Shown here one piece after another: positions 1-64,000 of a DNA stretch of 64,000 nucleotides. Made by a program: the position numbers and the translations under genes. Positions within the stretch are counted from its first letter, which is position 1. Each line of letters starts with the position of its first letter. The notes under the pieces were generated by a model. That model saw nothing but the letters and a program-made list of their open reading frames with translations, was not told the DNA's origin and made no database searches. Source of the DNA: Nitrospirales bacterium (GTDB lineage: Bacteria; Nitrospirota; Nitrospiria; Nitrospirales; UBA8639); assembly GCA_029261255.1 (NCBI GenBank), contig JAJDBQ010000093.1:1-64000 (forward strand). Direction: 5' to 3'.

Positions 1-1569
1 GGTGCTGGCATGAAAGTCAGTATGGAGCATGATGCTCCGGATACGATTCCCTTCCCAGCGACGTTTACCCGCGAAACCTCGGAAACCCTGGCAAAAGACG
101 GCGTCTATAACGCTCGGGTCATCAGTGCGACACCCATAAATCTTGCCAATAAACCCCAAGATACTTTCGAAGAACAAGCTTTGCAAGCTCTGACCACAGG
201 CCAAAAAGAATTTACCAATATTGAAGTCGTCAATGGTGCCATGATGTATCGTCGTGCCACCGCTGATTTCGCGAGCGTGCAGGCTTGCGTGTCATGTCAC
301 GATGGTAAGCAAGTTGGAGATATGTTAGGGGCGGTGTCCGTGCAAATTCCAATGGGTGCTCCCATGGCGCAACTCAATAACAACCTGTCGAGCATGTACA
401 TGGGCATTATCGCAGTTGGACTCATCACGATGGCCATGTTGTTCTTCCTGCTTTCTAAATTCGTGGTCAAGCCCATGCGGGAATTAGAAGCCATGGCTGC
501 TAAAGCCAAAGATGGGGATCTCACCGTTCGGACGATGGTGAGCAATCGTGATGAAATTGGACGGACAAGTGAATCATTTAATGCCATGTTTGACCAAGTC
601 GGCAGTGTGGTTCAATCGGTGAAGTCTGCGGCAGGTGGGATCACCACAGGAACGATAGAAATCGCCCAAGGCAATGATGATCTGTCGCAACGCACGTCGG
701 CTCAAGCGGGAGCTCTCGAAGAAACCAGTGCGTCGATGGAAGAGATGACGTCGACCATCAAGCAAAATGCTGATAATGCGAAACAAGCCAATCAGTTAGC
801 CGTGGCCGCTCGGGAAGTGGCTGAAAAGGGTGGAGCCGTTACCGATAAAGCCGTTTCGGCTATGGACGAAATCAATAAGAGTAGTAAGAAGATTGCGGAT
901 ATTATTAATGTGATTGATGAGATCGCATTCCAAACGAATCTGTTAGCCCTCAATGCGGCAGTGGAAGCCGCCCGGGCTGGTGAACAAGGTCGAGGCTTTG
1001 CGGTTGTGGCTTCGGAAGTCAGGAATTTAGCTCAACGTTCGGCCTCAGCAGCCAAGGAAATTAAAACTCTCATCAATGAGTCCGTACAAAAGGTCGGCGA
1101 TGGGAGTGAGCTTGTGAATAAATCTGGTAAGACACTTGATGAAATCGTCAATTCGGTTAAACGAGTGACCGATATCATTGCGGAAATCAGTGCCGCCTCG
1201 CAGGAACAGGCCAGTGGCATTGATCAGGTGAATAAAGCCGTCATGCAAATGGATCAAGGGACCCAACAGAATGCGGCACTTGTTGAGCAAGCCACATCGG
1301 CTTCGCAATCGATGAAACAGCAAGCTGAAGAGCTTTTACGACAAGTGGAGTTCTTTAAAACTGAAGAACAACATTCAGGACAGAGCCGTTCTGGAGCAAT
1401 AGGTGGCAATCATGGTTCTGGATCCTCACGAGCTGTGCCAAAATCGATGTCATCGTCATCTGGTGCGCTGAAATCGTCTGCGAGCCCTGTGGCGAAACCT
1501 GTGAGTGTGGGCAGTAGTAATGGGAAGGCTGCCTCGAAAGGAGACGATGATTTCTTCGAAGAATTCTAA
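1..1569 (+). CDS. Methyl-accepting chemotaxis protein with c-haem DUF3365 sensor (5' partial)
   Basis: Membrane chemoreceptor cut by the window edge. The frame is open from base 1, and alignment with the receptor at 31964 indicates about 73 N-terminal residues, including the first membrane helix, lie upstream, so the ATG at 10 is probably internal. Numbering from that ATG, a periplasmic DUF3365/Tll0287-like sensor ends with a c-type haem motif CVSCH (93-97), then a membrane helix (about 130-152), HAMP (about 153-205) and a 36H-type signalling hairpin containing the conserved tip [19 protein letters not shown] flexible Ser/Gly linker ends in FFEEF, which fits the CheR-tethering pentapeptide pattern x-[FWYH]-x-x-[FWYH]. 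The signalling half is almost identical to the next gene. The haem suggests redox or ligand-gas sensing, but the ligand is unknown. Confidence 0.9.
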
Positions 1570-1581
1570 AGAGACGTAGGG

Positions 1582-1640
1582 CGTGAGGGGTTAGGCGTGA
1601 GGCGAGGGATGATCTGTTGCCTCACGCTTTACCCCTTACG
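1582..1640. repeat. GGCGTRA heptamer hairpin (copy A)
   Basis: Two 22-nt arms pair with about three mismatches around a short loop, starting 13 nt after the receptor stop codon. The left arm is built from GCGTGAG/GTTAGGC-like heptamers and the right arm is their complement. There is no T-tract. It could act as an mRNA 3'-end stabiliser or a weak terminator; function is inferred. Confidence 0.75.
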
Positions 1641-1841
1641 AAAAGTGGTTGTCCTTACAGAAGCCATTGTAACTTTTAAAATGTATCAATCATTCGGAGG
1701 CAATAAAGACAATCTTTTAATTTTCGGGATGATTAAATAGTCGGGTTGACGGCTGGCTGAGTACCTACCAGGCCCCAAAACGAGCACCTCAAACCTTCCA
1801 GAGTCACGGAAGACACCTACAACTAGCTCGTGAGGGGACCT

Positions 1842-4049
1842 ATGAATCGCATACTTTCTACATTCTTCAATTGGGGCATTGCAGCAAAATTAGTGGTCAT
1901 CTTCGTCATTTTCGGAGTGGTTCCCATGACTGCCGTGGGACTGATCGCCTTCGGGGCAGCCGACGATATGAAAGCCAAAATCGGCGGTCGGTTTATGTCC
2001 GAAGCCACGGGGTTGGCCGATAAAATCGACCGTAATCTGTTTGAACGGTACGGCGATGTGCAAGCCTTTGGCTACAACGATGCTATTACGCGTACGTCGC
2101 AATGGTATGACCCATCGATCTATAACGTGGTCAGCCAAGTCATGAACAAATATGTCAAAGCCTATGGCATCTATGATCTGTCGTTATTGGTTGATCCCTC
2201 TGGCGACTTAATCGCCGTGAATTTCAAAAATGCTCAAGGGGAACCCATTGACGTTGCGTGGATGTTTAAGAAGAATTTTAAGGAAGCCGCGTGGTTTCAG
2301 GCCTTAGAAGCGGGCGAGTTTACGACGAAGATGCCGTTCACCGCGCCTGGCAATGATATTTCCTCAGGAACATTTATCGAAGACGTGCATGTTGATGAAG
2401 ATGTCAAACATGCGTTGGGCAACGACGGGTTGGTCATGGGGTTTTCGTCTCCGGTCTATGATGAAAACGGGAGTGTGGTGGCGTATTGGAGCAATCGCAC
2501 GAACTTTACTGTCGTGGAGCAGATGTTCCAAGATTCTTATGCGAATTTGAAAGCACTTGGTTTTGTCGGTGCGGAGTTGACTCTCTTGGATCACGAGGGG
2601 CGCGTTCTTGTGGATTATGACCCGAGTACTTCGGGGACGACGGATGTTGTGCGCAACTACGACGTTCTGATGAAGCTCAATTTAGCCGAAAAAGGCGTGG
2701 GTTTAGCTCAAGGGGCTATCAAAGGTGGCACGGGCTTTTCAACAGCGGTCCATGCGCGTAAGCAGATCAGTCAAGTCGGCGGGTATGCTCATTTGAAAGG
2801 GGCTTTAGGGTTCCCCGGCATGAATTGGTCCATCCTCTTGAGGGTGCCCGAAACGGAAGCGGCTGCTGAAGCCAATGCGGTACAAACCAAGGTATTAATG
2901 ACCGGCATAATTTGTTTAGCTTTACTGATCCCACTAGGTTGGTGGGTTGGTCGCAAAGGCGCTAATAGTCTGACGGCGATCAGCTCCGTGGCGCAGAAAG
3001 CTGCCGATGGCGATCTCAGTCAACGGGCTCCGGTGACAAGTAGCGATGAGTTGGGTCAATTGGGACAAGCGATGAATAGTATGTTGGATAACATTGCGAA
3101 TGTGGTGGGGGAAGTGCGGCAAGCTGCTGAGCATGTCTCAACAGGGTCGGCAGAGATTACTCAAGGGAATGAGGATCTTTCACAAAGGACCTCTGCTCAA
3201 GCAGGTGCGCTCGAAGAAACGAGTGCCTCGATGGAGGAGATGACCTCGACCATCAAGCAAAATGCCGATAATGCCAAGCAGGCCAATCAATTGGCCGTGG
3301 CAGCCAGGGAAGTCGCCGAAAAAGGCGGCAAGGTGACAGATAAGGCTGTGGGAGCCATGGACGAAATCAATAAGAGCAGTAAGAAGATTGCAGATATTAT
3401 CAATGTGATCGATGAGATCGCATTTCAGACAAATCTTCTTGCGTTAAATGCGGCGGTCGAAGCAGCCCGGGCCGGCGAACAGGGCCGTGGTTTTGCGGTG
3501 GTGGCATCGGAGGTCAGAAATCTGGCCCAACGCTCGGCGTCGGCTGCCAAAGAAATCAAAACCCTGATCAATGAGTCGGTGCAAAAGGTTGGTGATGGTA
3601 GTGATTTGGTGAATCAATCAGGCCAAACACTCGCCGAAATTGTCGATTCAGTGAAGCGAGTGACGGATATTATTGCCGAGATCAGTGCAGCGTCCCAGGA
3701 GCAGGCCAGTGGGATTGATCAAGTGAACAAGGCCGTCATGCAAATGGATCAAGGCACCCAACAGAACGCGGCGTTAGTGGAAGAAGCGACTTCGGCTTCG
3801 CAATCCATGAAGCAACAAGCTGGAGCATTGTTAGAGCAAGTCGCCTTTTTTAAGGTCACAGAAGAAAGCTCGGGCTTGAGTCCACGCGTAGCGATGCGGG
3901 CAAATGGAAAGAGCTTGCCCACCTCCAAGGCTTCAAGCTCAGAGAAGAAAGACGCAAGGCCGATGTCTGCGCCCCAACAGGTGGGTGTGGGGAGTAGCAA
4001 GGCCCAGAGTCCATCAAAAGGCGATGATGGTTTCTTCGAAGAATTCTAA
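1842..4049 (+). CDS. Methyl-accepting chemotaxis protein, Cache sensor
   Basis: Transmembrane chemoreceptor of about 735 residues. TM1 spans about 13-38, followed by a large periplasmic region with WYDPS and WFQALE motifs typical of double-Cache ligand-binding domains, TM2 at about 349-371, HAMP, then a 36H-type signalling hairpin nearly identical to that of the preceding gene. The tail again ends in FFEEF, a probable CheR/CheB tether. The ORF track starts at a GTG (1830), but GAGGGG at 1832-1837 sits just before ATG 1842 (MNRILSTFF), so I prefer 1842. The ligand cannot be read from sequence; Cache domains usually bind small metabolites. It shares Cache features with the receptor at 29807. 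Confidence 0.9.
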
Positions 4050-4060
4050 ATACCGTAAAG

Positions 4061-4119
4061 CGTAAAACGTGAGGCGTTAGGCGAAGGATTCTTGTTCGCC
4101 GGACGCTTCACGCCTCACG
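4061..4119. repeat. GGCGTRA heptamer hairpin (copy B)
   Basis: 25-nt imperfect inverted arms with a 9-nt loop follow the receptor stop codon. The inner stem GGCGAA/TTCGCC and outer CGTGAGG/CCTCACG pair perfectly. Confidence 0.75.
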
Positions 4120-4184
4120 AATTGATTGTATCTTTGTGTTCTCTTCCTTTCATCGAATTCCTTCTTTTTCGTTCTTATTTTTAA

Positions 4185-4214
4185 CCCCTCACGCCTGACG
4201 CTTCACGCCTTACG
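4185..4214. repeat. Solitary C-rich arm of the heptamer repeat
   Basis: The sequence CACGCCTGACGCTTCACG and its flanks match the right arm of the hairpin family, but no G-rich partner lies immediately upstream. It may be an orphan half-element left by deletion, or could pair with the copy at 4061. Confidence 0.55.
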
Positions 4215-4240
4215 AATTTCCCCTTTTTCTCCTCTTTCCA

Positions 4241-4270
4241 TTGACTGTTCCATGTTATGTCGGCTATCCT
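4241..4270 (+). promoter_or_regulatory. Possible sigma-70-type promoter
   Basis: TTGACT and TATCCT are separated by 18 bp, about 70 bp upstream of the DUF3365 haem protein start. The match is fair, and this gene looks like its own transcription unit with its own terminator. Confidence 0.4.
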
Positions 4271-4341
4271 TTGCCTCCCCCCGCATTTAAAATGGAACCT
4301 ATTACATGAAGTTTTTCCACACTTACAGGAGGAGGGCTTTT

Positions 4342-4878
4342 ATGAGCAAAGGGACGAAAGTTTTAACATCGTTTGGGGTTGCGGTGCTTGGGCTGTTGCT
4401 GATTTTACCGGCTGGGTATGCTGGTGATATGTCCAAAGGCAAAGCTGCAGAGATGGTCTTGGCCACGGTGAAAGCCGCCCGGACTGTCTTCGTGAAAGGC
4501 GTCCTTGCTGATGCCAAAAAAGGTGGTATTAAGGGCAATGAAGATTGGGTGAAAGATGATCATGGTATTATGCTTCCAGCCCAGTTTGTGAAAGAAATCG
4601 GCAAAGAAATTCGGAGCTTTGAGCTTGGTCTTCTTGGGACTGACCCCTTGTATGCTTCTAATGCTGCAAAAAGTCCAAAAGAAAAAGAAATGCTGGCTGA
4701 ATTAGCCGGCGGAAAAAAGATGGTCACGGGCGAAGATGGTGGTAAGACCATTGGAATGTCTGCGGATTTTGCCATTGTTCAAGGGTGTGCTGATTGTCAC
4801 AACGAACACGCCAAAACGACGAAAAAGGATTGGAAAAAAGGCGATTTTATGGGTGCGATTGTCGTACGATTCAAATAA
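4342..4878 (+). CDS. Periplasmic monohaem DUF3365 (Tll0287-like) protein
   Basis: Small exported c-type haem protein of about 178 residues. AGGAGGAGG at 4328-4336 points to ATG 4342, not the upstream ATG of the ORF track. The N-terminus (MSKGTKVLTSFGVAVLGLLL...AGYAGD) is a clear signal peptide. The rest matches the DUF3365/Tll0287-like fold with a single CADCH haem motif near residues 148-152 and the typical MGAIVV ending. The same domain is the sensor of two receptors in this window (1-1569 and 31964-33640), so this could be a soluble haem partner, but a role in chemotaxis is only inference. It is followed by a strong terminator. Confidence 0.8.
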   Translation: MSKGTKVLTSFGVAVLGLLLILPAGYAGDMSKGKAAEMVLATVKAARTVFVKGVLADAKKGGIKGNEDWVKDDHGIMLPAQFVKEIGKEIRSFELGLLGTDPLYASNAAKSPKEKEMLAELAGGKKMVTGEDGGKTIGMSADFAIVQGCADCHNEHAKTTKKDWKKGDFMGAIVVRFK

Positions 4879-4911
4879 ATCGATTCTTTTCCTAAGCGAC
4901 GTCTTGTCTCT

Positions 4912-4949
4912 GGCGTGGATGGTGTTAAAGCCGTCCACGCCATTTTTTT
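4912..4949 (+). terminator. Rho-independent terminator of the haem protein gene
   Basis: GGCGTGGATGG pairs with CCGTCCACGCC (11-bp stem with one G-T wobble) around a short loop and is followed by A and seven T residues. It is the best canonical terminator in the window. Confidence 0.9.
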
Positions 4950-4980
4950 GCCTCTCTCAGTTACCTCTTCTTTACATCCA

Positions 4981-5102
4981 GGGTCTGTTGAAAAAAGCCA
5001 CCAGCGGCGTTCTCGCCATTTTTCCGTGCTCACGTACTGGAAGTACGATCCGCGCGCAAAAATGGCTGTGGCCTTGCTGGACGGACTTTTTTGAACCGAC
5101 CC
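4981..5102. repeat. 122-bp imperfect palindrome
   Basis: The outer ends GGGTCTGTTGAAAAAAG and CTTTTTTGAACCGACCC are near-complementary. Both arms continue through a CCAGC/GCTGG block to CCATTTTT/AAAAATGG and close on a perfect CGTACT-GGA-AGTACG hairpin at the centre. No transposase is present. It looks like a dispersed repeat or a MITE-like remnant; the family is not verified. Confidence 0.75.
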
Positions 5103-5144
5103 ACATTTTTTAAGCTTTTTCCCTTCAGATTCAAGAAATTTCCC

Positions 5145-5172
5145 TAATTTCTTGGAAGCACTTTGCCGATAC
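5145..5172 (+). promoter_or_regulatory. Possible sigma-28 (FliA) promoter
   Basis: TAAT, 16 nt, then GCCGATAC, upstream of the DUF420 gene. The -10 is strong and the -35 partial; the spacing equals that of the flgM promoter at 42781. Confidence 0.4.
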
Positions 5173-5256
5173 AGATCTGAGTATGAGGAATACTGAGGCA
5201 TTTGCCTCCTTCTCCTCGTTCTGCCTCAACTCCGAATAGTCGCGTGGCATGAATCC

Positions 5257-5751
5257 ATGGTTCTTACTGTGTCGCAAATGGGAATAGACGATCTACTCTG
5301 GGGAGTGGTGTTGGTCGGGATGACTGTTGCCTATGGGATGACGTTGATTGGGGTGCGAGCAGCGAAACAGCATGACGTGACGACCCATCGAAAGTGGATG
5401 ACCATTGCATGCAGCTTGGTTGGCATTTGGTTGGTTGCCTATGTTGGCAAACAACTGATTTTTGGACGTGACCATTTTGGGGGTTCTACAGAAGATTATT
5501 GGTTGCTCTATGTGCCGTTATTGATTGTGCATACGAGCTTGGCGATGACCACAATTGGTTTGGGTGGGATGAATATGGTGATTGGTCTGCGCCGCTTGCG
5601 GCATGGCATTGGTGCGGGGGCTATGGTGGCAGGAGTGACAATGCATCGCAAGCTTGGGCATCTCATGCAGTGGACGTTTGGGGGAACATTGTTCACCGCC
5701 TATTTTGTCTACTTAATGCTGTTTTACTGGTTTCCCGCTGGGGGAGCGTGA
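5257..5751 (+). CDS. DUF420-like integral membrane protein
   Basis: Membrane protein of 164 residues with four hydrophobic segments (about 10-31, 46-66, 82-108 and 136-158) and conserved histidines in HRKW, VHTSLA and HRKLGH contexts. The layout, including the YFVYLMLFYW ending, resembles the DUF420/YozB family, often found near cytochrome oxidase assembly genes. Its function is unknown and it lies alone between the haem protein and cheR. ATG 5257 has no strong ribosome site; ATG 5278 (MGIDDLLW) is an alternative. A sigma-28-like box lies upstream. Confidence 0.7.
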   Translation: MVLTVSQMGIDDLLWGVVLVGMTVAYGMTLIGVRAAKQHDVTTHRKWMTIACSLVGIWLVAYVGKQLIFGRDHFGGSTEDYWLLYVPLLIVHTSLAMTTIGLGGMNMVIGLRRLRHGIGAGAMVAGVTMHRKLGHLMQWTFGGTLFTAYFVYLMLFYWFPAGGA

Positions 5752-5900
5752 AACGTGAGGCGACGAAGGCGTGAGGCGAGGAAGGCGTGAGGCGAGGAAG
5801 ACGTAAAGCGTGAGGCAAAAAAAGACTAGAAGTGAAAAAAATTATGTGAGTAAGACTGAAAGATGTGTCTCCCCTTACGCCTGACGCTTCACGCCTTACG
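5752..5900. repeat. Heptamer hairpin (copy D) with 16-bp tandem units
   Basis: The left side contains three tandem 16-mers, GTGAGGCGASGAAGRC (5755-5802), then GTAAAGCGTGAGGC. After an AT-rich spacer the right arm CCTTACGCCTGACGCTTCAC and beyond (about 5873-5900) closes the hairpin. Confidence 0.7.
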
Positions 5901-5977
5901 AAATAGAACTTTTTGATAAGCATACGAGCGTCAGAATTTATACCTTTCATCAATCATTATTCGCATAGGACGTATTT

Positions 5978-6799
5978 ATGAATGCCACAATAACTGACAA
6001 AGAGTTTGAGCAATTTAAATCGTTGATTTACGAACAAGTTGGGATCACCCTTGATGCCCCGAAAAAAACATTGTTGACTCAGCGTTTAGGAAAACGGTTG
6101 CGGGATTTAGAGCTCTCAAGCTATCAGGCGTATTATGATCGCGTGACGGGTAAGGGAGGGGGGGAAGAACTCACTCAACTCGTTGATCTAATTTCGACCA
6201 ACAAAACAGACTTTTTTCGTGAGCCTGTTCATTTTGATTTTTTGCGTGAAGAGGTTCTTCCGCATGTTGAGGCGACTCGTACCTTGCGGATTTGGTCCTC
6301 GGCGTCATCCTCCGGAGAAGAGCCCTACACGATCGCGATGACGTTGAATGATGCGATTCGCGATCGTTCTCAATGGGACATCAAAATTCTGGCTTCCGAT
6401 ATCTCCACACGGATTTTGGCCAAAGCGGCCTCGGGAGTCTACGACGATGAGCGAGTGATGCAATTGCCGCAAGATGTTGTGCGGCGCCATTTTCTTCGTG
6501 GCAAAGGGGAACAGGCGGGAAAATTAAAAGTTCGAAAGCATCTATCTGAGTTGATTGCGTTTCGTCGTGTCAATTTGATGGCTCCGGCCTTCCCCATAAA
6601 AACCCCGTTGGATGTGATCTTTTGCCGAAATGTCATGATTTATTTTGATCGGCCTACGCAAGAGACCCTTGTCGGAAAATTCTATCGTTATCTCCGACCT
6701 GGTGGTTATCTCTTTATTGGACATTCAGAAAGTTTGCAGTGGGTCGAACATCAATTTGATTACATCAAACCCACGATTTATCAAAAACCGTTTGACTGA
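5978..6799 (+). CDS. cheR: Chemotaxis protein methyltransferase CheR
   Basis: SAM-dependent methyltransferase that methylates receptor glutamates in the cytoplasm. At 273 residues it has the usual CheR length: an N-terminal helical domain (about 1-75), then the catalytic domain with TNKTDFFRE, the SAM loop WSSASSSGEEPY (about 105-116), the ASDIS acidic strand and the CRNVMIYF motif. It is the first of two CheRs in the window (the other is at 17676). It heads a cheR-cheD-cheB adaptation block, and the two upstream receptors carry FFEEF tails of the type bound by tethered CheRs; whether this CheR binds them is inference. Confidence 0.96.
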   Translation: MNATITDKEFEQFKSLIYEQVGITLDAPKKTLLTQRLGKRLRDLELSSYQAYYDRVTGKGGGEELTQLVDLISTNKTDFFREPVHFDFLREEVLPHVEATRTLRIWSSASSSGEEPYTIAMTLNDAIRDRSQWDIKILASDISTRILAKAASGVYDDERVMQLPQDVVRRHFLRGKGEQAGKLKVRKHLSELIAFRRVNLMAPAFPIKTPLDVIFCRNVMIYFDRPTQETLVGKFYRYLRPGGYLFIGHSESLQWVEHQFDYIKPTIYQKPFD

Positions 6800-6807
6800 A
6801 ACGGAAA

Positions 6808-6886
6808 ACGTGAGGCGTAAAAGGTTAGGCGTGAGGCGAGAAGATCGACAGGAAGAAAGTCCCCCCCTTACCGAAGACTTCACTTA
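6808..6886. repeat. Heptamer repeat, degenerate hairpin (copy E)
   Basis: The G-rich left arm (GTGAGGCGTAAAAGGTTAGG) is clear. The right side (CCTTACC...CTTCAC) is decayed, so the stem is weak. Confidence 0.55.
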
Positions 6887-6923
6887 CATTTGAGCGCTAA
6901 CGATTGAAGAGGTCAATTCGTTC

Positions 6924-7535
6924 ATGACAACGTCAAACGGTTTAATGGAATTTAGCCATATCAAACGGATTCAGGATACGCGCTTTCCGTATGAAGTGGC
7001 GGTCATTCTTCCCGGAGAATATTTTGTGAGTCAGGAGCCCAAGGTGGTGTATACCGTCTTGGGTTCTTGCATTTCAGTGTGCCTGCGCGATCCTCTTGTG
7101 AATGTCGGGGGCATGAATCATTTCATGCTTGCCGCTCCATCCAATACTGTCGGGCACGATAATTGGGCGGATTCCGGCCGGTATGGAAGTTTTGCGATGG
7201 AGATGTTGATCAATGAAATTCTCAATCGTGGTGGTCAAAAGAAACGCCTGGAAGCCAAAGTCTTTGGTGGAGGGAAAATCTATGACGGCACGATCGACAT
7301 TGGGGCAAAAAACGCTGCTTGGGCGTTAGATTACTTGGAACAAGAAGGTGTGCCCCTCATGAAAGCGAATGTTGGGGATGTGTGCCCCCGCAAAGTGTAC
7401 TTTTTTACTGACTCGGGAAAAGTACTGCTCCAAAAACTCGACCGAGTTGTGGCAAAAACCATTGCCGAAGAAGAGGGACAGTATCAAGCGAAATTGAAGC
7501 AGGCTCCTGTGGAGTCTGATGTCACACTCTTTTGA
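6924..7535 (+). CDS. cheD: Chemoreceptor glutamine deamidase CheD
   Basis: Deamidates receptor glutamines to glutamates, making sites for CheR, and often interacts with CheC/CheX-type proteins. At 203 residues it carries the catalytic Cys in LGSCIS (C49) and the His in GMNHFML (H66), followed by the GRYG, FGGGK and CPRKVYFF conserved segments of the family. GAAGAGG precedes ATG 6924. It lies between cheR and cheB, and the window also encodes CheX, a member of the CheC/CheX phosphatase superfamily. Confidence 0.95.
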   Translation: MTTSNGLMEFSHIKRIQDTRFPYEVAVILPGEYFVSQEPKVVYTVLGSCISVCLRDPLVNVGGMNHFMLAAPSNTVGHDNWADSGRYGSFAMEMLINEILNRGGQKKRLEAKVFGGGKIYDGTIDIGAKNAAWALDYLEQEGVPLMKANVGDVCPRKVYFFTDSGKVLLQKLDRVVAKTIAEEEGQYQAKLKQAPVESDVTLF

Positions 7536-7540
7536 AGGCT

Positions 7541-7621
7541 GTGAGGCGTAAAGCGTTAGGCGTTCGGCGTTAGGGATAAGACATGAATGAGAAGATTCTA
7601 TTTTTCATCTCACGCCTAACG
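7541..7621. repeat. Heptamer hairpin (copy F)
   Basis: The left arm has successive GCGTAAA/GCGTTAG/GCGTTCG/GCGTTAG heptads, and the short right arm is TCTCACGCCTAACG. It lies between cheD and cheB. Confidence 0.65.
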
Positions 7622-7647
7622 ATATTTAGTATTGATCGGAGGTTGAT

Positions 7648-8721
7648 ATGAGTGACCAGAAAATTCGTGTGTTGGTTGTTGATGATTCGGCGTTAATTCG
7701 CGGTCTGATGACTGAAATCTTAAATGAGGATCCAGAAATTGAAGTGGTCGGTACTGCACCAGATCCCTATGCCGCGCGAGATAAGTTGAAGACGCTGAAG
7801 CCGGATGTTCTGACTCTTGATGTGGAAATGCCAAAAATGGATGGGTTGACCTTTCTGCAAAAACTGATGGCCGCTCGTCCGATGCCCGTCGTGATGGTCA
7901 GTTCTCTGACTGAGCAGGGGGCTGCGACGACTATGCAGGCGTTGGAGTCTGGGGCTGTGGATTTTGTCACCAAACCTTCGATGGATATTCAGCATGGCTT
8001 GGCCGAATTAGCCGAGCAAATTACCAGTAAGGTCAAAATCGCGGCGCAATCCACAGTAAAAAAACGTTCTCAGCCTGATGCGGCTGAGAGTGCGGAACGC
8101 ATCAAAGCATTGGCTGCCCAATCAGCCATGATTAAAACTACCGATACGCTGATCGCGATTGGCTCCTCCACGGGTGGAACTGAAGCGCTCAGAGAACTCC
8201 TGGAAGTCTTGCCTCCGAATACTCCACCCATTCTCATGACGCAACATATGCCTGAACATTTCACAAAAACATTTGCGAATCGCTTGAATGAGCTATGCCA
8301 AATTCACGTTAAAGAAGCCGAGGAAGGCGATAGCGTGATTCCGGGCCAGGCTCTCTTAGCGCCTGGTAGTTATCATATGGAACTGCGGCGAAGTGGCGCC
8401 AAATACTATGTGTCCCTTAATCAAGAGCCACCTGTGAATCGGCATCGACCAGCGGTGGATCCAATGTTTCAGTCAGTCGCACGGTATGCCGGAGCGAACA
8501 GCGTTGGCGTGATATTAACTGGTATGGGCAATGATGGCGCAGCGGGCATGTTGGATATGAAAAATGCCGGATCCTTTAATCTCGCGCAAGACGAAAAATC
8601 TTGTGTGGTATTTGGTATGCCCAAGGAGGCGATCAAAGCTGGTGGGGTCGATAAAATCCTGCCTCTTTCAGATATTCCGTCGGCAATTCTTGCTCATCTG
8701 AAGATGTTCTCTCCTCGTTAA
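7648..8721 (+). CDS. cheB: Protein-glutamate methylesterase CheB (1)
   Basis: Response-regulator methylesterase that removes receptor methyl groups when phosphorylated by CheA. The receiver domain covers about 1-125 with the acidic pocket VDDS and phospho-acceptor D58 (TLDVEMPKMDG). The esterase domain (about 165-355) shows the catalytic Ser in GSSTGGTE, His in TQHMPEHFTK and Asp in GMGNDGAAG. Length (357) is normal. It is the first of three CheBs here and pairs with cheR (5978) and cheD. AGGTTG lies just before ATG 7648. The stop codon overlaps the -35 box of a sigma-28 promoter for the next gene. Confidence 0.96.
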   Translation: MSDQKIRVLVVDDSALIRGLMTEILNEDPEIEVVGTAPDPYAARDKLKTLKPDVLTLDVEMPKMDGLTFLQKLMAARPMPVVMVSSLTEQGAATTMQALESGAVDFVTKPSMDIQHGLAELAEQITSKVKIAAQSTVKKRSQPDAAESAERIKALAAQSAMIKTTDTLIAIGSSTGGTEALRELLEVLPPNTPPILMTQHMPEHFTKTFANRLNELCQIHVKEAEEGDSVIPGQALLAPGSYHMELRRSGAKYYVSLNQEPPVNRHRPAVDPMFQSVARYAGANSVGVILTGMGNDGAAGMLDMKNAGSFNLAQDEKSCVVFGMPKEAIKAGGVDKILPLSDIPSAILAHLKMFSPR

Positions 8722-8746
8722 AGAATGCGTTGGATCTAGCCGAGAA
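8719..8746 (+). promoter_or_regulatory. Sigma-28 (FliA)-type promoter
   Basis: TAAAGAAT, 12 nt, then GCCGAGAA. The TAAA is the cheB stop codon plus one base. Expected transcription covers the 8865 gene with a leader of about 110 nt. Confidence 0.55.
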
Positions 8747-8864
8747 ATAAGAAGTTCATAGAAATAAAAAAAACATTCTGGATTCTTCCAATCTCTCCTG
8801 CTTGGAATGAGTGACTCAAGAATTATGGGGTAAAGCCATTGCGAAATAACGTGGAGCGAGCTGC

Positions 8865-9836
8865 ATGTTTGAAATAATCTACCTAATTGCGGGAGCTCTC
8901 CTTGGTACAGGCATGACGGTCTACGTTCTTCAGCAAAAAAAATGGCCCGTGAAACTTCAACAGATGCAAGAAGAGGTGGAGCTGCGAGTGAAACAGGAGA
9001 CGCTCCAACAGAATGCTGCGATAGTTCAACCGGTCATGGGACAGGTGATCTCGCAAATTGAAGAAGTTGTGAACATTGTGGAAGATGCTGTTCTGGAACT
9101 TATTGTTCGATTTCAAGAAATTACGGATGCGGCTATTCAAGACGCCAATCAAACGGCGTCTGAACTCGGTAGTGCCTCTGAAGGTGAGAACAATGACAAT
9201 TCCCTCTTGGATGAGACCAATCAAATTATCGGTTCATTTGCAGAAAGCGTCGTGGAATCTTCTCAGCTAGGTATGGATGTCGCCATGGTGGTTGAAGAGG
9301 TGGAGGGTAGTACCCAACGGATTACCCCATTACTTGAGGAGATCGAATTCATTGCCGATCAAACACGCCTTTTGGCTTTGAATGCTGCGATTGAGGCAGC
9401 CCGAGCGAAAGAGCATGGACGGGGCTTTGCTGTTGTGGCCGAAGAGGTGGCTAAATTAGCCAATCGGTCACGAGTGGCGGCCGCAAATATTCAGAGTGTC
9501 GTGTCAGAGGTGAATGCTAGTACAGATAAAGCCATCATCTCCCTTCAGGGATTTGCCTCTATTGATTTAACTGGAGCGTTAACAACCCGAGATCGGATTG
9601 GTGAGATTACCAGAGTCATCGACGACAAAAGTTCAAAAATGCGCGCCGGTGTACTTCAAGCGACTTCATCAGCTCAGCAGCATGCCAATAAGGTTACCGA
9701 CATCGTGATGTCCATGCAATTTCAGGATATCTCACGACAACGCCTAGAAAAAGCCATTCGCGAATTAAGTGGACTTCGTGAAGAAGTGAATGCGTGGACT
9801 GCACAACCAGAAGATATCTCAGCAAAGGTTTCGTAA
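8865..9836 (+). CDS. MCP-like coiled-coil protein with C-terminal CheZ-type motif
   Basis: A 323-residue protein with one N-terminal membrane helix (about 4-22), no periplasmic sensor and no clear HAMP. The middle is a signalling hairpin with receptor-tip sequence [18 protein letters not shown]. The C-terminal helix has [12 protein letters not shown], where D288-x3-Q292 matches the catalytic D-x3-Q spacing of the CheZ phosphatase (also seen in the CheZ at 25942). Family members are usually annotated simply as methyl-accepting proteins. It may be a membrane-anchored scaffold or a receptor-phosphatase hybrid; the phosphatase role is inferred. It lies between cheB and cheA under its own sigma-28-like promoter. 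Confidence 0.75.
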
Positions 9837-9847
9837 CACGAGAAGAT

Positions 9848-9922
9848 GACGTCAGACGTGAAATGCAAGACGTGAGGCGAATCAGAATACTTCGCCTGCC
9901 GCCTTACTCCTCACGCTTTTCG
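9848..9922. repeat. Heptamer hairpin (copy G)
   Basis: GACGTGAGGCGAA pairs in part with TTCGCCTGCCGCCTTACTCC around a short loop. The upstream flank ACGTGAAATGCAAGA recurs at about 28650. Confidence 0.55.
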
Positions 9923-9955
9923 TCGCGCTTTGTACAGCAGGAAAGGGAATAATAT

Positions 9956-12349
9956 ATGAGTGAAATGGACGAGGCGATCCAAGAGTTTTTAATCGAGAGC
10001 GATGAAAATCTCAGCCAAGTCGAACAGGATCTGTTGGAACTTGAAACGCATCCAGATGGGTCAGATATTCTGGCTAATATTTTTCGTGCGGTTCACACCG
10101 TCAAGGGCACGTGTTCCTTTTTGGGATATTCCAAGTTAGAAAGCTTAGCGCACACAGGAGAAACCCTACTCAGTTTACTGAGAGATGGTGACATTACGTT
10201 GACTCCAGCTATTGCTTCGGCTCTCCTGAAGATGGTGGATGCTATTCGACAGATGTTGACCTGCATTCAGGAAACCACGGTGGATGGTGAGGAAGAATAT
10301 GGGGAGTTAAAGGCCCTCTTGACTGAATTGCAAAAAGGCGATGTGGCGCCATCCAGTCAATCTGACGCGGCAAGTAGTGATCAAGTATCAGAAGCTCCAG
10401 TAGATGCAGATCAGACGACGGCCGAAGGAGAACAGGTTGTCAATGAAGAACCGTCTGCCGATGAGGTTGCTCTTTCCGTATCACCCACGGCTGTCGCTCC
10501 GGTTGAACATGCATCAAACGCTGCCGTCGTTGAAGAGAAAAAAGAAAAGGCAGCACCCTCAGGCGACGGAAAATCTCAATCAGCTGTGGATGCCAACATC
10601 CGAGTCGATGTCGGGCTGTTGGATAAACTCATGAACATGGTTGGGGAATTGGTGCTTACTCGTAATCAAATTCTTCAAAGTCCAATGATACTCGATGATG
10701 CGGCTCTCCAGACCTCATCTCAACGATTAAGCCTCATTACAAGTGAGCTACAAGAAGGCATTATGAAAACTCGGATGCAACCAATTGGAAATATCTTCGG
10801 GAAATTTCCTCGTGTCGTTCGAGATTTATCGATGAATTGCGGAAAACAGATTCGCGTCGAAATGGAGGGCAAGGAAACCGAACTTGATAAGACGTTGATT
10901 GAAGCGATCAAAGATCCCTTGACTCATTTGGTGCGGAATTCAGTGGACCATGGCATTGAAACTCCAGACGTTCGTCAGTCCAATGGCAAGTCTTCAGAAG
11001 GCATTCTCTTGTTGCGTGCCTATCATGAAGGTGGACAGGTCAATATTGAAATCACCGATGATGGCGGCGGAATCAATACGCAACGCGTAGCAGAGACGGG
11101 GGTGAAACGGGGAGTCGTGACGCAGGACCAAATCGCGAAGATGAGTGAACGGGAGTTGTTGAATCTCATCTTTATGCCGGGATTTTCCACTGCGGAAAAA
11201 GTGACGAATGTGTCCGGACGCGGCGTGGGAATGGATGTCGTCCGAACCAATATTGAGAAAATAGGTGGAACCATTGATATTCAAGCACATCTCGGAAAAG
11301 GCACGACCTTCAAACTGAAGGTGCCATTAACGTTGGCGATTATTCCCGCGCTGATTATCACGACTGGTCATGAACGTTTTGCCATTCCACAGGTAAGTTT
11401 GTTGGAGCTCGTTCGTTTAGAAGGAGAGCAAATCAAGAAATTTATCGATACGGTTCACGGAGCGTCGGTCTGTCGTTTACGAGGAACGTTGTTGCCATTA
11501 TTACATTTGGGGCAAATCGTTGGATTAGACGTGAAGGAGTCGGGGTCTAAGAATCCTGAAACAATGGAGTCTCCCGCAGACGCAAGTGATGCTGAAGCGG
11601 TAGAAAATGTGGTGAATATCGTGGTGTTGCAGGCCGATGGACAACGCTTTGGGCTTGTTGTTGACGAAATTAATGATACGGAAGAAATCGTCGTCAAACC
11701 CCTGAGTAAACAACTCAAAGGTGTGCCGGTATTTGCGGGAGCCACGATCATGGGAGACGGACGAGTGGCGTTAATTTTAGATGTGCTGGGCTTGACCAAT
11801 CGCGCGGGGATGACCATTCAACATACCGAAAACTCTCGAATTGATCAACTTGAGAAGGGCTTCGATGGAATCGGGAGTCGAGATACATTGCTGATTGTCA
11901 AAGTCGGGGAGACGGGACAATTAGCGATTCCGCTCACGATGGTCGCTCGTTTAGAAGAAATAAAAATGGCGGCTTTAGAAAAAGCGTGCGGGAAAGAAGT
12001 GATTCAATATCGTGGAGAAATTCTTCCAATTATTCAACTGTGTGATGTGCTCAGTTATCAAGGAACTCCTGATGCAGATTCGGGCGACGCCTTGCAAATG
12101 GTGGTGATTTCGCATGGGCAACGCCGTATTGGACTTGTGGTGGACCGAATCGTGGATATTGTAGATGAACACCTGCAGGCAAAACAGGGCTCAACCAAGC
12201 CGGGGATTTTATGTTCGGCAGTGATTCAGGGGCATGTGACGGATGTGTTAGATGTGCAGCAACTCATCTTAGATTATGCCGTTCTTCCGGCAGAAGAATC
12301 TGTTGAAGCATTCATTGAGGACCCGGTTGGGGAATTCGTAGGAGTCTAA
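9956..12349 (+). CDS. cheA: Chemotaxis histidine kinase CheA (1), with two CheW domains
   Basis: Central kinase that phosphorylates CheY and CheB under receptor control. At 797 residues it is longer than usual. Order: HPt (about 1-105, phospho-His H47 in HTVKGTC), a low-complexity acidic linker (about 125-205) where a CheY-binding P2 domain is not evident, dimerisation helices (MNMVGELVLTRNQ), an ATPase domain (N-box HLVRNSVDHG, DDGGGI, GRGVGMDVVR), a first CheW domain (about 455-625) and a second CheW-like domain (about 640-780, GRIGLVVD-type core). A second CheW-like domain is known in some CheA families and could dock extra receptors. SD GGAAAGGG precedes ATG. cheW follows after 3 nt. Confidence 0.95.
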   Translation: MSEMDEAIQEFLIESDENLSQVEQDLLELETHPDGSDILANIFRAVHTVKGTCSFLGYSKLESLAHTGETLLSLLRDGDITLTPAIASALLKMVDAIRQMLTCIQETTVDGEEEYGELKALLTELQKGDVAPSSQSDAASSDQVSEAPVDADQTTAEGEQVVNEEPSADEVALSVSPTAVAPVEHASNAAVVEEKKEKAAPSGDGKSQSAVDANIRVDVGLLDKLMNMVGELVLTRNQILQSPMILDDAALQTSSQRLSLITSELQEGIMKTRMQPIGNIFGKFPRVVRDLSMNCGKQIRVEMEGKETELDKTLIEAIKDPLTHLVRNSVDHGIETPDVRQSNGKSSEGILLLRAYHEGGQVNIEITDDGGGINTQRVAETGVKRGVVTQDQIAKMSERELLNLIFMPGFSTAEKVTNVSGRGVGMDVVRTNIEKIGGTIDIQAHLGKGTTFKLKVPLTLAIIPALIITTGHERFAIPQVSLLELVRLEGEQIKKFIDTVHGASVCRLRGTLLPLLHLGQIVGLDVKESGSKNPETMESPADASDAEAVENVVNIVVLQADGQRFGLVVDEINDTEEIVVKPLSKQLKGVPVFAGATIMGDGRVALILDVLGLTNRAGMTIQHTENSRIDQLEKGFDGIGSRDTLLIVKVGETGQLAIPLTMVARLEEIKMAALEKACGKEVIQYRGEILPIIQLCDVLSYQGTPDADSGDALQMVVISHGQRRIGLVVDRIVDIVDEHLQAKQGSTKPGILCSAVIQGHVTDVLDVQQLILDYAVLPAEESVEAFIEDPVGEFVGV

Positions 12350-12352
12350 TGC

Positions 12353-12796
12353 ATGAATGAATTAAAACAATATTGTACGTTTTTGTTAGATGGATTGTTT
12401 TTTGGCGTGGATGTCTTGGGTGTGCAGGAGGTCATCAAATTTCAACCCATGACACAGGTCCCATTGGCCTCTCGAGTGGTGAGTGGATTAATCAATTTGC
12501 GCGGCCAGATTGTGACGGCCATAGATTTGCGGCGTCGGTTGGAACTGGATGATCGCGACCAGGATTCTCCGCCCATGAATGTCGTGGTTCAAACAGATGA
12601 TGGTCCTGTCAGTCTCTTGGTGGATGACATTGGCGATGTCTTAGAAGTCTCTGATGATACCTTGGAGCCACCTCCCCCCACTATGAAAGGCATTGCTCGA
12701 GAGCTTATTACGGGCGTGCATAAATTAGATGAGGGACTCTTGTTGATCTTGGATATGTCAAAGGTCGTGCAGGTGCCGCAGTTAAAAGAAGTCTAA
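12353..12796 (+). CDS. cheW: Chemotaxis coupling protein CheW (1)
   Basis: Adaptor joining receptors to CheA. At 147 residues it is a single CheW domain with the typical VQEVIKFQPMTQVP and SGLINLRGQIVTAIDLR motifs and the closing GVHKLDEGLLLILDM strand. It starts 3 nt after the cheA stop, so the two are cotranscribed and probably translationally linked. A second CheW (35443) and a CheV (28754) serve the other system. Confidence 0.95.
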   Translation: MNELKQYCTFLLDGLFFGVDVLGVQEVIKFQPMTQVPLASRVVSGLINLRGQIVTAIDLRRRLELDDRDQDSPPMNVVVQTDDGPVSLLVDDIGDVLEVSDDTLEPPPPTMKGIARELITGVHKLDEGLLLILDMSKVVQVPQLKEV

Positions 12797-12860
12797 GTGT
12801 AATTGGCAAAATTCATCATGAGATGTATGAATATGCTCATAGAAGAGGGAGTGCATTGAA

Positions 12861-15800
12861 ATGGGAGACGTAGAGATCGCAATGTCAGTGTATGAACAGG
12901 TAGGGGGAGAAGACGCCGTAAATGTGACGGTGGAGGCGTTTTATGAACGAGTATTGGTTGACCCGATCCTCGTCCCATTTTTCATTGATGTCGATATGGC
13001 AATGTTGAAACGGCAGCAAGTTGATTTTTTTAGTCAAGCGTTAGGAGGCCCAGCGGCGTATCGTGGGCCAGATATGAAAACGGCGCATGCACATATGTCG
13101 ATTGAACAGGAGCATTTTGATCGTGTCGCTCAGCATTTAGTCGCCACGTTACAGGCATTAGCAATTCCCCAAGAGCATATTGACACAATCGTTCAGACTG
13201 TTGGGCCTTTAGCTGTTGATATTGTGAATACAAAGAATGAACCAAAAACAGACACAGCCTTAACACCAAAAAACAAGAAAAAACGGAAGGAGTCACAAAT
13301 GGGACAGAATGGATCACAAATAAACGGGGGGGCTGCAGTGCTTGATGCTCCAGCAGATATCATGGATCTAGAGGGCAAAGTCGCGGCCATAGATCGCTCA
13401 CAAGCCGTCATTGAATTTAATCTGGATGGCACGATCATCACCGCAAATGACAATTTTTTACAGACGTTGGGATATAGCCTCCCGGAAATCACAGGACAAC
13501 ATCATCGGATGTTCGCGGAACCAGCCTATGCCGCCAGTCCGGAGTATGCAGAATTCTGGGCCAAACTCAACAAAGGGGAATTTGATGCAGGTGTGTACAA
13601 ACGTCTGGGGAAAAACGGCAAGGAGGTCTGGATTCAAGCCTCCTACAATCCTGTGTTTGATGCCAGCGGCAAGCCATATAAAGTGGTGAAATTTGCAACA
13701 GATATCACGAATTTTATAAGAATCAATGAAGAATATGAAGCCAGGAATACCGCGGTTGGCAATGGTAATGCGGTCATTGATTTTACGTTGGATGGCATCA
13801 TCCTCGATGCGAATGAGAATTTCTTAGCAACCGTTGGTTATACCCTCGACGAGATCAAGGGAAAGCATCATCGCATATTTTGTGACTCCGTCTATGTCGC
13901 GAGTCCTGAGTATGCCGCGTTTTGGGCGAAACTGAAGAACGGTGAATTTGATAGCGGTCAATATATGCGGGTGGGCAAAGGTGGAAAAGAGGTGTGGATT
14001 CAAGCTTCATACAATCCCATTCTGGATTCCACTGGTCGACCCATGAAAGTGGTCAAGTTTGCTACCGACATCACTGCGGCGAAGAAATTGGAAATTGAAG
14101 CAGCTCGGGTCAACAATATGATGGAAAATGCCCCGGTAAATGCCATGTTTGTGGATTTAGATTTGATCCTTCGGTACATGAATCCGGCGTCGATGAAAAC
14201 CTTGAGAACGTTAGAACATCTCTTGCCGGTCAAAGTGGACGATATGATTGGGACGTGCATTGATGTCTTTCATACAAACCCAGCCCATCAACGAAAATTT
14301 CTGGCAGACCCGAATAATTTGCCCTATCGAACCAATATTAAAGTGGGCGACGAAACCCTAGATCTTCTCGTCAGTGCGATCTTTGATGCCGAAAAGAATT
14401 ATTTGGGAGCCATGGCCACGTGGGAAGTCATTACTGAAAAGTTGAAGACCGAACAAAAAATGGCTCGCGTGATGAACATGATGGAGAATGCTCCAGTGAA
14501 TGCCATGTTCGTGGATCTGGATTTGGTGCTTCAGTACATGAATCCCGCGTCGACCAAAACCTTGAGAACCTTAGAACATCTGTTGCCGGTTAAAGTGGAT
14601 GACATGATCGGTACCTGTATCGATGTCTTTCATAAGGATCCTGCCCATCAGCGAAAGATTCTTAGAGACCCGAAAAACCTGCCTTATCGAACCAATATCA
14701 AAGTGGGCGATGAAACCTTAGATCTTCTCGTCAGTGCCATCTATGATCATGAGGAGAATTATGCAGGTGCCATGGCGACGTGGGAGGTGATCACGCAAAA
14801 ATTGAAGACCGAGCAAGAAATGGCTCGCGTGATGAACATGATGGAAAATGCCCCAGTAAACGCCATGTTTGTGGATCTGGATTTAGTGCTGCAGTATATG
14901 AATCCCGCCTCTACGAAAACCTTGAGGACGTTAGAACATCTCTTGCCGGTCAAAGTGGACGATATGATCGGGACTTGTATCGATGTCTTTCATAAGAATC
15001 CCGCTCATCAACGAAAGATTCTTGGAGATCCGAAGAATCTTCCTTATCGAACGAATATTCAACTGGGTGAAGAAACCTTAGATCTTCTTGTGAGTGCGAT
15101 CTTTGATAACGACAAGAATTATTTGGGTGCTATGGCGACATGGGAAATTATTAGCGATAAGTTGAAACAAGAGCAGGAGATTAAAGACGCAGCTGAACGG
15201 GAGAAAGAGCAACAAGCGAAGTTGCAAGAGGGAGTTGAGGAAATTGCGCAGATTGGGAGTACCTTGGCCGCTGCATCGGAAGAACTCACATCTGTTGCGA
15301 GTACTATGGGTACCACTGCTGAAGAAACATCGAGTCAGGCGAATGTGGTGGCTGCGGCTGCAGAGGAAGTCAGCAAAAATGTGCAGTCAGTCTCAACCGG
15401 ATCGGAGGAGATGACGGCCAGTATTCAAGAGATTGCAAAGAATACGACCGAGGCCGCGAAAGTTGCCGCCCAGGCCGTGGATGTGGCGGAAGCCACGAAT
15501 CATACCGTGGGGAAACTGGGGCAAAGCAGTGCCGAAATTGGCAGCATTATTAAGGTGATTAATTCCATAGCCCAACAGACGAATTTGTTGGCTTTGAATG
15601 CGACGATTGAGGCCGCTCGCGCGGGTGAAGCGGGAAAAGGGTTTGCTGTGGTGGCTAATGAAGTCAAGGAATTGGCCAAAGAAACCACCAAGGCAACTGA
15701 AAATATTAGCCGCATGATTGAAACGATTCAAGGTGACACGAAAGGATCCGTGGATGCCATCGCACAAATCACGACGATTATTAAGCAAGTCAATGATTAC

Positions 15801-16028
15801 ATGAATACTATTGCTAGTGCCGTCGAAGAGCAAACTGTGACCACGAATGAAATGGCGCGGAATGTCACCGAGGCTTCAAAGGGCAGCATGGAAATTGCGG
15901 GGAACATCGTGAGTGTGGCGGATGCAGCCGGGAGTACGACGGAGGGAGCCATGCAAACGCAACAGTCGTCAGCTGAGTTGTCAAAAATGGCCGCTGACTT
16001 ACAACGAGTGGTCGCAACATTGACGTAA
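12861..16028 (+). CDS. Soluble chemoreceptor: truncated haemoglobin - PAS x2 - PAS-like x3 - MCP signalling domain
   Basis: A 1055-residue cytoplasmic sensor without membrane helices. Residues 8-120 are a group I truncated haemoglobin: Tyr in the B-helix FYERVL motif, LGGP, and the proximal-type His in KTAHAHM (H76). Two PAS domains follow (about 172-282 and 297-405), similar to each other and to BdlA/Aer2-type PAS. Then come three near-identical 120-residue PAS-like repeats (about 414-773, each with [15 protein letters not shown]) and a signalling hairpin (tip [18 protein letters not shown]). The globin predicts O2/NO/CO sensing. An internal GGAAGGAG-6nt-ATG (13299) could give a globin-less product. 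It follows cheW and precedes cheY. Confidence 0.9.
13285..13301 (+). promoter_or_regulatory. Internal ribosome binding site and in-frame ATG
   Basis: GGAAGGAG, 6 nt, ATG at 13299, exactly in frame (codon 147) at the globin/PAS boundary. It is a better ribosome site than that of the annotated start and may give a 909-residue PAS-MCP. Confidence 0.55.
14101..15180 (+). repeat. Three tandem 360-bp repeats encoding PAS-like modules
   Basis: Units at 14101-14460, 14461-14820 and 14821-15180 have exactly the same length. They encode the same module ([36 protein letters not shown]) with few substitutions, mostly synonymous. This indicates recent tandem duplication or ongoing conversion. Confidence 0.9.
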
Positions 16029-16036
16029 TCGAAGAT

Positions 16037-16095
16037 CGTGAGGGGTGAAGCGTGAGGCGAGCAATTCTTACTCGCCTGACGCTTCACGCCTGACG
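16037..16095. repeat. Heptamer hairpin (copy H)
   Basis: 25-nt arms (GTGAAGCGTGAGGCGAG left, CTCGCCTGACGCTTCAC right) with few mismatches and a 9-nt loop, 8 nt after the globin-MCP stop. It is the best formed copy in the window. Confidence 0.8.
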
Positions 16096-16124
16096 AATGA
16101 TATTGACCGACTAAAGGAGGAAGT

Positions 16125-16493
16125 ATGCGTGCATTAGTGATCGATGATTCTAAAGCGATGCGAATCATTCTGAAACAAATTCTGCAATCTGTTGGCGGGA
16201 CGAGCGTGGAAGAAGCGGGAAATGGCAAGGAAGGGTTAGACAAATTAAAATCCATGGAGAAGCCGGATGTGGTCTTAGTCGATTGGAATATGCCTGTGAT
16301 GAATGGGTTGGAGTTTGTTCGTGCGGTTCGAGGTAATCCTACGTATCGCACACTTCCCTTGATGATGGTCACGACGGAGACAGAGTCCTCTCAAATGGGC
16401 AAAGCGCTTGCCGCCGGAGCTAATGAATATGTCATGAAGCCTTTTACGAAAGACGTTATTCAGGAAAAGCTAAAAATTCTTGGAATCAAATAA
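16125..16493 (+). CDS. cheY: Chemotaxis response regulator CheY (1)
   Basis: Single receiver domain of 122 residues that carries the CheA signal. It has the acidic pair IDDSK, phospho-Asp D53 (LVDWNMPVMNG), the switch Thr in MVTTE and the Lys in YVMKPF. AAAGGAGGAAGT precedes ATG. It belongs to system 1 (between the globin receptor and cheB2/cheR2/cheX). Its output may be the flagellar switch or another target. Confidence 0.93.
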   Translation: MRALVIDDSKAMRIILKQILQSVGGTSVEEAGNGKEGLDKLKSMEKPDVVLVDWNMPVMNGLEFVRAVRGNPTYRTLPLMMVTTETESSQMGKALAAGANEYVMKPFTKDVIQEKLKILGIK

Positions 16494-16548
16494 AGGCGTA
16501 AGGCGTAAGGCGTAAGGTGAAGAGATTTTTTCTACTCACGCTTTGCAG
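16494..16548. repeat. Heptamer repeat (copy I), three perfect GGCGTAA units
   Basis: Immediately after the cheY stop, AGGCGTA is repeated in tandem at period 7, showing the heptamer nature of the family most plainly. The right arm is short (ACTCACGCTTTGC). Confidence 0.7.
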
Positions 16549-16566
16549 TTTTTTGAGGAGTTGAAT

Positions 16567-17661
16567 ATGCCAAAAATTCGTGTGCTTATTGTTGATGACT
16601 CTGTGGTGATTCGACGGTTGTTGACTGATGAACTGTCGAAAGATCCTGATATTGAGATCGTGGGATCTGCCGCGACGGGGAAGATTGCGCTTGCGAAAGT
16701 TGTGCAGACTCCACCTGATGTCGTGACAATGGATATTGAGATGCCGGAGATGGATGGGCTGACCGCCGTGACCGAGATTCGGAAAACCCATCCCAAACTG
16801 CCGATCATTATGTTTAGTACCTTGAGTCAGCGCGCAGCCAAAGAAACGTTAGAGGCCTTGGCTCGTGGAGCCAATGACTATGTTACGAAACCCGCGAACG
16901 TGGGCAGTGCGGCATTGGCCATGCAGCGGGTGCGAGAAGACTTGATTCCAAAAATCAAAAGACTGGCCAGACCAGAAGTGCCTGGTCAAAAAGTAAAGAC
17001 TTCCTCAATCCCTCAATCAACGGCATCCACAGGATTGAGACCTAGGATTGCGAAAGATTCTACTCGAGTCGACATCGTGGCGATAGGGATTTCGACAGGC
17101 GGTCCGAATGCCTTAGCCGAAGTGATGCCAAGTCTACCAAAAGATTTACCTGTACCGATTGTGATTGTGCAACATATGCCCCCCGTTTTTACCAAATGTC
17201 TGGCGGAACGCTTGTCCTCTAAGTCACAAATTCCTATCAATGAAGGCCAACCGGGAGATGTGCTTGTACCAGGTCAGGCCTGGATTGCGCCTGGGGACTT
17301 TCATATGGTGTTGGAACGTCAAGGCACAAAGATTGTATTGGCGATGAATCAAGATCCACCTGAAAATTCCTGTCGTCCCGCCGTGGATGTCATGTTTCGA
17401 TCGGTGGCCAAGGTGTATGGCCATGCAGTCCTAGCGATCGTGCTTACGGGAATGGGGCAAGATGGGATGCGTGGCGCTGAGGTGATTCATGAGGCTGGTG
17501 GGTATGTGATGGCGCAAGATGAAGCGACGAGTGTGGTGTGGGGGATGCCTGGTGCCGTGGTTCAGGCTGGGCTCGCTCAGTCGGTTGTGCCGTTATCACA
17601 TGTCGCTACAGAAATTATCAGAAAAGTGCGAGCCGGACAGGCTCAGCCTGTGACCGCCTAG
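16567..17661 (+). CDS. cheB: Protein-glutamate methylesterase CheB (2)
   Basis: Second CheB, about 364 residues. The receiver has VDDSVV and phospho-Asp D56 (TMDIEMPEMDG). The esterase domain has the catalytic Ser in GISTGGPN, His in VQHMPPVFTK and Asp in GMGQDGMRG. The ORF track uses TTG 16543, but GAGGAG at 16555-16560 with a 6-nt spacer marks ATG 16567 (MPKIRVLIVDDS). It is followed after 14 nt by cheR2, so the pair forms a second adaptation module beside cheX. Confidence 0.95.
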   Translation: MPKIRVLIVDDSVVIRRLLTDELSKDPDIEIVGSAATGKIALAKVVQTPPDVVTMDIEMPEMDGLTAVTEIRKTHPKLPIIMFSTLSQRAAKETLEALARGANDYVTKPANVGSAALAMQRVREDLIPKIKRLARPEVPGQKVKTSSIPQSTASTGLRPRIAKDSTRVDIVAIGISTGGPNALAEVMPSLPKDLPVPIVIVQHMPPVFTKCLAERLSSKSQIPINEGQPGDVLVPGQAWIAPGDFHMVLERQGTKIVLAMNQDPPENSCRPAVDVMFRSVAKVYGHAVLAIVLTGMGQDGMRGAEVIHEAGGYVMAQDEATSVVWGMPGAVVQAGLAQSVVPLSHVATEIIRKVRAGQAQPVTA

Positions 17662-17675
17662 CAGAAAGGAAAATT

Positions 17676-18509
17676 GTGGAAAAAGAAGAGATACGTTCAC
17701 CGGACTTAGATTATGTCCGCGATATGGTCAGAACTCGATCTGCGATTGTCTTGGAACCGGAAAAAGCCTATTTAGTGGAATCTCGATTGTCGCCATTGGC
17801 CAAGAAGGAGGGATTGGCCTCCATAGCAGAGTTGGTGGAGAAGTTGCGGAGCACACCGTATGGTGCTTTGCATAGTAAGGTGATTGAAGCCATGACCACG
17901 AATGAAACCAGCTTTTTCCGTGATCTGGTTCCATTTGAGGTGCTTCGGGAGCAAATTCTTCCTGAAATTATTGCACGCAAAGGTACGTCAAAACGCTTGA
18001 ATATGTGGTGTGGCGCGAGTTCAAGTGGCCAAGAGCCGTATTCGGTCATGTTTACAATTTTTGAGCATTTTCCGGAATTGAAAGATTGGGTGATTCAATA
18101 TTTTGCCACGGATATTTCAGAAGAGATGCTGACTAAATGTCGTGAAGGCAAATATAGTCAACTGGAAGTTAATCGAGGTCTTCCTGCTTCGATGCTTACG
18201 AAATATTTTGTGAAAAAAGGTATGGGTTGGCAAGTGCAAGAAGATATTCGAAGTCGGATTGATTTTAAGCCGATGAATCTGGCTGGGACATGGTTGACGT
18301 TTCCACCAATGGATTTAGTTTTTATCCGCAATGTCATGATTTATTTTGATATGGATACCAAAAAACAGATTTTAGGGAACGTTCGGAAAATACTGGATCC
18401 GGACGGATATTTGTTTTTAGGGGGCTCAGAAACGACGTTGAATCTTGATAATGAATACGAACGTGTTGCTGTGAGCGGCACATCATGTTACCGCGTAAAG
18501 AAGGGATAG
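17676..18509 (+). CDS. cheR: Chemotaxis protein methyltransferase CheR (2)
   Basis: Second receptor methyltransferase, about 277 residues from GTG 17676, which has AAAGGA at 17665-17670 and avoids the long overlap with cheB implied by the ORF-track start (17538). Conserved blocks are TTNETSFFRD, the SAM loop WCGASSSGQEPYS, the FATDIS strand and FIRNVMIYFD. It is divergent from CheR1 (5978), so they are not recent duplicates. The stop codon overlaps the cheX ribosome site, suggesting translational coupling. Confidence 0.95.
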   Translation: MEKEEIRSPDLDYVRDMVRTRSAIVLEPEKAYLVESRLSPLAKKEGLASIAELVEKLRSTPYGALHSKVIEAMTTNETSFFRDLVPFEVLREQILPEIIARKGTSKRLNMWCGASSSGQEPYSVMFTIFEHFPELKDWVIQYFATDISEEMLTKCREGKYSQLEVNRGLPASMLTKYFVKKGMGWQVQEDIRSRIDFKPMNLAGTWLTFPPMDLVFIRNVMIYFDMDTKKQILGNVRKILDPDGYLFLGGSETTLNLDNEYERVAVSGTSCYRVKKG

Positions 18510-18520
18510 GAGGAACTCGT

Positions 18521-18970
18521 ATGCAATTTCTTGAAGAGGAAATTTTAGAGATTACGGAAACAACGTGGCAGTCGATGTTGGGGTTAGAAATTCACCCGCG
18601 AGCTTTGCCTGTCTCGATTGGTCCGGTGGAAGGCAATTTGACAGGGAAAGTTGAAATTTCTGGAGCCTGGACTGGAGTCGTGTTGTTGCATGGCTCTCAT
18701 GAGTTAGCGGCGGAAGCGGCGGCTGTGATTTTCTCGACGGAAGCTGGCGGTGGAACTGCACAGGATTCCCTCGATGCAATGTATGAATTAACGAATATTA
18801 TTGGTGGCAATATCAAGTCGTTACTCCCTGAACCTTGTCAACTTTCTTTGCCGAGCGTGGAACAGACGACGGATGCACATTTGCAAGTGTTAGGCATGGA
18901 AAAAGTCAGTGAGTTGGTATTTGATTGTCAGGATCAACCGCTATTTGTCTCTGTCTGGCAGCAGCAATAG
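18521..18970 (+). CDS. cheX: CheX-family CheY-P phosphatase
   Basis: Dephosphorylates CheY-P to terminate signalling. At 149 residues it starts at ATG 18521, fixed by AGGAGG at 18508-18513. The CheX/CheC signature E-x-x-N is present (E89-L-T-N92 in MYELTNIIGGNIKSLLP), with the flanking LPSV strand and hydrophobic N-terminal helix. It follows cheB2-cheR2 in one block. The second system carries CheZ instead, so the two systems use unrelated phosphatases. Confidence 0.88.
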   Translation: MQFLEEEILEITETTWQSMLGLEIHPRALPVSIGPVEGNLTGKVEISGAWTGVVLLHGSHELAAEAAAVIFSTEAGGGTAQDSLDAMYELTNIIGGNIKSLLPEPCQLSLPSVEQTTDAHLQVLGMEKVSELVFDCQDQPLFVSVWQQQ

Positions 18971-18971
18971 C

Positions 18972-19081
18972 AACGTGAGGTGGTGAGGACGTGAGGCGTC
19001 AGGCGAATACAGAGGTGAAGGGTGAAGCGAAAAACCAATCATTTGGTCTTTCCCCTCACGCTTTACGTGTCACGCCTAACG
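18972..19081. repeat. Heptamer hairpin (copy J)
   Basis: The long left side has GTGAGGCGTCAGGCGA and GGTGAAGGGTGAAGCG; the right arm is CCCCTCACGCTTTACG...CACGCCTAACG. The inner ACCAA-TCA-TTTGGT closes the loop. Confidence 0.65.
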
Positions 19082-19128
19082 AATGAAATAGCTTTCCACT
19101 TCTAACTGTTTAGCAAGAAAGGTGGCTT

Positions 19129-19518
19129 ATGTTCTTACAGGGAAATAATCGAGAGTTTACGCGTGTGAAAGTGTCTATCCATGTTGAGTTGCGTATGGGC
19201 GGGAATGTGGTTATTCAGGGCGAGCTGGAGAATGTCAGTTTAAATGGCATATTGCTGAGTTGTGAGACCACGCTGCCCGAGCAGACGCCATGCTTGGTGT
19301 TTCTCCAACTCGATGGTGGACAAGGTGGCCCAACGATAGAAGCCCAGGGAATGGTGACACGGATGGAAACTCACAAACTGGCCATACAATTCACTGAGCT
19401 GATTGGGACTGAAAGTATGAATCACTTGCAGAATTTGGTGTTGTATAACAGTGGCACGCAGGCTTATCGGGTTGAGGAAGAGTTCCAGTCTCACGTGGGG
19501 CTTCTTCCTAAATCGTAA
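19129..19518 (+). CDS. PilZ-domain c-di-GMP-binding protein
   Basis: Single-domain PilZ protein of 129 residues. It shows the c-di-GMP binding signature REFTR (RxxxR) near residue 9 and NVSLNG ([D/N]xSxxG) about 25 residues later, followed by the expected beta-barrel strands. Stand-alone PilZ proteins tune motility or exopolysaccharide in response to c-di-GMP. The neighbouring HD-GYP protein and a downstream GGDEF regulator would set the signal level. AGAAAGGTGG precedes ATG. The partner is not visible. Confidence 0.85.
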   Translation: MFLQGNNREFTRVKVSIHVELRMGGNVVIQGELENVSLNGILLSCETTLPEQTPCLVFLQLDGGQGGPTIEAQGMVTRMETHKLAIQFTELIGTESMNHLQNLVLYNSGTQAYRVEEEFQSHVGLLPKS

Positions 19519-19563
19519 GATGGAAGACGCAAGGCGTGAGTGGATTAAGATCAAATGCGTTTG

Positions 19564-19576
19564 CTCGCTTCGCGAG
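19564..19576 (+). terminator. Small hairpin, possible terminator
   Basis: CTCGC-TTC-GCGAG followed by TTTACC, just before the sigma-28-like promoter of the STAS gene. The stem is short. Confidence 0.35.
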
Positions 19577-19586
19577 TTTACCCTCT

Positions 19587-19613
19587 TAACTCTTGCTAGG
19601 GAAACGCCGATAG
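19587..19613 (+). promoter_or_regulatory. Sigma-28 (FliA)-type promoter
   Basis: TAAC, 15 nt, GCCGATAG: a near-consensus -10 box, about 60 nt upstream of the STAS gene start. Confidence 0.55.
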
Positions 19614-19673
19614 TGAAGAACGGAGCATAGCTTCGAATTTTTTGATTCTTGGTTCGACAAAAGGGAGATGTGC

Positions 19674-20027
19674 ATGAATATTACACAAGACAGCGATGAT
19701 ACTCAGACGGTTGTCCTCTTGAATGGGCGGTTTGATTTCGGTGCGAGGAAATCATTTAAGGATGCGGTGGATAAGGCCTCTGAAGCACAGAAGCCGGTTG
19801 TTTTGGATTTGGAAAAGGTGACGTTTGTGGATAGTTCCGCATTAGGTCTGTTGGTGATTTGTCATCAAAATCTCAAGAATAAGAAAGTGCCATTCTATTT
19901 GGTGAATCCGCAAACGTATGTGAAGCAAGTCTTGGATTTGGCCAATATAGGAAAAATGATTCCGATCTATCAGAGCCTAGCGGAAGTACCAAAGGGAGCG
20001 AACGTTCCTGCTGGCGCGCCAGTCTAG
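19674..20027 (+). CDS. STAS-domain anti-anti-sigma factor-like protein
   Basis: About 117 residues. A single STAS domain with the motif VDSSALGLL, where the first Ser is the usual phosphorylation site in SpoIIAA-like regulators. Such proteins act by partner switching with an anti-sigma or kinase protein; none is obvious nearby. AGGGAG at 19662-19667 abuts ATG 19668 and sits 6 nt before ATG 19674, so I take the latter. A sigma-28-like promoter precedes it. It lies between PilZ and HD-GYP genes. Confidence 0.85.
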   Translation: MNITQDSDDTQTVVLLNGRFDFGARKSFKDAVDKASEAQKPVVLDLEKVTFVDSSALGLLVICHQNLKNKKVPFYLVNPQTYVKQVLDLANIGKMIPIYQSLAEVPKGANVPAGAPV

Positions 20028-20036
20028 TTTCTCCTG

Positions 20037-20168
20037 GTGAGTGAGAAGTGAGAAGGGAAAAGTACGAAGCAGGCAGTAGGATGGATCTGTCGTTCTTCCA
20101 TTATTCGTGCTGCACGCTTCTCCTCATTTTTCTTCTTCCTTCTATTTTCTCCCTTTTCACTTCTTTCC
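20037..20168. repeat. GTGAGAAGTGAGAAG-type inverted repeat (purine variant, copy 1)
   Basis: The purine-rich left arm (GAGAAGTGAGAAGGGAAAAG) mirrors the pyrimidine right arm (TTCTCCCTTTTCACTTCT). It appears to be a variant family of the heptamer hairpin and takes the same position after a stop codon. Confidence 0.6.
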
Positions 20169-20180
20169 TGGTGATGTCGT

Positions 20181-21494
20181 ATGGCTAGTCAATCTGGCTT
20201 AACTTCTGCCTCTCAGTCTACTCTACAACGCATTTCTACCAGCCAATTACGACCCGGGATGTTCTTGGTTCGTGTGCTCGACTCCTGGTGGAAATCTCCC
20301 TTCTTTGTGCATCGACGCCTGCTGAATACTTCCTCTGAAGTCGAACAACTCATGCATTCGGGTATTCGAGAAGTCGAAATTGATACGGCCCTAGGAGTGA
20401 ACGTTGCTCCAGAGGCTGAATCTAAGGACGATGAAGCTTCATCTCTAGTAGACGACATTTCTATTGTCTCTGGCCATCAGGTGAATTCTCACACGGTTCT
20501 TTCTCCAGATATAGGATCTTCCCCTGATCCAACTCCATGTTCAGAAGAATCGAAGAGTCGAGAGGCTGTGGTCTTGTTGCGTGAGGCAGCCGTTGCCGCA
20601 GTTGAAGGCGCGTTTGAAGGTGTGAAGACTGGACACCTTATTTCTGAGCCAGCCCTCCGTGGAGCGGCACAGGCCCTGGTGCAAAAGTCCTTATCGGCAC
20701 CTGCCCTTGTCGCAGAGATTTTGCTTATCGATGCACTCAAGCAATGTGATAAATCGCTGTATACCCATGTCGTGGATACGGCGGTATACGCCATTTTGGT
20801 GGGTCTGCAATTAGGATGGGATGAAGCGCAACTTGAACGTGTAGGGATTGCTGGCTTGCTTCATGATGTCGGGTACATGCGCTTACCTCAGAATGTGGTT
20901 AAGGCCCACTGGGAGGGCCGATCTGATGCGGTGTTGCTACAGAAGCATGTGGTCATGGGTGAGACGTTGATTAAGCGGCAAGCTCAATTTTCTGATGATA
21001 TTGTGCGTATGGTGAGAGAGCATCATGCCTATCAAGATGGCTCTGGGTATCCAGAAGGGCAAGGCGGTGCTCTGCTGTCGGATTCAGGGCAACTTTTAGG
21101 CATCGTCGATTATTTTGATGAATTGACGACGGTTGGTGGTCCGTCTGGAGCGTTACCTGTCGCGATCGCCATTCGACGTCTATATCAAGAAGCAAAGAAA
21201 GGCAAATTCGCGACTGCGTATATTGAAGCCATGATCCGTATCCTGGGTGTCTTTCCTGTTGGGACGGTCGTGCAACTTTCTACTGGTGCGCAGGCGGTTG
21301 TCGTGAAACAACATTCAACAATAAGGCTCTCTCCTCATGTGAAAGTCTTTCGCGGTGCTGATGGGAAGCTTATTGCCGATCCTCAGGCGTGCGATTTATC
21401 TCAAGATACCAGTTTAGGTCATGATATCAGTATCGCCAAAGTGTTGGAGCCAACTGAATATACCCTCAATCTTGAAGATTTTTTTCAATCGTGA
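20181..21494 (+). CDS. HD-GYP domain c-di-GMP phosphodiesterase
   Basis: 437 residues. The N-terminal part (about 15-75, LRPGMFLVRVLDSWW) resembles the DUF3391 domain that precedes many HD-GYP domains. The catalytic domain has the HD pair in GLLHDVGYMRLP and the GYP segment HHAYQDGSGYPEG, so metal-dependent c-di-GMP hydrolysis is expected. A C-terminal segment (VGTVVQLSTGAQAVVV) is also family-typical. It overlaps the following hybrid kinase by one base (TGATG), indicating cotranslation. It probably lowers c-di-GMP sensed by the nearby PilZ protein. Confidence 0.9.
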   Translation: MASQSGLTSASQSTLQRISTSQLRPGMFLVRVLDSWWKSPFFVHRRLLNTSSEVEQLMHSGIREVEIDTALGVNVAPEAESKDDEASSLVDDISIVSGHQVNSHTVLSPDIGSSPDPTPCSEESKSREAVVLLREAAVAAVEGAFEGVKTGHLISEPALRGAAQALVQKSLSAPALVAEILLIDALKQCDKSLYTHVVDTAVYAILVGLQLGWDEAQLERVGIAGLLHDVGYMRLPQNVVKAHWEGRSDAVLLQKHVVMGETLIKRQAQFSDDIVRMVREHHAYQDGSGYPEGQGGALLSDSGQLLGIVDYFDELTTVGGPSGALPVAIAIRRLYQEAKKGKFATAYIEAMIRILGVFPVGTVVQLSTGAQAVVVKQHSTIRLSPHVKVFRGADGKLIADPQACDLSQDTSLGHDISIAKVLEPTEYTLNLEDFFQS

Positions 21495-24463
21495 TGCGGC
21501 ATAAACCTGCTCTCTTACAATATTTATGGGATGGACTGATGGTTGGGGTGTGTCTCCTTGATGACGATGGGAAGCTTATCGACATGAACGTCCCTGGCTC
21601 TCGTCTTTTGGGCTGGGGAGCGGTTTGTCCGATCAATGTTTCTTTTGAGGAGATCTTTCACGATACCGCTCTTCGTGAGGATGACGCTGGGAAGAGTCAG
21701 TTGTTATTGGAACGATTCAAGGAAGAAAAGATTGTGTGTTGTCCCCGGGTTCGTCTGCGTTATCGGCAAGGCGCGGGATGTTGGGTGGAGTTGAAAGGGG
21801 TGGCTGTTGAAGATGGCGTCGCGACTCAATTTCTTGTGATGTTTCGTGACCTGAGCTCGGAGACGCAGTTAGCTGAAGATTATCGCCGCTTGGCCTCTAT
21901 TCCCGAAGAAAGTCCGTTTCCTATTATTGAGGTTGATGCGGCAGGACACCTGTTGTACGCCAATCCTGCCATGGTGTGTTTAATGGAAGATGCCCATATT
22001 GGTGAAGATGGGTTTACGACGGCCTTGCCTGATCAATTCCCAGAGTTAGCAGCCCGTTGTTTTGTTCAAGGTCATTTGGAGTCCAATATTGAGGTGCAAG
22101 TCGGAGCGAAGCATTATGCGTGGTCTTTTTCGTCTCATCCTGAATTGGATCGACTGCGCGGGTATGGGATCGATGTGACTGATTCAAAGCGGGCTTCTGT
22201 TGAATTATCAGCCTTTGCCGAGACTTTGGAAACGAAGAATGTGGAATTAGATCAGGCGCTCATGAAGGCGGAAGCCGCTACACGTGCAAAGGCGGCCTTC
22301 CTGGCTACCATGAGTCATGAAATTCGGACGCCTTTAAACGGGGTGATTGGTATGGCAGAGTTGCTGTTGAATTCTACCTTGGATGTGGAGCAACAGGAAT
22401 GTACCAACATCATTCGAAAGTCTGGTGAAGGTTTGTTGGCCATCATTAATGACATTCTCGATATATCGAAAATTGAGTCAGGTCATATGGCTTTGGAGAA
22501 AATTGCTTTTCATCCACTTTCGCTTGTAGAAGAAGTCGTCGATCTCTTTTCGGAGCGTGCCTATCACAAGCGGTTAGATTTAGCTGCCTATGTCTCTCCA
22601 GATATTCCGGACCATCTTTTGGGTGATCCACATCGTTTACGACAGATTTTATCAAATTTTATTTCGAATGCCCTCAAATTTACTAGCCATGGTTCGGTCT
22701 TGGTTGAGGTCGGCTGGTTGCCTGATTGTACGGACACGCGTTCTGTCGATCGATCAATGGACGCTGAAGGGCAGGATTCACTATCGGAAGGAATCGTGCG
22801 ATTTGCTGTGAAGGATACGGGGATAGGGATTTCACAGTCTGTCCAACATCGAATCTTTCAGGTGTTTACGCAAGCCGATAGTTCTATGAGTCGAAAATTT
22901 GGCGGATCGGGCCTAGGGTTAGCGATCTCAAAACAATTGGCGGAACTGATGAATGGCACTGTCGGTGTGGAAAGTCAGGAGAGTGCAGGTTCAACCTTCT
23001 GGTGTGATATTCCTTTCCACTGTCCGGCGTTGGCGACGGAACTTCAGGTGAAATCGAAGCGATTCTTGAATAAAGATATTCTGGTGTGCTCACGTACGGA
23101 TGTTTCTGTCGACGTGGTTGTTCGTTATTTACGAGATTGTGGCGCACGGATTGTGCGCGCTGCGGAGGTTCGTGATGCCGCGGTATTCTTAGAGAGTAAA
23201 CAGACTTCGCCTCTTGATGTGCTAGGGATCATTCTGGGACGGGCGTCTTATGATGATGCTTGGAGAGGCTGGCACGAAGCCGTACGTGCAACTAATTTCT
23301 CTCACTTGAGAATATGGGGGCTGAAACATTTTTGGATGCGGAATGAAAGTGAAGGGTCTTCCGGGTTGTTTGACGGCATGATCGCGATGCCCATTCATCG
23401 TGAACAATTGTATCACTGTGTTCTTGGGGAGCCAAACAGATTTGTGGACACAATTGTTCTCTCAGAAGAGGGACGGCATGATGTTCAAGCACCTCAGGGA
23501 GGAGATGCCAAAGGAAGAAATGGACATGATTTATACAGTCATGATCAAGAGAACGATCGACATTCCATTCTTGTTGTTGATGATAATGCGGTGAACCGAA
23601 AAGTTGCTGTCGGTCTTTTTGAAAAATTGGGCTGTCAGGTGTATGTGGCAGAATCCGGAGATCAGGCCTTGAATCTTGTTCAAGAGTATCATGTTGATGT
23701 GGTGATGATGGATTGGGAGTTGCCGGGGATGGATGGCTTTGAAACCGCGCGAGCTATTCGAGCATTAGAAGATGCGAATCGCCTTAAGCCATCTTATTTG
23801 AGCAATCCTCAGTCAGGGAAAGTCGGTTCTTCTTTTTTTGGACATTTGCCAATCGTCGGGATGACAGCTCACGGACATTCAGAACGCAGTGTCGCTGATT
23901 GGGAAAGTGTGATGGATGATTGTTTGGCCAAACCTGTGCATTTACAGGATTTGGCTAATGTTCTTGAGCGATGGGTCAAGCCCAAGTCTCATGATGCAGA
24001 ACTACAGTCTCCTTTAGCTGACGATCCTGTTGTAGGGCATCAGACTGAAGCTAGGACAGATCCGTTGGAAGTCATTCCTGAGCTGAGGGGACAGCAGCAT
24101 CAAGAGGAAATGTACGATTATTCGGCGGCCTTGGACAGCATGGAAGGTGACGAAATATTGTTGCACTCACTTTTTGAGATTTTTCTCGAAACTGCCCCAA
24201 GCATTATGAAATGTGTGCGCGAAGCGATGAGTGCTGGGGACCGTACCGCCGTTCAGCGCCACGTGCATCAGCTCAAAGGAGCATTGTTCGCTCTGAATGC
24301 CTCGCATCAGGCCGTCATGGCTGAACAGTTGGAAGGGGAGATCTCTGCTTGTTCCATTGCCCAATTAGAGAATCTGGTGACTGTGATGGAACGTGATGTG
24401 ACGGTTATGATGACGATGTTGCGACAGGCTCTTCATCCTGAGGCGACAACCGATGGTGCCTGA
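21494..24463 (+). CDS. Hybrid sensor histidine kinase (PAS-PAS-HisKA-HATPase-REC-HPt)
   Basis: BarA-like soluble kinase of about 989 residues. Two PAS-like regions (about 10-115 and 125-230), HisKA with phospho-His near H275 (MSHEIRTPLNG), HATPase (NALKFTSHG, DTGIGI, GGSGLGLAISK), a degenerate receiver (about 515-660) without a clear acceptor Asp, a true receiver (LVVDDNAVNRK, acceptor near D739 in MMDWELPGMDG) and a C-terminal HPt (RHVHQLKGALF, about H925). This is a full internal phosphorelay. No membrane helices, so the signal is cytoplasmic. Its target regulator is not identified; coupling to the upstream HD-GYP gene suggests motility/biofilm control. Confidence 0.93.
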   Translation: MRHKPALLQYLWDGLMVGVCLLDDDGKLIDMNVPGSRLLGWGAVCPINVSFEEIFHDTALREDDAGKSQLLLERFKEEKIVCCPRVRLRYRQGAGCWVELKGVAVEDGVATQFLVMFRDLSSETQLAEDYRRLASIPEESPFPIIEVDAAGHLLYANPAMVCLMEDAHIGEDGFTTALPDQFPELAARCFVQGHLESNIEVQVGAKHYAWSFSSHPELDRLRGYGIDVTDSKRASVELSAFAETLETKNVELDQALMKAEAATRAKAAFLATMSHEIRTPLNGVIGMAELLLNSTLDVEQQECTNIIRKSGEGLLAIINDILDISKIESGHMALEKIAFHPLSLVEEVVDLFSERAYHKRLDLAAYVSPDIPDHLLGDPHRLRQILSNFISNALKFTSHGSVLVEVGWLPDCTDTRSVDRSMDAEGQDSLSEGIVRFAVKDTGIGISQSVQHRIFQVFTQADSSMSRKFGGSGLGLAISKQLAELMNGTVGVESQESAGSTFWCDIPFHCPALATELQVKSKRFLNKDILVCSRTDVSVDVVVRYLRDCGARIVRAAEVRDAAVFLESKQTSPLDVLGIILGRASYDDAWRGWHEAVRATNFSHLRIWGLKHFWMRNESEGSSGLFDGMIAMPIHREQLYHCVLGEPNRFVDTIVLSEEGRHDVQAPQGGDAKGRNGHDLYSHDQENDRHSILVVDDNAVNRKVAVGLFEKLGCQVYVAESGDQALNLVQEYHVDVVMMDWELPGMDGFETARAIRALEDANRLKPSYLSNPQSGKVGSSFFGHLPIVGMTAHGHSERSVADWESVMDDCLAKPVHLQDLANVLERWVKPKSHDAELQSPLADDPVVGHQTEARTDPLEVIPELRGQQHQEEMYDYSAALDSMEGDEILLHSLFEIFLETAPSIMKCVREAMSAGDRTAVQRHVHQLKGALFALNASHQAVMAEQLEGEISACSIAQLENLVTVMERDVTVMMTMLRQALHPEATTDGA

Positions 24464-24637
24464 TGTTGCTCAAGTCTATCGTGAGCTGTCAGCTGTGAGT
24501 GATCGAGTATTGAGTGGGAGAAGTGAAGAATTGAGAAGAAATATGCGTCGGATAGCCATTTCTTGTTCTTTATTAAGTCTGACGACCGTGTTTTTCCCGA
24601 AATAGAGAGAGCAAATCCAAGCATCTTCAAAAAAGTC

Positions 24638-24665
24638 TCAAGTTTTCAATATATCAGTCCGATAC
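24638..24665 (+). promoter_or_regulatory. Possible sigma-28 promoter
   Basis: TCAAGTTT, 12 nt, TCCGATAC, about 40 nt before the HTH gene. It has the same spacer length and the same TCCGATA -10 as the flgM promoter. Confidence 0.5.
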
Positions 24666-24704
24666 TTGAAACATTATTGGCTAAACTCAAATGAGGGTAT
24701 TACG

Positions 24705-24932
24705 ATGAAAGATTTACTGACGTTAAGTGAAGTTTCGACCTTCCTAAAAGTTCCGAAGTCGACGATTTACAAATTGGCTCGGGAACGCCGCCTTCCTGGT
24801 CATAAAGTTGGGAAGCATTGGCGATTTGTCAGGGAAGAGATCGAAGCATGGGTTCAAAATGCTGGTGCAGGTGACGCGATGGTTGGAGCGGCTGCCGGCA
24901 ATGGGAACCAAGACCGGTTTAGTTTGAATTAA
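24705..24932 (+). CDS. Small excisionase/MerR-type HTH DNA-binding protein
   Basis: 75 residues from ATG 24705 (GAGGG 7 nt upstream); the track start 24666 adds 13 residues without support. The sequence LTLSEVSTFLKVPKSTIYKLARERRLPGHKVGKHWRF is a winged HTH of the HTH_17/excisionase family, followed by a helix (REEIEAWVQ) and a low-complexity Gly/Ala tail. Outside mobile elements such proteins act as small transcriptional regulators. No integrase is nearby, so a regulator of the following cheY-cheZ-cheA operon is plausible but unproven. A sigma-28-like promoter precedes it. Confidence 0.75.
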   Translation: MKDLLTLSEVSTFLKVPKSTIYKLARERRLPGHKVGKHWRFVREEIEAWVQNAGAGDAMVGAAAGNGNQDRFSLN

Positions 24933-25007
24933 TCGTCTATTCTTCACGAACTGATTCTTCTGTACATCCCGGATGATGATGTGAAACCTGAATAGTGTTT
25001 CATCGAC

Positions 25008-25045
25008 GCCCCACATATTGAAGCGAGGATGCTTCAGTGTGGGGC
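25008..25045 (+). terminator. Hairpin, probable terminator after the HTH gene
   Basis: GCCCCACA pairs with TGTGGGGC and, inside, TGAAGC with GCTTCA around a 6-nt loop. The following T-run is weak (ATTGATTTCTCC). Confidence 0.55.
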
Positions 25046-25334
25046 ATTGATTTCTCCTTCAATGACACCTTTTTCTCTCCCCGCTGAATAATTCTCAAAT
25101 CGCAAGGATCCCCAGAGGTTCAAGTTCTTACCCTATGGGGGTTCAGCCTTTGCCATATCCATGTTAGCTCATGATCCTGCCCTCTTCATTTTTTCCGAAA
25201 TAATAAACGAGATCGTTCGTTACGCAAGTTGCCATCATCAATGATTCCCGCTGTTTTTTGTTATTGCCTCTAACGAGCACTCTAGGAAGAAAATGCCGAG
25301 TCATGTTGTCATGATAACTTTTTGAAAAGACCTC

Positions 25335-25362
25335 TAAAGAATGGGTGGATTATGACCGAACT
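25335..25362 (+). promoter_or_regulatory. Weak sigma-28-like promoter
   Basis: TAAAGAAT, 12 nt, ACCGAACT, upstream of cheY2. The -35 is good but the -10 only partly matches. Confidence 0.3.
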
Positions 25363-25480
25363 TCACTATACCGCATGTATTGATTGCCGCTGAACGTACA
25401 TGAATATTATGCAGTCTAGTTAATTATTATTATGGGACATTTTACAGGGGGAGCAAGCCCCAAGTGGTAAGGAGTTGAGT

Positions 25481-25891
25481 ATGAGCTTGATTGATACCAG
25501 TCTCAAAGTGTTAGTCGTCGATGATATGTCGACGATGCGGAGAATTGTGAAAAATGTGTTAAAGCAAATTGGCTTCTCGGACATGATCGAAGCAGAAAAT
25601 GGGCAGGATGGATTGAATAAATTAAAGGCTCCAGATGCTGGCATTGGCTTGGTCGTGTCGGATTGGAATATGCCCGTGATGCAAGGCATTGATTTTTTGC
25701 GGGCTGTGCGTGCTGATCCTGATCTGAAACATCTCCCATTCTTGATGGTGACGGCAGAAGCTCAGAAAGAAAATATCATTGAAGCGGTTCAAGCTGGTGT
25801 GAGTAACTATGTCGTCAAGCCCTTTACGGCTGAGGCTCTTCAGGGGAAATTAGAGAAAATTTTCGCCAATCTGAAGTCAGCTAAAGCGTAA
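25481..25891 (+). CDS. cheY: Chemotaxis response regulator CheY (2)
   Basis: 136-residue receiver that very likely controls the flagellar switch. It has VDDMSTMRR, acceptor D61 in [11 protein letters not shown], Thr in MVTAEAQ and Lys in YVVKPF. AAGGAG at 25469-25474 with a 6-nt spacer sets ATG 25481 rather than the TTG at 25475. It heads the cheY-cheZ-cheA-cheV order found in many flagellar systems and is closer to flagellar CheY proteins than the one at 16125. Confidence 0.94.
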
Positions 25892-25941
25892 ATCTGAATA
25901 GCATTCATTTCTAAATAATTAGATGAATAAAGGAGAAAACT

Positions 25942-26577
25942 ATGTTGATCGATCGTGATATTGATTCGGACGAAATAGATACAGACGAAATAGATAGGCC
26001 GGAAGAAGATCATTCCATTAACAATGAACTCGCTGAGCTGACGAAATACGTATCAATGATTACCAGCACGGTTCGCGATATGGAATCGCCAGTCACCACG
26101 ACGTCTGATCAATTGCCACAGGCTACAGCACACTTGAACGATTTGGCGAAGTTGACAGAAGAGGGGACACATCGGGTCCTTAGCTTAACTGAAGCCATAG
26201 AAATAAATCGGGGGGCCATGAAAACGGCTCTGGAACAGTTACAGCAAAAAGTTGGTAGCGAGCATGCCGAAGATGTGAAAAGTGTCATCGCTATGGTGGA
26301 AGCTGATGAAAGCCGGCTCACGGATATTCATGTGGCCTTATCGTTTCAAGATCTCGTGGCACAGCGAGTGGCCAAACTTGTGACGATTCTGAACGAAGTG
26401 CAGCATAAATTACTCAAGTTGGTTGTGGTGTTTGGTATTAAGAATAAGAACGATGGAACAGCGAAGCAAGACGATGGTCGAGGGAGCGAAATGCTGCGTC
26501 AACTGGATGCGTCACAAACTACTGCGCTTGAGCAAGACCTTGTAGATGATATTTTATCTGAATTTGGATGCTCCTGA
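25942..26577 (+). CDS. cheZ: CheY-P phosphatase CheZ
   Basis: 211 residues, the usual CheZ length. A long helical region leads to LSFQDLVAQRV, in which D137-x3-Q141 matches the catalytic D-x3-Q of CheZ. The extreme C-terminus QDLVDDILSEFGCS resembles the CheY-binding peptide that ends CheZ of enterobacteria (VDDLL...LGF). A flexible, very acidic N-terminus contains the tandem repeat DEIDTDEID. AAGGAG precedes ATG 25942. Position between cheY and cheA supports the call. CheZ outside Proteobacteria is divergent, and automated annotation may miss it. Confidence 0.88.
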   Translation: MLIDRDIDSDEIDTDEIDRPEEDHSINNELAELTKYVSMITSTVRDMESPVTTTSDQLPQATAHLNDLAKLTEEGTHRVLSLTEAIEINRGAMKTALEQLQQKVGSEHAEDVKSVIAMVEADESRLTDIHVALSFQDLVAQRVAKLVTILNEVQHKLLKLVVVFGIKNKNDGTAKQDDGRGSEMLRQLDASQTTALEQDLVDDILSEFGCS

Positions 26578-26643
26578 GAGCAGAGGCTCAAATGTGATGA
26601 ATAGATTGATGCATACAGAATATCGAGTTGAAGAAGGTGATCT

Positions 26644-28617
26644 ATGAACGATGAAATGCAAGAGATACTTCAAGATTTCCTTGCGGAAAGCTCTGAAATG
26701 TTAGAAGCGCTTGACCAACATTTTGTCAAGCTTGAAACTGAGCCGACGAACGCCGATCTCTTGAATGAGATTTTTCGGTGTATGCATAGTATGAAGGGAT
26801 CAGCGGGATTCCTTGGCTTTACCAATTTGGTTGAAGTCGCGCATCAGGGTGAAAGCTTATTGAATAAGTTGCGACTAGGGGAGATGAGTGTTTCACCATT
26901 TATTATCGATATCATTCTTGAAGCGGTGGATGCCGTCAAGCTGATACATGCTGATATTCGGGAGACCGGAGAAGATACGCATGTCGAGACAACGTTGATA
27001 GTCAATAAACTCACGCTCACGATGGACAGTGCTGATGATCTCAAAGATCTTATGCCTGCAGAACCAACCGTTGCCAGTCCTACCGCTATGACGGAGGGGC
27101 CATCTGAAGCCGCAACAAGCACACCGGAACCTGAGGCAACTGCAACAGTAGAAGAGGAAACGAATAAGCCAGAGGAACCTGAAGCACAAGCCGAACCAGT
27201 TGTGGTTCCAGAGGGCGTTGCTGAAGGGCAAGCCGAACCAGTTGTGGTTCCAGAGGTCCTTGCTGAAGGGCAAGCGGAATCTGTTGTGGTTCCAGAGGTC
27301 GTTGCTGAACCTGAAAGTACGCCTGTTCTTTCTGATGTGCTGAATAAAATGCAAGAGGTTGCGTCACGCACGGCCAAGGCCGCTGCCCCAGCACCAACAA
27401 AATCTGGCGGCAAAGAAGAAGATGTGACGGTTCGAGTAGAAACCAAGCGGCTTGATCATGTGATGAACCTTGTTGGAGAGCTGGTGCTAGGGCGGAATCG
27501 ACTGATGAAGCTCGGGTATGGACTTGATGAACAATATGAGACAGATCCACTCGTTCGTGAGTTGGGTATTGCCTTTGCGCAACTTAATCTCGTGACATCT
27601 GATTTACAATTAGCCGTGATGAAGACTCGAATGGTTCCAATTCGAAAAGTCTTTTCTCGTTTTCCTCGGTTGGTTCGAGATTTATCCAGTAAGTTGGGTA
27701 AACAAGTGAAGTTAGAGCTTGTTGGAGAAGATACAGAGGTTGATAAGTCTGTGGCAGACGAATTAAGTGATCCTTTAGTCCATCTCGTGCGGAATTCTAT
27801 GGATCATGGTTTAGAGACTATTGAGGAACGTAAACGAACGGGAAAAAGTGCTGAGGGCTCTGTGCGGTTAGCGGCCTATCATGAAGGCAATAGCATCGTC
27901 ATTCGTATTGAAGATGATGGGCGTGGCTTACAAGTGGACAAAATCGCAAAGAGTGCAGTAGAGAAGGGTTTAATCTCTGAGTCAGAGATTTCGAATATGG
28001 GTCCGCGAGATATGATGAACCTTATTCTCTTGCCAGGGTTTAGTACAGCTGATCAGGTCAGTGATTTGTCTGGTCGGGGTGTCGGGATGGATGTGGTCCG
28101 AACCAATATTAGCCGCATGAATGGCAGCTTAGAATTGGATTCAGAACCCGGTCGCGGCTGTCAGGTCACGATTAAACTTCCCTTAACAGTGGCCATTATC
28201 CAGGCGCTGTTGGTTGAAGTGGGTAATGCGACGTTTGCTGTACCTCTGGCATCTGTGGTGGAAGCGGTGAAGGTGACAAAAGACGACATCAAAAGTGTGA
28301 ATGGGCAAGCCGTCTTGAATCTTCGAGAACGGATCCTTCCATTGTTGAATTTAGCTCAAACCTTTCAAGTTCCCAATGAGCGTACAAGTGACGAATGTTA
28401 TGTGGTCGTCGTGGCTATTGGTGCTCAACGATTTGGAGTGCTGGTGGATCGTTTGCGAGCTCAAGAAGAAGTGGTGATCAAATCATTAGGTGACTTTTTA
28501 TCTAATGTTCAAGGTGTCGCAGGAGCAACGATTACTGGAGATGGAAAAGTTGTTTTGATCTTGGACATGGCTGATTTAGTGAAGAATGTGCCTGGGGCAT
28601 CATTCGCTTCAATGTGA
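26644..28617 (+). CDS. cheA: Chemotaxis histidine kinase CheA (2)
   Basis: 657 residues with the standard P1-P3-P4-P5 order. HPt with H48 (MHSMKGSAGF), a long acidic Pro/Glu-rich linker (about 130-250) carrying three 14-residue repeats (QAEPVVVPE-type) instead of a clear P2 domain, dimerisation helices (MNLVGELVLGRNR), an ATPase domain (HLVRNSMDHG, EDDGRG, GRGVGMDVVR) and one C-terminal CheW domain. It lies between cheZ and cheV and is the likely kinase for CheY2 and the flagellar motor. It differs from CheA1, which has a second CheW domain. Confidence 0.95.
   Translation: MNDEMQEILQDFLAESSEMLEALDQHFVKLETEPTNADLLNEIFRCMHSMKGSAGFLGFTNLVEVAHQGESLLNKLRLGEMSVSPFIIDIILEAVDAVKLIHADIRETGEDTHVETTLIVNKLTLTMDSADDLKDLMPAEPTVASPTAMTEGPSEAATSTPEPEATATVEEETNKPEEPEAQAEPVVVPEGVAEGQAEPVVVPEVLAEGQAESVVVPEVVAEPESTPVLSDVLNKMQEVASRTAKAAAPAPTKSGGKEEDVTVRVETKRLDHVMNLVGELVLGRNRLMKLGYGLDEQYETDPLVRELGIAFAQLNLVTSDLQLAVMKTRMVPIRKVFSRFPRLVRDLSSKLGKQVKLELVGEDTEVDKSVADELSDPLVHLVRNSMDHGLETIEERKRTGKSAEGSVRLAAYHEGNSIVIRIEDDGRGLQVDKIAKSAVEKGLISESEISNMGPRDMMNLILLPGFSTADQVSDLSGRGVGMDVVRTNISRMNGSLELDSEPGRGCQVTIKLPLTVAIIQALLVEVGNATFAVPLASVVEAVKVTKDDIKSVNGQAVLNLRERILPLLNLAQTFQVPNERTSDECYVVVVAIGAQRFGVLVDRLRAQEEVVIKSLGDFLSNVQGVAGATITGDGKVVLILDMADLVKNVPGASFASM
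27187..27312 (+). repeat. 42-bp tandem repeat x3 within cheA
   Basis: Three 42-bp units starting at 27187, 27229 and 27271 encode QAEPVVVPE-type 14-mers in the linker. This is a slippage-prone spacer and copy number may vary between strains. Confidence 0.85.
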
Positions 28618-28630
28618 TCATGGAATTCTA

Positions 28631-28737
28631 AGTGCAAAGGGAGAAGTTGAACGTGAAATGCAAGAAAGATGAGAACAGAAAAAATCCAGGAAGTTTTCCC
28701 TTCTTACTTCTTACTTTTCACTTCCTACTTCTCACGT
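28631..28737. repeat. Purine-type inverted repeat (copy 2)
   Basis: GGGAGAAGTTGAACGTG and neighbours pair loosely with CTTCTTACTTCTTACTTTTC...CTCACG before cheV. It shares ACGTGAAATGCAAGA with the copy at 9848. Confidence 0.55.
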
Positions 28738-28753
28738 ATAAGAGGAGCGTGTA

Positions 28754-29710
28754 ATGGCAAATTTGATGGCAGAGATTGATCAACGGACGAGCTTGGCAGG
28801 CGCCAATAAAATGGAACTGTTGATGTTTCATCTTGGTACGGATGAAATTTATGGCATTAATGTGTTCAAAATTCGAGAAGTGATGCAAATGCCTCCCGTG
28901 ACAAAGATTCCTGATTCCGACTCTAGAATTTTAGGACTTGTAAATTTACGTGGCGAAAATGTGGCTCTTATCGATTTAGCTCAAGCCATTGGATTGGGTT
29001 CTCTGGCTATCCAAGGAGCCAAGCTCATCATTGCGGAATATAACGACAATAAACAGGGTTTCTTAGTGGGAGGTGTTGATCGAATAATTCGGATGTCTTG
29101 GGAACGCATTCAGGTTCCACCGCCGATGGTTCAATCAAGTAAACAAGGAGCTGTTACGGCTGTCACGAAGCTAGAGGATGGACGGATGGTGCTTATTCTG
29201 GACGTAGAAAAAGTCTTAGCGGAATTGCACCCGCGTGCAGATGATGAAATCATGGTCGGCATTGAAATGGTGAAGGAGCTAGCTGGCAAGCGCGTTCTTA
29301 TTGCCGACGATTCTGTTGTGGCTCGAAAACAAATCATGAAAACCTTAGAACGCTTAGGGATGAAGTGGGAAGAAACGCAAACAGGCAAAGAGGCCTTGAC
29401 GCGCTTACGACAACTCGCGGAGGGCGCAGAGGGTTCTGGGCAAACCATCTATGATTTGTTGGCTGGAGTGATTACGGACATTGAAATGCCAGAAATGGAC
29501 GGATTCTCTCTCACGAAACATATTCGAGAAGATGCCCGTCTTCAAGGGTTGCCGATCTTGATGCATTCCTCGCTTTCTGGAGAATGTAATATTGAGAGAG
29601 GTAAATCATTGGGTGTTACTGACTATGTGACAAAATTTCAACCGGCTGAACTTCGAGACAAACTGGTTAAACATCTTGGACAGGTTAACTTAGCATCGAT
29701 TCGTGGCTAA
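28754..29710 (+). CDS. cheV: Chemotaxis protein CheV (CheW-REC fusion)
   Basis: 318 residues. A CheW-type coupling domain (about 18-165; VMQMPPVTKIP, GLVNLRGENVALIDL) is fused to a receiver (about 178-315; IADDSVVARK, acceptor Asp in VITDIEMPEMDG, Lys in YVTKFQP). CheV couples receptors to CheA in a phosphorylation-dependent way and acts as a phosphate sink or adaptation aid. The preceding repeat ends just before AAGAGGAGC and the ATG. It directly follows cheA2, as in other CheZ-containing systems. Confidence 0.93.
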   Translation: MANLMAEIDQRTSLAGANKMELLMFHLGTDEIYGINVFKIREVMQMPPVTKIPDSDSRILGLVNLRGENVALIDLAQAIGLGSLAIQGAKLIIAEYNDNKQGFLVGGVDRIIRMSWERIQVPPPMVQSSKQGAVTAVTKLEDGRMVLILDVEKVLAELHPRADDEIMVGIEMVKELAGKRVLIADDSVVARKQIMKTLERLGMKWEETQTGKEALTRLRQLAEGAEGSGQTIYDLLAGVITDIEMPEMDGFSLTKHIREDARLQGLPILMHSSLSGECNIERGKSLGVTDYVTKFQPAELRDKLVKHLGQVNLASIRG

Positions 29711-29720
29711 AGGAGATAAC

Positions 29721-29810
29721 ATGATGCGAAGAGGGAAATATTTACGAGATTCGTTGCTTGGTCGGATACACGGTCGGACAACTACAAGTAGATGGAAACA
29801 TGACACATGA
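29721..29810 (+). CDS. Possible 29-residue leader peptide, coupled to the next receptor
   Basis: Too short for the ORF track. AAAGGAGA is well placed before ATG 29721. The frame encodes a basic peptide ([18 protein letters not shown]...) ending at TGA 29808-29810, which overlaps the ATG of the receptor at 29807 (ATGA). The receptor itself lacks a good ribosome site, so translation of this small frame could load ribosomes onto it. There is no homology evidence, and it may be only a coupling device. Confidence 0.4.
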
Positions 29811-31918
29811 TGACTATGAGTTTCTTCAGGAACATTGGTATCACGAGCAAAATGGTTTCGATTCTTGTCTTCTTTTCGCTTATACCTTTGAGTGTTCAAG
29901 TCTATTCACTCTATGAGACTGTCGGAATTTTGGAAGACGGTGTAGGTGTACAATATCAGACTGTGGCGGAAGGTCTCTCCCAGAACCTCGAACACTTTCT
30001 CGGTGAGCGGTCAGATGATGCTCGGAGTATGAGTCGGAATCGTATTTTTCAAGACCGAACATTGTGGTATCAGCCTGGGAACGTCTCGAATGAATTGGTG
30101 CAAGTCCTCAATGAATATGTTCAGACATCCGGGGCCTATTCTTTAATCCAGGTGGTTGATCGTGAAGGGCAACTGATTGCTGTGAATGACCGAGATAGTC
30201 ATGGCCAAACGGTTGCGACGGAAGGGTTGTACGCAAAAAATTATCGTTCAACAACGTGGTTCCAAGCGCTTCAACAGCAAGGAGGGGAGGGAGGTTCCAA
30301 CGGGGCCGTCTCTTCTTCTCTTAGTCGTTCAGATGTGTTTGTGGAAGATGTGGCCGTTGATCGAGATGTCAAAGCCATGTTCCCCAACGAGACTGGTTTG
30401 ACAATCGGTTTGTCCGTTCCTCTCTACGACCGTGGTGTTGTGGTCGGTTATTGGACTCAACGTTTGAAATATTCCATGGTTGAGAAGATCGTTCAAGAAG
30501 CCTATCAAGGTTTGAAAAATTCTGGTTTTCCTGGCGCTGAATTGACCTTACAAAATGGCCAAGGGTTTACGATCTTAGAATATGCTCCTGTTGTCCATCA
30601 GCATGAAGACGTGGTTCATGATCTTGCCAATGTGTTGTTTCAAACCAACCTTGCTCAACTTGGTTTAGACGCCGCGCAATCGGCTGTACAGGGGAAATCT
30701 GGTAATTCGCGGACCTTTCACCCAGGTAAGCAGGGTATCCAGGTCATTGGATTTAGTCATCTCAATGATGGCAAAGGGTTTCAGGGATTACACTGGTCCA
30801 TTCTTGTGCAAATTCCAGAGGAAGAAGCCCTCCAACAAATTGGTGAAATTACGAATAAAACACTGCTAGAAATGTTTCTTGGTTTGCTGATAGTCATTCC
30901 CATCGGAGTCTTCATGGGGAGAAAAGTGGTTAGTCGACTAAAACCATTTTGGGAAGTCGCAACCAAAGCCGCAGAAGGGGATCTGACTCATCGAGTTCAG
31001 GTGACGACGCAAGATGAGCTGGGGCAAATGGGAGACGCGTTGAATCACTTATTGGACCAATTGAATGGCATGCTTCTGCAAACTAAGGATGTGGCCCATT
31101 CATTATCCCAAGCTTCGGATCAGTTGTCTGTTGTCGGACATCAAGTAGTGCTAGTGAGTCAATCTTCAGTCAATCAAGCCACGCAGGTGGCCGCGTCTGT
31201 TGAGGAAATGGCTTCGACGGCAGGGGATATGGCTAGAAGCACACAGGGGTTAGCTTCCACGGCGACTGAGGTGAATGAATCAGCTGTGCGAGGGGGAGAA
31301 ATCGTGTCATCTTCCATTAATGGAATGGAATCGGTTTCGAGTCGTATGCAGGAATCTGCGAGTCGAATTCAAACGTTAGGACAACGCTCTCAAGAGATTG
31401 GGGATATTATTGGTGTCATTGAAGATATTGCAGAGCAGACGAATCTCTTAGCTTTGAATGCGGCCATTGAGGCTGCGAGGGCTGGAGACCAAGGTCGAGG
31501 CTTTGCTGTCGTGGCAGACGAAGTGCGGAAATTGGCTGAGCGAACCGGGAAAGCGACCAAGGAAATCGCGACAGTCATTGAATCGGTCCAAAAAGGAACA
31601 AATGAAGCTGTCCAGTCAATGGAAGCTGGCACTCAAGAAACGCATTCTGGAATGGCGTTGGCTCGAGAGGCGGGTATTCGTCTGACAGAAATTGTGGATG
31701 GTGTTCAACGAGTGGTGGGTATGATTAAGCATTTTGCAGAGTCGACGCAGCAACAGTCAGATGTTTCTGGGCAATTGTCATCCAGCATTCATCAGGTCGC
31801 GCAATTGAGCCAAGAAAATGAAGGACATGTTCAGGGTGTGGCCACGGCCACACAACATTTTGCCGGATTAGCGGCAGACTTACAGGCCTCTCTCAGTCGG
31901 TTTAAATTAAAAGTATAA
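29807..31918 (+). CDS. Methyl-accepting chemotaxis protein, Cache sensor
   Basis: 703-residue membrane receptor. TM1 (about 12-33), a periplasmic double-Cache-like domain with LWYQPG and TTWFQALQ motifs that parallel those of the receptor at 1842, TM2 (about 350-370), HAMP, then a signalling hairpin (tip [30 protein letters not shown]) of the 40H-like type. Its signalling half differs from that of the 1842 receptor, so the shared sensor is joined to a different output module. No CheR-tether pentapeptide (ends in RFKLKV). The start overlaps a small upstream ORF. Confidence 0.9.
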
Positions 31919-31963
31919 GGCGGTTGGCGTCGTGTCGATGATATTTTTTAGCAGGGAGCTCAT

Positions 31964-33640
31964 ATGAGAAATTTACGAATTGGACCAAAATTTGTGTTGT
32001 CACTAGGTATGTTGGCAACGCTCTTACTCGTCTGTGGCCTTTGGGGTATTTATCAGCAAGAAGAGGGGCGTTTGCGATCGTCTTTGGATGAACAAGGCAA
32101 AACGATTCAATCGCAAATTGAAATCACACGAGCCTATATCGCAAAAAATTATGTCGGAAAGATGAAGAAGTCTTCTTTCGGATCGCAGCTGCATGTGGCC
32201 CGTAATCACGAACAAGATCCGGTTGCTATTCCTTTTCCTGCCACGGCGACTCAAGAAATTGGTCGAGAACTTGCTGCTCAAGGTGTCTATCAAGCTCGCT
32301 TGGTCAGCGCACAGCCCATGAACCCAGCCAATGCTCCTGAGAATGCTTTTGAAGCTTCGGCCATGAAACTGATCAATGAAGGAGCCGATAGTGTCAGCGA
32401 TGTTCAAGTCGTGAATGGTGTCCCAACATTTTTTCGAGCGAGTGCTGATCGGGCATCGGTTCAGGCTTGTGTCAATTGTCATGCAGGGAAAAACTTGGGT
32501 GATGTGATTGGTATGCTCTCTGTCGCAATTCCTATGACGAAAGCCCAGGCTTCTATGCAGAGTTCGGTGATGTTTTCAGGCTTGTGGATGATGGCAATCC
32601 TTGGAATCTTTCTGTTGGCCGTGTATTGGTTGATTCATCTATTTGTGTTGAACCCACTTCATGCCTTAACGGCCATCTCACATGATATTGCTGAAGGCGA
32701 TGGCGATTTAACGAAGCGCGTTCCGGTTGGCAGTGGTTCGGATGAAATTAGTGGATTAGCCCGTGACTTAAATTTATTTATTCAGAAAATGCATGGTGCG
32801 CTTTCTTTGGTGAGTCAGGCAACGAATCGATTAGCGACATCCTCCATTGAATTATCATCAACGGCTGACCATGTGGCGCGAGCCGCAGAAGGGCAGGAAG
32901 CACGTGCGGTTCAATCGGCATCGGCTGTTGAAGAGATGACCATGACCGCTGGTGAGGTCGCACGTAATTCGACGGAGGCTGCACGCATTGCCCAAGAAAC
33001 GGCAGAGACCGCACGTAACGGGCAAGCAGTCATGACGCAGACAGTGTCAGGCATGCAGCAAGTTTCAGAAGCCGTTGTTCAAGCCGCCAATATCATTACG
33101 ACCTTAGGACGGTCATCGGATCAAATCGGAGAAATTGTCAGAGTCATCGAAGACATTGCTGATCAAACAAATTTATTAGCCCTCAATGCTGCGATTGAGG
33201 CAGCTCGAGCTGGAGAGCAAGGGCGAGGTTTTGCCGTGGTGGCTGATGAAGTGCGGAAGCTCGCGGAGCGCACAACAAAAGCCACGAAGGAAATTGGGGA
33301 TATGATTCGACAAATCCAACAGGATACCAAAAGTGCTGTGTCTTCAATGGATCAGGGAACCAATCAGGTCGGCCATGGGGTTGAATTAGCGAACAAGACC
33401 GGAGAAACTCTTTCAACCATCCATTCGATGATCAATTCGACCGCAGACATGATTCAGCAAATTGCCAGTGCGGCTGAAGAGCAATCCAGTGCATCCCGAC
33501 AAATTGCGGGTGATTTGGAATCCATGACACAGACGACTCGCGAAACGTCTAGCGGCATAGCCGATTCAGCGAAAGCGTGTCATGAGCTCAATTCGTTAGC
33601 GGGAGATCTACAGAAAACGGTGCGTGCGTTTAAAGTGTAG
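31964..33640 (+). CDS. Methyl-accepting chemotaxis protein with c-haem DUF3365 sensor
   Basis: 558-residue receptor and the full-length counterpart of the truncated one at the window start. TM1 (about 10-30), a periplasmic DUF3365/Tll0287-like domain with CVNCH haem motif (169-173), TM2 (about 203-227), HAMP, and a signalling hairpin ([36 protein letters not shown]). No pentapeptide tail. GCAGGGAG precedes ATG. Covalent periplasmic haem suggests sensing of redox state or a gas. It shares its signalling type with the 29807 receptor, which suggests that both feed system 2. Confidence 0.92.
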
Positions 33641-33765
33641 TAAGACGTGGGATGTAAGCAGTGAGAAGGGAAAAGCGAGAAGAATGGGAAAGGGAGAAGC
33701 GAGAAGTAAGCACAAGCCGATCTTTTCTTGTGCTTCTATACATCTCACTTCTCTCTTCTTTCAAG
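33641..33765. repeat. Purine-type inverted repeat (copy 3) with bidirectional hairpin
   Basis: The left arm has GTGAGAAGGGAAAAGCGAGAAG; the right has CATCTCACTTCTCTCTTC. The core is a perfect AAGCACAAG/CTTGTGCTT stem (33708-33735). It lies between two convergent genes, so it may terminate both. Confidence 0.6.
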
Positions 33766-34027
33766 CTTCAGGAGACGACGGAGCTTCAGGCGGTGTTGAA
33801 GAAGAAGGTGGAAGTTGTTTTTGTTGATTCACTGTTTTTTCGAGCAAACCCACCGAATCCTTTAACAAATCTGCCGCACAGGTCAAGGTGACATGCAGCT
33901 GTTTCCATGCGTCATCCCAACGTTCTTCGCGTTGAAGGTTCTGAAAACGCTGATGCTGTTCTTGCAGAATGGCTTTCTTTGCATCAAGCATCAATCGGTC
34001 TGCTTGGACACTGGCTGGTCTGTCCAT
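33761..34027 (-). CDS. Small hypothetical helical protein
   Basis: The only likely minus-strand gene. 88 residues: a largely helical, charged body (LDAKKAILQEQHQRF...DDAWKQLHVTLTCAADLLKD) and a Pro/Ser-rich tail (PPSSSTPPEAPSSPEA). AAAGGA with an 8-nt spacer precedes the start, and the composition is protein-like, unlike the other antisense ORFs. I do not recognise the family. It is convergent with the haem receptor and divergent from cheB3. The size and helix content recall small flagellar chaperones, but no specific similarity supports that. Confidence 0.6.
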   Translation of the reverse strand: MDRPASVQADRLMLDAKKAILQEQHQRFQNLQREERWDDAWKQLHVTLTCAADLLKDSVGLLEKTVNQQKQLPPSSSTPPEAPSSPEA

Positions 34028-34141
34028 AATAATTTTCCTTTATGAAGATCAATAAACGAATAATGTTTTTACAGTATCAGAGTGGAGATTCCGGTCACAA
34101 GAATCTAATCGGTGGATTTGATGAAGAATACATGAAGTTTT

Positions 34142-35365
34142 GTGAGGTTAATGCTCATTCGTGCGATACGAATTGAGCATGAATCAACATTGATGCACCT
34201 CATTGAGCAAACAGGCCAGCCTATTCGAGTCCTTGTGGTTGATGATTCGACTTTTATGAGAAATATGCTCTCCATGATGCTAAGGAAATGTACAGATATT
34301 GATGTCGTGGGGACAGCAATGAATGGTCATGATGCGATTAACCAAGCTCATCGACTTCAGCCTGATGTGATGACATTAGACATTGAAATGCCAGACATGA
34401 ATGGATTAGAAGTCCTCGATTACATGATGGCTGAGCACCCGCTTCCTATCATCATGGTGAGCGCTTTGACAGAGGAGGGCGCTGATGTGACATTGCGTGC
34501 CCTTGAGCGTGGAGCTGTTAATTTTATTACCAAACCAATGAATCAGGCCTCATCTGAGATACGGGTACTCGAAGGATTACTGCAGAGCAAAGTTCGGGAA
34601 GCGTTTCAGACGCGGCATCGTTTTCCGCCCATGGCGCACACAGGCATTCAACCGAAGAGAGGAAAGGCTGGTGTCGTCCTTGAAGTGGATGCGAGGACTG
34701 TATCAGAGGCATTTACGAAACGATCAGAAAGCAATCTGCCGAAGACACTCGATGAGACGGTGAAGGTCACGGAGTTTCCCCTTGTGGTGATTGGGGCATC
34801 GACCGGTGGCCCGAATCTTTTGTTCTCCATCCTTCGAGATCTCCCTTCATTATTTCCCGCTGCAGTGTTAATTGTGCAGCATATGCCAAAGTTTTTCACT
34901 AAAGTGTTTGCTGAAAATTTACATGCTGTTGCCGCATTTCCTGTTCATGAGGCAGAAGATGGAGTTGCGCTACAACCTGGAGTCGGCTTCGTGGTTCCGG
35001 GTGATCAACATGCTGTGATCATTCGTGATGGAGATGGTTGTCCAAGGATTCAGTTTGTCTCGGACTCAGGCGAGTATCCTTACCGCCCGTCAATCGACTG
35101 CACCATGATTTCAGCAGCCGAACAGTTTGGGCCAAATCTGGTTGGCCTGGTGGTTACAGGTATGGGCAATGATGGACTGATGGGCAGTCAAAAAATTAAA
35201 GACGAGGGTGGAACAGTGTTGGTGCAAAATGAAGCCACCTCATTGATCTATGGCATGCCTCGAGCTGTGGCTGAGGCAGGTCTCGCAGATGCAGTTTTGC
35301 CGGATGTACAAATAGCGGCGAATTTGGTGGAGGCAGTGGGTTCGTCTTGCGAAGCTAATCGGTAG
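34142..35365 (+). CDS. cheB: Protein-glutamate methylesterase CheB (3)
   Basis: Third CheB. The receiver begins IRVLVVDDSTF with acceptor D80 (TLDIEMPDMNG; numbering from GTG 34142). A longer linker (about 150-215) leads to the esterase domain with GASTGGPN, VQHMPKFFTK and GMGNDGLMG. Start is uncertain: GTG 34142, ATG 34151 and ATG 34193 are in frame and none has a strong ribosome site; 34193 gives the usual short CheB lead. No CheR accompanies it in system 2, so it probably relies on CheR1 or CheR2. Confidence 0.93.
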   Translation: MRLMLIRAIRIEHESTLMHLIEQTGQPIRVLVVDDSTFMRNMLSMMLRKCTDIDVVGTAMNGHDAINQAHRLQPDVMTLDIEMPDMNGLEVLDYMMAEHPLPIIMVSALTEEGADVTLRALERGAVNFITKPMNQASSEIRVLEGLLQSKVREAFQTRHRFPPMAHTGIQPKRGKAGVVLEVDARTVSEAFTKRSESNLPKTLDETVKVTEFPLVVIGASTGGPNLLFSILRDLPSLFPAAVLIVQHMPKFFTKVFAENLHAVAAFPVHEAEDGVALQPGVGFVVPGDQHAVIIRDGDGCPRIQFVSDSGEYPYRPSIDCTMISAAEQFGPNLVGLVVTGMGNDGLMGSQKIKDEGGTVLVQNEATSLIYGMPRAVAEAGLADAVLPDVQIAANLVEAVGSSCEANR

Positions 35366-35442
35366 TTAGCAATCGAACTCAAGAGTTTTTAGAGGATTTA
35401 GCACATCTCGTTGAGAGATGAGCCTGAAAAAGGGAGTACGTC

Positions 35443-35931
35443 ATGACGAATGCTATAACAAACACTGTACCTCATGGCGACGTCTACGAGGGAACTGGGG
35501 AAGTCTTACAACTCGTCAGTTTTCAGTTAGGCCCTGAGGAGTATGCTATTGACATTCTAGGAGTGCAAGAAATTATTCGTGTCGTAGAAATCACCGCAGT
35601 CCCCAATGCTCCGCACTTTGTTGAGGGAGTGGTGAATCTTCGTGGCAAGGTCATTCCGATCATTAGTTTGCGTACCCGTTTAGGGTTGTGCACGGAAGAG
35701 CCTACCAAGGATACACGAATTGTGGTTGTGGAAGTGGGGCGATTAATATTGGGTTTTATTGTGGACTACGTCGAAGAGGTGTTGCGGTTGCCAGCAGAAT
35801 ATATTGAGCCACCTACGTCTGCTGGTGGTGGTGGATCCGCTGACTATCATAAGGGTGTGGGGCGTGTGGACGGACGTTTGTTGATTCTGTTGGATCTGGA
35901 ATTGTTATTTGGCATTGAGGCTGTCAGTTAA
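35443..35931 (+). CDS. cheW: Chemotaxis coupling protein CheW (2)
   Basis: 162-residue CheW domain with GVQEIIRVVEITAVPNAP, GVVNLRGKVIPIISLR and the closing GRLLILLDLELLF strand. A glycine-rich insert (SAGGGGS) is in the usual variable loop. AAAGGGAG precedes ATG. It sits between cheB3 and motA, completing the flagellar-type chemosensory set. Confidence 0.95.
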   Translation: MTNAITNTVPHGDVYEGTGEVLQLVSFQLGPEEYAIDILGVQEIIRVVEITAVPNAPHFVEGVVNLRGKVIPIISLRTRLGLCTEEPTKDTRIVVVEVGRLILGFIVDYVEEVLRLPAEYIEPPTSAGGGGSADYHKGVGRVDGRLLILLDLELLFGIEAVS

Positions 35932-35946
35932 GCAAAGACGAACCGT

Positions 35947-36705
35947 ATGGATATTTTATCAATAGCCGGTATCCTTATCTCTATTGTGGCCATTGTTGGA
36001 GGTCAGCATCTAGAAGGTGGTCATTTGAGTTCCATTATTCAAGGGACGGCCTTTCTGATTGTGTTTGGGGGAACTTTAGGTGCCGTGATGCTTCAGTTTC
36101 CGCTCTCCATTTTTATGAAATCGCTAGGGGCCGCAAGTATGGTGTTCGGCAATGTGAGTGTGGATATGAAAGGGGTAATTTCCCAAGTTGTGGAGTTATC
36201 CAATGTCAGTCGCAAGCAAGGGCTCTTGGCCTTAGAGGGACAGATGAAGAATATTGCTGATCCGTTTATGGCGAAAGGGGTTCAATTAGTTGTGGATGGC
36301 ACAGAACCCCCTAAAATACGAGAAATTCTTGAAGTCGAAGTGAGTGTACTTGAAGATGAATACACGTCCTATGCAAAAGTATACGAAGCGTTTGGAGGCT
36401 ATGCACCGTGCGTTGGGATCATTGGGGCCGTGTTAGGGTTAATACATGTGATGGAGAATCTCGCTGACCCGTCCGCGTTAGGTGGTGGTATTGCAGTGGC
36501 CTTTGTGGCGACGGTGTATGGGGTGGGGATGGCCAATCTCCTCTTTCTGCCCATGGGGAGTAAAATCAAAATCAAAGCCAAAGACGTGATTGCTGGAAAA
36601 TTAATGGTGGTTGAAGGACTTATGTGCGTGGCACAGGGAGAGAATCCTCGGATGATAGAAGAAAAGTTAAGTGGGTTCTTGCCGAGTACGGAGACAATGA
36701 GATAG
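35947..36705 (+). CDS. motA: Flagellar motor stator protein MotA
   Basis: Inner-membrane stator subunit, 252 residues with four hydrophobic helices (about 2-20, 30-50, 150-172 and 183-205) and a cytoplasmic loop carrying conserved charged residues. The GGYAPCVGIIGAVLGLIHVM and AVAFVATVYGVGMANLLFLP blocks are characteristic. It resembles the MotC/MotP branch. It lies 38 nt before motB and forms the ion channel with it. Proton versus sodium use cannot be settled from this alone. Confidence 0.95.
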   Translation: MDILSIAGILISIVAIVGGQHLEGGHLSSIIQGTAFLIVFGGTLGAVMLQFPLSIFMKSLGAASMVFGNVSVDMKGVISQVVELSNVSRKQGLLALEGQMKNIADPFMAKGVQLVVDGTEPPKIREILEVEVSVLEDEYTSYAKVYEAFGGYAPCVGIIGAVLGLIHVMENLADPSALGGGIAVAFVATVYGVGMANLLFLPMGSKIKIKAKDVIAGKLMVVEGLMCVAQGENPRMIEEKLSGFLPSTETMR

Positions 36706-36742
36706 TACCTGCCTGCTGTGTCGCTTCATCATATTTTGATTC

Positions 36743-37483
36743 ATGAAGAAAAAACACGAAGAACAGGAGAACCATGAGCGGTGGTTGGTCTCTTATGCCG
36801 ACTTTATCACCCTCCTGTTTGCTTTTTTTGTGGTGATGTATTCCGTGTCTTCAGTCAATGAGGGAAAATATCGTATCTTAAGTGATTCCCTTTCAGGTTC
36901 TTTCTCTAAGACAAAACCTGATGATGACCTTTCTATCCTGGATCTGCCGGTCACAAAAAGTAAGCCGTCAGTTGTGCAAGATCCTGCAAGTGCCAAAAAA
37001 AATGCTGAAGCCTTCCTGAATGTCGGTAATGCGATCGCTGCAGCCAAGGTTCCTGAAGGAGTGAAAGTGAATTCGACGGAACGAGGTCTCAGTATTCAGA
37101 TTGCGGATGATACGTTATTTAGAAGTGGTACATCGTCAATTAATCCAGAGATGCAAGAGTATCTCGATCTTATTACAGGGTTGGTCCGTAACCTTCCGAA
37201 TTTGATTGCGGTGGAAGGACATACAGATAATCAGCCCATTCACACCACTCAATTTCCCTCAAACTGGGATTTGTCCACGGCCCGAGCAAATGCCTTAATA
37301 CGGTATTTCACGGAACATCATAATTTACGATCCGATCGTTTTTCCTCGACCGGATTTGCTGGGACTCGTCCTCTTCATTCGAATTCGACTTCAGCAGGGC
37401 AAGCTTCAAATCGTCGTGTGGAGCTCATTGTGCTGCGTGACACTGATGCTGAAGCGACGACCTTTAATCCGTTCCTCCCATAA
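36743..37483 (+). CDS. motB: Flagellar motor stator protein MotB (MotD-like)
   Basis: 246 residues. A short cytoplasmic N-terminus, then one helix WLVSYADFITLLFAFFVVMYS with the ion-carrying Asp (D20), a linker, and a C-terminal OmpA-like peptidoglycan-binding domain (VEGHTDNQP, STARANALIRYF, SNRRVEL). It anchors the stator to the cell wall. The ADFITLLFAFF pattern is typical of MotB/MotD. It follows motA and ends system 2 before the flagellar operon. Confidence 0.95.
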   Translation: MKKKHEEQENHERWLVSYADFITLLFAFFVVMYSVSSVNEGKYRILSDSLSGSFSKTKPDDDLSILDLPVTKSKPSVVQDPASAKKNAEAFLNVGNAIAAAKVPEGVKVNSTERGLSIQIADDTLFRSGTSSINPEMQEYLDLITGLVRNLPNLIAVEGHTDNQPIHTTQFPSNWDLSTARANALIRYFTEHHNLRSDRFSSTGFAGTRPLHSNSTSAGQASNRRVELIVLRDTDAEATTFNPFLP

Positions 37484-37503
37484 AAATATCGAGAAAGTCA
37501 CGG

Positions 37504-37568
37504 TAGGCGTGAAGCGTAAGGCGTCAGGTCTATCTGTATTTCTCGTTGTCCGCTTTACCTCTTAGGTG
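37504..37568. repeat. Heptamer hairpin (copy R)
   Basis: AGGCGTGAAGCGTAAGGCGT on the left and CCGCTTTACCTCTTAGGTG on the right, after motB. Confidence 0.6.
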
Positions 37569-37765
37569 TTACTCGAACTGTGACCCTCTTCATTTCTGAG
37601 TAGGCAGGTTTCTGCGTAGGTGGAAAGTTCTGCCGGTAGTCTGCAAGCGATTCTACAGAAAACCTGCATTCCTTCTCTTTCTTGAGATGCTCGTTTTCTA
37701 GGAAATATTACGAAAAGAGTGCATTTTTATCCTATTTGTAGGGGAACTCCAGGACATCGTGGTTC

Positions 37766-37806
37766 ATGAGTTCATGCATTACGTGAAATTTCATTCAAGA
37801 ACTCAT
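37766..37806. promoter_or_regulatory. Concentric inverted repeats beside the sigma-54 promoter
   Basis: ATGAGTTC (37766-37773) and GAACTCAT (37799-37806) are perfect inverted repeats, and the palindrome TGAAATTTCA (37784-37793) sits almost at their centre. The right arm touches the -24 box. Probable regulator site; the regulator is unknown. Confidence 0.5.
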
Positions 37807-37822
37807 TGGCATACGCGTTGCA
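37807..37822 (+). promoter_or_regulatory. Sigma-54 promoter of the flgF operon
   Basis: TGGCATACGCGTTGCA: the -24 TGGCA and -12 TTGCA boxes match consensus with correct spacing. The predicted start is about 24 nt before the flgF ATG. It drives flgFGAHIJ and beyond. Confidence 0.75.
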
Positions 37823-37856
37823 CAAATGGATATGAACGCTTAGCAAGGAGGCAGCA

Positions 37857-38576
37857 ATGAATCGTGGTATTTATCCTCCCCTCGCAGGGGCCCTAGCACT
37901 TGAACGGCGATTGGAAGTCCTTTCCAATAATATTGGGAATTTACAAACAACAGGGTTCAAAAAAGACAAGCCAATTTTTGCCACGGTGCTCGGACAGACC
38001 TCTGGTCCTTCCGTTGCGGGAATCGATTTATTTCCCGTGATTGGCGGCTTGCCTGCAGATCGCTCTCAAGGCGCACTGGCTCATTCCGGGGCGCCGTTAG
38101 ATGTGGCGTTGCAGGGGGAGGGTTTCCTGGTCGCCAAGACTCCAGACGGACTACGCTATTTCCGTGGGGGAATACTGCAACGTAATGTCGATGGGAATTT
38201 AGTCACGCATCAAGGGGATCCTTTACTGGGTAAAAAAGGGCCAATAAAGGTGCCACCAGGAGAAATGACTATTGATAATCAGGGAAATGTCAGTGTGAAT
38301 AATGTGAGTGTGGATACGTTGCGACTTGAGAAAATTCCCGAGGGAGAAGAGACGTCAAAAGTCGGCAATTCGTATTGGACTGTTCCTAACAAATCTGCAC
38401 CAGCGCTCAACACCACGGTGCATCAAGGCATGTTGGAAAAATCAAATGTCAATCCTGCATTAGATATGGTGGAACTGATTAAAGTCACACGGGAGTATGA
38501 GCAAATGCAAAAAGCGATTAAAGCCATGGATGAGCTAGCGGGGCAGGCTATTCAAGCTTCTCGTGTGCAAGGGTAA
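37857..38576 (+). CDS. flgF: Flagellar basal-body rod protein FlgF
   Basis: Proximal rod protein, 239 residues. The N-terminal Flg_bb_rod motif (LERRLEVLSNNIGNLQTTGFKKD) and the C-terminal helix (VELIKVTREYEQMQKAIKAMDELAGQAIQ) flank a central LTLQGEGFLVA-type domain. AAGGAGG with a short spacer precedes ATG. It is the first gene of the sigma-54-driven operon and is followed by the distal rod gene flgG. Confidence 0.93.
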   Translation: MNRGIYPPLAGALALERRLEVLSNNIGNLQTTGFKKDKPIFATVLGQTSGPSVAGIDLFPVIGGLPADRSQGALAHSGAPLDVALQGEGFLVAKTPDGLRYFRGGILQRNVDGNLVTHQGDPLLGKKGPIKVPPGEMTIDNQGNVSVNNVSVDTLRLEKIPEGEETSKVGNSYWTVPNKSAPALNTTVHQGMLEKSNVNPALDMVELIKVTREYEQMQKAIKAMDELAGQAIQASRVQG

Positions 38577-38708
38577 GACGTAAAACGTGAGAAGTAAGGA
38601 GTGAGAAGTGAGATGAGAAAAATGAGATGCAATAGACGAGAAGATGAGGAAGTCATGAGCAGAATCTTTTCTGTTCTTGCCCATGACTTCTTACTTCTCA
38701 CTTCTTAC
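38577..38708. repeat. Mixed heptamer/purine inverted repeat (copy O)
   Basis: GTGAGAAGTAAGGAGTGAGA pairs with TTCTTACTTCTCACTTCTTA; inside it GAAGTCATG/CATGACTTC (38649-38690) and CAGAA-TCTT-TTCTG form further perfect stems. It lies between flgF and flgG. Confidence 0.7.
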
Positions 38709-38740
38709 TTGTTTGTGATTAGAAATAGAGAGGACCATTT

Positions 38741-39532
38741 ATGATTCGTGCTATGCATACGGCCTCAACAGGTATGGCTGCCCAACAACTTAATATCGAT
38801 ACGATTGCGAATAACTTGGCGAATGTGAATACCACTGGATTTAAGCGAAGTCGCGCAGAGTTTGCGGACTTGTTGTATCAAAAGACTCGGGTGCCGGGAG
38901 CTAGTTCGTCAAATGTTGGGGTGTTCCCAGTTGGGATACAGGTGGGACTTGGGACTCGGCCAGTCACGGTGTCTAAAGAATATGTTCAAGGAAGTTTAAA
39001 GCAAACATTCAATGAATTGGATATGGCCATTGATGGGGCTGGTTTTTTTCAAGTGCAACGTCCTGATGGGACGACCATGTATACTCGAGCAGGATCCTTT
39101 AAAAGTGATGCTAATGGAGCTATGGTGACTGGTGATGGGGATCAACTGATTCCTACGATTACAATTCCTCCTGGGACGTTGACGTTGAGCATCGGCCAAG
39201 ATGGCACGGTCTCCGCACTCACGGCTGGTTCGACTCAAGCCCAAACAGTGACGACTATACAATTAACCCGATTTAATAACCCAGCCGGATTGATTGCCCA
39301 AGGAAACAATTTGTTTACCGAGAGTGCAGCTTCCGGTTCGGCCGAACAGGGTACACCAGGTTTTTCCTCAGGATTTGGTTTAATTCAGCAAGGGTTCTTA
39401 GAAATCTCCAACGTCAATATTGCGGATGAAATGGTGAATATGATTGTGGCCCAACGTGCCTATGAACTGAATTCCAAAGCGATTCAAGCGGGCGATGACA
39501 TGATGCAAGTTGTCGGCTCATTGAGGCGGTAA
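38741..39532 (+). CDS. flgG: Flagellar distal rod protein FlgG
   Basis: 263 residues, normal length. N-terminal TASTGMAAQQLNIDTIANNLANVNTTGFK, central beta domain (ELDMAIDGAGFFQV) and C-terminal EISNVNIADEMVNMIVAQRAYELNSKAIQ are diagnostic. The rod extends through the P and L rings encoded downstream (flgI, flgH). AGAGAGG precedes ATG. flgA starts 3 nt after its stop. Confidence 0.96.
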   Translation: MIRAMHTASTGMAAQQLNIDTIANNLANVNTTGFKRSRAEFADLLYQKTRVPGASSSNVGVFPVGIQVGLGTRPVTVSKEYVQGSLKQTFNELDMAIDGAGFFQVQRPDGTTMYTRAGSFKSDANGAMVTGDGDQLIPTITIPPGTLTLSIGQDGTVSALTAGSTQAQTVTTIQLTRFNNPAGLIAQGNNLFTESAASGSAEQGTPGFSSGFGLIQQGFLEISNVNIADEMVNMIVAQRAYELNSKAIQAGDDMMQVVGSLRR

Positions 39533-39535
39533 CCG

Positions 39536-40279
39536 ATGAAGATGATGGTCTTGATAGGGTTGCTCATTGTTGGTGGATCATGGTGGCCGGAGGCGGACAA
39601 CGCTCTGGCCGCCAAATCTTCATCTGGGCGTGGAGAGAAGGAATTCATTCATGCTCGAGAATTTGAACGGGTTATTATATCTGAACTGGATCGCCAATAT
39701 GGAAGGGCAGGGCATCGCGTTAGTGTCCGGATCGTCTTTCCGAAAAAGCCTTTGCCCACGAAAGCAGGGAAACGTCATTTAGAACTTGAGAAAATATCAG
39801 GTGGTGCCAGGACAGGACGTCGTTCGTTTCGAGTCGGGTTGTACATCAATCGGCAATTTATCAAGACGATCAATGTCGTGGGAGAAGTTAAGGCAGAGGC
39901 CATGGTGATTACGCCTCGACGATGGATGAAACGAAATGAAGTCTTTTCGAAAGACGATGTGACGATTATGAGGGTGGCCATGCCTTCACTCACGCATGAT
40001 TTCATTCTTCATCAGGATGAAGTGCTGGGGAAACAAGTGCTTCGATCTCTGCCTCCACGACAACCCATTTCAAAAGCGATGGTCGATGATCCTCCAGTCG
40101 TGCGTAAAGGTGATCGCGTTATGATTGAAGTGCGGCAAGGCGGTCTGTTGGTTCAAGCCATTGGCTTAGCAAAAGCCACAGGTAAGTCAGGTGAGACAAT
40201 TCTTGTTGAGAATAAGAGTTCGGGTCGTAAAGTAATGGGTACCGTTGTGAGTGCTGGCCGAGTGGAGGTGGGATTTTGA
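39536..40279 (+). CDS. flgA: P-ring assembly chaperone FlgA
   Basis: 247 residues with an N-terminal signal peptide (VLIGLLIVGGSW...NALA). The C-terminal SAF-like region includes RRWMKRNEVFSKDDV, LGKQVLRSLPPRQPI and VRKGDRVMIEV. It assists FlgI polymerisation in the periplasm. It overlaps flgH by 4 nt, showing tight coupling. Confidence 0.9.
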   Translation: MKMMVLIGLLIVGGSWWPEADNALAAKSSSGRGEKEFIHAREFERVIISELDRQYGRAGHRVSVRIVFPKKPLPTKAGKRHLELEKISGGARTGRRSFRVGLYINRQFIKTINVVGEVKAEAMVITPRRWMKRNEVFSKDDVTIMRVAMPSLTHDFILHQDEVLGKQVLRSLPPRQPISKAMVDDPPVVRKGDRVMIEVRQGGLLVQAIGLAKATGKSGETILVENKSSGRKVMGTVVSAGRVEVGF

Positions 40280-40968
40280 GAAACACATATCATCATGGAC
40301 CGTGTTGGCTCTTTGTCTGTGTGAGTTTTTTGGGATTTGTCGGTTGTGCGGAAATTCACAAGCCACCGACAGTTGAAACGGAAACACACATGATCATCGA
40401 GCCCGAATCGATGTATATGGGGTCGTTGTGGGAGCCTGACAATGGTCGAGCCTTTATGTTCGAAGATCGGCGGGCGAGTCGCATTGGAGATATTGTCATC
40501 GTTCAAATCGTGGAACAACATAGTGGATCCAAGTCAGCCAATACGAAATCGGATCGGAGTACCAGTCTTGGTGCCAGTGCGGGCGGAGGATTTTTTGACC
40601 TCACCGACTTATTTGGGGATTTTCGCAACCTGTTTAATGCTGAGGTTTCTTCGAGCAATGAGTTTGAGGGAGATGGCTCAACCAGCAGGGAGGATAGCTT
40701 GACCGGGACGATTGCCGCGCAAGTTGTGGAAGTCTTTCCGAATGGAGATTTGCGTATTAAAGGAAAGCGACAAGTGAAGGTGAATAGTGAAACGCAAACT
40801 ATGATGATTAAGGGTATTGTCCGTCGAATTGATTTAGATACACAAAATACCGTCTTGTCATCTGCTGTAGCGAATGCCGACATCTCCTACACGGGCTTAG
40901 GTGCGGTGGATGACGTTCAAACGCCAGGGTGGGCTGTTCGAGTATTCAATTGGATCACGCCATTTTAG
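40276..40968 (+). CDS. flgH: Flagellar L-ring lipoprotein FlgH
   Basis: 230 residues starting at a TTG that overlaps the flgA stop. The N-terminus ends in a lipobox (FVGC), so this is an outer-membrane lipoprotein as expected for the L ring. Conserved blocks are LWEPDNGRAFMFEDRRASRIGDIVIV and NGDLRIKGKRQVKVN...GIVR. Its presence shows a Gram-negative envelope. Confidence 0.94.
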   Translation: MRNTYHHGPCWLFVCVSFLGFVGCAEIHKPPTVETETHMIIEPESMYMGSLWEPDNGRAFMFEDRRASRIGDIVIVQIVEQHSGSKSANTKSDRSTSLGASAGGGFFDLTDLFGDFRNLFNAEVSSSNEFEGDGSTSREDSLTGTIAAQVVEVFPNGDLRIKGKRQVKVNSETQTMMIKGIVRRIDLDTQNTVLSSAVANADISYTGLGAVDDVQTPGWAVRVFNWITPF

Positions 40969-40973
40969 GGAAG

Positions 40974-41071
40974 ACGTAAAAAGACGTGAAGCGTGAGGCG
41001 TAAGGCGTAAGGAGAAAGATGGGAAAAGAGTCGAGTTCTTTTCTTTTATTTCTCACTTCTTAGTTCATACG
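40974..41071. repeat. Hybrid heptamer/purine hairpin (copy P)
   Basis: The left arm is heptameric (GCGTGAGGCGTAAGGCGTAAGG) but the right arm is of the TCTCACTTCTTAGTTC type, linking the two repeat families. The inner GAAAAGA/TCTTTTC stem is perfect. Confidence 0.65.
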
Positions 41072-41093
41072 TTTTTCGAATGAGGAGATATGT

Positions 41094-42278
41094 GTGATTG
41101 GTCGTAGAATTCAATGGATGAACTCATCTTGCTGGTTGGTGGTTGTGGCACTGATGGTTTTGTGGGGCACTCCTTTAGGTCTGGGGCTGGGAAGTCCTTC
41201 CCTTTCTGAGGCTGCTCGGATTAAAGATATTGCCTCGATTGAAGGCGTTCGAGATAACCAACTCATTGGGTATGGGTTGATTGTCGGATTGGACCGAACT
41301 GGTGATTCAGTGGTTGGTGGTCAGTTTACGGCACAAGCCATTATTTCGATGTTGAATACTATGGGCGTGAATTTGAAAGTTGATCCTAATCAATTACTGA
41401 CAAAGAATACGGCGTCGGTAATGGTGACGGCAAAGCTGCCACCCTTCGCGAGACCTGGGATGAAATTAGACGTTCAAGTGTCTTCCTTGGCCAATGCCAA
41501 GAGCTTAAAAGGAGGAACGCTGTTGCTGACCCCCCTCAAAGCGGCGAATCAACAGATCTATGCTGTGGCTCAAGGTCCTATTTCCACTTCGGGGTTTTTA
41601 GGTGGCGGAGGTGGAACCACGACGGTGAAAAATCAACAATCAGGAGGCATTGTCCCAGGTGGAGCCATTGTGGAAAAGGCCGTAAAGATGGATATGAACG
41701 CCTGGAATACATTTTCATTGACGATGCACCAAGCAGATTTTACGACTGCCTTGCGTGTCTCAGAAGTCATCAATGGGCATTTGGGGGATGACCTCGCTTC
41801 TGCAGTGAGTTCAGGGCAAGTGCAAGTCGCCGTTCCGGTGAAATATCAAGGGAAAATTGTTCAAATGATCGCGGCGGTGGAAAAATTGAATGTGCGTGTG
41901 GATGTGAGTGCCAAAGTTGTGGTGAATGAACGCACTGGCACTATTGTCATGGGTGAACATGTTCGATTGGCCAGTATGGCTATTTCTCATGGAAACCTGA
42001 CCATCAGGATTCAAACAGACTTTAATGTTTCTCAGCCCAATGCTCCACTCGCCCTTGGGAGAGGAGCGAGTACAGGCGGGAGTACCGTTGTGACCCCAGA
42101 TGTGGAAACTGAGATTGAGGAAGAGGAAGGTCGAGTCATTCAAGTGGATGGGTCAGTCACGCTTGGAGATCTGGTGAAGGCGTTGAATTCCGTTGGCGTG
42201 ACTCCGCGCGACTTGGTCGCCGTTCTGACCGCGGCCAAAGCTGCTGGTGCACTACAAGCTGAATTAGAACTTATTTAA
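41094..42278 (+). CDS. flgI: Flagellar P-ring protein FlgI
   Basis: 394 residues, GTG start with GAGGAG 6 nt upstream. A signal peptide (VVVALMVLWGTPL...SEAARIKD) is followed by the highly conserved RIKDIASIEGVRDNQLIGYGLIVGL, VMVTAKLPPFARPGMKLDVQVSS and VVVNERTGTIVMGEHV blocks. It forms the periplasmic ring around the rod. Confidence 0.96.
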   Translation: MIGRRIQWMNSSCWLVVVALMVLWGTPLGLGLGSPSLSEAARIKDIASIEGVRDNQLIGYGLIVGLDRTGDSVVGGQFTAQAIISMLNTMGVNLKVDPNQLLTKNTASVMVTAKLPPFARPGMKLDVQVSSLANAKSLKGGTLLLTPLKAANQQIYAVAQGPISTSGFLGGGGGTTTVKNQQSGGIVPGGAIVEKAVKMDMNAWNTFSLTMHQADFTTALRVSEVINGHLGDDLASAVSSGQVQVAVPVKYQGKIVQMIAAVEKLNVRVDVSAKVVVNERTGTIVMGEHVRLASMAISHGNLTIRIQTDFNVSQPNAPLALGRGASTGGSTVVTPDVETEIEEEEGRVIQVDGSVTLGDLVKALNSVGVTPRDLVAVLTAAKAAGALQAELELI

Positions 42279-42283
42279 TAACA

Positions 42284-42383
42284 GGCGCGAGGCGAAGAAG
42301 ACGTGAGACGTGAAGTGAGTGAGAGGTGGAAATATTTACTTTCTCTTTTGGCGCATTCACTTTTCACGCCTAACGCCTAACGA
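42284..42383. repeat. Heptamer hairpin (copy Q)
   Basis: The right arm CACGCCTAACGCCTAACG is perfect period-7 sequence; the left arm (GCGCGAGGCG...GACGTGAGACGTGAAG) is diverged. This is the last copy of the family in the window. Confidence 0.6.
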
Positions 42384-42414
42384 AAGATGGTCCCGTGACT
42401 GTAGGAGAGACTGA

Positions 42415-42771
42415 ATGTCTGATGCAACTGGACTACTGGATACGTCGCAGGTGTCTGGGACACAAGCCGGAACGAAGATTAAGCAGGTTGAACAATTGGC
42501 TCAACGAGGGGATATGCTTAAGGCCAGTCAGGAATTCGAATCATATTTTGTGTCCTATCTGTTGAAGGTGATGCGAGAGACTGTCCCGCAAGGAGAATTG
42601 ACGGCTAATAAGATGGGCGACATGTTTCAATCATTTTATGATCAAGAAATTGGCAAACGAGCGGCGCAGTCTGGGAGTTTAGGGCTTTCGGACTATGTAT
42701 TGGCAGCGGTGTCTCGCAATGAAGATCTTGCTCGTTCGCCTTCTAATCCTTCAATTTCTGTGAAATCTTAA
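42415..42771 (+). CDS. flgJ: Rod-binding protein FlgJ, N-terminal domain only
   Basis: 118 residues corresponding only to the rod-capping domain (KASQEFESYFVSYLLKVMRETVP, DMFQSFYDQEIGKRAAQSGSLGLSDYV). The muramidase domain of enteric FlgJ is absent, as is usual outside Gammaproteobacteria, so a separate hydrolase must open the cell wall. GTAGGAGA precedes ATG. The flgM promoter begins 10 nt after its stop. Confidence 0.92.
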   Translation: MSDATGLLDTSQVSGTQAGTKIKQVEQLAQRGDMLKASQEFESYFVSYLLKVMRETVPQGELTANKMGDMFQSFYDQEIGKRAAQSGSLGLSDYVLAAVSRNEDLARSPSNPSISVKS

Positions 42772-42780
42772 GAGGTTCAG

Positions 42781-42808
42781 TAAAGTTTTATGGTATTGCT
42801 TCCGATAA
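42781..42808 (+). promoter_or_regulatory. Sigma-28 (FliA) promoter of flgM
   Basis: TAAAGTTT, 12 nt, TCCGATAA: an almost perfect FliA promoter whose predicted start is just before the flgM ribosome site. It adds a late-class start for flgM-flgN-flgK-flgL inside the sigma-54 operon. Confidence 0.88.
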
Positions 42809-42832
42809 GTAGAGAGAAGGAGGCATGATGCC

Positions 42833-43147
42833 ATGACAATTCCGGGCCTTGATCCCAGTGGAGAACTGGGAAGACTGTTCTTTCAGATCCAATCAAAATC
42901 CAGTCATGAGAAGGATGTTCGCCAGCCTCAAAGGGTTCCCCAAGGGGGGCACGATGCTGTGGATCTTTCCCGTTTGGCGCAGGACATTCGCACGCATACG
43001 GCACGTGCGGGGGAACTGCCGGATCTTCGAATCGACAAAATTCAACGCGTCCAACAGGTGTTAGCTCAGGGAGGGGAATTGGCTACAGCCGATCAATTGG
43101 CTAATGCGATTGTCCGAGAGACACTGCTGAGCGATTTGGGTTCGTAA
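42833..43147 (+). CDS. flgM: Anti-sigma-28 factor FlgM
   Basis: 104 residues. The C-terminal half (DAVDLSRLAQDIRT, LRIDKIQRVQQVLAQG, TADQLANAIVRETLLSDL) matches the sigma-28-binding region of FlgM, and the N-terminus is disordered. It holds FliA inactive until it is exported through the finished hook. GAAGGAGG sits 10 nt upstream. Its own sigma-28 promoter implies negative feedback, as in classical systems. Confidence 0.9.
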   Translation: MTIPGLDPSGELGRLFFQIQSKSSHEKDVRQPQRVPQGGHDAVDLSRLAQDIRTHTARAGELPDLRIDKIQRVQQVLAQGGELATADQLANAIVRETLLSDLGS

Positions 43148-43168
43148 CCTTCATGATGTAAAGAGGAG

Positions 43169-43675
43169 ATGAATGCTGTGCTGAATCGTGCTCAAGCACC
43201 ATGGGATCACTTGTTGTTGCTGCTAGGGGAAATGCACGCCGCCTTCGAACAGTTTTTGTCCTTTCTCTGTGACGAAGAGCGTTTGCTCAGTGCCATGGAT
43301 CGGCAGGGGGTGGACGATATGGCGGACAAGAAGGAGCAATCGTTAGCCGAGATGTGTCGATATGAAGAGCAAGTCAGCGTTGTCATGCGTCAGCTTGCGG
43401 GTCCTGAACATCGTGGGCAGGTAGATGCGTGGTTGAAGCAACTGCGCCATCCTCAGGCCATGAAGGCCAGTACGATTTTTCACGCATTAATTGGATTGAC
43501 ACAGAAAATACAAGCACAAGGTCGCAAGAACGAAATCCTTATTCGTCGCATGCAATGTGTCGTTCGGGAAGCGATTAATCTCATTTATACGGGCCTAGGC
43601 ACTGGTCCGGTTTATCAAGGTTCTGGGGCGTTGCAGTTTTCTACGGCGCCCAGTTCAGTGAGTCTCCACGGATAG
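43169..43675 (+). CDS. flgN: FlgN-family chaperone for FlgK and FlgL
   Basis: 168 residues, almost wholly helical (LLLLLGEMHAAFEQFLSFLCDEERLLSAMD...KEQSLAEMCRYEEQ), as in FlgN, which escorts hook-junction proteins to the export gate. AGAGGAG abuts ATG 43169, so GTG 43178 (9-nt spacer) may be the real start. Position between flgM and flgK supports the call. Confidence 0.85.
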   Translation: MNAVLNRAQAPWDHLLLLLGEMHAAFEQFLSFLCDEERLLSAMDRQGVDDMADKKEQSLAEMCRYEEQVSVVMRQLAGPEHRGQVDAWLKQLRHPQAMKASTIFHALIGLTQKIQAQGRKNEILIRRMQCVVREAINLIYTGLGTGPVYQGSGALQFSTAPSSVSLHG

Positions 43676-43682
43676 GAGCGGT

Positions 43683-45329
43683 ATGGCAGGCGTTAGTCAT
43701 ATCTTTAATGTCGCACGATCTGGCGTGCAGGCCCATCAACAAGGTCTCGCCACGACCGCTCATAACATTGCCAATATCAATACCAAAGGGTTTTCGCGCC
43801 AACAGGTGGTGCTGGAAAATGCCCGACCGGCAGAAGGCGTCATTGGGAGTGGTGTCCAGGTTGGGCAGATTCGGCGGACGATTGATACCTTTCTTGAAAA
43901 CCAATTGACTGCAGAGCATGAAGATCTTGGATTTATCACGAGTAAACATACCTTATTGGTCCAAGCTGACGGGGTTGTGACTGAAACCGACAATTCAGGG
44001 TTGTCTCATAGTGTCACTGAATTTTTTAATGCCCTACGCGATGTGACGACGAATCCAGAAAGCCCCATTCAACGAACGGTGTTGCTCGCCAAAGGACAAA
44101 CGCTGAGTGCTGAATTTGTCAAACAGGCAGAGGCCTTCAATCAGATACGATTGAATGCGAACCAAGAGCTTCTTCGACATGTGGAAACGGTGAATGGGTT
44201 GGCGGTCCGCATCGCCTCTTTGAATGATGATATTTTTAGAGCCGAATCGAGTGGTCGAGACGCGCTGGATTTGCGTGATCAACGGGCCGTGTTAATCAAC
44301 GAAGCCGCCGAGTTAGTTGATATTGAACAAGTCCAACTTCGCGATGGGGTTGGTATCAATGTGGGTGGACAGCTGCTTGTGGCGGGGAATCATGCGAATG
44401 CGTTATCGACCGTACCCGATGCTGATAATCCGCCCATGAGTGATGTCGCTTTTGTTCGGAGCAACGGAAGTGCTTTCGCGATATCTTCGAAACTTCAAGG
44501 CGGAAAAATTGGGGGCTTGCTCCAAGTCCGAGATGTTGAGGTGACAGGTTTTCAAGATCGTGTGGATCGATTGGCCGCCACGCTCATCAATGAGTTCAAT
44601 CAACAACATCAAGTGGGCTATGCGCTAGATGGTACGACGAGTAATTCATTTTTCTCAAGCATCGCACCGTCGGCTCCTGTCCCAAGCGATACGAATAGTG
44701 GCACAGCTGTGGGGACGTCTGTGGCGATTACCGACCCTACCTTACTGACGTTTCAAAATTATGAAGTGCAGTTTTCGAGTGCATCAGCCTATTCCGTTGT
44801 GGATACGACGAGTGGAACAACGGTCACCACGGGAACCTATACGTCCGGTGCCGCCATTAACTTTGATGGGCTTGATGTGGTCCTAACCGGAACGGCTGCG
44901 ACAGACGATGTCTATTCTGTGGATGCACACCAGGGGGCAGCTCAGCGATTTGGTCTTGCCGTAACAGATGTTGACAAAATCGCGGCATCGTCGACGGCGC
45001 TTGGCGCTCCTGGAAACAACGTCAATGCGCTGGCGTTGGTAAATCTGCATACCAGCCGACAAACAACGCTTGATAATTTGACGCTGAATGATTATCAGAC
45101 GATTACAGCTGGCAATGTAGGCAGTGTCACTCGTGAGGCCGAATTGCTCTTGAATTCGACGACGCTTGAATTTGGGCAAATACAGGGTCTTCGCGAAAGC
45201 GTGTCCGGCGTGTCCTTGGACGAAGAACTGACAAATTTATTGAGCTTTCAACGCTCCTTTGAAGCGTCCGCCCGATTGATCACCGTGGCAGATGATTTAA
45301 TGCAAACTCTCTTGGCTATGGGTCGATAA
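43683..45329 (+). CDS. flgK: Flagellar hook-associated protein FlgK
   Basis: 548 residues. The N-terminal IFNVARSGVQAHQQGLATTAHNIANINTKGFSRQ and C-terminal GVSLDEELTNLLSFQRSFEASARLITVADDLMQTLL motifs form the helical core. Residues about 350-415 are an inserted beta module (NYEVQFSSASAYSVV, GLDVVLTG) that also occurs in FlgL. It joins hook and filament. It starts 7 nt after flgN. Confidence 0.95.
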   Translation: MAGVSHIFNVARSGVQAHQQGLATTAHNIANINTKGFSRQQVVLENARPAEGVIGSGVQVGQIRRTIDTFLENQLTAEHEDLGFITSKHTLLVQADGVVTETDNSGLSHSVTEFFNALRDVTTNPESPIQRTVLLAKGQTLSAEFVKQAEAFNQIRLNANQELLRHVETVNGLAVRIASLNDDIFRAESSGRDALDLRDQRAVLINEAAELVDIEQVQLRDGVGINVGGQLLVAGNHANALSTVPDADNPPMSDVAFVRSNGSAFAISSKLQGGKIGGLLQVRDVEVTGFQDRVDRLAATLINEFNQQHQVGYALDGTTSNSFFSSIAPSAPVPSDTNSGTAVGTSVAITDPTLLTFQNYEVQFSSASAYSVVDTTSGTTVTTGTYTSGAAINFDGLDVVLTGTAATDDVYSVDAHQGAAQRFGLAVTDVDKIAASSTALGAPGNNVNALALVNLHTSRQTTLDNLTLNDYQTITAGNVGSVTREAELLLNSTTLEFGQIQGLRESVSGVSLDEELTNLLSFQRSFEASARLITVADDLMQTLLAMGR

Positions 45330-45386
45330 GGGAAACGTCTATGAGAGATGTCGGTCGCGACACGAGGCGAATAGGGGAATCATGAG

Positions 45387-46538
45387 ATGCGGGTGACAGA
45401 ACGTCAACAAGTCGATGCCCTCCTGACGGCTATCGGAAATCTTCGGAGTGGAATAGCGACAGCAAGCGAGCAAGTTTCATCTCAGAAAAAGGTAAATCGT
45501 CCATCGGATGATCCGGCTGCGGCAGAACGAATTAGTCAATTTCGCAACATCTTACGCACGACTGAGCGTCGTTTACAAACCGTGAATGAGGGCGTTGGAC
45601 GATTAGATTTATCAGACAAGGTGTTGGAGCAAGCTGGTAACACCTTTCAAAGGGCAGGTGAATTAGCGGTGAGTGCTCGAAACGACACAAATACGGCAGT
45701 GGAGAGGCGTAATATCGCAAAGGAAGTGCAACAACTTATTTTAGGCCTGACGGGAATTGCCAACACCCAACTCAACGGACGATTTGTCTTTGCGGGTAAT
45801 GAAACACAAACGGAACCCTATGTATTGGGAACGGCCACGGGATCAGTCGGAACTGCCAACACTGGGGGTGCGACGATTGCGACCTCAGTCACGACTGCGA
45901 GTGCGCTACAACCTGATGGGTACCAAGTTCAATTCACGTCTCCCACGCAATTCGATATTGTGAATTTGACGACTAGTCAAACTGTGTCGACCGGGAATAC
46001 TTATGCCTCTGGGGTAGCATTTTCATTTGATGGACTTGATGTGACCATTACCGATGGTGGCGGTCCTCCGGCAACTGGCGATCAATTTAATGTTCGTGTG
46101 GGCTATGCCTATCAAGGGGATGGCGGGGTCCTTGCCGTAGAAATTGGAGATGGGCAGACCGTTCAAGCCAATATTACGGGCAGCGAAGTATTTTCTGGTC
46201 CTTCAACCAATCTCTTTGAGAATTTGCAAGACTTTCATCAAGCGCTTGTCACCAATGATGTGGATGGCATTGATACGGCCATTGGACAATTCACTCAATC
46301 TTTGTCGCAAGTGAATAATGCACGCGCCACGATCGGTGCCAATGGCAATCGCTTGGCGACCATCAAGGATAGCTTGGACTTATTGACCGTGAATACTCAA
46401 GGACTGCGTTCAGATTTTGAGGATGCTGACTTTGCAAAGGTCGCTTCGGACTTGGCGTCTCTCCAAGGCACATTGGAAGCATCATTAGCCACACTGAATC
46501 GCCAGTTTCAGTCGAGTTTATTGAATTTTATTCGATAA
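45387..46538 (+). CDS. flgL: Flagellar hook-associated protein FlgL
   Basis: 383 residues with flagellin-like ends: N-terminal ATASEQVSSQKKVNRPSDDP and C-terminal LASLQGTLEASLATLNRQFQSSLLNF. A central insert (about 170-250; GYQVQFTSPTQFDIV, GLDVTITD) is homologous to the insert of FlgK, giving a protein longer than enteric FlgL (about 317). It is the last gene of the flg operon. Confidence 0.94.
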   Translation: MRVTERQQVDALLTAIGNLRSGIATASEQVSSQKKVNRPSDDPAAAERISQFRNILRTTERRLQTVNEGVGRLDLSDKVLEQAGNTFQRAGELAVSARNDTNTAVERRNIAKEVQQLILGLTGIANTQLNGRFVFAGNETQTEPYVLGTATGSVGTANTGGATIATSVTTASALQPDGYQVQFTSPTQFDIVNLTTSQTVSTGNTYASGVAFSFDGLDVTITDGGGPPATGDQFNVRVGYAYQGDGGVLAVEIGDGQTVQANITGSEVFSGPSTNLFENLQDFHQALVTNDVDGIDTAIGQFTQSLSQVNNARATIGANGNRLATIKDSLDLLTVNTQGLRSDFEDADFAKVASDLASLQGTLEASLATLNRQFQSSLLNFIR

Positions 46539-46633
46539 TTGAGCAAAGGCATGCCTGACGGATTGGCAGGTACGCAGGGCAGGACGACATAAACGTTTCT
46601 GTTGAAGGCAGAATAAAGGGAAGATAGGCACTG

Positions 46634-47605
46634 ATGAAAATTCTTGTTGTCGATGATGATCCGTTAACCTTGCATATGGTGGTTTACCGTTTGCGTCAAT
46701 GGGGCCATGAAGTCATTTCGTGTACGGATGGAGAATCTGCATGGAAAATTCTTGAAGGAGGAATGGTGCCTAATGTGGCCATTCTGGATTGGATGATGCC
46801 GGGAATCAATGGGCCAGACCTTTGTCAAAAAATTCGTTCAAAAAAAGATTGTCCGTATGTCTACATTGTGTTGTTGACGGGGAGAAACAATCCGGAAGAT
46901 CTCATTGCAGGTTTAGATGCAGGAGCGGATGACTATCTCACTAAGCCATTTCATCTTGGCGAGTTGGAAGCGAGGTTGCGTGCAGGGAAACGTATTGTCG
47001 ATTTGCAAAACGAGTTAATTTCGGCTCGGGAAACGTTGCGTATTCAAGCGATGCAAGATCCTTTAACTCAAGTTCTCAACCATGGTGCGATCTTGGATGC
47101 ACTGTTGAGTGAAATCAATCGAGCTCAACGCGAGCATCAACCATTAAGCCTCATCTTGGCTGATCTCGATTCGTTTAAACATGTGAATGATACGTATGGG
47201 CATGTGGCTGGTGATCATGTGCTTGTTGAAGTGGCTCGACGGATGCGGAACTGTTTGCGGTCATATGATGCCATTGGTCGTTATGGTGGGGAAGAGTTTT
47301 TGATTGTCTTACCCAATAGCGATGACTCCCAAGCTATCGGGTTAGCTGAACGCATTCGAACAGCTGTCGGCTCCGAGCCTTTTCGGCTCCACCATGTTGA
47401 TTTAACTGTCACGCTCAGTCAGGGAGTGACGACTTGGACTGATCCAGATTCTATTCCACTTGAACGATTGATTCAATCGGCTGATCGTGCGTTGTATGGG
47501 GTGAAGCATAGTGGGCGAAATGCTGTGCAACATGTGCAATTTGATCAAGACGCTGAAGACTCATTTTCCCCAATCTTTGTTTCTCCGATTTCAGGTGAAT
47601 CATAA
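46634..47605 (+). CDS. Response regulator with diguanylate cyclase (REC-GGDEF)
   Basis: 323 residues. The receiver (about 1-120; VDDDPLTLHM, acceptor D52 in ILDWMMPGING) is joined by a coiled linker to a GGDEF domain with an active-site GGEEF. A product-inhibition I-site RSYD lies exactly five residues before it, so it is expected to make c-di-GMP with feedback control. It overlaps functionally with the PilZ and HD-GYP genes upstream. The next gene, a hybrid kinase, begins 2 nt after its stop and probably phosphorylates it. Confidence 0.93.
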   Translation: MKILVVDDDPLTLHMVVYRLRQWGHEVISCTDGESAWKILEGGMVPNVAILDWMMPGINGPDLCQKIRSKKDCPYVYIVLLTGRNNPEDLIAGLDAGADDYLTKPFHLGELEARLRAGKRIVDLQNELISARETLRIQAMQDPLTQVLNHGAILDALLSEINRAQREHQPLSLILADLDSFKHVNDTYGHVAGDHVLVEVARRMRNCLRSYDAIGRYGGEEFLIVLPNSDDSQAIGLAERIRTAVGSEPFRLHHVDLTVTLSQGVTTWTDPDSIPLERLIQSADRALYGVKHSGRNAVQHVQFDQDAEDSFSPIFVSPISGES

Positions 47606-47607
47606 AT

Positions 47608-49962
47608 ATGTCCACCTTGCTAGTCATTAACGACGATCCGGTGCAGCTTCATCTGTTGGGAAGTTTGCTAGAGCAAGACCACGAACACGTTGTTCGTTTT
47701 ACTGCCTCTGAATCAGCGTGGCAATGGCTTCAAGACGGACATGTCCCTGATGCTATTATCTTGGATCTTCATATGCCAGGTATCAATGGATGGCGCTTTT
47801 GTGAATTGCTCCATATGCAGGCTGTGCAAGGGCAATCTGTGCCGCCCATTCTCGTTGTCTCCGCGACGTATTCAGGAATGGATGCTGAAGATGTGTTGTC
47901 AGACTTAGGTGCTTCGGCTTTTCTGCCGTTACCCGCAGAACCTGCACGTATTCGACAAGAAGTCCGGCAACTTCTGGAAGAACCTGTGCCACCAAAAGCC
48001 TTTCAGGCATGGATGGTGTCATCGGAGAGTTCTGAGATCACACGAACGCGTTCGGTCTTTGAGAACAGGGGGTGGGAAGTGTACGGATGGCACAGCGGCA
48101 TGGATATGCTGTCAGAATCTTCCTTGCCAGCCCCCGATATGATCATCATTGATGATCCTGTATCGGACGTGACCACGCACGATCTTCTGGCATGGCGCAA
48201 GCGTAAATATCCGCAAGCCAGAGCACTTGTCATGAGTCGTACGTGCGATGCGCGTAGCCCCTCTTCGTTTATCAATGAGTCTGATGTCTATCTGCCCAAG
48301 GGTTGCGAGCCAGAGACGTTGATGACGCTGAGTGAAAAATGGTGTCGTGAACGAGCATTTACGCATGTTGAACATCTTCTCGAAGTGCGAACGAGCGACT
48401 TAAAAGAATCGGAAGCGCAATTTCAAGAGTTATTTGAAATGCTTCCAGATATCTTGGTGATTTATGACGACCAGCGACTCATTCGGCATATCAACACGAG
48501 TGGGGCTCAGCAATTAGGGTACGTGTTTGCAGATTTGCTTGCGACTCCGATCGTAGGCATTCAATCATCTATCCTGACTGAATCAGTGCGTGCGGGCCAA
48601 GTTGAATTGAACAAAATAACGCCACAATGGAGTGAAGCGACCTTGCGGCGAAAAGATGGCACGGAGCTTCCCGTTGAATTAATGGAACGAACTGTTCGAT
48701 TTCAAGGACAACGTCAAACCTTGCTTGTCGCGAGAGACATAACAGCACGACAGCATATGGCACAAGAGAATGCCACGTTAGAGCAACAGTTGCGTCAAGT
48801 TCAAAAAATGGAAGCAGTCGGCCGTTTAGCGTCTGGTGTCGCGCATGACATGAATAACATTCTGACGGCCATTCTGGCACATGCGGGGTTGTTAAAAGTC
48901 CAAAATGATGAAGCGAACCCAGCGTGGAAGGCTGGAGATGTGATTGAAAAAGCCGTTCATCGCGGCAAGGAGATGACGTCGCAACTCTTAGGTTTTGCTC
49001 GTCAGGGCAAACATCATCATGTGCCCGTGGATCTACATGGGGTGATCGAAGAGGTGACGGGATTGTTGGGCCGGACGGTTGATAAAACAATTACTTTGCA
49101 AGAGGACCTTCAGGCTGATGAGCCTTGGGTGGTGGGGGATCCTAACCAACTCTATCAAGTCTTGATGAATTTGGCGGTGAATGCGTCAGATGCCATGTCT
49201 GACAAAGGCAAACTGATTTTTCAGACAAGTAATGAGATGGTTTCCTCCACGCAGGCCTCCCAAGTTCCTGGTTTGGCCGCTGGTGACTATGTCGTTGTGA
49301 GTGTGACCGATACTGGTGATGGTATGCCTGAAGACGTTCAGTCACAAATCTTTGAACCGTTTTTTACGACAAAGGAACTCGGGCGGGGGACGGGTATGGG
49401 CTTGGCGATGGTGTATGGCATTGTGAAAAACCATCATGGGTATATAGGCGTCACGAGCACACCCGGTGTGGGTACAACGATGCGTGTGTATCTGCCATCC
49501 GTTCTGTGCGAGGAGCCTCAGGCCAAATCAGTACCTGCTGTGAAACGTTCTGAGGGAACAGGCCATGTGTTAATTATTGATGATGAGCATGCGGTGGCTG
49601 AAGCCGCGCAAGCTATTCTTGAGTTTTTGGGGTACGACACGACGATTCGATTAAGCGGTCGGGAGGCGTTGGCGTTTTGCCAAGATGCTCTCAATCATGT
49701 GGATTTAGTGTTATTGGATATGGTGATGCCGGATATGAGTGGATCCGAGTGTTTCGCTGAACTACGCCGAATTCGCCCAGAAAGTAAAATTCTTCTGTGT
49801 ACAGGGTATGACCGGAATCATGCAGTGCAAGAACTGTTAAATCAGGGGGTGGTTGGGTTTATTCAAAAACCTTATGACCTTGATGAATTAGGGCAAGTGT
49901 GTGACGCTGCGCTGAAAAGCAACATACCGGCGGAACCGAGTCTAATTGGAAGCCTTGCGTAA
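47608..49962 (+). CDS. Hybrid histidine kinase (REC-REC-like-PAS-HisKA-HATPase-REC)
   Basis: 784-residue soluble kinase. N-terminal receiver (INDDPVQLHLL, acceptor in ILDLHMPGING), a second degenerate receiver-like segment (about 130-255) with an unusual IIIDDP acceptor context, PAS (about 268-380), HisKA with H413 (SGVAHDMNNILTAIL), HATPase (NLAVNASDAM, DTGDGMP, GTGMGLAMVYG) and a C-terminal receiver (IIDDEHAVAE, about D704 in LLDMVMPDMSG). It starts 2 nt after the GGDEF regulator. Role: sensory control of c-di-GMP or flagellar output; the signal is unknown. Confidence 0.92.
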   Translation: MSTLLVINDDPVQLHLLGSLLEQDHEHVVRFTASESAWQWLQDGHVPDAIILDLHMPGINGWRFCELLHMQAVQGQSVPPILVVSATYSGMDAEDVLSDLGASAFLPLPAEPARIRQEVRQLLEEPVPPKAFQAWMVSSESSEITRTRSVFENRGWEVYGWHSGMDMLSESSLPAPDMIIIDDPVSDVTTHDLLAWRKRKYPQARALVMSRTCDARSPSSFINESDVYLPKGCEPETLMTLSEKWCRERAFTHVEHLLEVRTSDLKESEAQFQELFEMLPDILVIYDDQRLIRHINTSGAQQLGYVFADLLATPIVGIQSSILTESVRAGQVELNKITPQWSEATLRRKDGTELPVELMERTVRFQGQRQTLLVARDITARQHMAQENATLEQQLRQVQKMEAVGRLASGVAHDMNNILTAILAHAGLLKVQNDEANPAWKAGDVIEKAVHRGKEMTSQLLGFARQGKHHHVPVDLHGVIEEVTGLLGRTVDKTITLQEDLQADEPWVVGDPNQLYQVLMNLAVNASDAMSDKGKLIFQTSNEMVSSTQASQVPGLAAGDYVVVSVTDTGDGMPEDVQSQIFEPFFTTKELGRGTGMGLAMVYGIVKNHHGYIGVTSTPGVGTTMRVYLPSVLCEEPQAKSVPAVKRSEGTGHVLIIDDEHAVAEAAQAILEFLGYDTTIRLSGREALAFCQDALNHVDLVLLDMVMPDMSGSECFAELRRIRPESKILLCTGYDRNHAVQELLNQGVVGFIQKPYDLDELGQVCDAALKSNIPAEPSLIGSLA

Positions 49963-50007
49963 GGCGATGGTACGTGTGAATCTTCAAAGTTGGGAGGGGT
50001 ACAACAT

Positions 50008-50487
50008 ATGGTGACTATTCAAACGAGTCGATTTGGTCAGATTGATGTGTCGGAAGATACTTTCCTGACCTTTCCCACGGGGCTTGTTGGCTTCCCAGCT
50101 GTTCAACAATTTGTGGTGTTAGATGTGGCAGAGGATTGCCACTATCAATGGTTTCAAGCCATCAAAGAACCGGATTTAGCTCTAATCATTATTGATGTGC
50201 ATTGCCTCGATCCTGAATTCCCAGTAGAAGCTTCTGATGAAGCGATCGCAGAATTAGAGATCAGGCCAACGGACCCTGTGCTCATTATGGCCGTGGTGAC
50301 TATTCCCTCGGGAGAACCTGACCGCGCGACAGCGAATCTTCGTGCGCCGCTCGTTGTGAATTTACGTACTCGAAAAGGCAAACAATTGATCTTACATGAG
50401 TCCATTCCCTTGCATTTTCCTTTACTGCCAGAAGCCGAATCTGCTCAGGCAGAGGTGCTTCCGGTGAAGGAAACCGCATCGGTCTAA
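50008..50487 (+). CDS. fliW: Flagellar assembly factor FliW
   Basis: About 159 residues starting at ATG 50008, which has GGGAGGGG 8 nt upstream (the track start is a TTG at 49990). Conserved blocks are FPTGLVGFPAVQQFVVLD, FQAIKEPDLALIII and NLRAPLVVNLRTRKGKQLIL. FliW binds and antagonises CsrA until flagellin titrates it, matching flagellin translation to secretion. csrA follows directly, a common pairing, though flagellin itself is not in the window. Confidence 0.95.
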   Translation: MVTIQTSRFGQIDVSEDTFLTFPTGLVGFPAVQQFVVLDVAEDCHYQWFQAIKEPDLALIIIDVHCLDPEFPVEASDEAIAELEIRPTDPVLIMAVVTIPSGEPDRATANLRAPLVVNLRTRKGKQLILHESIPLHFPLLPEAESAQAEVLPVKETASV

Positions 50488-50547
50488 TCAGGAACGTTTC
50501 ATTGATGACGCGCTAACCATACTCAGGTACTAGCCAAGGAAGGCATC

Positions 50548-50808
50548 ATGCTCATACTAACCAGAAAAAAAGATGAAGCGATCCGTCTCGGCGAAGACAT
50601 TCGAATTGTCTTAGTCCAAATTAAAGGTGGGCAAGTGCGCCTTGGCATTGAATGTCCCTCCACGATGCGAGTCCTCCGTGAAGAACTCTACGAAGCGGTT
50701 CGTAAAGAAAACTTAAATGCGCTTTCCATCGATCCCTCACAAATCCAAGCCCTTCCTAAAAGCCTAAAGCTTCCCCCAAAAGACCTCAAGCCGCCTTCGA
50801 CTTCGTAA
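50548..50808 (+). CDS. csrA: Carbon storage/translational regulator CsrA
   Basis: 86 residues. The canonical CsrA fold (MLILTRKKDEAIRLGEDIRIVLVQIKGGQVRLGIECP) with the RNA-binding arginine in VLREELYEA, plus a Pro/Lys-rich tail of about 25 residues beyond the usual end. It represses flagellin translation and is relieved by FliW. AAGGAAGG precedes ATG. A GC-rich hairpin lies downstream. Confidence 0.96.
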   Translation: MLILTRKKDEAIRLGEDIRIVLVQIKGGQVRLGIECPSTMRVLREELYEAVRKENLNALSIDPSQIQALPKSLKLPPKDLKPPSTS

Positions 50809-50826
50809 CTCACTTGAGGGTTTATT

Positions 50827-50847
50827 CCCCGTCCGCATGCGGCGGGG
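50827..50847 (+). terminator. GC-rich hairpin after csrA, possible terminator
   Basis: CCCCG-T-CCGC pairs with GCGG-CGGGG (one bulge, tiny loop) 19 nt after csrA. There is no T-tract after it. Confidence 0.45.
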
Positions 50848-51035
50848 ATCACTACTTCTCAATAGGGCATTAATTCTAAGACATTTGCGCATGTTCGCCT
50901 TCTCAATTGCTTCTCCTCTATTGAGATTTTGCCCACCATGGTGAGGCTAGATTCTCAAGAGCGCGACTTCCTTTAAACCCACCGACATACACTTTCTTCT
51001 ACCTGAACGAATTTGTATCGATGCTCACTGTGGCA

Positions 51036-51051
51036 TGGCACAAATCTTGTA
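51036..51051 (+). promoter_or_regulatory. Possible sigma-54 promoter of the glycan cluster
   Basis: TGGCACAAATCTTGTA matches TGGCAC-N5-TTGCA except that the -12 GC is GT, which normally weakens promoters. It lies about 80 nt before the HddC-like gene. Confidence 0.4.
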
Positions 51052-51131
51052 GTTCTATTCCAATGTTGGCTTTTATATGACGTTTCTTAGCATCCCTTGT
51101 CGTTTCGGAATGAGGGAGAAGAGATCTGGAA

Positions 51132-51905
51132 ATGAATCCAAATACTTTGTTTTGTACGAATAATAGGCAATTTGGGACGCCAGTGGGGATCACTGCCGTC
51201 ATTCTAGCTGGTGGGCTAGGTATGCGTTTGCGATCGGTTGTACAAGATCGGTCAAAAGTGATGGCAAATGTTGCCGGGCGACCCTTTCTTACCTATGTGC
51301 TGGATCAAATAGTAAACGCAGGAATTAAACGAGCTGTTATATGCACTGGATTTTTGGGAGATTCCATTTCTACCGTTCTGCAGGACGATTATCGAGGATG
51401 TCAGTTGCTCTACTCACACGAAATGACGCCATTAGGAACGGCTGGAGCATTGAGACAAGCGTTATCAAAATTACTGACTTTTCCGGTTCTTGTCTTTAAT
51501 GGTGATTCGTATGTGGACGTGGACTTAGAGAAATTTACAGAATTTCATGTCTCCCGACAGAGTAAATTGAGTGTGACTTTAACAAAGAAATCTTGTAGTG
51601 CCGCATTCGGGTTAGTGGAATTGGATGCTCAAGGAGAGGTAAAAAGATTCTCTGAAAAGGAATCAACAGGAAAACCAGAATGGGTCAATGGAGGGGTGTA
51701 TATATTGGAACAGAAAATATTTGAATCGATATCCGAAATGAAAGTGGTTTCTCTTGAGCGGGAGATTCTCCCAGCATGGGTTGGTAGGGGGCTGCATGGT
51801 TTTCCTCAACACGGGGAGCTGTTTGATATTGGAACGCCTGAATCATTGTCGGAAGCTCAAAGTTATTTTGCGGAATGTAATTCTCAATCATTGGCCTGCC
51901 CATAG
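51132..51905 (+). CDS. hddC: Sugar-phosphate nucleotidyltransferase, HddC-like
   Basis: 257 residues. ITAVILAGGLGMRLRSVVQDRSKVMANVAGRPFL is the nucleotide-binding signature; the acidic catalytic site is in FNGDSYVDVD, and NGGVYIL and LEREILPAW are typical of D-glycero-D-manno-heptose 1-phosphate guanylyltransferases. It is expected to form GDP-heptose from heptose 1-phosphate and GTP. An HddA-like kinase (55005) and a GDP-sugar dehydratase-like SDR (54031) in the same cluster support a GDP-heptose route. Another NDP-hexose transferase cannot be excluded. Confidence 0.75.
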   Translation: MNPNTLFCTNNRQFGTPVGITAVILAGGLGMRLRSVVQDRSKVMANVAGRPFLTYVLDQIVNAGIKRAVICTGFLGDSISTVLQDDYRGCQLLYSHEMTPLGTAGALRQALSKLLTFPVLVFNGDSYVDVDLEKFTEFHVSRQSKLSVTLTKKSCSAAFGLVELDAQGEVKRFSEKESTGKPEWVNGGVYILEQKIFESISEMKVVSLEREILPAWVGRGLHGFPQHGELFDIGTPESLSEAQSYFAECNSQSLACP

Positions 51906-51923
51906 GATTTTCAGCTAGGGAAA

Positions 51924-52859
51924 ATGAACATGAATTCGCCCGAAATATTTGAACGGTTATTTTTTCAAGCCTTACGTATTCGGCTTGTAGAAGAACGAAT
52001 CATTGAATTGTATCCCTCCGACGCGATTCAAAGTCCGGTTCATTTATCGATTGGTCAAGAGGCCGTGGCGGTTGGCGCATGTGAACCATTAACAAACCAG
52101 GACCTTGTCTTTTGTACCTACCGAAGCCATGCGTTTTATTTGGCTAAGGGCGGAAACCTCAATGAAATGTTTGCAGAACTCTATGGCAAAATCACGGGAT
52201 GTGCCAGGGGTAAAGCGGGATCAATGCATTTAGCTGCCCCTGAAGTAGGCCTCATGGGTGCGTCGGCGGTTGTCGCGAGCACAATTCCCCATGCCGTAGG
52301 TGCGGCGCTTGCCGCAAAACGGTTGAACAAAAAACAAGTAATCGTGGGAGTGTTTGGAGATGGAGCGACAGAAGAGGGCGTCTATCATGAATCACTAAAT
52401 TTTGCAGCCCTTCATCGTTTGCCTGTGGTTTTTTTATGTGAAAACAATGGCCTCGCGGTGCATTCGTATCAAAAGGCGAGACAAAGCTTTGAAATTTCAG
52501 GGCATGCTCAATCATATGGGCTTCCGGTTCACCACATTACTGAAGGATATGATTTCGTCAAGGTCGCGGGGGTCATGTCAGAAATTATTGATCACGTGCG
52601 GACGGATCAAGCCCCGGCCTTTGTTGAGATTCAGACCTGTCGGTACAAAGAACATGTGGGGCCAGGAGAAGACTTCTCTTGTGGGTATCGGAATATCGAA
52701 GAATTTCAGGAATGGAAGCAACATGACCCACTCGAACAATTTCCTAAATTAGTGGAAACATTTCGGCCTATGATTCTGAAAGAAATCGATGCAGCGATTG
52801 ATTTTGCAGAACGTAGCCCTTTTCCTTCGATCGAGGAGTTACTCTGTGATGTCGTGTAA
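51924..52859 (+). CDS. TPP-dependent dehydrogenase E1 alpha-type subunit
   Basis: 311 residues related to the alpha subunit of pyruvate/acetoin dehydrogenase E1. The TPP motif begins GDGATEEGVYHE and closes at CENN, with HLSIGQEAVAVG and the YRSHAFYLAKGG and GSMHLAAP substrate-channel blocks. It is paired with the beta subunit downstream (11-nt overlap). No E2 lipoyl or E3 gene is nearby, so the pair probably does not feed an oxo-acid dehydrogenase complex. In avilamycin biosynthesis an E1-like pair adds a two-carbon unit to a sugar, a plausible model here. That role is inferred. Confidence 0.85.
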   Translation: MNMNSPEIFERLFFQALRIRLVEERIIELYPSDAIQSPVHLSIGQEAVAVGACEPLTNQDLVFCTYRSHAFYLAKGGNLNEMFAELYGKITGCARGKAGSMHLAAPEVGLMGASAVVASTIPHAVGAALAAKRLNKKQVIVGVFGDGATEEGVYHESLNFAALHRLPVVFLCENNGLAVHSYQKARQSFEISGHAQSYGLPVHHITEGYDFVKVAGVMSEIIDHVRTDQAPAFVEIQTCRYKEHVGPGEDFSCGYRNIEEFQEWKQHDPLEQFPKLVETFRPMILKEIDAAIDFAERSPFPSIEELLCDVV

Positions 52860-53988
52860 TACCGCGATGACCTTACCTGTGAACTGTGATGACGATGTGG
52901 TCAGTAATGGGGCAGACACAGAAGTACAGGTGATCAGTTACCGTGATGCGTTGCATCGGACAATGCACGAAGCACTTCGTCTTCACGATTCTGTGATTAT
53001 TATTGGGCAGGGTGTTGATGATCATAAGGGCATATTTGGCTCCACCATAGGGTTGGCTCAAGAATTCGGTCTTGATCGTGTGATGGATACGCCACTGGCT
53101 GAAGAAGGGATGACGGGGGTAGCTATTGGTGCAGCATTAAATGGCTTGTATCCGATCCAGACGCATATCAGGGCAGATTTTTCGTTATTGGCGATGAATC
53201 AAATAATTAATTTAGCGGCCAAATATAAATACATGTTTGGTGGCCGATTCGAAGTTCCTATGTTGATTCGGATGATTGTTGGACGCAGCTGGGGGCAAGG
53301 CGCTCAGCATTCCCAAAGTCTTCAATCACTTTTTGCGCATATTCCAGGTTTAAAAGTCGTAATGCCTTCGAGTTCACAAACGATTCTAGACACGTACCCG
53401 AGCGTGATCGCTGAGTATCGCGGACCTGTCATTTCGTTTGAGCATCGACTTATGTATGACTTGAATTTTCAGATTGATCCTCTATTGACGAAGCAGAAAC
53501 GAGATCCTTTTGGGTCGTATGTGGTTCGGCAAGGTAACGATATCACCATTGTCGCCACCTCAATCATGGTGTTGGAAGCTATGAGAGTCGCTGACCATTT
53601 AGCCAAGGTGGCGGGTATTCAATGTGAAGTTATTGATTTACATTGCGTATCGAATCCCGACTGGAATTTGATGATGCAGAGTGTCGAAAAAACTGGACGA
53701 TTAGTGGTGGCGGATACGAGTTGGCGTGAATATGGCGTGTGTGCGGAAGTCTGTCGCGTGGTGGCTGAACGAAACCCTGGTTGCTTAAGGAAACCTGTGG
53801 TGTCATTGGCAATGCAACCGGCGCCCTGTCCTACGGCCAAGTCGCTGGAAGATATGTTTTATCCTGACCTACGCCAATTCGCCAATGCGATTGCCACACT
53901 TGTTCATGGAAACGAAGAACATGGAATTCAATTGCCAGACACACAATCGATGGCGGATGTGTATAAACGGTTTAAAGGGCCATTTTAA
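52849..53988 (+). CDS. TPP-dependent dehydrogenase E1 beta-type subunit
   Basis: About 379 residues from ATG 52849 (GAGGAG 10 nt upstream); the track start 52789 lies deep in the previous gene. Conserved blocks are DTPLAEEGMTGVAIGAALNG, the central RSWGQGAQHSQSLQSLFAHIPGL stretch and SFEHRLMYD. This subunit completes the TPP site with the alpha chain. It lies between hddC and the dehydratase-like gene, which suggests action on a sugar nucleotide or its precursor. Confidence 0.85.
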   Translation: MSCNTAMTLPVNCDDDVVSNGADTEVQVISYRDALHRTMHEALRLHDSVIIIGQGVDDHKGIFGSTIGLAQEFGLDRVMDTPLAEEGMTGVAIGAALNGLYPIQTHIRADFSLLAMNQIINLAAKYKYMFGGRFEVPMLIRMIVGRSWGQGAQHSQSLQSLFAHIPGLKVVMPSSSQTILDTYPSVIAEYRGPVISFEHRLMYDLNFQIDPLLTKQKRDPFGSYVVRQGNDITIVATSIMVLEAMRVADHLAKVAGIQCEVIDLHCVSNPDWNLMMQSVEKTGRLVVADTSWREYGVCAEVCRVVAERNPGCLRKPVVSLAMQPAPCPTAKSLEDMFYPDLRQFANAIATLVHGNEEHGIQLPDTQSMADVYKRFKGPF

Positions 53989-54030
53989 GAACAGCAGAGG
54001 AACCCTGATGCGAATGAAGGGACACGATTC

Positions 54031-55008
54031 ATGAAAATTTTAATCACGGGTATCACAGGAATGGTGGGGAGTCACCTAACCGAATATGTTTTGTCTCACC
54101 AACCTCATGTGGAAGTTCATGGAATGCTGCGGTGGCGTAGTCCTTTAAATCATATTAGCCATCTTCAGGATCGAATCCATTTACATTATGCGGAACTACG
54201 AGATCTTCATTCACTGGTGGCGCTTCTTCGAAAAGTACAACCTGAGCGAATTTTTCATTTAGCGGCCCAATCGTTTGTCACCACAAGTTTCGATGCGCCT
54301 GCGGATACGTTGCACACGAATATCATTGGCACAACCAATTTGCTGGATGCTATTCGTCTAACGGGAATTGACACCAAGATACATGTCTGTAGCTCGTCTG
54401 AAGTGTATGGACAAGTCTTAGAAGATGAAGTCCCCATTAAAGAATCCAATCCATTTCGTCCTGCAAGTCCGTATGCCGTCTCCAAGGTCGGCGAAGACAT
54501 GATCGCGTTTCAATATTTTCTTTCTTATGGGATCAAAACCTACCGCACACGAATGTTTACCCATACCGGTCCACGCCGGGGTGACGTTTTTGCGGAAAGC
54601 GCCTATGCCAAACAGATTGTGGAAGTAGAAACCGGCCTTCGAGCCAATCCGATTCGGATCGGTAATCTGAACAGTATTCGTACATTTGCAGATGTACGAG
54701 ATGCGGTTCGAGCCTATTGGATGTTGCTAGAAAAATGCGAGCCTGGGGAGGTGTATAACATCGGCGGCAATCGTACGATGACCTGCGGGGACATGCTTGA
54801 AGAGTTAAAGAAGATGGCTCGTTGTCCCATTGAGCATGTAGTAGATCCGGCACTTCTCCGTCCATCCGATGTTACGTTACAGGTTCCGGATACGAGAAAA
54901 TTTCATGATGCAACGGGATGGGTCCCTGAAATCTCCTTCGAAGATACACTTCGTCATTTGCTTGACTATCAACGTGATAAAGCCAAAAAAATGGTGTTAG
55001 CCGCATGA
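54031..55008 (+). CDS. Extended SDR, GDP-mannose/GDP-heptose 4,6-dehydratase-like
   Basis: 325 residues. The Rossmann motif is GITGMVGSHL; SSSEVYG and the catalytic pair in PYAVSKVGED (Y-x3-K) follow, with the HTGPRRGDVF loop typical of GMD-type dehydratases. It would convert GDP-mannose or GDP-manno-heptose to the 4-keto-6-deoxy form. With HddA/HddC-like genes beside it, a DmhA-like GDP-heptose dehydratase is likely, but substrate is not certain. It overlaps the next gene by 4 nt. Confidence 0.82.
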   Translation: MKILITGITGMVGSHLTEYVLSHQPHVEVHGMLRWRSPLNHISHLQDRIHLHYAELRDLHSLVALLRKVQPERIFHLAAQSFVTTSFDAPADTLHTNIIGTTNLLDAIRLTGIDTKIHVCSSSEVYGQVLEDEVPIKESNPFRPASPYAVSKVGEDMIAFQYFLSYGIKTYRTRMFTHTGPRRGDVFAESAYAKQIVEVETGLRANPIRIGNLNSIRTFADVRDAVRAYWMLLEKCEPGEVYNIGGNRTMTCGDMLEELKKMARCPIEHVVDPALLRPSDVTLQVPDTRKFHDATGWVPEISFEDTLRHLLDYQRDKAKKMVLAA

Positions 55009-56126
55009 TTATTTCTCGGACTCCTTATCGGTTGTCTTTTTTTGGAGGGGGGACAGATTTTCCGGAATGGTACCTCAGAGAAGAAGGAGCTGTTCTTTCT
55101 GTCACTATCGATAAGTATTGCTATTTGAGTTGTCGCCACCTGCCTCCTTTTTTCAATATTAAACACCGCATTGTGTGGTCGCACATTGAAACGGTCTCAA
55201 GTATATCTGAAATTCTGCATCCGGCTGTTCGCGAAGGATTACGATTTTTAGGTTTTGATGATTCGCAGGGTGTAGAAATTCAGCATCAAGGTGATTTGCC
55301 TGCAAGAAGTGGCATTGGATCCAGTTCTTCATTTTCGGTGGGGCTGGTCAAAGCGCTCACAGGGATGAAGGGAGGGATGTTGGGGAAAATGGAGCTGGCG
55401 CGTCAGGCCATGACATTGGAACAAGACATTTTAAAGGAAACTGTGGGTTCACAGGATCAAATTGCTGCCGCGTTCGGAGGATTTAATTGTATACGATTTT
55501 TAAGAGACGGGCAGATACAGGTCGAACCAGTTACGTTGTCCTCGGGTCGAGTGGCGGAACTTGAACAGAGTCTGATCTTGCTCTATACAGGAACGGGCCG
55601 ATTTGGTTCAGAAATTTCTAAAAATGTGACGAAAAATTTTCCGATGCGATCAGCGGAACTCTCAGAAATGAGGGGTATGGTTGATAAAGGTCTGAGTATT
55701 TTATCTGGTGAAGGTTCTCTGGATGAATTTGGACGCTTGCTGCATAAAAGTTGGATGCTGAAACGTAGTCTTTCCAATGAAATTTCCAATGCTACGATTG
55801 ATGAAATCTATCAGCAAGCTCTGGACAATGGAGCCATCGGTGGAAAACTTTCTGGGGCCGGTGGCAGTGGTTTTATGTTGTTTTATGTTCCCATCCCTAT
55901 GCAGGCCCAATTCCTTTGGGCAATGACTCCATATATCTGTGTGCCGTTTGCGTTTACTCAATCGGGAAGTAGCATTATTTATTACGATGGTCCTGATCAA
56001 ATGTTAAACGGAGCGGAACCCTCTGGCATAGAAGGGCCGTATCAGAAATTGGGAGAACGAGATCTTCCAAGTCTCAAAGCCAATGGGCGGGCTAAGGAAA
56101 AAACCCTTGTAGGAAATCGAGCCTAG
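55005..56126 (+). CDS. hddA: GHMP-family sugar kinase, HddA-like
   Basis: 373 residues. The N-terminal ISRTPYRLSFFGGGTDFPEWY and the ATP loop LPARSGIGSSSSFSVGL are diagnostic of D-glycero-D-manno-heptose 7-phosphate kinase and related GHMP sugar kinases. GGKLSGAGGSGFMLFY is the third GHMP motif. It would make heptose 1,7-bisphosphate for HddC after a phosphatase step. GmhA and GmhB partners are not seen in the window. A fucokinase-like role is the main alternative. Confidence 0.82.
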   Translation: MIISRTPYRLSFFGGGTDFPEWYLREEGAVLSVTIDKYCYLSCRHLPPFFNIKHRIVWSHIETVSSISEILHPAVREGLRFLGFDDSQGVEIQHQGDLPARSGIGSSSSFSVGLVKALTGMKGGMLGKMELARQAMTLEQDILKETVGSQDQIAAAFGGFNCIRFLRDGQIQVEPVTLSSGRVAELEQSLILLYTGTGRFGSEISKNVTKNFPMRSAELSEMRGMVDKGLSILSGEGSLDEFGRLLHKSWMLKRSLSNEISNATIDEIYQQALDNGAIGGKLSGAGGSGFMLFYVPIPMQAQFLWAMTPYICVPFAFTQSGSSIIYYDGPDQMLNGAEPSGIEGPYQKLGERDLPSLKANGRAKEKTLVGNRA

Positions 56127-56699
56127 ATGAGTAGTGTGGCATCAATTGAGAATTCAAGTCATCCACGAGTGTCTGAAGCCAAAGAAGTTTTTGAATGCCC
56201 GTGGTTTCATGTCCATGAGGAAAAGTGGGAGAACCCTTCTGATTTAGACCCAGGGCCTTTTTATCGTATTGAAAGTCTCAATAGTGTTTTGGTTTTGGCT
56301 TTAACGAGCGATGGTGAAATTATCCTAGTACGGCAATTTCGTCATGCCATTCGAGCGACGACTCTTGAAATCCCTGCTGGAAGCATAGAAGGAGGAGAAA
56401 CTCCGGAGCAAGCGGCGGAACGTGAATTACTAGAAGAGACTGGGTATCGGGCCGGTACGCTTCGTTTAGTGGGTAACGGACACATCATGATGAATAGATA
56501 CAGTGCGAGAGATTTTTTATTTTTAGCCGAACATTCTGTTGTAGTTCCGCGTCATCCAAAAGAACAACACCCCGATGTGCTGTTGCTCTCGCTCGGAGAG
56601 TTTAAAGACTTAGTGATCGCTGGGGGGGTTACGCAGATTCCTGCCCTTTCCCTTTTCTGTCTAGTTGAATGGAAACTCGGCTCACGGCTCGTGGCATAA
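56127..56699 (+). CDS. Nudix hydrolase (ADP-sugar pyrophosphatase-like)
   Basis: 190 residues. A perfect Nudix box G-x5-E-x7-REx2EE-x-G (starting GSIEGGETPEQ) binds Mg2+ for pyrophosphate cleavage. The FRHAIRATTLEIPAG lead and length match NudF-type ADP-ribose/sugar pyrophosphatases. Its ATG follows the hddA stop directly. It may clear dead-end NDP-sugars; the natural substrate is unknown. Confidence 0.85.
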   Translation: MSSVASIENSSHPRVSEAKEVFECPWFHVHEEKWENPSDLDPGPFYRIESLNSVLVLALTSDGEIILVRQFRHAIRATTLEIPAGSIEGGETPEQAAERELLEETGYRAGTLRLVGNGHIMMNRYSARDFLFLAEHSVVVPRHPKEQHPDVLLLSLGEFKDLVIAGGVTQIPALSLFCLVEWKLGSRLVA

Positions 56700-56700
56700 C

Positions 56701-57567
56701 ATGGACATTCAGGCTCTTTCACAAAAATCTTCAGAGTTAAGACTTCATATTCTCAATGCTGCTTTGAAAGCTGGAAAAGGACATGTTCCTCCGGCCTTTT
56801 CCTGGGTGGAAATTGGAGTGGCTTTGTTTTATGGGGGGCATCTTTCCTTTCGGCCTTCTGAACCAAAATGGGAAGGTCGGGACCGCTTTATCCTGAGTAA
56901 GGGGCATGGCTGTTTGACCCTATACGCGATTCTGGCGGACTTAGGTTTTATCCCAAAGGAGGCATTGGATTCCTTCTGCCAACCAGGCAATGTGCTAGCG
57001 GGGCATCCCGATACAAATATTCCAGGCGTGGAAGTCATTTCAGGTTCTCTTGGGCATGGCTTAGGGGTTAGTGCTGGCTTAGCGTTGGGAGCAAAACTCA
57101 ATTCTCAATCATGGAATGTCGTAACGGTTATGGGGGATGGTGAATGCCAGGAAGGATCCGTATGGGAAGCGGCCATGTTTGCGAGCCACCACCGTCTCGA
57201 TAACCTTGTAGCGGTTATTGATCGTAATCAGTTAGGTGCGACTAGTTTTACAGAGAAAAACCTTACCTTAGAACCATTAGAGAATAGGTGGGAAGCCTTT
57301 GGTTGGGATGTGGTTAGTATTGATGGGCATTCATTTGAAGAGTTAAACCGGGTCTTTTCCAGTATCGGACATCGAACCTCCACAAAACCTCTTCTTGTGC
57401 TAGCGGAGACAGTAAAAGGAAAAGGTGTTTCATTTATGGAAAGTTCTGTTGATTGGCATCATCGACTTCCCAAGGGAGATGAAGTGAAAGACGCTCTTCG
57501 ACAGCTGACGGAACCTAACATCCATTCAGGCTTAGTCGAATCGATGGAGATGGTTCATGATGCGTGA
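56701..57567 (+). CDS. Transketolase-like N-terminal subunit
   Basis: About 288 residues from ATG 56701 (the track start 56665 overlaps the Nudix gene). It is the TPP-binding half of a split transketolase: SKGHGCLTLYAIL, GSLGHGLGVSAGLALG, and the TPP motif starting GDGECQEGSVWEAA. The second half follows with an 11-nt overlap. Such split enzymes occur in sugar pathways. It may supply sedoheptulose 7-phosphate for heptose synthesis or transfer two-carbon units to a keto sugar. Confidence 0.87.
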   Translation: MDIQALSQKSSELRLHILNAALKAGKGHVPPAFSWVEIGVALFYGGHLSFRPSEPKWEGRDRFILSKGHGCLTLYAILADLGFIPKEALDSFCQPGNVLAGHPDTNIPGVEVISGSLGHGLGVSAGLALGAKLNSQSWNVVTVMGDGECQEGSVWEAAMFASHHRLDNLVAVIDRNQLGATSFTEKNLTLEPLENRWEAFGWDVVSIDGHSFEELNRVFSSIGHRTSTKPLLVLAETVKGKGVSFMESSVDWHHRLPKGDEVKDALRQLTEPNIHSGLVESMEMVHDA

Positions 57568-58501
57568 TTTTCGTGATGCGGTTTTTGACGGTGTCTTAGA
57601 GGTCGTAGCTCAAGATCCTCGAGTCATGGTCTTGACCAATGACATGGGGGCAATGGGTTTAAGCCAAATTCAGGAATCATTTCCCAAGCAAGTTTTAAAC
57701 GTGGGGATCAGTGAGCAAAACATGATGAGTGTCGCAGCAGGGTTGGCTCTTTCCGGAAGTATGGTCTTTGCCTATGGTATCGCTTCACATATCACATCAC
57801 GATGCTACGAACAGTTGAAATTGGACGTATGTGCGCTAAATGTTCCAGTGGTTATCCTAGGAATGGGGTCGGGGTTGTCATATGGGATAGATGGGCCGAC
57901 TCATCACTCAACTCATGATTGCGCCCTTCTTCAAACACTGCCTGAGATGACAATTTATATTCCTGCAGATGGTGTGGCGACCAAGGCGATTGTTGCACGA
58001 GCCTATAGGGAGAGAACGCCAGCCTATATCAGAATTGATAAGGACCCCTATGAGCCTATCTATACTGCAGAGATTCATGATTTCAGCTTAGGCAATAGCA
58101 CGGTTCAAGAGGGGGAGTCCCTTTGTGTGGTAACGAATGGCATCATGCTTCATCGCGTACGTGAGGTCGCCACAGAGTTACTCCGTGAGGGAATTGAGCT
58201 GACAATTATTGATCTTTATCGTTTGAATCCTTGTAATGAATCTCTACTGTTAGAGGCATGTCACGGAGCCCAGGCCATTGTGACGGTGGAAGAACATGGT
58301 CGTTTTGGTGGAATAGGGAACTTGGTCGGGCGCTTACTAAGCGAGCAGGGAATACGTATTCCCTTTAAGGGCATATCCTTGAGTGATGAAACCATGTTTG
58401 GAGCAGCCAGTCGAAGCTGGGCTCATGCCAAGTATGGTCTTGATAAAGAAAACTTAAAGAATGAGCTTAGGCAAATGGCTCTCTTTCCCATGACGGTTTG
58501 A
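57557..58501 (+). CDS. Transketolase-like C-terminal subunit
   Basis: 314 residues with the pyrimidine-binding and C-terminal domains (VGISEQNMMSVAAGLALSGSMVF, HHSTHDCALLQTLPEM, VTVEEHGRFGGIGNLVG). SEQN contains the catalytic Glu that activates TPP. It completes the enzyme begun by the previous gene. This is the second split TPP enzyme in the cluster. Confidence 0.87.
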   Translation: MMRDFRDAVFDGVLEVVAQDPRVMVLTNDMGAMGLSQIQESFPKQVLNVGISEQNMMSVAAGLALSGSMVFAYGIASHITSRCYEQLKLDVCALNVPVVILGMGSGLSYGIDGPTHHSTHDCALLQTLPEMTIYIPADGVATKAIVARAYRERTPAYIRIDKDPYEPIYTAEIHDFSLGNSTVQEGESLCVVTNGIMLHRVREVATELLREGIELTIIDLYRLNPCNESLLLEACHGAQAIVTVEEHGRFGGIGNLVGRLLSEQGIRIPFKGISLSDETMFGAASRSWAHAKYGLDKENLKNELRQMALFPMTV

Positions 58502-58533
58502 TTCATGTCCGCTCTATTGGATACTTCTTATTT

Positions 58534-59544
58534 ATGCTGAACAAAAAACTCTCCTTCTATCATGGGAAAAAAGTTCTAGTCGCTGGTGGGACCGGAATGA
58601 TTGGTATCCCTCTCATTCAAGCATTACTGAAATTCGAGGCTCAGGTTACAGTAGTTTCTCTTGAGCAGGAAGAGTACGCAAAAGGATTGCTGGGATCGTC
58701 TATCAAGTTTTTTCGGGGAGATTTAACTCAATATAGTACATGTGAAAGGGCAATGGAAGGGCAAGAGTATGTATTCAATTTGGTTGGGATTAAAGGATCA
58801 GTTGGTATTGGAGTAAAAAGAGCGGCAAGTTACTTTGTGCCGATGCTTCGCTATCAATCAAATTTGTTAGAGGCAGCGTATCGTGGAGGTATATCTCGGT
58901 ATCTCTTTGTTAGCAGTATTTGTGCGTATCCACCTTCAGATTTTCATGAGGAGGATAATCTTTGGAATGGTCTTCCCAAGCAAAATGATCGCTATGCGGG
59001 GATTGCAAAACGCGTTGGAGAAATTGAAGCCGAAACGTACCTACATGAATACAATTGGGATGCTGTGCGAGTCGTTCGGCCTTCCAATGTGTATGGACCA
59101 TTTGATGATTTTAACCCAGCCACTGCGCAAGTGATTCCTGCTCTTATTCGTAGAACGTTGGATGGAGAGCGGCCTGTTTGCATTTGGGGCGACGGATCAG
59201 TCATCCGAGATTTTATTTTTGTGCAGGATGTTGTCGATGGATTGTTGTTGGCTTTGGAAAAAGCACCGCCTTGTTTTCCGATTAATTTAGGAAGTGGTAT
59301 CGCTACGACTATCAAAGACTTAGCTGAAGTCATTGTTGCTAAAAGCAATGTCCGCACTTCGATTGAGTGGGATCCCTCAAAGCCATCGGGTGACCCGATC
59401 CGGTTGTTGTCAATACAACGGGCAGAAGATTCCATTGGATGGTGCCCTAAAACGTCTCTCCGCGAAGGAATTCAACAAACCATCGCTTGGTATATGAAAA
59501 ACCAGGAACTGGCTCATGAACGCAAAAACCTTCTCAGCGCCTAA
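58534..59544 (+). CDS. NAD-dependent epimerase/dehydratase (extended SDR)
   Basis: About 336 residues from ATG 58534; the track start is a TTG (58498) overlapping the previous stop. The NAD loop is VAGGTGMIG; SSICAYPPSDF and NVYGPFDDFNPATAQVIPAL follow. The expected catalytic Y-x3-K is not exact: the Tyr lies five residues before the Lys (YAGIAK). A paralogue with the same organisation is at 62893. It probably reduces, epimerises or dehydrates an NDP-sugar; product unknown. It overlaps the next gene by 29 nt. Confidence 0.8.
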   Translation: MLNKKLSFYHGKKVLVAGGTGMIGIPLIQALLKFEAQVTVVSLEQEEYAKGLLGSSIKFFRGDLTQYSTCERAMEGQEYVFNLVGIKGSVGIGVKRAASYFVPMLRYQSNLLEAAYRGGISRYLFVSSICAYPPSDFHEEDNLWNGLPKQNDRYAGIAKRVGEIEAETYLHEYNWDAVRVVRPSNVYGPFDDFNPATAQVIPALIRRTLDGERPVCIWGDGSVIRDFIFVQDVVDGLLLALEKAPPCFPINLGSGIATTIKDLAEVIVAKSNVRTSIEWDPSKPSGDPIRLLSIQRAEDSIGWCPKTSLREGIQQTIAWYMKNQELAHERKNLLSA

Positions 59545-59983
59545 GAATAAAAAGGTAAAAACTAAAGGACTGCTAAGCCCTCGATTTGTTCCAGGATTGG
59601 GAGATTTGATCGATCGATTGTCAGTCGATCAATTGAAGGAGGCGTTTCATGCGTCCATGAGAACGTCAATCAGATCTGAAATTGCTGACTTAGAACATGA
59701 TATTGATGAGTGGGCGGAGCTGTCTCAGATTAAATTATCTGGGCGGAACGTTCGAACGATTATCGTGCTTGCGCAAATCAATTATGAAATTTGGATGTGT
59801 AAAGAGCGTATGGAAGCAGAAGCTCAACATTACGATAAATGGCTGAGGAGAGCACATCAATTGAACGGAATACGAAATCGAATGAAGAACTTACTGTTGG
59901 TGGAGGTTCAAAGAGAAAGCAGGCAGTGCCCAGCAAGTAATCTATCCGTTGATGTTTTAGAAGATTGGAATATTCAGTTTTAA
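59516..59983 (+). CDS. Conserved-looking hypothetical helical protein
   Basis: 155 residues starting inside the preceding SDR. It has a basic N-terminus, then a segment (FVPGLGDLIDRLSVDQLKEAF...EIADLEHDIDEW) and a helical core (INYEIWMCKERMEAEAQ). The GDLIDRLS and paired-helix pattern reminds me of small uncharacterised proteins found with glycosyltransferases, but I cannot name a family. The tight overlap and shared direction support a real gene in the glycan operon. Confidence 0.65.
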   Translation: MNAKTFSAPKNKKVKTKGLLSPRFVPGLGDLIDRLSVDQLKEAFHASMRTSIRSEIADLEHDIDEWAELSQIKLSGRNVRTIIVLAQINYEIWMCKERMEAEAQHYDKWLRRAHQLNGIRNRMKNLLLVEVQRESRQCPASNLSVDVLEDWNIQF

Positions 59984-59996
59984 CCATAAGTTAAAA

Positions 59997-61112
59997 ATGC
60001 TTTTCAAAACCTTAGGCCAAACCGACATAGAAATTTCCGCGATCGGTCAGGGTTGTGGAATTCATCATTCCCTGAGCACACGGGAGGTCTATAGGCAACT
60101 TGAATCTACGATTCGGGCTGGAATTGATATGGGGATGAACTTTATTGATACCGCACCTGTATACGGTGACGGGGAGTCTGAAATAGTCCTCGGCAAAGCA
60201 TTGAAGGGAATCCGCGATAGAGTTGTGTTGGCGACAAAGGTCTCCCCTGAGAATTTATCCATTCAGGGCATCGAAGATTCAATGAAGATGAGTCTCTGTC
60301 GACTGAAGACAGATCGGATTGATCTTCTCCAAATCCATTGGCCAAATCCTCAAATCCCTATTTTGGAAACGTTACGAGGTCTTGAAAAAATGGTGCAAGA
60401 GGGGTTGGTCCGGTATGTGGGACTTTGTAACTTTTCAATCAAAGAAACGCAATATATTCAACAACAGCTTTCCCCGAAGCTCCTGGCCTCAGTTCAAGTC
60501 GAATATAATTTATTCGATCGGAGTATTGAGCGAGACTTTTTACCATTGGCTCAAAAATCAGATATCAGCATTATTGCCTATAGTCCTCTTCATCGGGGAC
60601 GAATTGTTGCGAATCAAAAACAGTGGGCCATTCTTCAGGGAATTGCGAGCAAATATCAAAAAACGCCTGCGCAGATTGTTTTACGTTGGTTGACCAAGCA
60701 ACAACCCGTTGTGGTGATCCCAAATACGACAAACATCCAACGAGTGAAAGAAAATGCCGAAAGTCTGAATTTTGATATAGAGGAAGAGGATATTAGATGT
60801 CTTGAGCAAAAATGTAGGGGCCATCTTCTTGATGTTCCTCCGAGTTCAATCCAAGTTGCAGATGATTCAGGGCGTTCAGTCTATCGAACGCTTGGGGAAG
60901 CTATGGAGAATGCTATGAAGTGTGTCCCCAGCCCACAGGATTTGGCGAAACAAATTGAAAATGGTGATTTTCTGAAGCCAGTTCGGCTGCGACCTGCAGG
61001 ATCCTCTCGTGAGAAATTTGAATTATTAGAAGGTCGAATTCGATATTGGGCTTGGGTGATTGCCCATGGGTTCGATAAACCTCTACCAGCGTTGATTGAG
61101 GATTATTCATGA
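59997..61112 (+). CDS. Aldo/keto reductase with ParB-like C-terminal extension
   Basis: 371 residues. Residues 1-280 form an aldo/keto reductase barrel with the catalytic tetrad D51, Y56, K81 and H114 (DTAPVYGDGESE, LATKVS, LQIHWPNP) and the NADPH-binding PNTTNIQRVKEN loop. Residues about 283-371 are extra: PSPQDLAKQIENGDFLKPVRL...LEGRIRYWAWVIAHG resembles the ParB/Srx-like fold, including the GxxRxxA motif. It may reduce a keto sugar; the role of the tail is unknown. It overlaps the next gene by 4 nt. Confidence 0.82.
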   Translation: MLFKTLGQTDIEISAIGQGCGIHHSLSTREVYRQLESTIRAGIDMGMNFIDTAPVYGDGESEIVLGKALKGIRDRVVLATKVSPENLSIQGIEDSMKMSLCRLKTDRIDLLQIHWPNPQIPILETLRGLEKMVQEGLVRYVGLCNFSIKETQYIQQQLSPKLLASVQVEYNLFDRSIERDFLPLAQKSDISIIAYSPLHRGRIVANQKQWAILQGIASKYQKTPAQIVLRWLTKQQPVVVIPNTTNIQRVKENAESLNFDIEEEDIRCLEQKCRGHLLDVPPSSIQVADDSGRSVYRTLGEAMENAMKCVPSPQDLAKQIENGDFLKPVRLRPAGSSREKFELLEGRIRYWAWVIAHGFDKPLPALIEDYS

Positions 61113-62089
61113 AATTGGCAGATGAGATGATGGTCGGCACCTCAAATATTTTGCAAACCTGTGAGCAACCAGCAGAGCTGACTCAAGAAGACTTTGAAGA
61201 TCTTTTTGGAGAGCCCTCGGGGACATTCTTTCATGAATGTCAGAAATTGATAGAAAGTCTAGATTTTCGATATGACATTCTAAAGGGTCCTTTTCGTGAA
61301 GAAGTTTTTCTGCGGGTGTTGAATACACTCCATCAGGATCTAGAAGTCGCCGGGAAACATCGGAAACAACGTTGGGAAGATGGGTGGGGGGAAAACCTCA
61401 GTCAATTTCGAAGCACTGGGTATGATTTGGCTGCTTTGGCTCCAAAATTTGTCCGGCTGCAGGAAATCATTAGATTGCGTGGGGAATATGTTCGCCCTTA
61501 CTGCGATCAATTTGAATCAAATTTTGTCAAAGTGTTGCGTCAATGGATGTTTAAGAAATGGTTTCATTCTATCGACCATATTTACGAATTTGGTTGTGGA
61601 ACTGGGCACAATTTGATCGATGCGGCTGTTTTGTTTCCAGACCGTCCGTTGTATGGCTTGGATTGGTCTCAAGCCTCACAAGTCATTCTTCGACTTATGA
61701 AAGAATACCATGGGTTTAATATTGTAGGTCGAGAATTTGACATGCTAGATCCAGATGCATCCTTTGCTCTCAATCCTCAAAGCGGAGTGTTTACCGTTGG
61801 GGCCATGGAGCAGTTAGGGAATCAGTATCATGCTTTTTTGAACTATATCCTCGCGCAACGTCCTCAAGTATGTGTGCATGTGGAAACCTTGTATGAGCTC
61901 TATGATCAGTCAGATCTATTTGATTATGTAGCGGCAAAATATCTTGAGAAAAGAAAATATTTGCGAGGAATGCTTGGCACTTTGCAAGCTCTTGAAAAGG
62001 AAGGCCACCTTCAAATTTTGGGAACAATTAGAACGTTTGGTTCTCTGTATCATGATGGATATTCGGTAGTGATTTGGAAGCCCCTGTAG
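61109..62089 (+). CDS. Class I SAM-dependent methyltransferase
   Basis: 326 residues. An N-terminal helical region (about 1-145) precedes a Rossmann methyltransferase domain with motif I YEFGCGTGHNLI, an acidic strand YGLDWSQAS, and motif IV region FTVGAMEQLG. The substrate is unknown; a sugar or a glycan-bound acceptor is likely from context. It starts by ATGA overlap with the aldo/keto reductase gene. Confidence 0.8.
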   Translation: MKLADEMMVGTSNILQTCEQPAELTQEDFEDLFGEPSGTFFHECQKLIESLDFRYDILKGPFREEVFLRVLNTLHQDLEVAGKHRKQRWEDGWGENLSQFRSTGYDLAALAPKFVRLQEIIRLRGEYVRPYCDQFESNFVKVLRQWMFKKWFHSIDHIYEFGCGTGHNLIDAAVLFPDRPLYGLDWSQASQVILRLMKEYHGFNIVGREFDMLDPDASFALNPQSGVFTVGAMEQLGNQYHAFLNYILAQRPQVCVHVETLYELYDQSDLFDYVAAKYLEKRKYLRGMLGTLQALEKEGHLQILGTIRTFGSLYHDGYSVVIWKPL

Positions 62090-62101
62090 GAGGAACGTTA
62101 G

Positions 62102-62863
62102 ATGGTGAATGCAGAACAATTAGATATTAAGTCATATGCGGATTCAAGTGAGCAGATGGCGCGTCGACAAATGGGCACTTTACTTTCCCAGACTCTGATT
62201 CCTCCTGAACAATTGTTGCCAAATCTCGGGCTTTTTCTTGAATCAAAAAATTTGTCTCGTCTGTTATTTATGGATTTTCTATATCGTCAGATGATCTCTG
62301 TTCAAGGTGTCATCATGGAGTTTGGGGTGCGCTGGGGGCAAAATCTTGGGTTGTTTTCAGCCTTGCGCGGTATTTATGAACCTTTCAATCGACATCGAAA
62401 AATTGTGGGTTTTGACACGTTTACAGGTTTTCCTTCAATTCATGAAAAAGATGGGCAATCAAGCATGATGGTGAATGGACAATTGGCCGTTGCCCCTCAA
62501 TATAAAGAAACGCTTCAACAGTTGTTAGATGTACATGAATCACTCAATCCATTGGCTCATATCAAAAAAAATGAATTGTGTGAAGGTGATGTTGTGGATG
62601 AGTTGCCGAAGTATTTGAGTCGATGTCCAGAAACTATCGTAGCAATGGCGTATTTTGATTTGGATTTGTATGAACCGACCGTTAAATGTCTTGAGCTCCT
62701 CCGTCCTAGAATGACCAAAGGAACGGTCTTGGGATTTGATGAACTGAATGATCCTGATTCTCCTGGAGAAACGCTTGCCCTCATGGAAGTCTTTGGCCTG
62801 AATCATTTGAGAATTCAACGGTTTCCTTTTGCTTCCCGAGTGTCATATGTGGTGATCGAATAG
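62102..62863 (+). CDS. TylF/MycF-like sugar O-methyltransferase
   Basis: 253 residues. MEFGVRWGQNLGLFSAL is the SAM-binding motif and FDTFTGFPSIHEKDG, YFDLDLYEPTVKCLELL and LGFDELNDPDSPGET are the acidic metal/substrate motifs of the TylF/MycF macrocin O-methyltransferase family. It probably methylates a sugar hydroxyl. TAGGAGGAACGT before ATG is a good ribosome site. It is the second methyltransferase in the cluster. Confidence 0.82.
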   Translation: MVNAEQLDIKSYADSSEQMARRQMGTLLSQTLIPPEQLLPNLGLFLESKNLSRLLFMDFLYRQMISVQGVIMEFGVRWGQNLGLFSALRGIYEPFNRHRKIVGFDTFTGFPSIHEKDGQSSMMVNGQLAVAPQYKETLQQLLDVHESLNPLAHIKKNELCEGDVVDELPKYLSRCPETIVAMAYFDLDLYEPTVKCLELLRPRMTKGTVLGFDELNDPDSPGETLALMEVFGLNHLRIQRFPFASRVSYVVIE

Positions 62864-62892
62864 CAATATATTTCAAAACAAGGAATGGAAAC

Positions 62893-63921
62893 GTGGCTAT
62901 AATAATCGCTAACCAAAAATCTAAAGGGATGATTTCAGAATCCATATTACGGTTCTTTCATGGGAAGAATGTAGTGGTAACCGGGGGAAGCGGGTTGATT
63001 GGGCGACAAATAGTGCGGACGTTGGTCGAAGCTGGTGCGTCTGTTCGGAGTGTATCCCTTGATGAAATTCAGATTGAAGAAGGCGTGGAGTATCTACAGG
63101 GAGACTTGTGTAACTTTGAATTTTGCCAACGTATTGTGAAGGATATGGATTGTGTCTTTCATGTAGCTGGAATTAAAGGCTCCATTGAGGTGACCAAATC
63201 CAAGCCAGCAAGTTTTTTTGTTCCACTGTTGATGATGAATACTAATATCTTAGAGGCTTGCCGGATCAATAAGGTTGAGCGAGTCGTCTATACTTCTTCT
63301 ATCGGAGCCTATCCTAGTGCTGAAGTTTTTAAGGAACATGAGGGCGAAGATGAAGGCGCACCGATGGATATGTTTCCCGGATGGGCTAAGCGGATGGCTG
63401 AATTGCAAATTCGAGCGTACCAAATCCAGTACGACCTGAAACATTATGCGGTTGTACGTCCCTGTAATGTGTATGGGCCAGGGGATAATTTTGATCCCGC
63501 CAATGCCATGGTGATTCCCACTCTCATGCGTAGAATTTTTTCGAAGGAAGATCCTGTGGTGATTTGGGGAAATGGCACGGCTATACGAGACTTTGCCTAT
63601 AGTGCGGATGTGGCTAATGGAATCATTTTAGCTCTGTACCACGGTACTGGTGGACGATATGTCAACTTAGGAAGCGGAACTGGGTATAGCATAAAAGAAA
63701 TGGTTGAAATACTTCAGACAGTTATCTCATTTCGAGCTGAATTCGATAGCACAAAGCCTAGTGGATTTCCCCGGCGGGTGATGGATATTTCTTTGGCCAA
63801 AGAAATGTTGGGCTACGATCCTCAAGTCAGGTTGGAGGAGGGTTTACAACAAACATGGAATTGGTATTTGGAGAATTCTGATGAATACCTTAAACGGCAA
63901 AACTATTTCGCCACAGCCTAG
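62893..63921 (+). CDS. NAD-dependent epimerase/dehydratase, paralogue of the 58534 gene
   Basis: 342 residues from GTG 62893 (AAGGA 8 nt upstream; ATG 62929 is an alternative). NAD loop VTGGSGLIG, SSIGAYPSAEVF, GWAKRMAELQ in place of the usual Y-x3-K region, and NVYGPGDNFDPANAMVIPTL. Overall it parallels the SDR at 58534 block by block, so the two are ancient duplicates acting in one pathway. The active-site Tyr position appears replaced here. Its 3' end overlaps the next gene. Confidence 0.8.
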   Translation: MAIIIANQKSKGMISESILRFFHGKNVVVTGGSGLIGRQIVRTLVEAGASVRSVSLDEIQIEEGVEYLQGDLCNFEFCQRIVKDMDCVFHVAGIKGSIEVTKSKPASFFVPLLMMNTNILEACRINKVERVVYTSSIGAYPSAEVFKEHEGEDEGAPMDMFPGWAKRMAELQIRAYQIQYDLKHYAVVRPCNVYGPGDNFDPANAMVIPTLMRRIFSKEDPVVIWGNGTAIRDFAYSADVANGIILALYHGTGGRYVNLGSGTGYSIKEMVEILQTVISFRAEFDSTKPSGFPRRVMDISLAKEMLGYDPQVRLEEGLQQTWNWYLENSDEYLKRQNYFATA

Positions 63922-64000
63922 ATCCCAGATTAATTCCAGTCGATTAGATGGTGTGAGGGTGGTGACTCCGCCCACCATTTTTGAGGATTTTCGTGGGACA
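63881..64000 (+). CDS. Start of a dTDP-4-keto-sugar 3,5-epimerase/isomerase-like protein (3' partial)
   Basis: Not in the ORF track because it runs off the window. ATG 63881 with GGAGA 6 nt upstream opens a frame of 40 codons to the last base, overlapping the previous gene by 41 nt. RLDGVRVVTPPTIFEDFRGT resembles the N-terminus of RmlC/FdtA-type cupin epimerases, where F-x-D-x-RG starts the active-site region. The call rests on a short stretch. Confidence 0.6.
   Translation, partial: MNTLNGKTISPQPRSQINSSRLDGVRVVTPPTIFEDFRGT

Follow-up and report, generated by a model that had tools for sequence, protein, structure and literature searches.

An aldo/keto reductase fused to a ParB/Srx-fold tail, recurring in sugar-biosynthesis gene clusters of distant bacterial phyla

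Results

The fusion gene and its domains

The gene under study occupies positions 59997–61112 (+) of the window, by which we mean the whole 64,000-nt stretch of DNA analysed. Its ORF encodes 371 aa plus a stop codon, in the same frame and with the same residues as quoted in an earlier note that had described a fusion of an aldo/keto reductase (AKR) to a ParB-like domain, and that description is confirmed here. Residues 1–272 (59997–60812, +) form the reductase barrel, which is placed in the AKR superfamily by the Pfam model PF00248 (Aldo_ket_red, covering residues 33–271 with 213.7 bits against a cut-off of 24, E 3.9e-63) and has Tm1743 (5dan, E 1e-47) as its nearest solved relative. The AKR catalytic tetrad (D51, Y56, K81, and H114, spanning 60147–60338, +) is intact: across 26 sequences the first three residues are invariant and H114 is conserved in at least 90%. 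In a full-length structure model (pLDDT 92, pTM 0.90), the last AKR helix runs to residue 272 and the first strand of the ParB fold starts at residue 276, giving a tail of ∼97 residues (275–371; 60819–61109, +) that contains both PSPQDLAKQIE and GRIRYWAW. The earlier note correctly reported a domain here, of ∼90 residues from 60840, though its true start is slightly farther upstream. The pTM of the full-length model suggests that the tail is held in a fixed position relative to the barrel. A chance or frameshift fusion is ruled out, since all relatives, found at other loci, share the architecture.

A conserved sugar cluster

The fusion gene lies in a sugar cluster that starts at 51.1 kb and continues past the window end. 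Upstream of the fusion are a sugar-phosphate nucleotidyltransferase (51132–51902, +; PF00483), which shares 26–43% identity with its counterparts at other loci (that of L006 being HddC-like), a 2-oxoacid dehydrogenase E1 alpha/beta-like pair (51924–53985, +; PF00676, PF02779, and PF02780), a 4,6-dehydratase-like (Gmd-like) SDR with an HddA-like sugar kinase (54031–56126, +), and the N and C genes of a split transketolase (56665–58501, +; PF00456, PF02779, and PF02780). Downstream is a CalS11-type NDP-sugar 3-O-methyltransferase (62102–62863, +; E 1.4e-69 to CalS11, 4gf5). The cluster also holds a NUDIX protein, SDRs, a methyltransferase-like protein, and an RmlC-like epimerase. Among 19 context loci with a complete fusion gene (L006 and L056 come from one genome, which makes the number of independent loci slightly smaller), a CalS11-like gene is present in every one, next to the fusion gene or one gene away (upstream of it in L005), while a split transketolase is present in 15, either a transketolase or E1 in 16, an HddA-like kinase in 13, and an RmlC-like epimerase in 12 (13 with L008); no ThDP enzyme was found in 3 of the 19 within the locus DNA scanned. 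The nucleotide-sugar pathway that the earlier note had assumed is thus shown by conserved gene context across loci.

Several other features of the region deserve mention. A 155-aa protein encoded at 59516–59983 has no Pfam or NCBIfam match, yet occurs in 10 of 20 loci scanned, in several phyla and usually just upstream of AKR-ParB; by this co-occurrence it would represent an undescribed family tied to the AKR-ParB pathway. The methyltransferase-like protein at 61109–62089 scores under all Pfam cut-offs and was found in 11 loci. At the other end of the cluster (43683–51902), the sugar genes come directly after flgK-, flgL-, and fliW-like genes, recognized by eye from their translations, and a weak FlgM match lies at 42833–43144. 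Because flagellar-like genes precede the cluster, the sugar made by it may be attached to flagellin or may itself be a glycan of the cell surface. Past the window end, the cluster is directly followed by a 3028-aa ORF with a glycosyltransferase-like start (L053:3549–12632).

Evidence for the ParB/Srx fold

ParB is a nucleotide-binding chromosome-segregation protein. A single-sequence Pfam search with the tail gave only a weak match to ParB_N (PF02195; 12.3 bits, E 0.17), short of the curated cut-off of 26.3 bits. At E 0.1 this model matches just 4 of 26 family members (best E 0.0021), and a PF02195 search of the window's genome found the canonical ParB and did not list the AKR-ParB tail. The NCBIfam model for PRTRC ParB (PRTRC_parB) matches the tail at E 4.4e-5, as it does 15 of the 20 family tails. 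When a profile of 20 tails from many phyla was run against 177,635 PDB sequences, Noc, Spo0J, and ParB were the sole matches to E 1 (E 0.01–0.2). Alignment of the tail profile by hhalign with seven canonical ParBs, each taken from a genome that has the fusion too, yielded P 8.6e-7 and a probability of 91.5; for 100 column-shuffled controls the best P was 0.033 and the probability never rose above 1.5. Finally, the best 50 PDB structure matches of an AF2 model of the tail (pLDDT 86.8, pTM 0.79) all have the ParB/Srx fold (top E 8.6e-5, TM 0.64 by query length), comprising ParB, Noc, KorB, PadC, sulfiredoxin, SerK/SbnI, and the hypothetical Pyrococcus protein 1vk1. The earlier note had let its proposal of a ParB/Srx fold hang on whether profile search would find ParBc similarity; such similarity was found both by the 20-tail profile in the PDB and by hhalign, and together with the structure matches it establishes the fold, with a resemblance beyond chance. 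Matches of the single tail sequence to influenza PA in the PDB (E 0.24–1.5) cover a short stretch only and disappear with the profile.

Motifs kept and lost

The GxxRxxA motif named in the earlier note is located at G346-R347-I348-R349-Y350-W351-A352. It belongs to a P motif, GRIRYWAW (residues 346–353; 61032–61055, +), that aligns with GERRxRA of ParB and is invariant in all 19–20 normal tails aligned. Preceding it, a C-motif-like helix and loop (residues 311–328, PSPQDLAKQIENGDFLKP; 60927–60980, +) aligns with LxxSIxxxGLLQP of ParB/Noc, and P311, P313, L316, K327, and P328 are invariant in the 20 tails. Because the phosphate motif is invariant, nucleotide binding by the tail is plausible; a survey of ParB-fold proteins (PMC12704722) describes an arginine mutation that abolished binding in the proteins tested, and this arginine corresponds to the invariant R349 here. 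The residues for hydrolysis are a different matter. Q52A and E93A are hydrolysis-defective mutants of Myxococcus xanthus ParB (PMC9178275), and in the PDB sequences 7bnr and 7o0n Q52 is the Q of QPR and E93 the E of GERR. Counterparts of both are absent from the family alignment, in which there is no QPR and R347 of GRIR stands at the Glu position, and Box III (ENxQR) is absent too, the chain ending before its position. Given these losses, the tail is predicted from its motifs to bind nucleotide and not to hydrolyse it.

We rejected a role in DNA partition (ParABS): there is no HTH and no ParA among the neighbours, and the AKR and tail fill all 371 aa, with no dimer domain. Since the tail has its fold in common with the ATP-using SerK, SbnI, and Srx, it could be thought to perform catalysis of its own, such as a kinase or phosphotransfer reaction on the sugar; the P loop (GRIR) lacks an Srx-type catalytic Cys, however, and the cluster already includes a GHMP kinase, and we consider this very improbable.

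Distribution and constraint

A genome scan recovered 19 loci, and all 18 with a whole ORF encode AKR-ParB fusions of ∼370–400 aa, the ORF of L008 being cut by a contig end. The hosts represent at least eight phyla overall and include Nitrospirota, Omnitrophota, Levybacteria, Nealsonbacteria, Chloroflexota, Bacillota (Heliobacterium), Planctomycetota, Desulfuromonadaceae, Myxococcota, and Rhodospirillaceae. When 1,654 genomes from five phyla, the seed genomes among them, were searched with the tail profile, 8 contained the family, every frame being at least 368 aa long, and no standalone or swapped tail was found; short frames elsewhere are explained by a contig edge (G018) or by stops (G028). 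The fusion family is rare and patchy, and never standalone within the genomes searched. One locus has a single 570-aa ORF that joins the AKR and ParB-fold tail to an RmlC-like 3,5-epimerase (L005:5113–6825). Among the matches listed in a plasmid search there were only ordinary AKRs, and an apparent full-length match, from Paenibacillus, was discarded because the gene encodes a 330-aa AKR and the alignment continues beyond its stop. Invariant positions make up 18% of the tail but 8% of the barrel in the 19 sequences that have GRIRYWAW; judged by this measure, conservation is stronger in the tail than in the reductase, which excludes a decaying appendage.

The earlier note had proposed that the tail could sense or use a nucleotide and so regulate the reductase. 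In this view the tail would be an allosteric sensor of ATP, CTP, or GTP that switches or tunes the enzyme. ParB folds on other enzymes do bind NTPs, ATP in a methyltransferase fusion and GTP in an acetyltransferase fusion, and the loop DFLKP resembles the GFFKP listed for ATP binders, according to the survey, whose authors nonetheless state that the nucleotide is not predictable from sequence (PMC12704722). A timed switch is not expected of a domain that lacks the hydrolysis residues and Box III, and a general sensor might be expected on other enzymes too, which is at odds with the result from the 1,654 genomes. Regulation of the reductase by an NTP or NDP-sugar is possible, but as an account of the tail we judge an allosteric sensor unlikely, if still a serious candidate.

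Second copies

Some genomes have a second AKR-ParB gene, adjoining the first or a few genes off; the cultured species Heliobacterium mobile has two copies, and the window's genome has the intact copy only. Second copies from Levybacteria and Nitrospirales (L006:4070–5176, L009:4074–5177, L029:667–1806, and L030:676–1824) have lost GxxR and show LDSYD....KKYxAW instead, keeping Y.AW and the fold. Milder variants are GEHIR in Heliobacterium and GQIR in Desulfuromonadaceae, and in L002/G028 stop codons interrupt a further copy. In a phylogenetic tree (disregarding one row, L052, a wrong-strand artefact) the GxxR-lost copies fall together with full-length sequences (87/91) and with tails (94/87), and do not with the barrel alone, which gives moderate support for their common grouping.

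These divergent copies, retaining Y.AW and the fold after loss of GxxR, would suit a structural or docking domain that builds oligomers or channels substrate to the CalS11-type methyltransferase, its ligand binding being vestigial; paired copies could then form a hetero-oligomer, and the presence of that methyltransferase in all 19 loci fits as well. The invariance of GRIR in the main copies, however, goes beyond what a scaffold needs, and we think such a role rather improbable.

Discussion

Proposed role of the fusion

The C-terminal loop of AKRs governs substrate binding and choice (PMC9427786). The tail begins four residues past the last AKR helix, at the point where Tm1743 ends; with that helix running to residue 272 and the ParB fold starting at 276, the tail takes the place of this loop. 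Because it sits at the substrate-loop position, a direct grip on the nucleotide of the substrate fits at least as well as regulation. Our tentative best reading, held with somewhat less than even confidence, is that AKR-ParB acts as ketoreductase on a C-branched NDP-sugar, and that its tail stands in for the substrate loop and grips the nucleotide without hydrolysing it.

The neighbouring genes indicate what the substrate might be. In the paulomycin pathway, addition of an acetyl (two-carbon) branch has been proposed for Pau11/12, which are E1-like; reduction of the branch ketone by the AKR Pau7 has been shown, and O-methylation is assigned to a homologue of CalS11 (PMC4425429, PMC4753412). 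For miharamycin and amipurimycin, it has been proposed that split transketolases move a hydroxyacetyl group onto keto sugars (PMC12247030), and CalS11 itself methylates TDP-rhamnose at the sugar-nucleotide stage (PMC4760980). The enzyme set in common with paulomycin-type pathways suggests, by analogy, that the product is a two-carbon-branched, O-methylated NDP-sugar and that AKR-ParB is the branch ketoreductase. We infer the following order of steps. The reductase would act on a nucleotide-linked deoxy sugar, probably two-carbon-branched, to which the ThDP enzyme (split transketolase and/or E1-like pair) would have added a two-carbon keto branch at a keto sugar; AKR-ParB would reduce the branch carbonyl, and the CalS11-type neighbour would O-methylate the product before its release from the nucleotide. 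The ParB-fold tail, in place of the AKR substrate loop, would bind the nucleotide of the substrate through GRIRYWAW, and its base-bearing part would be guanosine should a GDP-sugar be what the HddA/HddC-like genes produce.

Several points count against this reading. Pau7 does the proposed chemistry without a tail, and on the assembled antibiotic; 17 of 28 proteins in a screen of ParB-fold proteins showed no NTP binding (PMC12704722); in 3 of the 19 loci no ThDP enzyme was found within the DNA scanned; and sedoheptulose 7-phosphate, destined for GmhA/HddA/HddC-type heptose genes, could be what the split transketolase makes instead. An extension of the same reading, in which the ParB-type fold is a non-hydrolysing handle that presents the NDP-sugar to the AKR and the paralogue without the phosphate motif is a second subunit in some lineages, we regard as doubtful.

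The recurrence of the fusion in unusual-sugar clusters of many phyla suggests, as far as gene content can tell, a tail that either holds on to a nucleotide or senses one. ParB-fold CTP switches have recently turned out to be a wider NTP-binding module. If our reading is true, a ParB fold without hydrolysis residues is at work in a sugar-biosynthesis enzyme across distant phyla, and the fold has uses in metabolism as well as in DNA or RNA transactions. The cluster appears to encode a pathway, so far undescribed, to surface sugars that are branched and O-methylated, mostly in uncultured bacteria.

Comparison with known systems

With the N-terminal CTPase fold of ParB/Noc (PF02195; 7bnk, 7ol9, and 6sdk) the tail has in common the fold itself, the C-motif helix and loop, and GxxRxxA, whereas it lacks NPxQPR (Q52), the P-motif Glu (E93), Box III, the HTH, the dimer domain, and ParA, is fused behind a reductase, and falls below the Pfam cut-off. 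Sulfiredoxin, SerK, and SbnI are nucleotide-binding proteins of the same fold, but the Srx Cys is absent from the tail. Closer in arrangement are the fusion enzymes of Kaljevic et al. 2025 (PNAS; PMC12704722), which carry a ParB fold on a metabolic or modifying enzyme, as here; aldo/keto reductases ('aldo') do not occur in the main text of that paper. That survey searched with PF02195, and since Pfam ParB_N misses AKR-ParB tails, it probably missed this family too. Our literature search on AKR plus ParB found nothing relevant.

On the reductase side, the closest solved barrel is Tm1743 (5dan), ∼35% identical and ending where the ParB tail begins. The octose ketoreductase Pau7 (AKR5I) of paulomycin is likewise an AKR clustered with an E1-like two-carbon ligase, a 3,5-epimerase, and a CalS11-like methyltransferase. 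Pau7 differs in having 272 aa and no ParB tail, and in acting on the assembled antibiotic; a tail that grips the nucleotide would set AKR-ParB apart from it.
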